Source: Crossaster papposus
Taxonomy: Eukaryota; Echinodermata; Asteroidea; Velatida; Solasteridae
Assembly (NCBI GenBank): GCA_037893245.1
Contig: JBAIAA010000506.1
Coordinates: 1,797,001 to 1,861,000, forward strand
Direction: 5' to 3'
DNA length: 64,000 bases
The notes beneath the pieces are model-generated. The model was not told where the DNA came from and did not search any database. It saw only the letters and a program-made list of their open reading frames with translations. This document shows, piece after piece, positions 1 to 64,000 of the stretch (its first letter is position 1; every line of letters starts with the position of its first letter). The translations under genes were made by a program, and so were the position numbers.

Positions 1-64
1 GCACACTTCTTTCCCCTAACATATTTAACTCGAGGGCTTGTTCCGACATCAGGTGTCTATTTCT

Positions 65-192
65 GTCCTGAAATTATCATTTTTGACATCATTTTTGACA
101 TCATTTTTTATATCATTTTTTACATCATTTTTTACATCATTTTTTACATCATTTTTTACATCATTTTTGACTGTAAGACTGAAAATTTATAA
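65..192 (+). repeat. 12-bp minisatellite module, mixed G/T subtypes
   Basis: A typical spacer module: left linker from GTCCTGAAATTATCA, seven 12-bp units (two TTTTTGACATCA, one TTTTTTATATCA, four TTTTTTACATCA), a partial unit TTTTTGACTG, and a right linker ending ATTTATAA that passes into the next monomer. G-type units come first and T-type units last, an order repeated in many modules of the left half. Confidence 0.9.
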
Positions 193-426
193 TGCACACT
201 TCTTTCCCTTAACATATTTAACTCGAGGGCTTGTTCCGACATCAGGTGTCTATTTCTGTCCTGAAATTATCCTTTTTGACATCATTTTTGACATCATTTT
301 TGACATAATTTTTGACATCATTTTTGACATCATTGTTTACATCATTTTTTACATCATTTTTTACATCATTTTTGACTGTAAGACTGAAAATTTAAAATGC
401 ACACTTCTTTCCCTTAACATATTTAA

Positions 427-477
427 CTCGAGGGCTTGTTCCGACATCAGGACACTTATTTCCCTTTACATATTTAA
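427..477 (+). repeat. 51-bp deletion monomer
   Basis: CTCGAG to CTCGAG is 51 bp instead of 67. CATCAGG is joined directly to ACACTT, so 16 bp (TGTTTATTTCTTATGC) are missing. The same junction recurs near 2,870, 3,424, 5,798, 6,534, 8,124, 10,384, 11,106 and in later higher-order copies. It usually follows a 12-bp module, so this shortened monomer is a fixed component of the higher-order unit. Confidence 0.9.
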
Positions 478-1088
478 CTCGAGGGCTTGTTCCGACATCA
501 TGTGTCTATTTCTGTCCTGAAATTATCATTTTTGACATCATTTTTGACATCATTTTTGACATCATTTTTGACATCATTTTTGACATCATTTTTGAATGTA
601 AGACTGAAAATTTATAATGCACACTTCTTTCCCTTAACATATTTAACTCGAGGGCTTGTTCCGACATCAGGTGTCTATTTCTGTCCTGAAATTATCATTT
701 TTGACATCATTTTTTACATCATTTTTGACATCATTTTTGACTGTAAGACTGAACATTTATAATGCACACTTCTTTCCCTTAACATATTTAACTCGAGGGC
801 TTGTTCCGACATCAGGTGTCTATTTTTGTCCTGAAATTTGTCATTTTTGACATCATTTTTGACATCATTTTTGACATCATTTTTTAATGTAAGACTAAAA
901 ATTTATAAAGCACACTTCTTTCCCTTAACATATTTAACTCGAGGGCTTGTTCCGACATCAGGTGTCTATTTCTGTCCTGAAATTATCATTTTTGACATCA
1001 TTTTTTACATCATTTTTTATATCATTTTTTACATCATTTTTTACATCATTTTTTACATCATTTTTGACTGTAAGACTGAAAATTTATA

Positions 1089-1757
1089 ATGCACACTTCT
1101 TTCCCTTAACATATTTAACTCGAGGGCTTGTTCCGACATCAGGTGTTTATTTCTTATGCACACTTCTTTCCCTTTACATATTTAACTCGAGGGCTTGTTC
1201 CGACATCAGGTGTTTATTTCTTATGCACACTTCTTTCCCTTTACATATTTAACTCGAGGGCTTGTTCCGACATCAGGTGTTTATTTCTCATGCACACTTC
1301 TTTCCCTTTACATATTAAACTCGAGGGCTTGTTCCGACATCAGGTGTTTATTTCTTATGCACACTTCTTTCCCTTAACGTATTTAACTCGAGGGCTTGTT
1401 CCGACATCAGGTGTTTATTTCTTATGCACACTTCTTTCCCTTTACATATTTAACTCGAGGTCTTGTTCAGACATCGGGGGTTTATTTCTTATGCACACTT
1501 CTTTCCCTTAACATATTTAACTCGAGGGCTTGTTCCGTCATCAGGTGTTTATTTCTTATGCACACTTCTTTCCCTTTACATATTTAACTCGAGGGCTTGT
1601 TCCGACCTCAGGTGTTTATTTCTGATGCACACTTCTTTCCTTTTACATATTTAACTCGAGGGCTTGTTCCGACATCAGGTGTTTATTTCTTATGCACACT
1701 TCTTTCCCTTTACATATTTAACTCGAGGGCTTGTTCCGACATCAGGTGTTTATTTAT
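1089..1757 (+). repeat. Run of ten 67-bp monomers
   Basis: Ten monomers at exact 67-bp spacing lie between two 12-bp modules. Individual members carry marks reused elsewhere: an ACGTATTT variant near 1,377, a CAGACATCGGGGG variant near 1,470, CCGTCATC near 1,534, CCGACCTC near 1,600 and CTTTCCTTTTAC near 1,645. The same ordered set returns at 4,143-4,810, which shows that the whole run, not single monomers, was duplicated. Confidence 0.93.
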
Positions 1758-1953
1758 GTCCTGAAATTATCATTTTTGACATTATTATTGACATCATTTT
1801 TGACATCATTGTTGACATCATTTTTGACATCATTTTTGACATCATTTTTGACTGTAAGACTGAACATTTATAATGCACACTTCTTTCCCTTAACATATTT
1901 AACTCGAGGGCTTGTTCCGACATCAGGTGTCTATTTCTGTCCTGAAATTATCA

Positions 1954-2113
1954 TTTTTGACATCATTTTTGACATCATTTTTGACATCATTTTTGACATC
2001 ATTTTTGACATCATATTTGACATCATTTTTGACATCGTTTTTGACATCATTTTTGACATCATTTTTGACATCATTTTTGACATCATTTTTGACATCATTT
2101 TGACATCATTTTC
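1954..2113 (+). repeat. Long 12-bp minisatellite array
   Basis: About 13 tandem TTTTTGACATCA units with internal marks: one CATATTTGACATC (T to A), one GACATCG, and near the 3' end an 11-bp unit (one T lost) followed by TTTTCGACTG. These marks recur in the same order at 5,007-5,177, 7,128-7,310, 12,414-12,596, 24,892-25,074 and 25,180-25,362, so the array is copied as a block and its unit count then changes slightly. Confidence 0.93.
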
Positions 2114-2513
2114 GACTGTAAGACTGAAAATGTATAATGCACACTTCTTTCCCTTAACATATTTAACTCGAGGGCTTGTTCCGACATCAGGTGTCTATTT
2201 CTGTCCTGAAATTATCATTTTTGACATCATTTTTGACATCATTTTTGACATCATTTTTGAATGTAAGACTGAAAATTTATAAAGCACACTTCTTTCCCTT
2301 AACATATTTAACTCGAGGGCTTGTTCCGACATCAGGTGTCTATTTCTGTCCTGAAATTATCATTTTTGACATTATTTTTGACATCATTTTTTATATCATT
2401 TTGTACATCATTTTTTACATCATTTTTTACATCATTTTTTACATCATTTTTGACTGTAAGACTGAAAATTTATAATGCACACTTCTTTCCCTTAACATAT
2501 TTAACTCGAGGGC

Positions 2514-3071
2514 TTGTTCCGACATCAGGTGTCTATTTCTGTCCTGAAATTATCATTTTTGACATCATTTTTGACATCATTTTTGACTGTAAGACTGACA
2601 ATTTCTAATGCACACTTCTTTCCCTTTACATATTTAACTCGAGGGCTTGTTCCGACATCAGGTGTCTATTTCTGTCCTGAAATTATCATTTTTGACAAAA
2701 TTTTTGACATAATTTTTGGCATAATTTTTGACATCATTCTTGACATCATTTTTTACATCATTTTTTACATCATTTTTTACATCATTTTTGACTGTAAGAC
2801 TGAAAATTTAAAATGCACACTTCTTTCCCTTAACATATTTAACTCGAGGGCTTGTTCCGACATCAGGACACTTCTTTCCCTTTACATATTTAACTCGAGG
2901 GCTTGTTCCGACATCATGTGTCTATTTCTGTCCTGAAATTATCATTTTTGACATCATTTTTGACATCATTTTTGACATCATTTTTGACATCATTTTTGAC
3001 ATCATTTTTGAATGTAAGACTGAACATTTATAATGCACACTTCTTTCCCTTAACATATTTAACTCGAGGGC
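2514..3071 (+). repeat. 558-bp tandem duplication, copy 1
   Basis: Contains a 67-bp monomer, a short 12-bp module, a module starting with degenerate 12-mers (GACAAAATT, GACATAATT, GGCATAATT), a 51-bp deletion monomer and a CATCATGTG-type monomer. The same order and variants follow 558 bp downstream, with at least one substitution (ATATTTAACTC here, ATATTTTACTC near 3,192). The phase of the boundary is arbitrary. Confidence 0.9.
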
Positions 3072-3629
3072 TTGTTCCGACATCAGGTGTCTATTTCTGT
3101 CCTGAAATTATCATTTTTGACATCATTTTTGACATCATTTTTGACTGTAAGACTGACAATTTCTAATGCACACTTCTTTCCCTTTACATATTTTACTCGA
3201 GGGCTTGTTCCGACATCAGGTGTCTATTTCTGTCCTGAAATTATCATTTTTGACAAAATTTTTGACATAATTTTTGGCATAATTTTTGACATCATTCTTG
3301 ACATCATTTTTTACATCATTTTTTACATCATTTTTTACATCATTTTTGACTGTAAGACTGAAAATTTAAAATGCACACTTCTTTCCCTTAACATATTTAA
3401 CTCGAGGGCTTGTTCCGACATCAGGACACTTCTTTCCCTTTACATATTTAACTCGAGGGCTTGTTCCGACATCATGTGTCTATTTCTGTCCTGAAATTAT
3501 CATTTTTGACATCATTTTTGACATCATTTTTGACATCATTTTTGACATCATTTTTGACATCATTTTTGAATGTAAGACTGAACATTTATAATGCACACTT
3601 CTTTCCCTTAACATATTTAACTCGAGGGC
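3072..3629 (+). repeat. 558-bp tandem duplication, copy 2
   Basis: Second copy of the preceding unit. A single related copy occurs at about 7,772 and again at about 13,058, so the tandem doubling is specific to this part of the window. One substitution turns TTTAACTCG into TTTTACTCG near 3,192. Confidence 0.9.
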
Positions 3630-3760
3630 TTGTTCCGACATCAGGTGTCTATTTCTGTCCTGAAATTATCATTTTTGACATCATTTTTTACATCATTTTT
3701 TACATCATTTTTGACATCATTTTTGACATCATTTTTGAATGTAAGACTGACAATTTATAA

Positions 3761-4026
3761 AGCACACTTCTTTCCCTTAACATATTTAACTCGAGGGCTT
3801 GTTCCGTCATCAGGTGTTTATTTCTTATGCACATTTCTTTCCCTTTACATATTTAACTCGAGGGCTTGTTCCGACCTCAGGTGTTTATTTCTTATGCACA
3901 CTTCTTTCCCTTTACATATTTAACTCGAGGGCTTGTTCCGACATCAGGTGTTTATTTCTTATGCACACTTCTTTCCCTTTACATATTTAACTCGAGGGCT
4001 TGTTCCGACATCAGGTGTTTATTTCT
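3761..4026 (+). repeat. Run of four 67-bp monomers
   Basis: Four monomers at 67-bp spacing follow a module ending AATTTATAAAG. They carry the ordered marks CCGTCATC, GCACATTTC and CCGACCTC. The same run returns near 6,147, 8,461, 10,722, 13,747, 16,008, 18,034, 20,985 and 23,011, so it is a conserved segment of the higher-order unit. Confidence 0.92.
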
Positions 4027-4142
4027 GTCCTGAAATTATCATTTTTGACATCATTTTTTACATCATTTTTTATATCATTTTTTACATCATTTTTTTCATC
4101 ATTTTTTACATCATTTTTGACTGTAAGACTGAAAATTTATAA

Positions 4143-4810
4143 TGCACACTTCTTTCCCTTAACATATTTAACTCGAGGGCTTGTTCCGACATCAGGTGTT
4201 TATTTCTTATGCACACTTCTTTCCCTTTACATATTTAACTCGAGGGCTTGTTCCGACATCAGGTGTTTATTTCTTATGCACACTTCTTTCCCTTTACATA
4301 TTTAACTCGAGGGCTTGTTCCGACATCAGGTGTTTATTTCTTATGCACACTTCTTTCCCTTTACATATTTAACTCGAGGGCTTGTTCCGACATCAGGTGT
4401 TTATTTCTTATGCACACTTCTTTCCCTTAACGTATTTAACTCGAGGGCTTGTTCCGACATCAGGTGTTTATTTCTTATGCACACTTCTTTCCCTTTACAT
4501 ATTTAACTCGAGGTCTTGTTCAGACATCGGGGGTTTATTTCTTATGCACACTTATTTCCCTTAACATATTTAACTCGAGGGCTTGTTTCGTCATCAGGTG
4601 TTTATTTCTTATGCACACTTCTTTCCCTTTACATATTTAACTCGAGGGCTTGTTCCGACCTCAGGTGTTTATTTCTGATGCACACTTCTTTCCTTTTACA
4701 TATTTAACTCGAGGGCTTGTTCCGACATCAGGTGTTTATTTCTGATGCACACTTCTTTCCCTTTACATATTTAACTCGAGGGCTTGTTCCGACATCAGGT
4801 GTTTATTTCT
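4143..4810 (+). repeat. Run of ten 67-bp monomers (second copy)
   Basis: Repeats the marked run at 1,089-1,757 at an offset of 3,053 bp, with the ACGTATTT, CAGACATCGGGGG, CGTCATC, CCGACCTC and CCTTTTAC members in the same order. It differs by scattered substitutions, for example CACTTATTTCCC near 4,550 and TTGTTTCGTC near 4,585. Confidence 0.92.
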
Positions 4811-5006
4811 GTCCTGAAATTATCATTTTTGACATTATTATTGACATCATTTTTGACATCATTTTTGACATCATTTTTGACATCATTTTTGACATCATTT
4901 TTGACTGTAAGACTGAACATTTATAATGCACACTTCTTTCCCTTAACATATTTAACTCGAGGGCTTGTTCCGACATCAGGTGTCTATTTCTGTCCTGAAA
5001 TTATCA

Positions 5007-5177
5007 TTTTTGACATCATTTTTGACATCATTTTTGACATCATTTTTGACATCATTTTTGACATCATATTTGACATCATTTTTGACATCGTTTTTGACAT
5101 CATTTTTGACATCATTTTTGACATCATTTTTGACATCATTTTTGACATCATTTTTGACATCATTTTGACATCATTTT
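5007..5177 (+). repeat. Long 12-bp minisatellite array
   Basis: Homologous to 1,954-2,113, with one more 12-bp unit. Same internal landmarks (CATATTTGACATC, GACATCG, an 11-bp unit, TTTTCGACTG). The offset between the two copies grows from 3,053 before the array to 3,065 after it, a direct view of a one-unit gain or loss. Confidence 0.92.
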
Positions 5178-7127
5178 CGACTGTAAGACTGAAAATGTAT
5201 AATGCACACTTCTTTCCCTTAACATATTTAACTCGAGGGCTTGTTCCGACATCAGGTGTCTATTTCTGTCCTGAAATTATCATTTTTGACATCATTTTTG
5301 ACATCATTTTTGACATCATTTTTGAATGTAAGACTGACAATTTATAAAGCACACTTCTTTCCCCTAACATATTTAACTCGAGGGCTTGTTCCGACATCAG
5401 GTGTCTATTTCTGTCCTGAAATTATCATTTTTGACATCATTTTTGACATCATTTTTTATATCATTTTTTACATCATTTTTTACATCATTTTTTACATCAT
5501 TTTTTACATCATTTTTGACTGTAAGACTGAAAATTTATAATGCACACTTCTTTCCCTTAACATATTTAACTCGAGGGCTTGTTCCGACATCAGGTGTCTA
5601 TTTCTGTCCTGAAATTATCCTTTTTGACATCATTTTTGACATCATTTTTGACATAATTTTTGACATCATTTTTGACATCATTGTTTACATCATTTTTTAC
5701 ATCATTTTTTACATCATTTTTGACTGTAAGACTGAAAATTTAAAATGCACACTTCTTTCCCTTAACATATTTAACTCGAGGGCTTGTTCCGACATCAGGA
5801 CACTTATTTCCCTTTACATATTTAACTCGAGGGCTTGTTCCGACATCATGTGTCTATTTCTGTCCTGAAATTATCATTTTTGACATCATTTTTGACATCA
5901 TTTTTGACATCATTTTTGACATCATTTTTGACATCATTTTTGAATGTAAGACTGAAAATTTATAATGCACACTTCTTTCCCTTAACATATTTAACTCGAG
6001 GGCTTGTTCCGACATCAGGTGTCTATTTCTGTCCTGAAATTATCATTTTTGACATCATTTTTTACATCATTTTTGACATCATTTTTGACATCATTTTTGA
6101 CATCATTTTTGACATCATTTTTGAATGTAAGACTGAAAATTTATAAAGCACACTTCTTTCCCTTAACATATTTAACTCGAGGGCTTGTTCCGTCATCAGG
6201 TGTTTATTTCTTATGCACATTTCTTTCCCTTTACATATTTAACTCGAGGGCTTGTTCCGACCTCAGGTGTTTATTTCTTATCCACACTTCTTTCCCTTTA
6301 CATATTTAACTCGAGGGCTTGTTCCGACATCAGGTGTTTATTTCTTATGCACACTTCTTTCCCTTTACATATTTAACTCGAGGGCTTGTTCCGACATCAG
6401 GTGTTTATTTCTGTCCTGAAATTATCATTTTTGACATCATTTTTGACATCATTTTTGACTGTAAGACTGAACATTTATAATGCACCCTTCTTTCCCTTAA
6501 CATATTTAACTCGAGGGCTTGTTCCGACATCAGGACACTTCTTTCCATTTACAAATTTAACTCGAGGGCTTGTTCCGACATCAGGTGTTTATTTCTTATG
6601 CACTCTTTTTTCCCTTTACATATTTAACTCGAGGGCTTGTTCCGACATTAGGTGTTTATTTCTTATGCACACTTCTTTCCCTTAATGTATTTAACTCGAG
6701 GGCTTGTTCCGACATCAGGTGTTTATTTCTTATGCAGACTTCTTTCCCTTTACATATTTAAATCGAGGTCTTGTTCAGACATCAGGTGTTTATTTCTTAT
6801 GCACACTTCTTTCCCTTTACATATTTAACTCGAGGGCTTGTTCCGACATCAGGTGTTTATTTCTTATGCACACTTCTTTCCCTTTACATATTTAACTCGA
6901 GGGCTTCTTCCGACATCAGGTGTTTATTTCTGTCCTGAAATTATCATTTTTGACATCATTTTTGACATCATTTTTGACATCATTTTTGACATCATTTTTG
7001 ACATCATTTTTGACATCATTTTTGACTGTAAGACTGAACATTTATAATGCACACTTCTTTCCCTTAACATATTTAACTCGAGGGCTTGTTCCGACATCAG
7101 GTGTCTATTTCTTTCCTGAAATTATCA

Positions 7128-7310
7128 TTTTTGACATCATTTTTGACATCATTTTTGACATCATTTTTGACATCATTTTTGACATCATTTTTGACATCAT
7201 ATTTGACATCATTTTTGACATCGTTTTTGACATCATTTTTGACATCATTTTTGACATCATTTTTGACAATATTTTTGACATCATTTTTGACATCATTTTG
7301 ACATCATTTT
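7128..7310 (+). repeat. Long 12-bp minisatellite array
   Basis: About 15 units with the shared CATATTTGACATC and GACATCG landmarks plus a GACAATATT unit. The left linker here reads CTTTCCTGAAATT. It is followed after one 67-bp monomer by a homogeneous array of eight units (7,416-7,511) ending GAATATAAGACTG. Duplicated at 12,414-12,596. Confidence 0.92.
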
Positions 7311-8841
7311 CGACTGTAAGACTGAAAATGTATAATGCACACTTCTTTCCCTTAACATATTTAACTCGAGGGCTTGTTCCGACATCAGGTGTCTATTTCT
7401 GTCCTGAAATTATCATTTTTGACATCATTTTTGACATCATTTTTGACATCATTTTTGACATCATTTTTGACATCATTTTTGACATCATTTTTGACATCAT
7501 TTTTGACATCATTTTTGAATATAAGACTGAAAATTTATAAAGCACACTTCTTTCCCTTAACATATTTAACTCGAGGGCTTGTTCCGACATCAGGTGTCTA
7601 TTTCTGTCCTGAAATGATCATTTTTGACATTATTTTTGACATCATTTTTTATATCATTTTTTACATCATTTTTTACATCATTTTTTACATCATTTTTTAC
7701 ATCATTTTTGACTGTAAGACTGAAAATTTATAATGCACACTTCTTTCCCTTAACATATTTAACTCGAGGGCTTGTTCCGACATCAGGTGTCTATTTCTGT
7801 CCTGAAATTATCATTTTTGACATCATTTTTGACATCATTTTTGACTGTAAGACTGACAATTTCTAATGCACACTTCTTTCCCTTTACATATTTAACTCGA
7901 GGGCTTGTTCCGACATCAGGTGTCTATTTCTGTCCTGAAATTATCATTTTTGACAAAATTTTTGACATAATTTTTGGCATAATTTTTGACATCATTTTTG
8001 ACATCATTTTTTACATCATTTTTTACATCATTTTTTACATCATTTTTGACTGTAAGACTGAAAATTTAAAATGCACACTTCTTTCCCTTAACATATTTAA
8101 CTCGAGGGCTTGTTCCGACATCAGGACACTTCTTTCCCTTTACATATTTAACTCGAGGGCTTGTTCCGACATCATGTGTCTATTTCTGTCCTGAAATTAT
8201 CATTTTTGACATCATTTTTGACATCATTTTTGACATCATTTTTGACATCATTTTTGACATCATTTTTGAATGTAAGACTGAACATTTATAATGCACACTT
8301 CTTTCCCTTAACATATTTAACTCGAGGGCTTGTTCCGACATCAGGTGTCTATTTCTGTCCTGAAATTATCATTTTTGACATCATTTTTGACATCATTTTT
8401 GACATCATTTTTGACATCATTTTTGACATCATTTTTGAATGTAAGACTGACAATTTATAAAGCACACTTCTTTCCCTTAACATATTTAACTCGAGGGCTT
8501 GTTCCGTCATCAGGTGTTTATTTCTTATGCACATTTCTTTCCCTTTACATATTTAACTCGAGGGCTTGTTCCGACCTCAGGTGTTTATTTCTTATGCACA
8601 CTTCTTTCCCTTTACATATTTAACTCGAGGGCTTGTTCCGACATCAGGTGTTTATTTCTTATGCACACTTCTTTCCCTTTACATATTTAACTCGAGGGCT
8701 TGTTCCGACATCAGGTGTTTATTTCTGTCCTGAAATTATCATTTTTGACATCATTTTTTACATCATTTTTTATATCATTATTTACATCATTTTTTACATC
8801 ATTTTTTACACCATTTTTGACTGTAAGACTGAAAATTTATA

Positions 8842-9443
8842 ATGCACACTTCTTTCCCTTAACATATTTAACTCGAGGGCTTGTTCCGACATCAGGTGTT
8901 TATTTCTTATGCACACTTCTTTCCCTTTACATATTTAACTCGAGGGCTTGTTCCGACATCAGGTGTTTATTTCTTATGCACACTTCTTTCCCTTTACATA
9001 TTTAACTCGAGGGCTTGTTCCGACATCAGGTGTTTATTTCTTATGCACACTTCTTTCCCTTTACATATTTAACTCGAGGGCTTGTTCCGACATCAGGTGT
9101 TTATTTCTTATGCACACTTCTTTCCCTTTACATATTTAACTCGAGGTCTTGTTCAGACATCGGGGGTTTATTTCTTATGCACACTTCTTTCCCTTAACAT
9201 ATTTAACTCGAGGGCTTGTTTCGTCATCAGGTGTTTATTTCTTATGCACACTTCTTTCCCTTTACATATTTAACTCGAGGGCTTGTTCCGACCTCAGGTG
9301 TTTATTTCTGATGCACACTTCTTTCCTTTTACATATTTAACTCGAGGGCTTGTTCCGACATCAGGTGTTTATTTCTGATGCACACTTCTTTCCCTTTACA
9401 TATTTAACTCGAGGGCTTGTTCCGACATCAGGTGTTTATTTCT
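8842..9443 (+). repeat. Run of nine 67-bp monomers
   Basis: Homologous to the ten-monomer run at 4,143-4,810 but lacking the ACGTATTT monomer, so the offset drops from 4,700 to 4,633 inside it. This is a clean loss (or gain) of one monomer. Copied again at 14,128-14,729. Confidence 0.92.
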
Positions 9444-11708
9444 GTCCTGAAATTATCATTTTTGACATTATTATTGACATCATTTTTGACATCATTTTTG
9501 ACATCATTTTTGACATCATTTTTGACATTATTTTTGACTGTAAGACTGAACATTTATAATGCACACTTCTTTCCCTTAACATATTTAACTCGAGGGCTTG
9601 TTCCGACATCAGGTGTCTATTTCTGTCCTGAAATTATCATTTTTGACATCATTTTTGACATCATTTTTGACATCATTTTTGACATCATTTTTGACATCAT
9701 ATTTGACATCATTTTTGTCATCGTTTTTGACATCATTTTTGACATCATTTTTGACATCATTTTTGACATCATTTTTGACATCATTTTTGACATCATTTTG
9801 ACATCATTTTCGACTGTAAGACTGAAAATGTATAATGCACACTTCTTTCCCTTAACATATTTAACTCGAGGGCTTGTTCCGACATCAGGTGTCTATTTCT
9901 GTCCTGAAATTATCATTTTTGACATCATTTTTGACATCATTTTTGACATCATTTTTGAATGTAAGACTGAAAATTTATAAAGCACACTTTTTTCCCCTAA
10001 CATATTTAACTCGAGGGCTTGTTCCGACATCAGGTGTCTATTTCTGTCCTGAAATTATCATTTTTGACATCATTTTTGACATCATTTTTTATATCATTTT
10101 TTTACATCATTTTTTACATCATTTTTTACATCATTTTTTACATCATTTTTGACTGTAAGACTGAAAATTTATAATGCACACTTCTTTCCCTTAACATATT
10201 TAACTCGAGGGCTTGTTCCGACATCAGGTGTCTATTTCTGTCCTGAAATTATCCTTTTTGACATCATTTTTGACATCATTTTTTACATCATTTTTTACAT
10301 CATTTTTGACTGTAAGACTGAAAATTTAAAATGCACACTTCTTTCCCTTAACATATTTAACTCGAGGGCTTGTTCCGACATCAGGACACTTATTTCCCTT
10401 TACATATTTAACTCGAGGGCTTGTTCCGACATCATGTGTCTATTTCTGTCCTGAAATTATCATTTTTGACATCATTTTTGACATCATTTTTGACATCATT
10501 TTTGACATCATTTTTGACATCATTTTTGAATGTAAGACTGAAAATTTATAATGCACACTTCTTTCCCTTAACATATTTAACTCGAGGGCTTGTTCCGACA
10601 TCAGGTGTCTATTTCTGTCCTGAAATTATCATTTTTGACATCATTTTTTACATCATTTTTGACATCATTTTTGACATCATTTTTGACATCATTTTTGAAT
10701 GTAAGACTGAAAATTTATAAAGCACACTTCTTTCCCTTAACATATTTAACTCGAGGGCTTGTTCCGTCATCAGGTGTTTATTTCTTATGCACATTTCTTT
10801 CCCTTTACATATTTAACTCGAGGGCTTGTTCCGACCTCAGGTGTTTATTTCTTATCCACACTTCTTTCCCTTTACATATTTAACTCGAGGGCTTGTTCCG
10901 ACATCAGGTGTTTATTTCTTATGCACACTTCTTTCCCTTTACATATTTAACTCGAGGGCTTGTTCCGACATCAGGTGTTTATTTCTGTCCTGAAATTATC
11001 ATTTTTGACATCATTTTTGACATCATTTTTGACTGTAAGACTGAACATTTATAATGCACCCTTCTTTCCCTTAACATATTTAACTCGAGGGCTTGTTCCG
11101 ACATCAGGACACTTCTTTCCATTTACAAATTTAACTCGAGGGCTTGTTCCGACATCAGGTGTTTATTTCTTTTGCACTCTTTTTTCCCTTTACATATTTA
11201 ACTCGAGGGCTTGTTCCGACATCAGGTGTTTATTTCTTATGCACACTTCTTTCCCTTAATGTATTTAACTCGAGGGCTTGTTCCGACATCAGGTGTTTAT
11301 TTCTTATGCAGACTTCTTTCCCTTTACATATTTAACTCGAGGTCTTGTTCAGACATCAGGTGTTTATTTCTTATGCACACTTCTTTCCCTTTACATATTT
11401 AACTCGAGGGCTTGTTCCGACATCAGGTGTTTATTTCTTATGCACACTTCTTTCCACTTACATATTTAACTCGAGGGCTTCTTCCGACATCAGGTGTTTA
11501 TTTCTGTCCTGAAATTATCATTTTTGACATCATTTTTGACATCATTTTTGACATCATTTTTGACATCATTTTTGACATCATTTTTGACATCATTTTTGAC
11601 ATTATTTTTGACTGTAAGACTGAACATTTATAATGCACACTTCTTTCCCTTAACATATTTAACTCGAGGGCTTGTTCCGACATCAGGTGTCTATTTCTGT
11701 CCTAAAAT

Positions 11709-14700
11709 TATCATTTTTGACATCATTTTTGACATCATTTTTGACTGTAAGACTGAACATTTATAATGCACCCTTCTTTCCCTTAACATATTTAACTCGA
11801 GGGCTTGTTCCGACATCAGGACACTTCTTTCCATTTACAAATTTAACTCGAGGGCTTGTTCCGACATCAGGTGTTTATTTCTTATGCACTCTTTTTTCCC
11901 TTTACATATTTAACTCGAGGGCTTGTTCCGACATTAGGTGTTTATTTCTTATGCACACTTCTTTCCCTTAATGTATTTAACTCGAGGGCTTGTTCCGACA
12001 TCAGGTGTTTATTTCTTATGCAGACTTCTTTCCCTTTACATATTTAAATCGAGGTCTTGTTCAGACATCAGGTGTTTATTTCTTATGCACACTTCTTTCC
12101 CTTTACATATTTAACTCGAGGGCTTGTTCCGACATCAGGTGTTTATTTCTTATGCACACTTCTTTCCCTTTACATATTTAACTCGAGGGCTTCTTCCGAC
12201 ATCAGGTGTTTATTTCTGTCCTGAAATTATCATTTTTGACATCATTTTTGACATCATTTTTGACATCATTTTTGACATCATTTTTGACATCATTTTTGAC
12301 ATCATTTTTGACTGTAAGACTGAACATTTATAATGCACACTTCTTTCCCTTAACATATTTAACTCGAGGGCTTGTTCCGACATCAGGTGTCTATTTCTTT
12401 CCTGAAATTATCATTTTTGACATCATTTTTGACATCATTTTTGACATCATTTTTGACATCATTTTTGACATCATTTTTGACATCATATTTGACATCATTT
12501 TTGACATCGTTTTTGACATCATTTTTGACATCATTTTTGACATCATTTTTGACAATATTTTTGACATCATTTTTGACATCATTTTGACATCATTTTCGAC
12601 TGTAAGACTGAAAATGTATAATGCACACTTCTTTCCCTTAACATATTTAACTCGAGGGCTTGTTCCGACATCAGGTGTCTATTTCTGTCCTGAAATTATC
12701 ATTTTTGACATCATTTTTGACATCATTTTTGACATCATTTTTGACATCATTTTTGACATCATTTTTGACATCATTTTTGACATCATTTTTGACATCATTT
12801 TTGAATATAAGACTGAAAATTTATAAAGCACACTTCTTTCCCTTAACATATTTAACTCGAGGGCTTGTTCCGACATCAGGTGTCTATTTCTGTCCTGAAA
12901 TGATCATTTTTGACATTATTTTTGACATCATTTTTTATATCATTTTTTACATCATTTTTTACATCATTTTTTACATCATTTTTTACATCATTTTTGACTG
13001 TAAGACTGAAAATTTATAATGCACACTTCTTTCCCTTAACATATTTAACTCGAGGGCTTGTTCCGACATCAGGTGTCTATTTCTGTCCTGAAATTATCAT
13101 TTTTGACATCATTTTTGACATCATTTTTGACTGTAAGACTGACAATTTCTAATGCACACTTCTTTCCCTTTACATATTTAACTCGAGGGCTTGTTCCGAC
13201 ATCAGGTGTCTATTTCTGTCCTGAAATTATCATTTTTGACAAAATTTTTGACATAATTTTTGGCATAATTTTTGACATCATTTTTGACATCATTTTTTAC
13301 ATCATTTTTTACATCATTTTTTACATCATTTTTGACTGTAAGACTGAAAATTTAAAATGCACACTTCTTTCCCTTAACATATTTAACTCGAGGGCTTGTT
13401 CCGACATCAGGACACTTCTTTCCCTTTACATATTTAACTCGAGGGCTTGTTCCGACATCATGTGTCTATTTCTGTCCTGAAATTATCATTTTTGACATCA
13501 TTTTTGACATCATTTTTGACATCATTTTTGACATCATTTTTGACATCATTTTTGAATGTAAGACTGAACATTTATAATGCACACTTCTTTCCCTTAACAT
13601 ATTTAACTCGAGGGCTTGTTCCGACATCAGGTGTCTATTTCTGTCCTGAAATTATCATTTTTGACATCATTTTTGACATCATTTTTGACATCATTTTTGA
13701 CATCATTTTTGACATCATTTTTGAATGTAAGACTGACAATTTATAAAGCACACTTCTTTCCCTTAACATATTTAACTCGAGGGCTTGTTCCGTCATCAGG
13801 TGTTTATTTCTTATGCACATTTCTTTCCCTTTACATATTTAACTCGAGGGCTTGTTCCGACCTCAGGTGTTTATTTCTTATGCACACTTCTTTCCCTTTA
13901 CATATTTAACTCGAGGGCTTGTTCCGACATCAGGTGTTTATTTCTTATGCACACTTCTTTCCCTTTACATATTTAACTCGAGGGCTTGTTCCGACATCAG
14001 GTGTTTATTTCTGTCCTGAAATTATCATTTTTGACATCATTTTTTACATCATTTTTTATATCATTATTTACATCATTTTTTACATCATTTTTTACACCAT
14101 TTTTGACTGTAAGACTGAAAATTTATAATGCACACTTCTTTCCCTTAACATATTTAACTCGAGGGCTTGTTCCGACATCAGGTGTTTATTTCTTATGCAC
14201 ACTTCTTTCCCTTTACATATTTAACTCGAGGGCTTGTTCCGACATCAGGTGTTTATTTCTTATGCACACTTCTTTCCCTTTACATATTTAACTCGAGGGC
14301 TTGTTCCGACATCAGGTGTTTATTTCTTATGCACACTTCTTTCCCTTTACATATTTAACTCGAGGGCTTGTTCCGACATCAGGTGTTTATTTCTTATGCA
14401 CACTTCTTTCCCTTTACATATTTAACTCGAGGTCTTGTTCAGACATCGGGGGTTTATTTCTTATGCACACTTCTTTCCCTTAACATATTTAACTCGAGGG
14501 CTTGTTTCGTCATCAGGTGTTTATTTCTTATGCACACTTCTTTCCCTTTACATATTTAACTCGAGGGCTTGTTCCGACCTCAGGTGTTTATTTCTGATGC
14601 ACACTTCTTTCCTTTTACATATTTAACTCGAGGGCTTGTTCCGACATCAGGTGTTTATTTCTGATGCACACTTCTTTCCCTTTACATATTTAACTCGAGG

Positions 14701-16994
14701 GCTTGTTCCGACATCAGGTGTTTATTTCTGTCCTGAAATTATCATTTTTGACATTATTATTGACATCATTTTTGACATCATTTTTGACATCATTTTTGAC
14801 ATCATTTTTGACATTATTTTTGACTGTAAGACTGAACATTTATAATGCACACTTCTTTCCCTTAACATATTTAACTCGAGGGCTTGTTCCGACATCAGGT
14901 GTCTATTTCTGTCCTGAAATTATCATTTTTGACATCATTTTTGACATCATTTTTGACATCATTTTTGACATCATTTTTGACATCATATTTGACATCATTT
15001 TTGTCATCGTTTTTGACATCATTTTTGACATCATTTTTGACATCATTTTTGACATCATTTTTGACATCATTTTTGACATCATTTTGACATCATTTTCGAC
15101 TGTAAGACTGAAAATGTATAATGCACACTTCTTTCCCTTAACATATTTAACTCGAGGGCTTGTTCCGACATCAGGTGTCTATTTCTGTCCTGAAATTATC
15201 ATTTTTGACATCATTTTTGACATCATTTTTGACATCATTTTTGAATGTAAGACTGAAAATTTATAAAGCACACTTTTTTCCCCTAACATATTTAACTCGA
15301 GGGCTTGTTCCGACATCAGGTGTCTATTTCTGTCCTGAAATTATCATTTTTGACATCATTTTTGACATCATTTTTTATATCATTTTTTTACATCATTTTT
15401 TACATCATTTTTTACATCATTTTTTACATCATTTTTGACTGTAAGACTGAAAATTTATAATGCACACTTCTTTCCCTTAACATATTTAACTCGAGGGCTT
15501 GTTCCGACATCAGGTGTCTATTTCTGTCCTGAAATTATCCTTTTTGACATCATTTTTGACATCATTTTTTACATCATTTTTTACATCATTTTTGACTGTA
15601 AGACTGAAAATTTAAAATGCACACTTCTTTCCCTTAACATATTTAACTCGAGGGCTTGTTCCGACATCAGGACACTTATTTCCCTTTACATATTTAACTC
15701 GAGGGCTTGTTCCGACATCATGTGTCTATTTCTGTCCTGAAATTATCATTTTTGACATCATTTTTGACATCATTTTTGACATCATTTTTGACATCATTTT
15801 TGACATCATTTTTGAATGTAAGACTGAAAATTTATAATGCACACTTCTTTCCCTTAACATATTTAACTCGAGGGCTTGTTCCGACATCAGGTGTCTATTT
15901 CTGTCCTGAAATTATCATTTTTGACATCATTTTTTACATCATTTTTGACATCATTTTTGACATCATTTTTGACATCATTTTTGAATGTAAGACTGAAAAT
16001 TTATAAAGCACACTTCTTTCCCTTAACATATTTAACTCGAGGGCTTGTTCCGTCATCAGGTGTTTATTTCTTATGCACATTTCTTTCCCTTTACATATTT
16101 AACTCGAGGGCTTGTTCCGACCTCAGGTGTTTATTTCTTATCCACACTTCTTTCCCTTTACATATTTAACTCGAGGGCTTGTTCCGACATCAGGTGTTTA
16201 TTTCTTATGCACACTTCTTTCCCTTTACATATTTAACTCGAGGGCTTGTTCCGACATCAGGTGTTTATTTCTGTCCTGAAATTATCATTTTTGACATCAT
16301 TTTTGACATCATTTTTGACTGTAAGACTGAACATTTATAATGCACCCTTCTTTCCCTTAACATATTTAACTCGAGGGCTTGTTCCGACATCAGGACACTT
16401 CTTTCCATTTACAAATTTAACTCGAGGGCTTGTTCCGACATCAGGTGTTTATTTCTTTTGCACTCTTTTTTCCCTTTACATATTTAACTCGAGGGCTTGT
16501 TCCGACATCAGGTGTTTATTTCTTATGCACACTTCTTTCCCTTAATGTATTTAACTCGAGGGCTTGTTCCGACATCAGGTGTTTATTTCTTATGCAGACT
16601 TCTTTCCCTTTACATATTTAACTCGAGGTCTTGTTCAGACATCAGGTGTTTATTTCTTATGCACACTTCTTTCCCTTTACATATTTAACTCGAGGGCTTG
16701 TTCCGACATCAGGTGTTTATTTCTTATGCACACTTCTTTCCACTTACATATTTAACTCGAGGGCTTCTTCCGACATCAGGTGTTTATTTATGTCCTGAAA
16801 TTATCATTTTTGACATCATTTTTGACATCATTTTTGACATCATTTTTGACATCATTTTTGACATCATTTTTGACATCATTTTTGACATTATTTTTGACTG
16901 TAAGACTGAACATTTATAATGCACACTTCTTTCCCTTAACATATTTAACTCGAGGGCTTGTTCCGACATCAGGTGTCTATTTCTGTCCTAAAAT
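11709..16994 (+). repeat. 5,286-bp higher-order repeat, copy 2
   Basis: Nearly identical to 6,423-11,708. In the stretches compared by eye I found one substitution, C at 11,504 versus A at 16,790. A third, partial copy continues to about 18,030, now with one 67-bp monomer missing near 17,270 (offset falls to 5,219), one 12-bp unit fewer, and private changes such as GTGATTATTTC (17,157) and TTCCGTTTAC (17,183). Confidence 0.9.
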
Positions 16995-19330
16995 TATCAT
17001 TTTTGACATCATTTTTGACATCATTTTTGACTGTAAGACTGAACATTTATAATGCACCCTTCTTTCCCTTAACATATTTAACTCGAGGGCTTGTTCCGAC
17101 ATCAGGACACTTCTTTCCATTTACAAATTTAACTCGAGGGCTTGTTCCGACATCAGGTGATTATTTCTTATGCACTCTTTTTTCCGTTTACATATTTAAC
17201 TCGAGGGCTTGTTCCGACATTAGGTGTTTATTTCTTATGCACACTTCTTTCCCTTAATGTATTTAACTCGAGGTCTTGTTCAGACATCAGGTGTTTATTT
17301 CTTATGCACACTTCTTTCCCTTTACATATTTAACTCGAGGGCTTGTTCCGACATCAGGTGTTTATTTCTTATGCACACTTCTTTCCCTTTACATATTTAA
17401 CTCGAGGGCTTCTTCCGACATCAGGTGTTTATTTCTGTCCTGAAATTATCATTTTTGACATCATTTTTGACATCATTTTTGACATCATTTTTGACATCAT
17501 TTTTGACATCATTTTTGACATCATTTTTGACTGTAAGACTGAACATTTATAATGCACACTTCTTTCCCTTAACATATTTAACTCGAGGGCTTGTTCCGAC
17601 ATCAGGTGTCTATTTCTTTCCTGAAATTATCATTTTTGACATCATTTTTGACATCATTTTTGACATCATTTTTGACATCATTTTTGACATCATTTTTGAC
17701 ATCATATTTGACATCATTTTTGACATCGTTTTTGACATCATTTTTGACATCATTTTTGACATCATTTTTGACAATGTTTTTGACATCATTTTTGACATCA
17801 TTTTGACATCATTTTCGACTGTAAGACTGAAAATGTATAATGCACACTTCTTTCCCTTAACATATTTAACTCGAGGGCTTGTTCCGACATCAGGTGTCTA
17901 TTTCTGTCCTGAAATTATCATTTTTGACATCATTTTTGACATCATTTTTGACATCATTTTTGACATCATTTTTGACATCATTTTTGACATCATTTTTGAC
18001 ATCATTTTTGAATATAAGACTGAAAATTTATAAAGCACACTTTTTTCCCTTAACATATTTAACTCGAGGGCTTGTTCCGTCATCAGGTGTTTATTTCTCA
18101 TGCACATTTCTTTCCCTTTACATATTTAACTCGAGGGCTTGTTCCGACCTCAGGTGTTTATTTCTTATGCACACTTCTTTCCCTTTACATATTTAACTCG
18201 AGGGCTTGTTCCGACATCAGGTGTTTATTTCTTATGCACACTTCTTTCCCTTTACATATTTAACTCGAGGGCTTGTTCCGACATCAGGTGTTTATTTCTG
18301 TCCTGAAATTATCATTTTTGACATCATTTTTGACATCATTTTTGACATCATTTTTGACTGTAAGACTGAACATTTATAATGCACACTTCTTTCCCTTAAC
18401 ATATTTAACTCGAGGGCTTGTTCCGACATCAGGACACTTCTTTCCATTTACAAATTTAACTCGAGGGCTTGTTCCGACATCAGGTGTTTATTTCTTATGC
18501 ACACTTCTTTCCCTTAACGTATTTAACTCGAGGGCTTGTTCCGACATCAGGTGTTTATTTCGTATGCAGACTTCTTTCCCTTACATATTTAACTCGAGGT
18601 CTTGTTCAGACATCAGGTGTTTATTTCTTATGCACACTTCTTTCCCTTTACATATTTAACTCGACGGCTTGTTCCGACATCAGGTGTTTATTTCTTATGC
18701 ACACTTCTTTCCCTTTACATATTTAACTCGAGGGCTTGTTCCGACCTCAGGTGTTTATTTCTTATGCACACTTCTTTCCCTTAATGTATTTAACTCGAGG
18801 GCTTGTTCCGACATCAGGTGTTTATTTCTTATGCAGACTTATTTCCCTTTACATATTTAACTCGAGGTCTTGTTCAGACATCAGGTGTTTATTTCTTATG
18901 CACACTTCTTTCCCTTTACATATTTAACTCGAGGGCTTGTTCCGACATCAGGTGTTTATTTCTTAAGCACACTTCTTTCCCTTTACATATTTAACTCGAG
19001 GGCTTCTTCCGACATCAGGTGTTTATTTCTGTCCTGAAATTATCATTTTTGACATCATTTTTGACATCATTTTTGACATCATTTTTGACATCATTTTTGA
19101 CTGTAAGACTGAACATTTATAATGCACACTTCTTTCCCTTAACATATTTAACTCGAGGGCTTGTTCCGACATCAGGTGTCTATTTCTGTCCTAAAATTAT
19201 CATTTTTGACATCATTTTTGACATCATTTTTGACTGTAAGACTGAACATTTATAATGCACCCTTCTTTCCCTTAACATATTTAACTCGAGGGCTTGTTCC
19301 GACATCAGGACACTTCTTTCCATTTACAAA
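14354..19330 (+). repeat. 4,977-bp higher-order repeat, copy 1
   Basis: Overlaps the end of the 5,286-bp duplication, so the two duplication events are layered. The left junction is visible as the change from ACATATTT (14,351 region) to ACAAATTT (19,328 region), after which the copies match. It contains the private variants GTGATTATTTC, GACAATGTTTTTG, a 66-bp monomer reading TTTCCCTTACATA (near 18,578) and CTCGACGGC (18,662). Confidence 0.88.
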
Positions 19331-22300
19331 TTTAACTCGAGGGCTTGTTCCGACATCAGGTGTTTATTTCTTATGCACACTTCTTTCCCTTTACATATTT
19401 AACTCGAGGTCTTGTTCAGACATCGGGGGTTTATTTCTTATGCACACTTCTTTCCCTTAACATATTTAACTCGAGGGCTTGTTTCGTCATCAGGTGTTTA
19501 TTTCTTATGCACACTTCTTTCCCTTTACATATTTAACTCGAGGGCTTGTTCCGACCTCAGGTGTTTATTTCTGATGCACACTTCTTTCCTTTTACATATT
19601 TAACTCGAGGGCTTGTTCCGACATCAGGTGTTTATTTCTGATGCACACTTCTTTCCCTTTACATATTTAACTCGAGGGCTTGTTCCGACATCAGGTGTTT
19701 ATTTCTGTCCTGAAATTATCATTTTTGACATTATTATTGACATCATTTTTGACATCATTTTTGACATCATTTTTGACATCATTTTTGACATTATTTTTGA
19801 CTGTAAGACTGAACATTTATAATGCACACTTCTTTCCCTTAACATATTTAACTCGAGGGCTTGTTCCGACATCAGGTGTCTATTTCTGTCCTGAAATTAT
19901 CATTTTTGACATCATTTTTGACATCATTTTTGACATCATTTTTGACATCATTTTTGACATCATATTTGACATCATTTTTGTCATCGTTTTTGACATCATT
20001 TTTGACATCATTTTTGACATCATTTTTGACATCATTTTTGACATCATTTTTGACATCATTTTGACATCATTTTCGACTGTAAGACTGAAAATGTATAATG
20101 CACACTTCTTTCCCTTAACATATTTAACTCGAGGGCTTGTTCCGACATCAGGTGTCTATTTCTGTCCTGAAATTATCATTTTTGACATCATTTTTGACAT
20201 CATTTTTGACATCATTTTTGAATGTAAGACTGAAAATTTATAAAGCACACTTTTTTCCCCTAACATATTTAACTCGAGGGCTTGTTCCGACATCAGGTGT
20301 CTATTTCTGTCCTGAAATTATCATTTTTGACATCATTTTTGACATCATTTTTTATATCATTTTTTTACATCATTTTTTACATCATTTTTTACATCATTTT
20401 TTACATCATTTTTGACTGTAAGACTGAAAATTTATAATGCACACTTCTTTCCCTTAACATATTTAACTCGAGGGCTTGTTCCGACATCAGGTGTCTATTT
20501 CTGTCCTGAAATTATCCTTTTTGACATCATTTTTGACATCATTTTTTACATCATTTTTTACATCATTTTTGACTGTAAGACTGAAAATTTAAAATGCACA
20601 CTTCTTTCCCTTAACATATTTAACTCGAGGGCTTGTTCCGACATCAGGACACTTATTTCCCTTTACATATTTAACTCGAGGGCTTGTTCCGACATCATGT
20701 GTCTATTTCTGTCCTGAAATTATCATTTTTGACATCATTTTTGACATCATTTTTGACATCATTTTTGACATCATTTTTGACATCATTTTTGAATGTAAGA
20801 CTGAAAATTTATAATGCACACTTCTTTCCCTTAACATATTTAACTCGAGGGCTTGTTCCGACATCAGGTGTCTATTTCTGTCCTGAAATTATCATTTTTG
20901 ACATCATTTTTTACATCATTTTTGACATCATTTTTGACATCATTTTTGACATCATTTTTGAATGTAAGACTGAAAATTTATAAAGCACACTTCTTTCCCT
21001 TAACATATTTAACTCGAGGGCTTGTTCCGTCATCAGGTGTTTATTTCTTATGCACATTTCTTTCCCTTTACATATTTAACTCGAGGGCTTGTTCCGACCT
21101 CAGGTGTTTATTTCTTATCCACACTTCTTTCCCTTTACATATTTAACTCGAGGGCTTGTTCCGACATCAGGTGTTTATTTCTTATGCACACTTCTTTCCC
21201 TTTACATATTTAACTCGAGGGCTTGTTCCGACATCAGGTGTTTATTTCTGTCCTGAAATTATCATTTTTGACATCATTTTTGACATCATTTTTGACTGTA
21301 AGACTGAACATTTATAATGCACCCTTCTTTCCCTTAACATATTTAACTCGAGGGCTTGTTCCGACATCAGGACACTTCTTTCCATTTACAAATTTAACTC
21401 GAGGGCTTGTTCCGACATCAGGTGTTTATTTCTTTTGCACTCTTTTTTCCCTTTACATATTTAACTCGAGGGCTTGTTCCGACATCAGGTGTTTATTTCT
21501 TATGCACACTTCTTTCCCTTAATGTATTTAACTCGAGGGCTTGTTCCGACATCAGGTGTTTATTTCTTATGCAGACTTCTTTCCCTTTACATATTTAACT
21601 CGAGGTCTTGTTCAGACATCAGGTGTTTATTTCTTATGCACACTTCTTTCCCTTTACATATTTAACTCGAGGGCTTGTTCCGACATCAGGTGTTTATTTC
21701 TTATGCACACTTCTTTCCACTTACATATTTAACTCGAGGGCTTCTTCCGACATCAGGTGTTTATTTATGTCCTGAAATTATCATTTTTGACATCATTTTT
21801 GACATCATTTTTGACATCATTTTTGACATCATTTTTGACATCATTTTTGACATCATTTTTGACATTATTTTTGACTGTAAGACTGAACATTTATAATGCA
21901 CACTTCTTTCCCTTAACATATTTAACTCGAGGGCTTGTTCCGACATCAGGTGTCTATTTCTGTCCTAAAATTATCATTTTTGACATCATTTTTGACATCA
22001 TTTTTGACTGTAAGACTGAACATTTATAATGCACCCTTCTTTCCCTTAACATATTTAACTCGAGGGCTTGTTCCGACATCAGGACACTTCTTTCCATTTA
22101 CAAATTTAACTCGAGGGCTTGTTCCGACATCAGGTGATTATTTCTTATGCACTCTTTTTTCCGTTTACATATTTAACTCGAGGGCTTGTTCCGACATTAG
22201 GTGTTTATTTCTTATGCACACTTCTTTCCCTTAATGTATTTAACTCGAGGTCTTGTTCAGACATCAGGTGTTTATTTCTTATGCACACTTCTTTCCCTTT

Positions 22301-24307
22301 ACATATTTAACTCGAGGGCTTGTTCCGACATCAGGTGTTTATTTCTTATGCACACTTCTTTCCCTTTACATATTTAACTCGAGGGCTTCTTCCGACATCA
22401 GGTGTTTATTTCTGTCCTGAAATTATCATTTTTGACATCATTTTTGACATCATTTTTGACATCATTTTTGACATCATTTTTGACATCATTTTTGACATCA
22501 TTTTTGACTGTAAGACTGAACATTTATAATGCACACTTCTTTCCCTTAACATATTTAACTCGAGGGCTTGTTCCGACATCAGGTGTCTATTTCTTTCCTG
22601 AAATTATCATTTTTGACATCATTTTTGACATCATTTTTGACATCATTTTTGACATCATTTTTGACATCATTTTTGACATCATATTTGACATCATTTTTGA
22701 CATCGTTTTTGACATCATTTTTGACATCATTTTTGACATCATTTTTGACAATGTTTTTGACATCATTTTTGACATCATTTTGACATCATTTTCGACTGTA
22801 AGACTGAAAATGTATAATGCACACTTCTTTCCCTTAACATATTTAACTCGAGGGCTTGTTCCGACATCAGGTGTCTATTTCTGTCCTGAAATTATCATTT
22901 TTGACATCATTTTTGACATCATTTTTGACATCATTTTTGACATCATTTTTGACATCATTTTTGACATCATTTTTGACATCATTTTTGAATATAAGACTGA
23001 AAATTTATAAAGCACACTTTTTTCCCTTAACATATTTAACTCGAGGGCTTGTTCCGTCATCAGGTGTTTATTTCTCATGCACATTTCTTTCCCTTTACAT
23101 ATTTAACTCGAGGGCTTGTTCCGACCTCAGGTGTTTATTTCTTATGCACACTTCTTTCCCTTTACATATTTAACTCGAGGGCTTGTTCCGACATCAGGTG
23201 TTTATTTCTTATGCACACTTCTTTCCCTTTACATATTTAACTCGAGGGCTTGTTCCGACATCAGGTGTTTATTTCTGTCCTGAAATTATCATTTTTGACA
23301 TCATTTTTGACATCATTTTTGACATCATTTTTGACTGTAAGACTGAACATTTATAATGCACACTTCTTTCCCTTAACATATTTAACTCGAGGGCTTGTTC
23401 CGACATCAGGACACTTCTTTCCATTTACAAATTTAACTCGAGGGCTTGTTCCGACATCAGGTGTTTATTTCTTATGCACACTTCTTTCCCTTAACGTATT
23501 TAACTCGAGGGCTTGTTCCGACATCAGGTGTTTATTTCGTATGCAGACTTCTTTCCCTTACATATTTAACTCGAGGTCTTGTTCAGACATCAGGTGTTTA
23601 TTTCTTATGCACACTTCTTTCCCTTTACATATTTAACTCGACGGCTTGTTCCGACATCAGGTGTTTATTTCTTATGCACACTTCTTTCCCTTTACATATT
23701 TAACTCGAGGGCTTGTTCCGACCTCAGGTGTTTATTTCTTATGCACACTTCTTTCCCTTAATGTATTTAACTCGAGGGCTTGTTCCGACATCAGGTGTTT
23801 ATTTCTTATGCAGACTTATTTCCCTTTACATATTTAACTCGAGGTCTTGTTCAGACATCAGGTGTTTATTTCTTATGCACACTTCTTTCCCTTTACATAT
23901 TTAACTCGAGGGCTTGTTCCGACATCAGGTGTTTATTTCTTAAGCACACTTCTTTCCCTTTACATATTTAACTCGAGGGCTTCTTCCGACATCAGGTGTT
24001 TATTTCTGTCCTGAAATTATCATTTTTGACATCATTTTTGACATCATTTTTGACATCATTTTTGACATCATTTTTGACTGTAAGACTGAACATTTATAAT
24101 GCACACTTCTTTCCCTTAACATATTTAACTCGAGGGCTTGTTCCGACATCAGGTGTCTATTTCTGTCCTAAAATTATCATTTTTGACATCATTTTTGACA
24201 TCATTTTTGACTGTAAGACTGAACATTTATAATGCACCCTTCTTTCCCTTAACATATTTAACTCGAGGGCTTGTTCCGACATCAGGACACTTCTTTCCAT
24301 TTACAAA
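19331..24307 (+). repeat. 4,977-bp higher-order repeat, copy 2
   Basis: All private variants of copy 1 recur at an offset of 4,977, including GTGATTATTTC (22,134), GACAATGTTTTTG (22,747), TTTCCCTTACATA (23,555 region) and CTCGACGGC (23,639). Matching fades after about 24,350, where GCACTCTTTGTTCCC replaces GCACACTTCTTTCCC. I saw no difference between the two copies in the parts I compared. Confidence 0.88.
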
Positions 24308-24891
24308 TTTAACTCGAGGGCTTGTTCCGACATCAGGTGTTTATTTCTTATGCACTCTTTGTTCCCTTTACATATTTAACTCGAGGGCTTGTTCCGACAT
24401 CAGGTGTTTATTTCTTATGCACACTTCTTTCCCTTAATGTATTTAACTCGAGGGCTTGTTCCGACATCAGGTGTTTATTTCTTATGCAGACTTCTTTCCC
24501 TTTACATATTTAAATCGAGGTCTTGTTCAGACATCAGGTGTTTATTTCTTATGCACACTTCTTTCCCTTTACATATTTAACTCGAGGGCTTGTTCCGACA
24601 TCAGGTGTTTATTTCTTATGCACACTTCTTTCCCTTTACATATTTAACTCGAGGGCTTCTTCCGACATCAGGTGTTTATTTCTGTCCTTAAATTATCATT
24701 TTTGACATCATTTTTGACATCATTTTTGACATCATTTTTGACATCATTTTTGACATCATTTTTGACATCATTTTTGACATCATTTTTGACTGTAAGACTG
24801 AACATTTATAATGCACACTTCTTTCCCTTAACATATTTAACTCGAGGGCTTGTTCCGACATCAGGTGTCTATTTCTGTCCTGAAATTATCA

Positions 24892-25074
24892 TTTTTGACA
24901 TCATTTTTGACATCATTTTTGACATCATTTTTGACATCATTTTTGACATCATTTTTGACATCATATTTGACATCATTTTTGACATCGTTTTTGACATCAT
25001 TTTTGACATCATTTTTGACATCATTTTTGACAATATTTTTGACATCATTTTTGACATCATTTTGACATCATTTT
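24892..25074 (+). repeat. 12-bp array, 288-bp duplication copy 1
   Basis: Long 12-bp array with the CATATTTGACATC, GACATCG and GACAATATT landmarks and the 11-bp unit near its end. Together with one flanking 67-bp monomer and the linkers it forms a 288-bp unit that is immediately repeated. Confidence 0.92.
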
Positions 25075-25179
25075 CGACTGTAAGACTGAAAATGTATAAT
25101 GCACACTTCTTTCCCTTAACATATTTAACTCGAGGGCTTGTTCCGACATCAGGTGTCTATTTCTGTCCTGAAATTATCA

Positions 25180-25362
25180 TTTTTGACATCATTTTTGACA
25201 TCATTTTTGACATCATTTTTGACATCATTTTTGATATCATTTTTGACATCATATTTGACATCATTTTTGACATCGTTTTTGACATCATTTTTGACATCAT
25301 TTTTGACATCATTTTTGACAATATTTTTGACATCATTTTTGACATCATTTTGACATCATTTT
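25180..25362 (+). repeat. 12-bp array, 288-bp duplication copy 2
   Basis: Exact offset of 288 bp from the preceding array, with all landmarks retained and one private change (TTTTTGATATCA near 25,232). The next array (25,468-25,571) is homogeneous, about nine TTTTTGACATCA units, and matches the one at 7,416-7,511 in context. Confidence 0.92.
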
Positions 25363-25467
25363 CGACTGTAAGACTGAAAATGTATAATGCACACTTCTTT
25401 CCCTTAACATATTTAACTCGAGGGCTTGTTCCGACATCAGGTGTCTATTTCTGTCCTGAAATTATCA

Positions 25468-25571
25468 TTTTTGACATCATTTTTGACATCATTTTTGACA
25501 TCATTTTTGACATCATTTTTGACATCATTTTTGACATCATTTTTGACATCATTTTTGACATCATTTTTGAA
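25468..25571 (+). repeat. Homogeneous 12-bp array
   Basis: About nine near-perfect TTTTTGACATCA units, with a right linker GAATGTAAGACTG in place of GACTGTAAGACTG. This right-linker subtype precedes monomers starting AAAGCACAC and recurs throughout the left half. Confidence 0.9.
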
Positions 25572-27399
25572 TGTAAGACTGAAAATTTATAAAGCACACT
25601 TATTTCCCTTAACATATTTAACTCGAGGGCTTGTTCCGTCATCAGGTGTTTATTTCTCATGCACATTTCTTTCCCTTTACATATTTAACTCGAGGGCTTG
25701 TTCCGACCTCAGGTGTTTATTTCTTATGCACACTTCTTTCCCTTTACATATTTAACTCGAGGGCTTGTTCCGACATCAGGTGTTTATTTCTTATGCACAC
25801 TTCTTTCCCTTTACATATTTAACTCGAGGGCTTGTTCCGACATCAGGTGTTTATTTCTGTCCTGAAATTATCATTTTTGACATCATTTTTTACATCATTT
25901 TTGACATCATTTTTGACTGTAAGACTGAACATTTATAATGCACACTTCTTTCCCTTAACATATTTAACTCGAGGGCTTGTTCCGACATCAGGACACTTCT
26001 TTCCATTTACAAATTTAACTCGAGGGCTTGTTCCGACATCAGGTGTTTATTTCTTATGCACACTTCTTTCCCTTAACGTATTTAACTCGAGGGCTTGTTC
26101 CGACATCAGGTGTTTATTTCGTATGCAGACTTCTTTCCCTTTACATATTTAACTCGAGGTCTTGTTCAGACATCAGGTGTTTATTTCTTATGCACACTTC
26201 TTTCCCTTTACATATTTAACTCGACGGCTTGTTCCGACATCAGGTGTTTATTTCGTATGCACACTTCTTTCCCTTTACATATTTAACTCGAGGGCTTGTT
26301 CCGACCTCAGGTGTTTATTTCTGATGCACACTTCGTTCCTTTTACATATTTAACTCGAGGGCTTGTTCCGACATCAGGTGTTTATTTCTTATGCACACTT
26401 CTTTCCCTTTACATATTTAACTCGAGGGCTTCTTCCGACATCAGGTGTTTATTTCTGTCCTGAAATTATCATTTTTGACATCATTTTTGACATCATTTTT
26501 GACATCATTTTTGACATCATTTTTGACATAATTTTTGACATCATTTTTGACATCATTTTTGACTGTAAGACTGAACATTTATAATGCACACTTCTTTCCC
26601 TTAACATATTTAACTCGAGGGCTTGTTCCGACATCAGGTGTCTATTTCTGTCCTGAAATTATCATTTTTGACATCATTTTTGACATCATTTTTGACATCA
26701 TTTTTGACATCATTTTTGAATGTAAGACTGAAAATTTATAAAGCACACTTCTTTCCCTTAACATATTTAACTCGAGGGCTTGTTCCGACATCAGGTCACT
26801 ATTTCTGTCCTGAAATTATCATTTTTGACATCTTTTTTGACATCATTTTTGACTGTAAGACTGAAAATTTCTAATGCACACTTCTTTCCCTTTACATATT
26901 TAACTCGAGGGCTTGTTCCGACATCAGGTGTCTATTTCTGTCCTGAAATTATCATTTTTGACATAATTTTTGACATAATTGTTGGCATAATTTTTGACAT
27001 CATTTTTGACATCATTTTTGACTTCATTTTTGACATCATTTTTGACATCATTTTTGACTGTAAGACTGAAAATTTAAAATGCACACTTCTTTCCCTTAAC
27101 ATATTTAACTCGAGGGCTTGTTCCGACATCAGGACACTTCTTTCCCTTTACAAATTTAACTCGAGCGCTTGTTCTGACATCAGGTGTTTATTTCTTATGC
27201 ACACTTCTTTCCCTTTACATATTTAACTCGAGGGCTTTTTCCGACATCAGGTGTTTATTTCTGTCCTGAAATTATCAGTTTTGACATCATTTTTGACATC
27301 ATTTTTGACATCATTTTTGACATCATTTTTGACCTCATTTTTGACATCATTTTTACATCATTTTTTACATCATTTTTTACATCATTTTTTACATCATTT

Positions 27400-30300
27400 T
27401 TGACTGTAAATTAAAAATGCACACTTCTTTCCCTTAACATATTTAACTCGACACTCAGGACACTTCTTTCCCTCTACAAATTAAACTCGAGGGCTTGTTC
27501 CGACATCAGGTGTTTATTTCTTATGCACACTTCTTTCCCTTTACATATTTAACTCGAGGGCTTGTTCCGACATCAGGTGTTTATTTCTTATGCACACTTC
27601 TTTCCCTTTACATATTTAACTCGAGGGCTTGTTCCGACATCAGGTGTTTATTTCGTATGCACACTTCTTTCCCTTAACATATTTAACTCGAGGGCTTGTT
27701 CCGTCATCAGGTGTTTATTTATTATGCACACTTCTTTCCCTTTACATATTTAACTCGAGGGCTTGTTCCGACCTCAGGTGTTTATTTCTTATGCACACTT
27801 CTTTCCCTCAACATATTTAACTCGAGGGCTTGTTCCGTCATCAGGTGTTTATTTCTTATGCACATTTCTTTCCCTTTACATATTTAACTCGAGGGCTTGT
27901 TCCGACATCAGGTGTTTATTTCTGTCCGGAAATTAACATTTTTGACATCATTTTTGACATCATTTTTGACATCATTTTTGACTGTAAGACTGAACATTTA
28001 TAATGCACACTTCTTTCCCTTAACATATTTAACTCGAGGGCTTGTTCCGACATCAGGACACTTCTTTCCATTTACAAATTTAACTCGAGGGCTTGTTCCG
28101 ACATCATGTGTTTATTTCTTATGCACTCTTCTTTCCCTTTAAATATTTAACTCGAGGGCTTGTTCCGACATCAGGTGTTTATTTCTTATGCACCCTTCTT
28201 TCCCTTTACATATTTAACTCTAGGGCTTGTTCCGACATCAGGTGTTTATTTCTTATGCACACTTCTTTTCCTTTACATATTTAACTCGAGGGCTTGTTCC
28301 GACATCAGGTGTCTATTTCTGTCCTGAAATTATCATTTTTGACAAAATTTTTGACATAATTTTTGGCATAATTGTTGACATCATTTTTGACATCATTTTT
28401 GACATCATTTTTGACATCATTTTTGACTGTAAGACTGAAAATTAAAAATGCACACTTCTTTCCCTTAACATATTTAACTCGAGGGCTTGTTCCGACATCA
28501 GGACACTTCTTTCCCTTTACAAATTTAACTCGAGCGCTTGTTCCGACATCAGGTGTTTATTTCTTATGCACACTTCTTTCCCTTTACATATTTAACTCGA
28601 GGGCTTGTTCTGACATCAGGTGTTTATTTCTTATGCACACTTCTTTCCCTTTACATATTTAACTCGAGGGCTTGTTCCGACATCAGGTGTTTATTTCTTA
28701 TGCACACTTCTTTCCCTTTACATATTTAACTCGAGGGCTTGTTCCGACATCAGGTGTTTATTTCTGTCCTGAAATTAACATTTTTGAAATCATTTTTGAC
28801 ATCATTTTTGACATCATTTTTGACATCATTTTTGACTGAACATTTATAATGCACATTTCTTTCCCTTTACATATTTAACTCGAGGGCTTGTTCCGACCTC
28901 AGGTGTTTATTTCTTATGCACACTTCTTTCCCTTTACATATTTAACTCGAGGGCTTGTTCCGACATCAGGTGTTTATTTCTTATGCACACTTCTTTCCCT
29001 TCACATATTTAACTCGAGGGCTTGTTCCGACATCAGGTGTTTATTTCTGTCCGGAAATTAGCATTTTTGACATCATTTTTGACATCATTTTTGACATCAT
29101 TTTTGACTGTAAGACTGAACATTTATAATGCACACTTCTTTCCCTTAACATATTTAACTCGAGGGCTTGTTCCGACATCAGGACACTTCTTTCCATTTAC
29201 AAATTTAACTCGAGGGCTTGTTCCGACATCATGTGTTTATTTCTTATGCACTCTTCTTTCCCTTTAAATATTTAACTCGAGGGCTTGTTCCGACATCAGG
29301 TGTTTATTTCTTATGCACACTTCTTTCCCTTTACATATTTAACTCGAGGGCTTGTTCCGACATCAGGTGTTTATTTCTTATGCACACTTCTTTCCCTTTA
29401 CATATTTAACTCGAGGGCTTGTTCCGACATCAGGTGTTTATTTCTGATGCACACTTCTTTCCCTTTACATATTTAACTCGAGGGCTTGTTCCGACATCAG
29501 GTGTTTATTTCTGTCCTGAAATTAACATTTTTGAAATCATTTTTGACATCATTTTTGACATCATTTTTGACTGTAAGACTGAAAATGACTAATGCACACT
29601 TCTTTCCCTTAACATAATTAAGTCGAGGGCTTGTTCCGACATCAGGTGTCTATTTCTGTCCTGAAATTATCATTTTTGACATCATTTTTGACATCATTTT
29701 TGACATCATTTTTGACATCATTTTTGACATCATTTTTGAATGTAAGACTGAAAATTTATAATGCACACTTCTTTCCCTTAACATATTTAACTCGAGGGCT
29801 TGTTCCGACATCAGGTGTCTATTTCTGTCCTGAAAGTATCATTTTTGACATCATTTTTGACATCATTTTTGACATCATTTTTGACCTCATTTTTGACAGC
29901 ATTTTTGACATCATTTTTGACATCATTTTTTACATCATTTTTTACATCATTTTTGACTGTAAATTAAAAATGCACACTTCTTTCCCTTAACATATTTAAC
30001 TCGAGGGCTTGTTCCGACATCAGGACACTTCTTTCCCTTTACAAATTAAACCCGAGGGCTTGTTCCGACATCAGGTGTTTATTTCTTATGCACACTTCTT
30101 TCCCTTTACATATTTAACTCGAGGGCTTGTTCCGACATCAGGTGTTTATTTCTTATGCACACTTCTTTCCCTTAACATATTTAACTCGAGGGCTTGTTCC
30201 GTCATCAGGTGTTTATTTCTTATGCACACTTCTTTCCCTTTACATATTTAACTCGAGGGCTTGTTCCGACCTCAGGTGTTTATTTCTTATGCACACTTCT

Positions 30301-31845
30301 TTCCCTTAACATATTTAACTCGAGGGCTTGTTCTGTCATCAGGTGTTTATTTCTTATGCACATTTCTTTCCCTTTACATATTTAACTCGAGGGCTTGTTC
30401 CGACCTCAGGTGTTTATTTCTTATGCACACTTCTTTCCCTTTACATATTTAACTCGAGGGCTTGTTCCGACATCAGGTGTTTATTTCTTATGCACACTTC
30501 TTTCCCTTTACATATTTAACTCGAGGGCTTGTTCCGACATCAGGTGTTTATTTCTGCCCTGAAATTATCATTTTTGACATCATTTTTGACATCATTTTTG
30601 ACATCATTTTTGACTGTAAGACTGAACATTTATAATGCACACTTCTTTCCCTTAACATATTTAACTCGAGGGCTTGTTCCGACATCAGGACACTTCTTTC
30701 CATTTACAAATTTAACTCGAGGGCTTGTTCCGACATCATGTGTTTATTTCTTATGCACTCTTCTTTCCCTTTACATATTTAACTCGAGGGCTTGTTCCGA
30801 CATCAGGTGTTTATTTCTGATGCACACTTCTTTCCCTTTACATATTTAACTCTAGGGCTTGTTCCGACATCAGGTGTTTATTTCTTATGCACACTTCTTT
30901 CCCTTTACATATTTAACTCGAGGGCTTGTTCCGACATCAGGTGTCTATTTCTGTCCTGAAATTATCATTTTTGACATAATTTTTGACATAATTTTTGGCA
31001 TAATTGTTGACATCATTTTTGACATCATTTTTGACATCATTTTTGACATCATTTTTGACATCATTTTTGACTGTAAGACTGAAAATTTAAAATGCACACT
31101 TCTTTCCCTTAACATATTCAACTCGAGGGCTTGTTCCGACATCAGGACACTTCTTTCCCTTTACAAATTTAACTCGAGCGCTTGTTCCGACATCAGGTGT
31201 TTATTTCTTATGCACACTTCTTTCCCTTTACATATTTAACTCGAGGGCTTGTTCCGACATCAGGTGTTTATTTCTGTCCTGAAATTATCAGTTTTGACAT
31301 CATTTTTGACATCATTTTTGACATCATTTTTGACATCATTTTTGACTGTAAGACTGAACATTTATAATGCACACTTCTTTCCCTTAACATATTTAACTCG
31401 AGGGCTTGTTCCGACATCAGGTGTCTATTTCTGTCCTGAAATTATCTTTTTTGACATCATTTTTGACATCATTTTTGACATCATTTTTGACATCATTTTT
31501 GACATCATTCTTGACATCATTTTTGACATCATTTTTGACATCATTTTTGACATCAATTTTGACATCATTTTTGACTGTAAGACTGAAAATGTCTAATGCA
31601 CACTTCTTTCCCTTAACATATTTAACTCGAGGGCTTGTTCCGACATCAGGACACTTCTTTCCCTTTACAAATTAAACTCGAGGGCTTGTTCCGACATCAG
31701 GTGTTTATTTCTTATGCACACTTCTTTCCCTTTACATATTTAACTCGAGGGCTTGTTCCGACATCAGGTGTTTATTTCTTATGCACACTTCTTTCCCTTT
31801 ACATATTTAACTCGAGGGCTTGTTCCGACATCAGGTGTTTATTTC
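27400..31845 (+). repeat. Diverged terminal part of the composite satellite
   Basis: The last 4.4 kb before the monomer switch is less regular than the kilobase duplications upstream. It has shortened right linkers (CTGTAAATTAAAAATGC near 27,404 and 29,955; GACTGAACATT near 28,834), a collapsed monomer CTCGACACTCAGG (27,447), left linkers GTCCGGAAATT (27,924, 29,049) and GCCCTGAAATT (30,555), CTCTAG in place of CTCGAG (28,217, 30,850), and CCGACATCATGTG monomers (28,101, 29,226, 30,731) that resemble the right-half form. The last 12-bp array is at about 31,454-31,573. Confidence 0.88.
27897..29021 (+). repeat. 1,125-bp diverged repeat, copy 1
   Basis: The segment starting with the GTCCGGAAATT linker, a short 12-bp array, a 51-bp monomer and a CATCATGTG monomer with GCACTCTTC and CTTTAAATATTT returns 1,125 bp downstream (29,022 onward). 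Similarity fades after about 28,180. A further relative starts near 30,529. Confidence 0.8.
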
Positions 31846-31876
31846 TTATGCACACTTCTTTCCCTTAACATATTTC
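31846..31876 (+). other. Junction: first 31-bp monomer
   Basis: The first monomer lacking the 36-bp segment. It keeps CCCTTAAC, the form typical of left-half monomers that follow a 12-bp module. The monomer just before it still has the left-half form CCGACATCAGGTG. The next 67-bp copy, whose segment is at 31,969, already has the right-half form CCCACATCATGTG. The switch of monomer length and of diagnostic bases therefore happens within about 150 bp. Confidence 0.9.
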
Positions 31877-31968
31877 TTATGCACACTTCTTTCCCTTTAC
31901 ATATTTCTTATGCACACTTCTTTCCCTTTACATATTTCTTATGCACACTTCTTTCCCTTTACATATTT

Positions 31969-34900
31969 AACTCGAGGGCTTGTTCCCACATCATGTGTTT
32001 ATTTCTTATGCACACTTCTTTCCCTTTACATATTTAACTCGGGGGCTTGTTCCCACATCATGTGTTTATTTATTATGCACACTTCTTTCCCTTTACATAT
32101 TTCTTATGCACACTTCTTTCCCTTTACATATTTAACTCGAGGGCTTGTTCCCACATCATGTGTTTATTTATTATGCACACTTCTTTCCCTTTACATATTT
32201 CTTATGCACACTTCTTTCCCTTTACATATTTCTTATGCACACTTCTTTCCCTTTACATATTTCTTATGCACACTTCTGTCCCTTTACATATTTCTTATGC
32301 ACACTTCTTTCCCTTTACATATTTCTTATGCACACTTCTTTCCCTTTACATATTTCTTATGCACACTTCTTTCCCTTTACATATTTCTTATGCACACTTC
32401 TTTCCCTTTACATATTTCTTATGCACACTTCTTTCCCTTTACATATTTCTTATGCACACTTCTTTTCCTTTACATATTTCTTATGCACACTTCTTTCCCT
32501 TTACATATTTCTTATGCACACTTCTTTCCCTTTACATATTTCTTATGCACACTTATTTCCCTTTACATATTTCTTATGCACACTTCTTTCCCTTTACATA
32601 CTTCTTATGCACACTTCTTTCCCTTTACATATTTCTTATGTACACTTCTTTCCCTTTACATATTTCTTATGCACACTTCTTTCCCTTCACATATTTCTTA
32701 TGCACACTTCTTTCCCTTTACATATTTCTTATGCACACTTCTTTCCCTTTACATATTTCTTATGCACACTTCTTTCCCTTTACATATTTCTTATGCACAC
32801 TTCTTTCCCTTTACATATTTCTTATGCACACTTCTTTCCCTTTACATATTTCGTATGCACACTTCTTTCCCTTTACATATTTCTTATGCACACTTCTTTC
32901 CCTTTACATATTTCTGATGCACACTTCTTTCCCTTTACATATTTCTTATGCACACTTCTTTCCCTTTACATATTTCTTATGCACACTTCTTTCCCTTTAC
33001 ATATTTCTTATGCACACTTCTTTCCCTTTACATATTTCTTATGCACACTTCTTTCCCTTTACATATTTATTATGCACACTTCTTTCCCTTTACATATTTC
33101 TTATGCACACTTCTTTCCCTTTACATATTTCTTATGCACACTTCTTTCCCTTTACATATTTCTTATGCACACTTCTTTCCCTTTACATATTTCTTATGCA
33201 CACTTCTTTCCCTTTACATATTTCTTATGCACACTTCTTTCCCTTTACATATTTCTTATGCACACTTATTTCCCTTTACATATTTCTTATGCACACTTCT
33301 TTCCCTTTACATATTCCTTATGCACACTTCTTTCCCTTTACATATTTCTTATGCACACTTCTTTCCCTTTACATATTTCTTATGCACACTTCTTTCCCTT
33401 TACATATTTCTTATGCACACTTCTTTCCCTTTACATATTTCTTATGCACACTTCTTTCCCTTTACATATTTCTTATGCACACTTCTTTCCCTTTACATAT
33501 TTAACTCGAGGGCTCGTTCCCACATCATGTGTTTATTTCGTATGCACACTTCTTCCCCTTTACATAGTTAACTCGAGGGCTTGTTCCCACATCATGTGTT
33601 TATTTCTTATGCACACTTCTTTCCCTTTACATATTTCTTATGCACACTTCTTTCCCTTTACATATTTCTTATGCACACTTCTTTCCCTTTACATATTTAA
33701 CTCGAGGGCTTGTTCCCACATCATGTGTTTATTTCTTATGCACACTTCTGTCCCTTTACATATTTCTTATGCACACTTCTTTCCCTTTACATATTTCTTA
33801 TGCACACTTCTTTCCCTTTACATATTTCTTATGCACACTTCTTTCCCTTTACATATTTCTTATGCACACTTCTTTCCCTTTACATATTTCTTATGCACAC
33901 TTCTTTCCCTTTACATATTTCTTATGCACACTTCTTTCCCTTTACATATTTCTTATGCACACTTCTTTCCCTTTACATATTTCTTATGCACACTTCTTTC
34001 CCTTTACATATTTCTTATGCACACTTCTTTCCCTTTACATATTTCTTATGCACACTTCTTTCCCTTTACATATTTCTTATGCACACTTCTTTCCCTTTAC
34101 ATACTTCTTATGCACACTTCTTTCCCTTTACATACTTCTTATGCACACTTCTTTCCCTTTACATATTTCTTATGCACACTTCTTTCCCTTTACATATTTC
34201 TTATGCACACTTCTTTCCCTTTACATATTTCTTATGCACACTTCTTTCCCTTTACATATTTCTTATGCACACTTCTTTCCCTTTACATATTTCTTATGCA
34301 CACTTCTTTCCCTTTACATATTTCTTATGCACACTTCTTTCCCTTTACATATTTCGTATGCACACTTCTTTCCCTTTACATATTTCTTATGCACACTTCT
34401 TTCCCTTTACATATTTCTTATGCACACTTCTTTCCCTTTACATATTTCTTATGCACACTTCTTTCCCTTTACATATTTCTTATGCACACTTCTTTCCCTT
34501 TACATATTTCTTATGCACACTTCTTTCCCTTTACATATTTCTTATGCACACTTCTTTCCCTTTACATATTTATTATGCACACTTCTTTCCCTTTACATAT
34601 TTCTTATGCACACTTCTTTCCCTTTACATATTTCTTATGCACACTTCTTTCCCTTTACATATTTCTTATGCACACTTCTTTCCCTTTACATATTTCTTAT
34701 GCACACTTCTTTCCCTTTACATATTTCTTATGCACACTTCTTTCCCTTTACATATTTCTTATGCACACTTCTTTCCCTTTACATATTTCTTATGCACACT
34801 TCTTTCCCTTTACATATTTCTTATGCACACTTCTTTCCCTTTACATATTTCTTATGCACACTTCTTTCCCTTTACATATTTCTTATGCACACTTCTTTCC

Positions 34901-35160
34901 CTTTACATATTTCTTATGCACACTTCTTTCCCTTTACATATTTCTTATGCACACTTCTTTCCCTTTACATATTTCTTATGCACACTTCTTTCCCTTTACA
35001 TATTTCTTATGCACACTTCTTTCCCTTTACATATTTCTTATGCACACTTCTTTCCCTTTACATATTTCTTATGCACACTTCTTTCCCTTTACATATTTCT
35101 TATGCACACTTCTTTCCCTTTACATATTTCTTATGCACACTTCTTTCCCTTTACATATTT
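31969..35160 (+). repeat. 3,192-bp higher-order unit of the 31-bp satellite
   Basis: Begins with a triplet of 36-bp segments at 31,969, 32,036 and 32,134 (spacings 67 and 98) and contains a second triplet at 33,503, 33,570 and 33,699 (67 and 129). The length equals 96 x 31 + 6 x 36 exactly. The second segment of the first triplet reads CTCGGG instead of CTCGAG. The unit starting at 35,161 repeats both triplets, to the second at 36,698. Confidence 0.88.
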
Positions 35161-36697
35161 AACTCGAGGGCTTGTTCCCACGTCATGTGTTTATTTCTTA
35201 TGCACACTTCTTTCCCTTTACATATTTAACTCGGGGGCTTGTTCCCACATCATGTGTTTATTTATTATGCACACTTCTTTCCTTTTACATATTTCTTATG
35301 CACACTTCTTTCCCTTTACATATTTAACTCGAGGGCTTGTTCCCACATCATGTGTTTATTTATTATGCACACTTCTTTCCCTTTACATATTTCTTATGCA
35401 CACTTCTTTCCCTTTACATATTTCTTATGCACACTTCTTTCCCTTTACATATTTCTTATGCACACTTCTTTCCCTTTACATATTTCTTATGCACACTTCT
35501 TTCCCTTTACATATTTATTATGCACACTTCTTTCCCTTTACATATTTATTATGCACACTTCTTTCCCTTTACATATTTCTTATGCACACTTCTTTCCCTT
35601 TACATATTTCTTATGCACACTTCTTTCCCTATACATATTTCTTATGCACACTTCTTTCCCTTTACATATTTCTTATGCACACTTCTTTCCCTTTACATAT
35701 TTCGTATGCACACTTCTTTCCCTTTACATATTTCTTATGCACACTTCTTTCCCTTTACATATTTCGTATGCACACTTCTTTCCCTTTACATATTTCTTAT
35801 GCACACTTCTTTCCCCTCTACATATTTCGTATGCACACTTCTTTCCCTTTACATATTTCTTATGCACACTTCTTTCCCTTTACATATATTTCTTATGCAC
35901 ACTTCTTTCCCTTTACATATTTCTTATGCACACTTCTTTCCCTTTACATATTTCTTATGCACACTTCTTTCCCTTTACATATTTCTTATGCACACTTCTT
36001 TCCCTTTACATATTTCTTATGCACACTTCTTTCCCTTTACATATTTATTATGCAAACTTCTTTCCCTTTACATATTTCTTATGCACACTTCTTTCCCTTT
36101 ACATATTTCTTATGCACACTTCTTTCCCTTTACATATTTATTATGCACACTTCTTTCCCTTTACATATTTCTTATGCACACTTCTTTCCCTTTACATATT
36201 TATTATGCACACTTCTTTCCCTTTACATATTTCTTATGCACACTTCTTTCCCTTTACATATTTCTTATGCACACTTCTTTCCCTCTACATAATTTTTATG
36301 CACACTTCTTTCCCTTTACATATTTCTTATGCACACTTCTTTCCCTTTACATATTTCTTATGCACACTTCTTTCCCTTTACATATTTCTTATGCACACTT
36401 CTTTCCCTTTACATATTTCTTATGCACACTTCTTTCCCTTTACATATTTCTTATGCACACTTATTTCCCTTTACATATTTCTTATGCACACTTCTTTCCC
36501 TTTACATATTCCTTATGCACACTTCTTTCCCTTTACATATTTCTTATGCACACTTCTTTCCCTTTACATATTTCTTATGCACACTTCTTTCCCTTTACAT
36601 ATTTCTTATGCACACTTCTTTCCCTTTACATATTTCTTATGCACACTTCTTTCCCTTTACATATTTCTTATGCACACTTCTTTCCCTTTACATATTT

Positions 36698-38919
36698 AAC
36701 TCGAGGGCTCGTTCCCACATCATGTGTTTATTTCGTATGCACACTTCTTCCCCTTTACATAGTTAACTCGAGGGCTTGTTCCCACATCATGTGTTTATTT
36801 CTTATGCACACTTCTTTTCCTTTACATATTTCTTATGCACACTTCTTTCCCTTTATATATTTCTTATGCACACTTCTTTCCCTTTACATATTTAACTCGA
36901 GGGCTTGTTCCCAATTCATGTGTTTATTTCTTATGCACACTTCTTTCCCTTTACATATTTCTTATGCACACTTCTTTCCCTTTACATATTTCTTATGCAC
37001 ACTTCTTTCCCTTTATTATTTCTTATGCACACTTCTTTCCCTTTACATATTTCTTATGCACACTTCTTTCCCTTTACATATTTCTTATGCACACTTCTTT
37101 CCCTTTACATATTTCTTATGCACACTTCTTTCCCTTTACATATTTCTTATGCACACTTCTTTCCCTTTACATATTTCTTATGCACACTTCTTTCCCTTTA
37201 CATATTTCTTATGCACACTTCTTTCCCTTTACATATTTCTTATGCACACTTCTTTCCCTTTACATATTTAACTCGAGGGCTTGTTCCCACATCATGTGTT
37301 TATTTCTTATGCACACTTCTTTCCCTTTACATATTTCTTATGCACACTTCTGTCCCTTTACATATTTCTTATGCACACTTCTTTCCCTTTACATATTTCT
37401 TATGCACACTTCTTTCCCTTTACATATTTCTTATGCACACTTCTTTCCCTTTACATATTTCTTATGCACACTTCTTTCCCTTTACATATTTCTTATGCAC
37501 ACTTCTTTCCCTTTACATATTTCTTATGCACACTTCTTTCCCTTTACATATTTCTTATGCACACTTCTTTCCCTTTACATATTTCTTATGCACACTTCTT
37601 TCCCTTTACATATTTCTTATGCACACTTCTTTCCCTTTACATATTTCTTATGCACACTTCTTTCCCTTTACATATTTCTTATGCACACTTCTTTCCCTTT
37701 ACATACTTCTTATGCAAACTTCTTTCCCTTTACATATATTTCTTATGCACACTTCTTTCCCTTTACATATTTCTTATGCACACTTCTTTCCCTTTACATA
37801 TTTCTTATGCACACTTCTTTCCCTTTACATATTTCTTATGCACACTTCTTTCCCTTTACATATTTCTTATGCACACTTCTTTCCCTTTACATATTTATTA
37901 TGCAAACTTCTTTCCCTTTACATATTTCTTATGCACACTTCTTTCCCTTTACATATTTCTTATGCACACTTCTTTCCCTTTACATATTTCTTATGCACAC
38001 TTCTTTCCCTTTACATATTTCTTATGCACACTTCTTTCCCTTTACATATTTATTATGCACACTTCTTTCCCTTTACATATTTCTTATGCACACTTCTTTC
38101 CCTTTACATATTTCTTATGCACACTTCTTTCCCTCTACATAATTTTTATGCACACTTCTTTCCCTTTACATATTTCTTATGCACACTTCTTTCCCTTTAC
38201 ATATTTCTTATGCACACTTCTTTCCCTTTACATATTTCTTATGCACACTTCTTTCCCTTTACATATTTCTTATGCACACTTCTTTCCCTTTACATATTTC
38301 TTATGCACACTTCTTTCCCTTTACATATTTCTTATGCACACTTCTTTCCCTTTACATATTTATTATGCACACTTCTTTCCCTTTACATATTTCTTATGCA
38401 CACTTCTTTCCCTTTACATATTTATTATGCACACTTCTTTCCCTTTACATATTTCTTATGCACACTTCTTTCCCTTTACATATTTCTTATGCACACTTCT
38501 TTCCCTCTACATAATTTTTATGCACACTTCTTTCCCTTTACATATTTCTTATGCACACTTCTTTCCCTTTACATATTTCTTATGCACACTTCTTTCCCTT
38601 TACATATTTCTTATGCACACTTCTTTCCCTTTACATATTTCTTATGCACACTTCTTTCCCTTTACATATTTCTTATGCACACTTATTTCCCTTTACATAT
38701 TTCTTATGCACACTTCTTTCCCTTTACATATTCCTTATGCACACTTCTTTCCCTTTACATATTTCTTATGCACACTTCTTTCCCTTTACATATTTCTTAT
38801 GCACACTTCTTTCCCTTTACATATTTCTTATGCACACTTCTTTCCCTTTACATATTTCTTATGCACACTTCTTTCCCTTTCCATATTTCTTATGCACACT
38901 TCTTTCCCTTTACATATTT
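36698..38919 (+). repeat. 2,222-bp higher-order unit (67/129 triplet type)
   Basis: Starts with the triplet at 36,698, 36,765 and 36,894, whose members read GGCTCGTTCCC, ATAGTTAACTCG and CCCAATTCATG, followed by a single segment at 37,270. Length 2,222 = 67 x 31 + 4 x 36 + 1, the +1 being a 1-bp loss (TTTATTATTTC near 37,014) and a 2-bp gain (ACATATATTTC near 37,735). Confidence 0.88.
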
Positions 38920-40769
38920 AACTCGAGGGCTCGTTCCCACATCATGTGTTTATTTCGTATGCACACTTCTTCCCCTTTACATAGTTAACTCGAGGGCTTG
39001 TTCCCACATCATGTGTTTATTTCTTATGCACACTTCTTTTCCTTTACATATTTCTTATGCACACTTCTTTCCCTTTATATATTTCTTATGCACACTTCTT
39101 TCCCTTTACATATTTAACTCGAGGGCTTGTTCCCAATTCATGTGTTTATTTCTTATGCACACTTCTTTCCCTTTACATATTTCTTATGCACACTTCTTTC
39201 CCTTTACATATTTCTTATGCACACTTCTTTCCCTTTATTATTTCTTATGCACACTTCTTTCCCTTTACATATTTCTTATGCACACTTCTTTCCCTTTACA
39301 TATTTCTTATGCACACTTCTTTCCCTTTACATATTTCTTATGCACACTTCTTTCCCTTTACATATTTCTTATGCACACTTCTTTCCCTTTACATATTTCT
39401 TATGCACACTTCTTTCCCTTTACATATTTCTTATGCACACTTCTTTCCCTTTACATATTTCTTATGCACACTTCTTTCCCTTTACATATTTAACTCGAGG
39501 GCTTGTTCCCACATCATGTGTTTATTTCTTATGCACACTTCTTTCCCTTTACATATTTCTTATGCACACTTCTGTCCCTTTACATATTTCTTATGCACAC
39601 TTCTTTCCCTTTACATATTTCTTATGCACACTTCTTTCCCTTTACATATTTCTTATGCACACTTCTTTCCCTTTACATATTTCTTATGCACACTTCTTTC
39701 CCTTTACATATTTCTTATGCACACTTCTTTCCCTTTACATATTTCTTATGCACACTTCTTTCCCTTTACATATTTCTTATGCACACTTCTTTCCCTTTAC
39801 ATATTTCTTATGCACACTTCTTTCCCTTTACATATTTCTTATGCACACTTCTTTCCCTTTACATATTTCTTATGCACACTTCTTTCCCTTTACATATTTC
39901 TTATGCACACTTCTTTCCCTTTACATACTTCTTATGCAAACTTCTTTCCCTTTACATATATTTCTTATGCACACTTCTTTCCCTTTACATATTTCTTATG
40001 CACACTTCTTTCCCTTTACATATTTCTTATGCACACTTCTTTCCCTTTACATATTTCTTATGCACACTTCTTTCCCTTTACATATTTCTTATGCACACTT
40101 CTTTCCCTTTACATATTTATTATGCAAACTTCTTTCCCTTTACATATTTCTTATGCACACTTCTTTCCCTTTACATATTTCTTATGCACACTTCTTTCCC
40201 TTTACATATTTCTTATGCACACTTCTTTCCCTTTACATATTTCTTATGCACACTTCTTTCCCTTTACATATTTATTATGCACACTTCTTTCCCTTTACAT
40301 ATTTCTTATGCACACTTCTTTCCCTTTACATATTTCTTATGCACACTTCTTTCCCTCTACATAATTTTTATGCACACTTCTTTCCCTTTACATATTTCTT
40401 ATGCACACTTCTTTCCCTTTACATATTTCTTATGCACACTTCTTTCCCTTTACATATTTCTTATGCACACTTCTTTCCCTTTACATATTTCTTATGCACA
40501 CTTCTTTCCCTTTACATATTTCTTATGCACACTTATTTCCCTTTACATATTTCTTATGCACACTTCTTTCCCTTTACATATTCCTTATGCACACTTCTTT
40601 CCCTTTACATATTTCTTATGCACACTTCTTTCCCTTTACATATTTCTTATGCACACTTCTTTCCCTTTACATATTTCTTATGCACACTTCTTTCCCTTTA
40701 CATATTTCTTATGCACACTTCTTTCCCTTTCCATATTTCTTATGCACACTTCTTTCCCTTTACATATTT
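38920..40769 (+). repeat. 1,850-bp higher-order unit
   Basis: Same triplet and markers as the preceding unit, shorter by exactly 372 bp, i.e. twelve 31-bp monomers. It also carries the CCATATTTC variant (40,730 region) seen at 38,880 and 42,424. Confidence 0.88.
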
Positions 40770-42462
40770 AACTCGAGGGCTCGTTCCCACATCATGTGTT
40801 TATTTCGTATGCACACTTCTTCCCCTTTACATAGTTAACTCGAGGGCTTGTTCCCACATCATGTGTTTATTTCTTATGCACACTTCTTTTCCTTTACATA
40901 TTTCTTATGCACACTTCTTTCCCTTTATATATTTCTTATGCACACTTCTTTCCCTTTACATATTTAACTCGAGGGCTTGTTCCCAATTCATGTGTTTATT
41001 TCTTATGCACACTTCTTTCCCTTTACATATTTCTTATGCACACTTCTTTCCCTTTACATATTTCTTATGCACACTTCTTTCCCTTTATTATTTCTTATGC
41101 ACACTTCTTTCCCTTTACATATTTCTTATGCACACTTCTTTCCCTTTACATATTTCTTATGCACACTTCTTTCCCTTTACATATTTCTTATGCACACTTC
41201 TTTCCCTTTACATGTTTCTTATGCACACTTCTTTCCCTTTACATATTTCTTATGCACACTTCTTTCCCTTTACATATTTCTTATGCACACTTCTTTCCCT
41301 TTACATATTTCTTATGCACACTTCTTTCCCTTTACATATTTAACTCGAGGGCTTGTTCCCACATCATGTGTTTATTTCTTATGCACACTTCTTTCCCTTT
41401 ACATATTTCTTATGCACACTTCTGTCCCTTTACATATTTCTTATGCACACTTCTTTCCCTTTACATATTTCTTATGCACACTTCTTTCCCTTTACATATT
41501 TCTTATGCACACTTCTTTCCCTTTACATATTTCTTATGCACACTTCTTTCCCTTTACATATTTCTTATGCACACTTCTTTCCCTTTACATATTTCTTATG
41601 CACACTTCTTTCCCTTTACATATTTCTTATGCACACTTCTTTCCCTTTACATATTTCTTATGCACACTTCTTTCCCTTTACATATTTCTTATGCACACTT
41701 CTTTCCCTTTACATATTTCTTATGCACACTTCTTTCCCTTTACATATTTCTTATGCACACTTCTTTCCCTTTACATACTTCTTATGCAAACTTCTTTCCC
41801 TTTACATATTTCTTATGCACACTTCTTTCCCTTTACATATTTCTGATGCACACTTCTTTCCCTTTACATATTTCTTATGCACACTTCTTTCCCTTTACAT
41901 ATTTCTTATGCACACTTCTTTCCCTTTACATATTTCTTATGCACACTTCTTTCCCTTTACATATTTCTTATGCACACTTCTTTCCCTTTACATATTTCGT
42001 ATGCACACTTATTTCCCTTTACATATTTCTTATGCACACTTCTTTCCCTTTACATATTTCTTATGCACACTTCTTTCCCTTTACATATTTCTTATGCACA
42101 CTTCTTTCCCTTTACATATTTCTTATGCACACTTCTTTCCCTTTACATATTTCTTATGCACACTTCTTTCCCTTTACATATTTCTTATGCACACTTCTTT
42201 CCCTTTACATATTTCTTATGCACACTTCTTTCCCTTTACATATTTCTTATGCACACTTCTTTCCCTTTACATATTTCTTATGCACACTTCTTTCCCTTTA
42301 CATATTTCTTATGCACACTTCTTTCCCTTTACATATTTCTTATGCACACTTCTTTCCCTTTACATATTTCTTATGCACACTTCTTTCCCTTTACATATTT
42401 CTTATGCACACTTCTTTCCCTTTCCATATTTCTTATGCACACTTCTTTCCCTTTACATATTT
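40770..42462 (+). repeat. 1,693-bp higher-order unit
   Basis: Same triplet and the 1-bp-loss marker. The 2-bp gain (ACATATATTTC) is absent, and the length is 50 x 31 + 4 x 36 - 1. It is 157 bp (five monomers plus 2 bp) shorter than the preceding unit. A further copy starts at 42,463 and runs into the next unit at 44,125. Confidence 0.88.
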
Positions 42463-44124
42463 AACTCGAGGGCTCGTTCCCACATCATGTGTTTATTTCG
42501 TATGCACACTTCTTCCCCTTTACATAGTTAACTCGAGGGCTTGTTCCCACATCATGTGTTTATTTCTTATGCACACTTCTTTTCCTTTACATATTTCTTA
42601 TGCACACTTCTTTCCCTTTATATATTTCTTATGCACACTTCTTTCCCTTTACATATTTAACTCGAGGGCTTGTTCCCAATTCATGTGTTTATTTCTTATG
42701 CACACTTCTTTCCCTTTACATATTTCTTATGCACACTTCTTTCCCTTTACATATTTCTTATGCACACTTCTTTCCCTTTATTATTTCTTATGCACACTTC
42801 TTTCCCTTTACATATTTCTTATGCACACTTCTTTCCCTTTACATATTTCTTATGCACACTTCTTTCCCTTTACATATTTCTTATGCACACTTCTTTCCCT
42901 TTACATATTTCTTATGCACACTTCTTTCCCTTTACATATTTCTTATGCACACTTCTTTCCCTTTACATATTTCTTATGCACACTTCTTTCCCTTTACATA
43001 TTTCTTATGCACACTTCTTTCCCTTTACATATTTAACTCGAGGGCTTGTTCCCACATCATGTGTTTATTTCTTATGCACACTTCTTTCCCTTTACATATT
43101 TCTTATGCACACTTCTGTCCCTTTACATATTTCTTATGCACACTTCTTTCCCTTTACATATTTCTTATGCACACTTCTTTCCCTTTACATATTTCTTATG
43201 CACACTTCTTTCCCTTTACATATTTCTTATGCACACTTCTTTCCCTTTACATATTTCTTATGCACACTTCTTTCCCTTTACATATTTCTTATGCACACTT
43301 CTTTCCCTTTACATATTTCTTATGCACACTTCTTTCCCTTTACATATTTCTTATGCACACTTCTTTCCCTTTACATATTTCTTATGCACACTTCTTTCCC
43401 TTTACATATTTCTTATGCACACTTCTTTCCCTTTACATATTTCTTATGCACACTTCTTTCCCTTTACATACTTCTTATGCAAACTTCTTTCCCTTTACAT
43501 ATTTCTTATGCACACTTCTTTCCCTTTACATATTTCTGATGCACACTTCTTTCCCTTTACATATTTCTTATGCACACTTCTTTCCCTTTACATATTTCTT
43601 ATGCACACTTCTTTCCCTTTACATATTTCTTATGCACACTTCTTTCCCTTTACATATTTCTTATGCACACTTCTTTCCCTTTACATATTTCGTATGCACA
43701 CTTATTTCCCTTTACATATTTCTTATGCACACTTCTTTCCCTTTACATATTTCTTATGCACACTTCTTTCCCTTTACATATTTCTTATGCACACTTCTTT
43801 CCCTTTACATATTTCTTATGCACACTTCTTTCCCTTTACATATTTCTTATGCACACTTTTTTCCCTTTACATATTTCTTATGCACACTTCTTTCCCTTTA
43901 CATATTTCTTATGCACACTTCTTTCCCTTTACATATTTCTTATGCACACTTCTTTCCCTTTACATATTTCTTATGCACACTTCTTTCCCTTTACATATTT
44001 CTTATGCACACTTCTTTCCCTTTACATATTTCTTATGCACACTTCTTTCCCTTTACATATTTCTTATGCACACTTCTTTCCCTTTACATATTTCTTATGC
44101 ACACTTCTTTCCCTTTACATATTT

Positions 44125-47100
44125 AACTCGAGGGCTTGTTCCCACATCATGTGTTTATTTCTTATGCACACTTCTTTCCCTTTACATATTTAACTCGGGG
44201 GCTTGTTCCCACATCATGTGTTTATTTATTATGCACACTTCTTTCCCTTTACATATTTCTTATGCACACTTCTTTCCCTTTACATATTTAACTCGAGGGC
44301 TTGTTCCCACATCATGTGTTTATTTATTATGCACACTTCTTTCCCTTTACATATTTCTTATGCACACTTCTTTCCCTTTACATATTTCTTATGCACACTT
44401 CTTTCCCTTTACATATTTCTTATGCACACTTCTTTCCCTTTACATATTTCTTATGCACACTTCTTTCCCTTTACATATTTATTATGCACACTTCTTTCCC
44501 TTTACATATTTCTTATGCACACTTCTTTCCCTTTACATATTTCTTATGCACACTTCTTTCCCTTTACATATTTCTTATGCACACTTCTTTCCCTTTACAT
44601 ATTTCTTATGCACACTTCTTTCCCTTTACATATTTCGTATGCACACTTCTTTCCCTTTACATATTTCTTATGCACACTTCTTTCCCTTTACATATTTCTT
44701 ATGCACACTTCTTTCCCTTTACATATTTCTTATGCACACTTCTTTCCCCTCTACATATTTCGTATGCACACTTCTTTCCCTTTACATATTTCTTATGCAC
44801 ACTTCTTTCCCTTTACATATTTCTTATGCACACTTCTTTCCCTTTACATATTTCTTATGCACACTTCTTTCCCTTTACATATTTCTTATGCACACTTCTT
44901 TCCCTTTACATATTTCTTATGCAAACTTCTTTCCCTTTACATATTTCTTATGCACACTTCTTTCCCTTTACATATTTCTTATGCACACTTCTTTCCCTTT
45001 ACATATTTCTTATGCACACTTCTTTCCCTTTACATATTTCTTATGCACACTTCTTTCCCTTTACATATTTCTTATGCACACTTCTTTCCCTTTACATATT
45101 TCTTATGCACACTTCTTTCCCTTTACATATTTCTTATGCACACTTCTTTCCCTTTACATATTTTTTATGCACACTTCTTTCCCTTTACATATTTCTTATG
45201 CACACTTCTTTCCCTTTACATATTTCTTATGCACACTTCTTTCCCTTTACATATTTCTTATGCACACTTCTTTCCCTTTACATATTTCTTATGCACACTT
45301 CTTTCCCTTTACATATTTCTTATGCACACTTCTTTCCCTTTACATATTCCTTATGCACACTTCTTTCCCTTTACATATTTCTTATGCACACTTCTTTCCC
45401 TTTACATATTTCTTATGCACACTTCTTTCCCTTTACATATTTCTTATGCACACTTCTTTCCCTTTACATATTTCTTATGCACACTTCTTTCCCTTTACAT
45501 ATTTCTTATGCACACTTCTTTCCCTTTACATATTTCTTATGCACACTTCTTTCCCTTTACATATTTCTTATGCACACTTCTTTCCCTTTACATATTTCTT
45601 ATGCACACTTCTTTCCCTTTACATATTTCTTATGCACACTTCTTTCCCTTTACATATTTCTTATGCACACTTCTTTCCCTTTACATATTTCTTATGCACA
45701 CTTCTTTCCCTTTACATATTTCTTATGCACACTTCTTTCCCTTTACATATTTCTTATGCACACTTCTTTCCCTTTACATATTTCTTATGCACACTTCTTT
45801 CCCTTTACATATTTCTTATGCACACTTCTTTCCCTTTACATATTTCTTATGCACACTTCTTTCCCTTTACATATTTCTTATGCACACTTCTTTCCCTTTA
45901 CATATTTCTTATGCACACTTCTTTCCCTTTACATATTTCTTATGCACACTTCTTTCCCTTTACATATTTAACTCGAGGGCTTGTTCCCACATCATGTGTT
46001 TATTTCTTATGCACACTTCTTTCCCTTTACATATTTCTTATGCACACTTCTTTCCCTTTACATATTTCTTATGCACACTTCTTTCCCTTTACATATTTCT
46101 TATGCACACTTCTTTCCCTTTACATATTTCTTATGCACACTTCTTTCCCTTTACATATTTCTTATGCACACTTCTTTCCCTTTACATATTTCTTATGCAC
46201 ACTTATTTCCCTTTACATATTTCTTATGCACACTTCTTTCCCTTTACATATTTCTTATGCACACTTCTTTCCCTTTACATATTTCTTATGCACACTTCTT
46301 TCCCTTTACATATTTCTTATGCACACTTCTTTCCCTTTACATATTTCTTATGCACACTTCTTTCCCTTTACATATTTCTTATGCACACTTCTTTCCCTTT
46401 ACATATTTCTTATGCACACTTCTGTCCCTTTACATATTTCTTATGCACACTTCTTTCCCTTTACATATTTCTTATGCACACTTCTTTCCCTTTACATATT
46501 TCTTATGCACACTTCTTTCCCTTTACATATTTCTTATGCACACTTCTTTCCCTTTACATATTTCTTATGCACACTTCTTTCCCTTTACATATTTCTTATG
46601 CACACTTCTTTCCCTTTACATATTTCTTATGCACACTTCTTTCCCTTTACATATTTCTTATGCACACTTCTTTCCCTTTACATATTTCTTATGCACACTT
46701 CTTTCCCTTTACATATTTCTTATGCACACTTCTTTCCCTTTACATATTTCTTATGCACACTTCTTTCCCTTTACATACTTCTTATGCAAACTTCTTTCCC
46801 TTTACATATTTCTTATGCACACTTCTTTCCCTTTACATATTTCTGATGCACACTTCTTTCCCTTTACATATTTCTTATGCACACTTCTTTCCCTTTACAT
46901 ATTTCTTATGCACACTTCTTTCCCTTTACATATTTCTTATGCACACTTCTTTCCCTTTACATATTTCTTATGCACACTTCTTTCCCTTTACATATTTCGT
47001 ATGCACACTTATTTCCCTTTACATATTTCTTATGCACACTTATTTCCCTTTACATATTTCTTATGCACACTTCTTTCCCTTTACATATTTCTTATGCACA

Positions 47101-47431
47101 CTTCTTTCCCTTTACATATTTCTTATGCACACTTCTTTCCCTTTACATATTTCTTATGCACACTTCTTTCCCTTTACATATTTCTTATGCACACTTCTTT
47201 CCCTTTACATATTTCTTATGCACACTTCTTTCCCTTTACATATTTCTTATGCACACTTCTTTCCCTTTACATATTTCTTATGCACACTTCTTTCCCTTTA
47301 CATATTTCTTATGCACACTTCTTTCCCTTTACATATTTCTTATGCACACTTCTTTCCCTTTACATATTTCTTATGCACACTTCTTTCCCTTTACATATTT
47401 CTTATGCACACTTCTTTCCCTTTACATATTT
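44125..47431 (+). repeat. 3,307-bp higher-order unit (67/98 triplet type)
   Basis: Triplet at 44,125, 44,192 (CTCGGG) and 44,290, then a 1-bp-gain marker CCCCTCTACATATTTCG near 44,750 and a single segment at 45,970. Length = 102 x 31 + 4 x 36 + 1. The unit at 47,432-50,815 (3,384 bp) repeats the triplet and the marker. Confidence 0.87.
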
Positions 47432-50399
47432 AACTCGAGGGCTTGTTCCCACATCATGTGTTTATTTCTTATGCACACTTCTTTCCCTTTACATATTTAA
47501 CTCGGGGGCTTGTTCCCACATCATGTGTTTATTTATTATGCACACTTCTTTCCCTTTACATATTTCTTATGCACACTTCTTTCCCTTTACATATTTAACT
47601 CGAGGGCTTGTTCCCACATCATGTGTTTATTTATTATGCACACTTCTTTCCCTTTACATATTTCTTATGCACACTTCTTTCCCTTTACATATTTCTTATG
47701 CACACTTCTTTCCCTTTACATATTTCTTATGCACACTTCTTTCCCTTTACATATTTCTTATGCACACTTCTTTCCCTTTACATATTTATTATGCACACTT
47801 CTTTCCCTTTACATATTTATTATGCACACTTCTTTCCCTTTACATATTTCTTATGCACACTTCTTTCCCTTTACATATTTCTTATGCACACTTCTTTCCC
47901 TTTACATATTTCTTATGCACACTTCTTTCCCTTTACATATTTCGTATGCACACTTCTTTCCCTTTACATATTTCTTATGCACACTTCTTTCCCTTTACAT
48001 ATTTCTTATGCACACTTCTTTCCCTTTACATATTTCTTATGCACACTTCTTTCCCCTCTACATATTTCGTATGCACACTTCTTTCCCTTTACATATTTCT
48101 TATGCACACTTCTTTCCCTTTACATATTTCTTATGCACACTTCTTTCCCTTTACATATTTCTTATGCACACTTCTTTCCCTTTACATATTTCTTATGCAC
48201 ACTTCTTTCCATTTACATATTTCTTATGCACACTTCTTTCCCTTTACATATTTCTTATGCACACTTCTTTCCCTTTACATATTTCTTATGCAAACTTCTT
48301 TCCCTTTACATATTTCTTATGCACACTTCTTTCCCTTTACATTTTTCTTATGCACACTTCTTTCCCTTTACATATTTCTTATGCACACTTCTTTCCCTTT
48401 ACATATTTCTTATGCACACTTCTTTCCCTTTACATATTTCTTATGCACACTTCTTTCCCTTTACATATTTCTTATGCACACTTCTTTCCCTTTACATATT
48501 CCTTATGCACACTTCTTTCCCTTTACATATTTCTTATGCACACTTCTTTCCCTTTACATATTTCTTATGCACACTTCTTTCCCTTTACATATTTCTTATG
48601 CACACTTCTTTCCCTTTACATATTTCTTATGCACACTTCTTTCCCTTTACATATTTCTTATGCACACTTCTTTCCCTTTACATATTTCTTATGCACACTT
48701 CTTTCCCTTTACATATTTCTTATGCACACTTCTTTCCCTTTACATATTTCTTATGCACACTTCTTTCCCTTTACATATTTCTTATGCACACTTCTTTCCC
48801 TTTACATATTTCTTATGCACACTTCTTTCCCTTTACATATTTCTTATGCACACTTCTTTCCCTTTACATATTTCTTATGCACACTTCTTTCCCTTTACAT
48901 ATTTCTTATGCACACTTCTTTCCCTTTACATATTTCTTATGCACACTTCTTTCCCTTTACATATTTCTTATGCACACTTCTTTCCCTTTACATATTTCTT
49001 ATGCACACTTCTTTCCCTTTACATATTTCTTATGCACACTTCTTTCCCTTTACATATTTCTTATGCACACTTCTTTCCCTTTACATATTTCTTATGCACA
49101 CTTCTTTCCCTTTACATATTTCTTATGCACACTTCTTTCCCTTTACATATTTAACTCGAGGGCTTGTTCCCACATCATGTGTTTATTTCTTATGCACACT
49201 TCTTTCCCTTTACATATTTCTTATGCACACTTCTTTCCCTTTACATATTTCTTATGCACACTTCTTTCCCTTTACATATTTCTTATGCACACTTCTTTCC
49301 CTTTACATATTTCTTATGCACACTTCTTTCCCTTTACATATTTCTTATGCACACTTCTTTCCCTTTACATATTTCTTATGCACACTTATTTCCCTTTACA
49401 TATTTCTTATGCACACTTCTTTCCCTTTACATATTTCTTATGCACACTTCTTTCCCTTTACATATTTCTTATGCACACTTCTTTCCCTTTACATATTTCT
49501 TATGCACACTTCTTTCCCTTTACATATTTCTTATGCACACTTCTTTCCCTTTACATATTTCTTATGCACACTTCTTTCCCTTTACATATTTCTTATGCAC
49601 ACTTCTTTCCCTTTACATATTTCTTATGCACACTTCTTTCCCTTTACATATTTCTTATGCACACTTCTTTCCCTTTACATATTTCTTATGCACACTTCTT
49701 TCCCTTTACATATTTCTTATGCACACTTCTTTCCCTTTACATATTTCTTATGCACACTTCTTTCCCTTTACATATTTCTGATGCACACTTCTTTCCCTTT
49801 ACATATTTCTTATGCACACTTCTTTCCCTTTACATATTTCTTATGCACACTTCTTTCCCTTTACATATTTCTTATGCACACTTCTTTCCCTTTACATATT
49901 TCTTATGCACACTTCTTTCCCTTTACATATTTCGTATGCACACTTCTTTCCCTTTACATATTTCTTATGCACACTTCTTTCCCTTTACATATTTCGTATG
50001 CACACTTCTTTCCCTTTACATATTTCTTATGCACACTTCTTTCCCCTTTACATATTTCTTATGCACACTTCTTTCCCCTTACATATTTCTTATGCACGCT
50101 TCTTTCCCTTTACATATTTCTTATGCACACTTCTTTCCCTTTACATATTTCTTATGCACACTTCTTTCCCTTTACATATTTCTTATGCACACTTCTTTCC
50201 CTTTACATATTTCTTATGCACACTTCTTTCCCTTTACATATTTCTTATGCACACTTCTTTCCCTTTACATATTTCTTATGCACACTTCTTTCCCTTTACA
50301 TATTTCTTATGCACACTTCTTTCCCTTTACATATTTCTTATGCACACTTCTTTCCCTTTACATATTTCTTATGCACACTTCTTTCCCTTTACATATTTC

Positions 50400-50431
50400 T
50401 TATGCACACTTATTTCCCTTTTTGTAATTTC
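50400..50431 (+). repeat. 32-bp variant monomer, TTTTTGTAATTTC end
   Basis: ACATATTTC is replaced by TTGTAATTTC, giving 32 bp. Repeated at 55,711, 59,426 and 62,942. It serves as a second independent marker of the same higher-order units. Confidence 0.93.
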
Positions 50432-50586
50432 TTATGCACACTTCTTTCCCTTTACATATTTCTTATGCACACTTCTTTCCCTTTACATAATTCTTATGCA
50501 CACTTCTTTCCCTTTACATATTTCTTATGCACACTTCTTTCCCTTTACATATTTCTTATGCACACTTATTTCCCTTTACATATTTC

Positions 50587-50599
50587 TTGTGCATATTTC
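50587..50599 (+). repeat. 13-bp truncated monomer (18-bp deletion)
   Basis: TTGTGCATATTTC lies between complete 31-bp monomers. It lacks 18 bp between two CA dinucleotides and has an A to G change. Identical stubs sit at 55,898, 59,613 and 63,129, which fix unit offsets of 5,311, 3,715 and 3,516. Confidence 0.93.
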
Positions 50600-50815
50600 T
50601 TATGCACACTTCTTTCCCTTTACATATTTCTTATGCACACTTCTTTCCCTTTACATATTTCTTATGCACACTTCTTTCCCTTTACATATTCCTTATGCAA
50701 ACTTCTTTCCCTTTACATATTTCTTATGCACACTTCTTTCCCTTTACATATTTCTTATGCACACTTCTTTCCCTTTACATATTTCTTATGCACACTTCTT
50801 TCCCTTTACATATTT

Positions 50816-53800
50816 AACTCGAGGGCTTGTTCCCACATCATGTGTTTATTTCTTATGCACACTTCTTTCCCTTTACATATTTCTTATGCACACTTCTTTC
50901 CCTTTACATATTTAACTCGAGGGCTTGTTCCCACATCATGTGTTTATTTCTTATGCACACTTCTTTCCCTTTACATATTTCTTATGCACACTTCTTTCCC
51001 TTTACATATTTCTTATGCACACTTCTTTCCCTTTACATATTTAACTCGAGGGCTTGTTCCCACATCATGTGTTTATTTATTATGCACACTTCTTTCCCTT
51101 TACACATTTCTTATGCACACTTCTTTCCCTTTACATATTTCTTATGCACACTTCTTTCCCTTTACATATTTCTTATGCACACTTCTTTCCCTTTACATAT
51201 TTCTTATGCACACTTCTTTCCCTTTACATATTTATTATGCACACTTCTTTCCCTTTACATATTTATTATGCACACTTCTTTCCCTTTACATATTTCTTAT
51301 GCACACTTCTTTCCCTTTACATATTTCTTATGCACACTTCTTTCCCTTTACATATTTCTTATGCACACTTCTTTCCCTTTACATATTTCTTATGCACACT
51401 TCTTTCCCTTTACATATTTCGTATGCACACTTCTTTCCCTTTACATATTTCTTATGCACACTTCTTTCCCTTTACATATTTCTTATGCACACTTCTTTCC
51501 CTTTACATATTTCTTATGCACACTTCTTTCCCCTCTACATATTTCGTATGCACACTTCTTTCCCTTTACATATTTCTTATGCACACTTTGTTCCCTTTAC
51601 ATATTTCTTATGCACACTTCTTTCCCTTTACATATTTCTTATGCACACTTCTTTCCCTTTACATATTTCTTATGCACACTTCTTTCCCTTTACATATTTC
51701 TTATGCACACTTCTTTCCCTTTACATATTTCTTATGCACACTTCTTTCCCTTTACATATTTCTTATGCAAACTTCTTTCCCTTTACATATTTCTTATGCA
51801 CACTTCTTTCCCTTTACATATTTCTTATGCACACTTCTTTCCCTTTACATATTTCTTATGCACACTTCTTTCCCTTTACATATTTCTTATGCACACTTCT
51901 TTCCCTTTACATATTTCTTATGCACACTTCTTTCCCTTTACATATTTCTTATGCACACTTCTTTCCCTTTACATATTTCTTATGCACACTTCTTTCCCTT
52001 TACATATTTTTTATGCACACTTCTTTCCCTTTACATATTTCTTATGCACACTTCTTTCCCTTTACATATTTCTTATGCACACTTCTTTCCCTTTACATAT
52101 TTCTTATGCAAACTTCTTTCCCTTTACATATTTCTTATGCACACTTCTTTCCCTTTACATTTTTCTTATGCACACTTCTTTCCCTTTACATATTTCTTAT
52201 GCACACTTCTTTCCCTTTACATATTTCTTATGCACACTTCTTTCCCTTTACATATTTCTTATGCACACTTCTTTCCCTTTACATATTTCTTATGCACACT
52301 TCTTTCCCTTTACATATTTCTTATGCACACTTCTTTCCCTTTACATATTTTTTATGCACACTTCTTTCCCTTTACATATTTCTTATGCACACTTCTTTCC
52401 CTTTACATATTTCTTATGCACACTTCTTTCCCTTTACATATTTCTTATGCACACTTCTTTCCCTTTACATATTTCTTATGCACACTTCTTTCCCTTTACA
52501 TATTTCTTATGCACACTTCTTTCCCTTTACATATTCCTTATGCACACTTCTTTCCCTTTACATATTTCTTATGCACACTTCTTTCCCTTTACATATTTCT
52601 TATGCACACTTCTTTCCCTTTACATATTTCTTATGCACACTTCTTTCCCTTTACATATTTCTTATGCACACTTCTTTCCCTTTACATATTTCTTATGCAC
52701 ACTTCTTTCCCTTTACATATTTCTTATGCACACTTCTTTCCCTTTACATATTTCTTATGCACACTTCTTTCCCTTTACATATTTCTTATGCACACTTCTT
52801 TCCCTTTACATATTTCTTATGCACACTTCTTTCCCTTTACATATTTCTTATGCACACTTCTTTCCCTTTACATATTTCTTATGCACACTTCTTTCCCTTT
52901 ACATATTTCTTATGCACACTTCTTTCCCTTTACATATTTCTTATGCACACTTCTTTCCCTTTACATATTTCTTATGCACACTTCTTTCCCTTTACATATT
53001 TCTTATGCACACTTCTTTCCCTTTACATATTTCTTATGCACACTTCTTTCCCTTTACATATTTCTTATGCACACTTCTTTCCCTTTACATATTTCTTATG
53101 CACACTTCTTTCCCTTTACATATTTCTTATGCACACTTCTTTCCCTTTACATATTTCTTATGCACACTTCTTTCCCTTTACATATTTAACTCGAGGGCTT
53201 GTTCCCACATCATGTGTTTATTTCTTATGCACACTTCTTTCCCTTTACATATTTCTTATGCACACTTCTTTCCCTTTACATATTTCTTATGCACACTTCT
53301 TTCCCTTTACATATTTCTTATGCACACTTCTTTCCCTTTACATATTTCTTATGCACACTTCTTTCCCTTTACATATTTCTTATGCACACTTCTTTCCCTT
53401 TACATATTTCTTATGCACACTTATTTCCCTTTACATATTTCTTATGCACACTTCTTTCCCTTTACATATTTCTTATGCACACTTCTTTCCCTTTACATAT
53501 TTTTTATGCACACTTCTTTCCCTTTACATATTTCTTATGCACACTTCTTTCCCTTTACATATTTCTTATGCACACTTCTTTCCCTTTACATATTTCTTAT
53601 GCACACTTCTTTCCCTTTACATATTTCTTATGCACACTTCTTTCCCTTTACATATTTCTTATGCACACTTCTTTCCCTTTACATATTCCTTATGCACACT
53701 TCTTTCCCTTTACATATTTCTTATGCACACTTCTTTCCCTTTACATATTTCTTATGCACACTTCTTTCCCTTTACATATTTCTTATGCACACTTCTTTCC

Positions 53801-56126
53801 CTTTACATATTCCTTATGCACACTTCTTTCCCTTTACATATTTCTTATGCACACTTCTTTCCCTTTACATATTTCTTATGCACACTTCTTTCCCTTTACA
53901 TATTTCTTATGCACACTTCTTTCCCTTTACATATTTCTTATGCACACTTCTTTCCCTTTACATATTTCTTATGCACACTTCTTTCCCTTTACATATTTCT
54001 TATGCACACTTCTTTCCCTTTACATATTTCTTATGCACACTTCTTTCCCTTTACATATTTCTTATGCACACTTCTTTCCCTTTACATATTTCTTATGCAC
54101 ACTTCTTTCCCTTTACATATTTCTTATGCACACTTCTTTCCCTTTACATATTTCTTATGCACACTTCTTTCCCTTTACATATTTCTTATGCACACTTCTT
54201 TCCCTTTACATATTTCTTATGCACACTTCTTTCCCTTTACATATTTCTTATGCACACTTCTTTCCCTTTACATATTTCTTATGCACACTTCTTTCCCTTT
54301 ACATATTTCTTATGCACACTTCTTTCCCTTTACATATTTCTTATGCACACTTCTTTCCCTTTACATATTTCTTATGCACACTTCTTTCCCTTTACATATT
54401 TCTTATGCACACTTCTTTCCCTTTACATATTTCTTATGCACACTTCTTTCCCTTTACATATTTAACTCGAGGGCTTGTTCCCACATCATGTGTTTATTTC
54501 TTATGCACACTTCTTTCCCTTTACATATTTCTTATGCACACTTCTTTCCCTTTACATATTTCTTATGCACACTTCTTTCCCTTTACATATTTCTTATGCA
54601 CACTTCTTTCCCTTTACATATTTCTTATGCACACTTCTTTCCCTTTACATATTTCTTATGCACACTTCTTTCCCTTTACATATTTCTTATGCACACTTAT
54701 TTCCCTTTACATATTTCTTATGCACACTTCTTTCCCTTTACATATTTCTTATGCACACTTCTTTCCCTTTACATATTTCTTATGCACACTTCTTTCCCTT
54801 TACATATTTCTTATGCACACTTCTTTCCCTTTACATATTTCTTATGCACACTTCTTTCCCTTTACATATTTCTTATGCACACTTCTTTCCCTTTACATAT
54901 TTCTTATGCACACTTCTTTCCCTTTACATATTTCTTATGCACACTTCTTTCCCTTTACATATTTCTTATGCACACTTCTTTCCCTTTACATATTTCTTAT
55001 GCACACTTCTTTCCCTTTACATATTTCTTATGCACACTTCTTTCCCTTTACATATTTCTTATGCACACTTCTTTCCCTTTACATATTTCTGATGCACACT
55101 TCTTTCCCTTTACATATTTCTTATGCACACTTCTTTCCCTTTACATATTTCTTATGCACACTTCTTTCCCTTTACATATTTCTTATGCACACTTCTTTCC
55201 CTTTACATATTTCTTATGCACACTTCTTTCCCTTTACATATTTCGTATGCACACTTCTTTCCCTTTACATATTTCTTATGCACACTTCTTTCCCTTTACA
55301 TATTTCGTATGCACACTTCTTTCCCTTTACATATTTCTTATGCACACTTCTTTCCCCTTTACATATTTCTTATGCACACTTCTTTCCCTTTACATATTTC
55401 TTATGCACGCTTCTTTCCCTTTACATATTTCTTATGCACACTTCTTTCCCTTTACATATTTCTTATGCACACTTCTTTCCCTTTACATATTTCTTATGCA
55501 CACTTCTTTCCCTTTACATATTTCTTATGCACACTTCTTTCCCTTTACATATTTCTTATGCACACTTCTTTCCCTTTACATATTTCTTATGCACACTTCT
55601 TTCCCTTTACATATTTCTTATGCACACTTCTTTCCCTTTACATATTTCTTATGCACACTTCTTTCCCTTTACATATTTCTTATGCACACTTCTTTCCCTT
55701 TACATATTTCTTATGCACACTTATTTCCCTTTTTGTAATTTCTTATGCACACTTCTTTCCCTTTACATATTTCTTATGCACACTTCTTTCCCTTTACATA
55801 ATTCTTATGCACACTTCTTTCCCTTTACATATTTCTTATGCACACTTCTTTCCCTTTACATATTTCTTATGCACACTTATTTCCCTTTACATATTTCTTG
55901 TGCATATTTCTTATGCACACTTCTTTCCCTTTACATATTTCTTATGCACACTTCTTTCCCTTTACATATTTCTTATGCACACTTCTTTCCCTTTACATAT
56001 TCCTTATGCACACTTCTTTCCCTTTACATATTTCTTATGCACACTTCTTTCCCTTTACATATTTCTTATGCACACTTCTTTCCCTTTACATATTTCTTAT
56101 GCACACTTCTTTCCCTTTACATATTT
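50816..56126 (+). repeat. 5,311-bp higher-order unit (98/129 triplet type)
   Basis: Triplet at 50,816, 50,914 and 51,043, and two single segments at 53,188 and 54,464, which are 1,276 bp apart (40 x 31 + 36). Each of the two is followed by a CACTTATTTCCC monomer about 230 bp on, so the unit contains an internal 1,276-bp duplication. Length = 166 x 31 + 5 x 36 - 15. Confidence 0.87.
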
Positions 56127-59100
56127 AACTCGAGGGCTTGTTCCCACATCATGTGTTTATTTCTTATGCACACTTCTTTCCCTTTACATATTTCTTATGC
56201 ACACTTCTTTCCCTTTACATATTTAACTCGAGGGCTTGTTCCCACATCATGTGTTTATTTCTTATGCACACTTCTTTCCCTTTACATATTTCTTATGCAC
56301 ACTTCTTTCCCTTTACATATTTCTTATGCACACTTCTTTCCCTTTACATATTTAACTCGAGGGCTTGTTCCCACATCATGTGTTTATTTATTATGCACAC
56401 TTCTTTCCCTTTACACATTTCTTATGCACACTTCTTTCCCTTTACATATTTCTTATGCACACTTCTTTCCCTTTACATATTTCTTATGCACACTTCTTTC
56501 CCTTTACATATTTCTTATGCACACTTCTTTCCCTTTACATATTTATTATGCACACTTCTTTCCCTTTACATATTTATTATGCACACTTCTTTCCCTTTAC
56601 ATATTTCTTATGCACACTTCTTTCCCTTTACATATTTCTTATGCACACTTCTTTCCCTTTACATATTTCTTATGCACACTTCTTTCCCTTTACATATTTC
56701 TTATGCACACTTCTTTCCCTTTACATATTTCGTATGCACACTTCTTTCCCTTTACATATTTCTTATGCACACTTCTTTCCCTTTACATATTTCTTATGCA
56801 CACTTCTTTCCCTTTACATATTTCTTATGCACACTTCTTTCCCCTCTACATATTTCGTATGCACACTTCTTTCCCTTTACATATTTCTTATGCACACTTC
56901 TTTCCCTTTACATATTTCTTATGCACACTTCTTTCCCTTTACATATTTCTTATGCACACTTCTTTCCCTTTACATATTTCTCATGCACACTTCTTTCCCT
57001 TTACATATTTCTTATGCACACTTCTTTCCCTTTACATATTTCTTATGCACACTTCTTTCCCTTTACATATTTCTTATGCAAACTTCTTTCCCTTTACATA
57101 TTTCTTATGCACACTTCTTTCCCTTTACATATTTCTTATGCACACTTCTTTCCCTTTACATATTTCTTATGCACACTTCTTTCCCTTTACATATTTCTTA
57201 TGCACACTTCTTTCCCTTTACATATTTCTTATGCACACTTCTTTCCCTTTACATATTTCTTATGCACACTTCTTTCCCTTTACATATTTCTTATGCACAC
57301 TTCTTTCCCTTTACATATTTTTTATGCACACTTCTTTCCCTTTACATATTTCTTATGCACACTTCTTTCCCTTTACATATTTCTTATGCACACTTCTTTC
57401 CCTTTACATATTTCTTATGCACACTTCTTTCCCTTTACATATTTCTTATGCACACTTCTTTCCCTTTACATATTTCTTATGCACACTTCTTTCCCTTTAC
57501 ATATTCCTTATGCACACTTCTTTCCCTTTACATATTTCTTCTTTCCCTTTACATATTTCTTATGCACACTTCTTTCCCTTTACATATTTCTTATGCACAC
57601 TTCTTTCCCTTTACATATTTCTTATGCACACTTCTTTCCCTTTACATATTTCTTATGCACACTTCTTTCCCTTTACATATTTCTTATGCACACTTCTTTC
57701 CCTTTACATATTTCTTATGCACACTTCTTTCCCTTTACATATTTCTTATGCACACTTCTTTCCCTTTACATATTTCTTATGCACACTTCTTTCCCTTTAC
57801 ATATTTCTTATGCACACTTCTTTCCCTTTACATATTTCTTATGCACACTTCTTTCCCTTTACATATTTCTTATGCACACTTCTTTCCCTTTACATATTTC
57901 TTATGCACACTTCTTTCCCTTTACATATTTCTTATGCACACTTCTTTCCCTTTACATATTTCTTATGCACACTTCTTTCCCTTTACATATTTCTTATGCA
58001 CACTTCTTTCCCTTTACATATTTCTTATGCACACTTCTTTCCCTTTACATATTTCTTATGCACACTTCTTTCCCTTTACATATTTCTTATGCACACTTCT
58101 TTCCCTTTACATATTTCTTATGCACACTTCTTTCCCTTTACATATTTAACTCGAGGGCTTGTTCCCACATCATGTGTTTATTTCTTATGCACACTTCTTT
58201 CCCTTTACATATTTCTTATGCACACTTCTTTCCCTTTACATATTTCTTATGCACACTTCTTTCCCTTTACATATTTCTTATGCACACTTCTTTCCCTTTA
58301 CATATTTCTTATGCACACTTCTTTCCCTTTACATATTTCTTATGCACACTTCTTTCCCTTTACATATTTCTTATGCACACTTATTTCCCTTTACATATTT
58401 CTTATGCACACTTCTTTCCCTTTACATATTTCTTATGCACACTTCTTTCCCTTTACATATTTCTTATGCACACTTCTTTCCCTTTACATATTTCTTATGC
58501 ACACTTCTTTCCCTTTACATATTTCTTATGCACACTTCTTTCCCTTTACATATTTCTTATGCACACTTCTTTCCCTTTACATATTTCTTATGCACACTTC
58601 TTTCCCTTTACATATTTCTTATGCACACTTCTTTCCCTTTACATATTTCTTATGCACACTTCTTTCCCTTTACATATTTCTTATGCACACTTCTTTCCCT
58701 TTACATATTTCTTATGCACACTTCTTTCCCTTTACATATTTCTTATGCACACTTCTTTCCCTTTACATATTTCTTATGCACACTTCTTTCCCTTTACATA
58801 TTTCTGATGCACACTTCTTTCCCTTTACATATTTCTTATGCACACTTCTTTCCCTTTACATATTTCTTATGCACACTTCTTTCCCTTTACATATTTCTTA
58901 TGCACACTTCTTTCCCTTTACATATTTCTTATGCACACTTCTTTCCCTTTACATATTTCGTATGCACACTTCTTTCCCTTTACATATTTCTTATGCACAC
59001 TTCTTTCCCTTTACATATTTCGTATGCACACTTCTTTCCCTTTACATATTTCTTATGCACACTTCTTTCCCCTTTACATATTTCTTATGCACACTTCTTT

Positions 59101-59841
59101 CCCTTTACATATTTCTTATGCACGCTTCTTTCCCTTTACATATTTCTTATGCACACTTCTTTCCCTTTACATATTTCTTATGCACACTTCTTTCCCTTTA
59201 CATATTTCTTATGCACACTTCTTTCCCTTTACATATTTCTTATGCACACTTCTTTCCCTTTACATATTTCTTATGCACACTTCTTTCCCTTTACATATTT
59301 CTTATGCACACTTCTTTCCCTTTACATATTTCTTATGCACACTTCTTTCCCTTTACATATTTCTTATGCACACTTCTTTCCCTTTACATATTTCTTATGC
59401 ACACTTCTTTCCCTTTACATATTTCTTATGCACACTTATTTCCCTTTTTGTAATTTCTTATGCACACTTCTTTCCCTTTACATATTTCTTATGCACACTT
59501 CTTTCCCTTTACATAATTCTTATGCACACTTCTTTCCCTTTACATATTTCTTATGCACACTTCTTTCCCTTTACATATTTCTTATGCACACTTCTTTCCC
59601 TTTACATATTTCTTGTGCATATTTCTTATGCACACTTCTTTTCCTTTACATATTTCTTATGCACACTTCTTTCCCTTTACATATTTCTTATGCACACTTC
59701 TTTCCCTTTACATATTCCTTATGCACACTTCTTTCCCTTTACATATTTCTTATGCACACTTCTTTCCCTTTACATATTTCTTATGCACACTTCTTTCCCT
59801 TTACATATTTCTTATGCACACTTCTTTCCCTTTACATATTT
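56127..59841 (+). repeat. 3,715-bp higher-order unit
   Basis: Copy of the preceding unit lacking the internal 1,276-bp duplication, ten further monomers and 10 bp (the stub at 57,539). Triplet at 56,127, 56,225 and 56,354, single segment at 58,148. Length = 116 x 31 + 4 x 36 - 25. Confidence 0.87.
57539..57559 (+). repeat. 21-bp truncated monomer (10-bp deletion)
   Basis: TTATGCACAC is missing, so TATTTC is followed directly by TTCTTTCCC. I saw it only here. It accounts for the 10-bp remainder in the length of the 3,715-bp unit. Confidence 0.93.
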
Positions 59842-62800
59842 AACTCGAGGGCTTGTTCCCACATCATGTGTTTATTTCTTATGCACACTTCTTTCCCTTT
59901 ACATATTTCTTATGCACACTTCTTTCCCTTTACATATTTAACTCGAGGGCTTGTTCCCACATCATGTGTTTATTTCTTATGCACACTTCTTTCCCTTTAC
60001 ATATTTCTTATGCACACTTCTTTCCCTTTACATATTTCTTATGCACACTTCTTTCCCTTTACATATTTAACTCGAGGGCTTGTTCCCACATCATGTGTTT
60101 ATTTATTATGCACACTTCTTTCCCTTTACACATTTCTTATGCACACTTCTTTCCCTTTACATATTTCTTATGCACACTTCTTTCCCTTTACATATTTCTT
60201 ATGCACACTTCTTTCCCTTTACATATTTCTTATGCACACTTCTTTCCCTTTACATATTTCTTATGCACACTTCTTTCCCTTTACATATTTCTTATGCACA
60301 CTTCTTTCCCTTTACATATTTCTTATGCACACTTCTTTCCCTTTACATATTTCTTATGCACACTTCTTTCCCTTTACATATTTCTTATGCACACTTCTTT
60401 CCCTTTACATATTTCTTATGCACACTTCTTTCCCTTTACATATTTCTTATGCACACTTCTTTCCCTTTACATATTTCTTATGCACACTTCTTTCCCTTTA
60501 CATATTTCTTATGCACACTTCTTTCCCTTTACATATTTCTTATGCACACTTCTTTCCCTTTACATATTTCTTATGCACACTTCTTTCCCTTTACATATTT
60601 CTTATGCACACTTCTTTCCCTTTACATATTTCTTATGCACACTTCTTTCCCTTTACATATTTCTTATGCACACTTCTTTCCCTTTACATATTTCTTATGC
60701 ACACTTCTTTCCCTTTACATATTTCTTATGCACACTTCTTTCCCTTTACATATTTCTTATGCACACTTCTTTCCCTTTACATATTTCTTATGCACACTTC
60801 TTTCCCTTTACATATTTCTTATGCACACTTCTTTCCCTTTACATATTTCTTATGCACACTTATTTCCCTTTACATATTTCTTATGCACACTTCTTTCCCT
60901 TTACATATTTCTTATGCACACTTCTTTCCCTTTACATATTTCTTATGCACACTTCTTTCCCTTTACATATTTCTTATGTACAATTCTTTCCCTTTACATA
61001 TTTCTTATGCACACTTCTTTCCCTTTACATATTTCTTATGCACACTTCTTTCCCTTTACATATTTCTTATGCACACTTCTTTCCCTTTACATATTTCTTA
61101 TGCACACTTCTTTCCCTTTACATATTGCTTATGAACACTTCTTTCCCTTTACATATTTCTTATGCACACTTCTTTCCCTTTACATATTTCTTATGCACAC
61201 TTCTTTCCCTTTACATATTTCGTATGCACACTTCTTTCCCTTTCCATATTTCTTATGCACACTCCTTTCCATTTACATATTTCTTATGCACACTTCTTTC
61301 CCTTTACATATTTAACTCGAGGGCTTGTTCCCACATCATGTGTTTATTTCTTATGCACACTTCTTTCCCTTTACATATTTCTTATGCACACTTCTTTCCC
61401 TTTACATATTTCTTATGTACACTTCTTTCCCTTTACATATTTCTTATGCACACTTCTTTCCCTTTACATATTTCTTATGCACACTTCTTTCCCTTTACAT
61501 ATTTCTTATGCACACTTCTTTCCCTTTACACATTTCTTATGCACACTTCTTTCCCTTTACATATTTCTTATGCACACTTCTTTCCCTTTACATATTTCTT
61601 ATGCACACTTCTTTCCCTTTACATATTTCTTATGCACACTTCTTTCCCTTTACATATTTAACTCGAGGGCTTGTTCCCACATCATGTGTTTATTTCTTAT
61701 GCACACTTCTTTCCCTTTACATATTTCTTATGCACACTTCTTTCCCTTTACATATTTCTTATGCACACTTCTTTCCCTTTACATATTTCTTATGCACACT
61801 TCTTTCCCTTTACATATTTCTTATGCACACTTCTTTCCCTTTACATATTTCTTATGCACACTTCTTTCCCTTTACATATTTCTTATGCACACTTCTTTCC
61901 CTTTACATATTTCTTATGCACACTTCTTTCCCTTTACATATTTCTTATGCACACTTCTTTCCCTTTACATATTTAACTCGAGGGCTTGTTCCCACATCAT
62001 GTGTTTATTTCTTATGCACACATCTTTCCCTTTACATATTTCTTATGCACACTTTCTTCCCTTTACATATTTCTTATGCACACTTCTTTCCCTTTACATA
62101 TTTCTTATGCACACATCTTTCCCTTTACATATTTCTTATGCACACTTCTTTCCCTTTACATATTTATTATGCACACTTCTTTCCCTTTACATATTTCTTA
62201 TGCACACTTCTTTCCCTTTACATATTTCTTATGCACACTTCTTTCCCTTTACATATTTCTTATGCACACTTCTTTCCCTTTACATATTTCTTATGCACAC
62301 TTCTTTCCCTTTACATGTTTCTTATGCACACTTCTTTCCCTTTACATATTTCTTATGCACACTTCTTTCCCTTTACATATTTCTTATGCACACTTCTTTC
62401 CCTTTACATATTTCTTATGCACACTTCTTTCCCTTTACATATTTCTTATGCACACTTCTTTCCCTTTACATATTTCTTATGCACACTTCTTTCCCTTTAC
62501 ATATTTCCTATGCACACTTCTTTCCCTTTACATATTTCTTATGCACACTTCTTTCCCTTTACATATTTCTTATGCACACTTCTTTCCCTTTACATATTTC
62601 TTATGCACACTTCTTTCCCTTTACATATTTCTTATGCACACTTCTTTCCCTTTACATATTTCTTATGCACGCTTCTTTCCCTTTACATATTTCTTATGCA
62701 CACTTCTTTCCCTTTACATATTTCTTATGCACACTTCTTTCCCTTTACATATTTCTTATGCACACTTCTTTCCCTTTACATATTTCTTATGCACACTTCT

Positions 62801-63357
62801 TTCCCTTTACATATTTCTTATGCACACTTCTTTCCCTTTACATATTTCTTATGCACACTTCTTTCCCTTTACATATTTCTTATGCACACTTCTTTCCCTT
62901 TACATATTTCTTATGCACACTTCTTTCCCTTTACATATTTCTTATGCACACTTCTTTCCCTTTTTGTAATTTCTTATGCACACTTCTTTCCCTTTACATA
63001 TTTCTTATGCACACTTCTTTCCCTTTACATAATTCTTATGCACACTTCTTTCCCTTTACATATTTCTTATGCACACTTCTTTCCCTTTACATATTTCTTA
63101 TGCACACTTCTTTCCCTTTACATATTTCTTGTGCATATTTCTTATGCACACTTCTTTCCCTTTACATATTTCTTATGCACACTTCTTTCCCTTTACATAT
63201 TTCTTATGCACACTTCTTTCCCTTTACATATTCCTTATGCACACTTCTTTCCCTTTACATATTTCTTATGCACACTTCTTTCCCTTTACATATTTCTTAT
63301 GCACACTTCTTTCCCTTTACATATTTCTTATGCACACTTCTTTCCCTTTACATATTT
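59842..63357 (+). repeat. 3,516-bp higher-order unit
   Basis: Triplet at 59,842, 59,940 and 60,069, single segments at 61,314, 61,660 and 61,975, and the 13-bp stub at 63,129. Length = 107 x 31 + 6 x 36 - 17. The stretch 60,840-62,110 is richer in private substitutions (for example TACAATTCTTTCC at 60,979, GCTTATGAACAC near 61,128, CACTCCTTTCC near 61,262, CACATCTTTCC at 62,020). A further copy starts at 63,358 with the same 98/129 triplet. Confidence 0.86.
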
Positions 63358-64000
63358 AACTCGAGGGCTTGTTCCCACATCATGTGTTTATTTCTTATGC
63401 ACACTTCTTTCCCTTTACATATTTCTTATGCACACTTCTTTCCCTTTACATATTTAACTCGAGGGCTTGTTCCCACATCATGTGTTTATTTCTTATGCAC
63501 ACTTCTTTCCCTTTACATATTTCTTATGCACACTTCTTTCCCTTTACATATTTCTTATGCACACTTCTTTCACTTTACATATTTAACTCGAGGGCTTGTT
63601 CCCACATCATGTGTTTATTTATTATGCACACTTCTTTCCCTTTACACATTTCTTATGCACACTTCTTTCCCTTTACATATTTCTTATGCACACTTCTTTC
63701 CCTTTACATATTTCTTATGCACACTTCTTTCCCTTTACATATTTCTTATGCACACTTCTTTCCCTTTACATATTTCTTATGCACACTTCTTTCCCTTTAC
63801 ATATTTCTTATGCACACTTCTTTCCCTTTACATATTTCTTATGCACACTTCTTTCCCTTTACATATTTCTTATGCACACTTCTTTCCCTTTACATATTTC
63901 TTATGCACACTTCTTTCCCTTTACATATTTCTTATGCACACTTCTTTCCCTTTACATATTTCTTATGCACACTTCTTTCCCTTTACATATTTCTTATGCA

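Follow-up and report, generated by a model that had tools for sequence, protein, structure and literature searches.

The abrupt change of satellite monomer length in this stretch of the Crossaster papposus genome probably marks where two arrays of one satellite family, each homogenised on its own, meet, an array of 31-bp units (class R) standing against an older array of 67-bp units and 12-bp modules (class L). The window analyzed is the whole stretch of 64,000 nucleotides, C506:1,797,001-1,861,000, and the genome searched comprises 1.02 Gb in 1,841 contigs. COX1 on its small contig C1841 reads as an open frame of 518 aa with genetic codes 4, 5, 9 and 13 and of 612 aa with code 14; codes 9 and 14 alone give Asn for AAA at conserved Asn sites, with AGR read as Ser and TGA as Trp, a usage shared by echinoderms and flatworms, and the protein resembles that of an echinoderm, the probable source of the satellite. 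Tandem-repeat and core scans showed the satellite to span the whole window, in which the following features were placed.

1-31,844, + strand: L-class satellite array, with units of 67 bp and of 51 bp as well as longer ones that contain 12-bp modules
25,000-31,844, + strand: edge of the L array nearest the seam, less homogenised (300-bp tiles, mean best identity about 0.96)
31,825-31,835, + strand: last left-diagnostic stretch, CCGACATCAGG
31,836-31,875, + strand: seam interval, containing the first 31-bp unit
31,876-64,000, + strand: R-class satellite array of 31-bp units with about 5% 67-bp units, whose tails have C42/T49 in 51 of 51
31,946-32,177, + strand: first R-type 67-bp units past the seam, with cores at 31,946, 32,013 and 32,111

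Both arrays are built on a 31-bp core, CTTATGCACACTTCTTTCCCTTTACATATTT, whose consensus is common to L and R, and the 67-bp unit is this core followed by a 36-bp tail. Class L alternates between runs of 67-bp units on the one hand and, on the other, 51-bp units and longer units that include 12-bp modules (ATCATTTTTGAC) and a linker; its tail consensus ends in CCGACATCAGG. In class R, the 31-bp cores follow one another directly head to tail, with 67-bp units scattered at the low frequency given above. Units were assigned to classes by diagnostic sites and by the sharing of identical monomers. Among the papers listed in our literature searches none names this satellite, and we make no claim that it is unpublished.

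Fitting a maximum-likelihood change point to the core spacings places the switch after the core at 31,786 and before the one at 31,853, with a log-likelihood gain of 539 compared with no change. Spacings of 30-33 bp account for 0 of 299 on the left compared with 919 of 975 (94.3%) on the right, where the remainder are 51 of 67 bp, four of 44 bp and one of 21 bp; by block count, 912 of the 963 cores on the right have no tail. Exact copies of ATCATTTTTGAC number 517 on the left and 0 on the right. The sequence-only reading of this DNA had described just such an abrupt switch at about 31,846, with no 31-bp monomer to its left, 31-bp monomers making up some 95% of the cores to its right and the 12-bp modules vanishing there, and our counts confirm this description, the position being correct to one base (the first 31-mer occupies 31,845-31,875). 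Because the left-diagnostic bases end at 31,835 and the 31-mer array runs from 31,876 onward (CATATTTCTTATG has 0 exact matches on the left and 811 on the right), the seam lies within 31,836-31,875. The first 67-mers beyond it carry CCCACATCATG tails, and their 67-67-31-67 order recurs at 35,138, 44,102 and 47,409. The window contains discrete layers with a sharp border, as in a layered centromeric array of the alpha-satellite type.

The two classes are further distinguished by substitutions at positions 42 and 49 of the tail (numbering from CACTTC). Within the window, L tails read G/G at these positions in 286 of 298 cases and G/T in 12, the combination of C42 and T49 being found in 0 of 298, as against all 51 of the R tails. 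Elsewhere on C506, the 309 L tails comprise 294 G/G, 12 G/T, 2 G/A and 1 C/G, and the 53 R tails comprise 49 C/T, 3 G/T and 1 T/T. A third class, M, was recognized on C543, C1023 and C244 (60 kb read), where 31-mers are interspersed with left-type 67-mers that make up about one-third of the units on C543 and about one-fifth on the other two; no exact 12-bp module was present in the 60 kb read, and the tails are G/G in 319/321, 58/58 and 52/54 cases, respectively. Many identical 67-mers are common to L and M, and none is common to the 131 distinct 67-mers of L and M and the 36 of R. A join of two separate arrays is less comfortable with the single substitutions: T49 occurs without C42 on both sides (the G/T tails, 12/298 and 12/309 in L and 3/53 in R outside the window), and C42 alone occurs once in the 309 L tails and twice in the 321 tails of C543, which means that each of the two is recurrent, older or the product of exchange. 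A second derived tail (C39, G42, T49), found beside the R tail in R-like arrays on C1323 (11 of 21 67-mers) and C1128 (3 of 14), is a sister lineage sharing T49. The distribution of these tails suggests that T49 arose first and C42 later.

Sampling along the contig placed the two classes in a simple order. No core sequence was found in six samples from C506 1-1,150,600. Class L runs from 1.20 to 1.829 Mb as sampled; the 17 samples outside the window (33 kb, 1.20-1.797 Mb) were all L and contained no 30-33-bp spacings. From 1.861 Mb to the end of the contig (2,052,035), all six samples were R arrays of 31-mers. One L/R boundary was present in samples spread over 850 kb of C506, with L towards the non-satellite side, and the orientation was + in every satellite sample from the stretches taken between 1.20 and 2.05 Mb. 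Long arrays of one orientation, extending as sampled over hundreds of kilobases, and units that are closer within a class than between classes identify this as satellite DNA with concerted evolution, the mixed array on C473 being the exception to the second property.

The degree of homogenisation differs along the arrays. When 300-bp tiles were matched within the L sequence read, without gaps so that indels depress the values, the best identity in L was 0.989 over the first 5 kb of the window and 0.998-0.9996 at 5,000-25,000, and fell at the edge nearest the seam to the mean listed above. R tiles scored 0.99-1.00 from the seam to 35 kb, with some farther right down to 0.71. Diversity among 67-mers in L was 0.052 in the window, 0.042 elsewhere on C506 and 0.022 on C158 (n = 20); in R it was 0.024 in the window, 0.007 to its right and 0.013-0.014 on C1217 and C1285; and in M it was 0.003-0.012. 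The L values are inflated by several unit types, and the C158 value for L lies below that for R in the window, which counts against reading the difference as support for a two-array boundary. Exact internal duplicates reach 5,085 bp in L and 1,700 bp in R, where they show many different shifts and no single fixed higher-order unit is evident. The longest pair in L lies at window 6419-11503 and 11705-16789 (shift 5,286), and another, of 5,026 bp, at 14353-19378 and 19330-24355 (shift 4,977); these two are either very recent large duplications or assembly copies.

The same seam is present on a second contig. By exact-match chaining, C1654 is identical to window 21,894-44,275 over 22,382 bases, seam included, with 9.9 kb of L before the seam, 12.4 kb of R after it and 0 mismatches. 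At window 44276 (C1654 position 22383) it departs abruptly, and a 714-bp exact match to window 60148 follows; the departure reflects either an assembly branch or haplotypes that differ in length. In a search with the seam sequence, C506 and C1654 gave the only exact matches among the 40 scored of 1,090 candidate places. C1654 may be the other haplotype or a common piece of the assembly graph and is not independent proof of the seam. A rival reading is an assembly chimera, in which L and R contigs were joined by the assembler inside the shared 31-bp core. The identical core consensus of the two classes, the long exact duplicates on both sides and the abrupt departure of C1654 after so long an identity are all in keeping with such an error, whereas the recurrence of the seam without mismatch on C1654 argues against it, though the two contigs may share reads and would then not be independent. 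On balance we regard a chimera as unlikely, and the border that separates an older layer from a younger one, as judged from the assembled sequence, is probably real. A separate observation concerns contig C8 (>5.2 Mb), where a gene of the cytochrome oxidase subunit I family, free of internal stops, lies at C8:5208663-5210009 and two more COX1 matches occur; because the gene resembles bacterial cyoB, C8 probably represents a bacterial genome that was assembled along with that of the animal.

A real seam might still be the place where the 31-mer arose, by deletion in the last left 67-mer, with its copies then overrunning the right array, and the sequence-only reading had proposed that this birth junction is in view. 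The deletion relating the two units is indeed exact, and the 31-mer at the seam has the TTAAC form that is common in L units. The same form also occurs in 31-mers elsewhere, however, and its 31-mer context has 634 exact matches genome-wide; at the eight of these loci examined, R tails were present at all eight and left tails or 12-bp modules at none. We accordingly dropped TTAAC as proof of a left origin. The seam unit could derive from either side as far as its bases tell, an ambiguity that also weakens the assignment of the seam to a join of two arrays. A birth site would be expected to show parental, left-type tails beside the first short units, but those at 31,946-32,177 are CCCACATCATG tails, already derived like the rest of the 51. 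Further, 31-mers lie beside left-type 67-mers elsewhere, in class M, whose marker (31-mer, then left-type 67-mer) has 11,052 exact matches genome-wide.

The flanks of the seam point the same way. Sequence running rightward from 31,877 recurs at 44,033 and 47,340 with 100% identity over 200 bp, the values for 500 bp being 99.6 and 99.4%, and its eight best matches are all preceded by further 31-mers. The flank left of 31,846 matches L at 97-99% over 200 bp, and in its eight best places 67-mers follow. Given that the right flank elsewhere comes after 31-mers and the left flank before 67-mers, the seam interrupts both arrays partway along. When the comparison of the right flank is extended to 1,000 bp, its best ungapped match falls to 94% (at 33,411), which tells somewhat against a clean join. 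With the R sequence cut mid-array, derived tails at the seam and 31-mers beside left-type 67-mers in other arrays, the claim of a birth junction is not supported, and we consider an origin of the 31-mer at this site very improbable. The associated proposal of a founder event survives only in the wider sense that the deletion product was amplified somewhere, earlier.

The deletion itself is as the sequence-only reading described it. Removing 36 bp from the 67-bp unit, between TATTT repeats, gives the 31-bp unit with 0 mismatches and in six equivalent placements. Among simulated deletions of 10-59 bp in a tandem 67-mer, a 5-bp flanking repeat was found in 24 of 3,350 placements and a longer one in none; at six placements each these represent about four distinct deletions, so the TATTT site is among the best matched. 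Longer units are also present in the genome: on C146, non-satellite DNA encloses a four-core array of 121-bp units, C53 has units of about 194 bp, and C158 combines 121-bp with 67-bp units. Core, tail, 12-bp module and linker are all found in both the 121-bp and the ~194-bp unit. At C53:2606929-2608954, <6 kb from the contig end, the ~194-bp tandem unit has an extra segment with GGAGTTTGCGCCGACGGTGCGG. The 121-bp unit yields the 67-bp unit by a 54-bp deletion at ATTTCT (a 6-bp repeat) with 2 mismatches. A 31-mer taken straight from the 121-bp unit would require a 90-bp deletion with 1 mismatch, compared with 0 from the 67-bp unit, and is the less likely route. The 51-bp unit is the 67-bp unit minus 16 bp, with one placement and no flanking repeat, and direct repeats were thus not used in every length change. 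Since the 36-bp tail is already contained in the 121- and ~194-bp units, deletion from 67 to 31 bp is probably the direction of change and the simplest reading of the monomers, in agreement with the earlier proposal. An ancestral 31-mer that gained 36 bp by insertion (31 bp plus a 5-bp TATTT duplication) would leave an identical footprint, insertion with target-site duplication being indistinguishable from deletion between direct repeats, but we give it very little credence in view of the tail inside those longer units, one array of which has four cores in non-satellite DNA, and of the greater diversity of L than R on C506.

Across the genome, the L linker pattern has 3,983 matches, and R-type tails were found on 14 of the contigs read (C506, C1654, C1217, C1640, C1604, C1499, C1483, C1323, C1285, C1128, C12, C57, C62 and C71). 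The sequence-only reading had named 31-mers occurring widely in left-type arrays as a sign against it; class M comes close to this, with 31-mers among left-type 67-mers, whereas the L arrays read, those with 12-bp modules, contain none. Genome-wide, a left-type 67-mer stands directly next to a right-type one in 22 places (20 on C473, 2 on C1825), and the types are therefore not separate everywhere, a point against two wholly distinct arrays. By pattern search, the C473 adjacencies span C473:1185798-1400176 (214 kb), which makes this contig a candidate for a mixed or source array. Markers on C62 make a second class border likely there, since R occurs near 2 kb and the M marker is found from 155 kb onward.

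The sequence itself establishes the classes and their succession along C506, the diagnostic substitutions, the cut in mid-array and the nesting of the unit lengths. From these data we infer an order of events and a mechanism of exchange, as well as a centromeric or pericentromeric location of the arrays. Earlier and elsewhere, a 67-bp unit would have lost 36 bp between TATTT repeats, by slipped replication or single-strand annealing. The 31-bp product would then have been amplified, in class M mixed with unchanged 67-mers and in the R lineage mixed with 67-mers in which G49T had been followed by G42C. An R array may subsequently have been joined to, or expanded against, the edge of L inside the shared 31-bp core, leaving the R block of C506 on the side away from non-satellite DNA and against a poorly homogenised L edge.

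Human alpha satellite offers a parallel: Shepelev et al. (2009, PMC2729386) describe older layers flanking a younger homogenised array in (peri)centromeric DNA. As in that description, there are discrete blocks of one family, a new variant present on many contigs, and what may be a more diverse block towards non-satellite DNA with a homogenised block further in, the comparison covering one flank of the array. Unlike the layers of that description, those of this sea star differ also in unit length (67/121 versus 31 bp). Crossovers make higher-order-repeat domains and expand and homogenise them, according to Pironon et al. (2010, PMC2853522). The exact duplicates inside the arrays, up to 5.1 kb in L and 1.7 kb in R, resemble such domains, but the right-hand array, with its many different shifts, revealed none of fixed higher-order length. 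Unequal exchange is the classical model for domains of this kind. Monomer-length variants of satellites are known to arise by deletion between short direct repeats. The present case conforms, with 36 bp lost at TATTT and 54 bp at ATTTCT; it departs from known deletion variants in that two nested steps are legible in one genome, and the 51-bp unit stands outside the pattern.

A single seam of this kind is ordinary satellite turnover, unusually legible. It is an unusually clean satellite-layer border outside primates, with a deletion series that can be read from the sequence. We suggest, tentatively and as a less likely possibility, that the family shrinks stepwise from ~194/121 to 67 to 31 bp, with direct-repeat deletions at the 121-67 and 67-31 steps, each shorter unit forming an inner, younger layer and C473 being the source array of R. 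If this were true, unit length would tell the age of each layer along the chromosome, with one growth ring at the 31,876 border; if layer order tracks unit length on other chromosomes as well, unit length could be used to test the direction of array growth.
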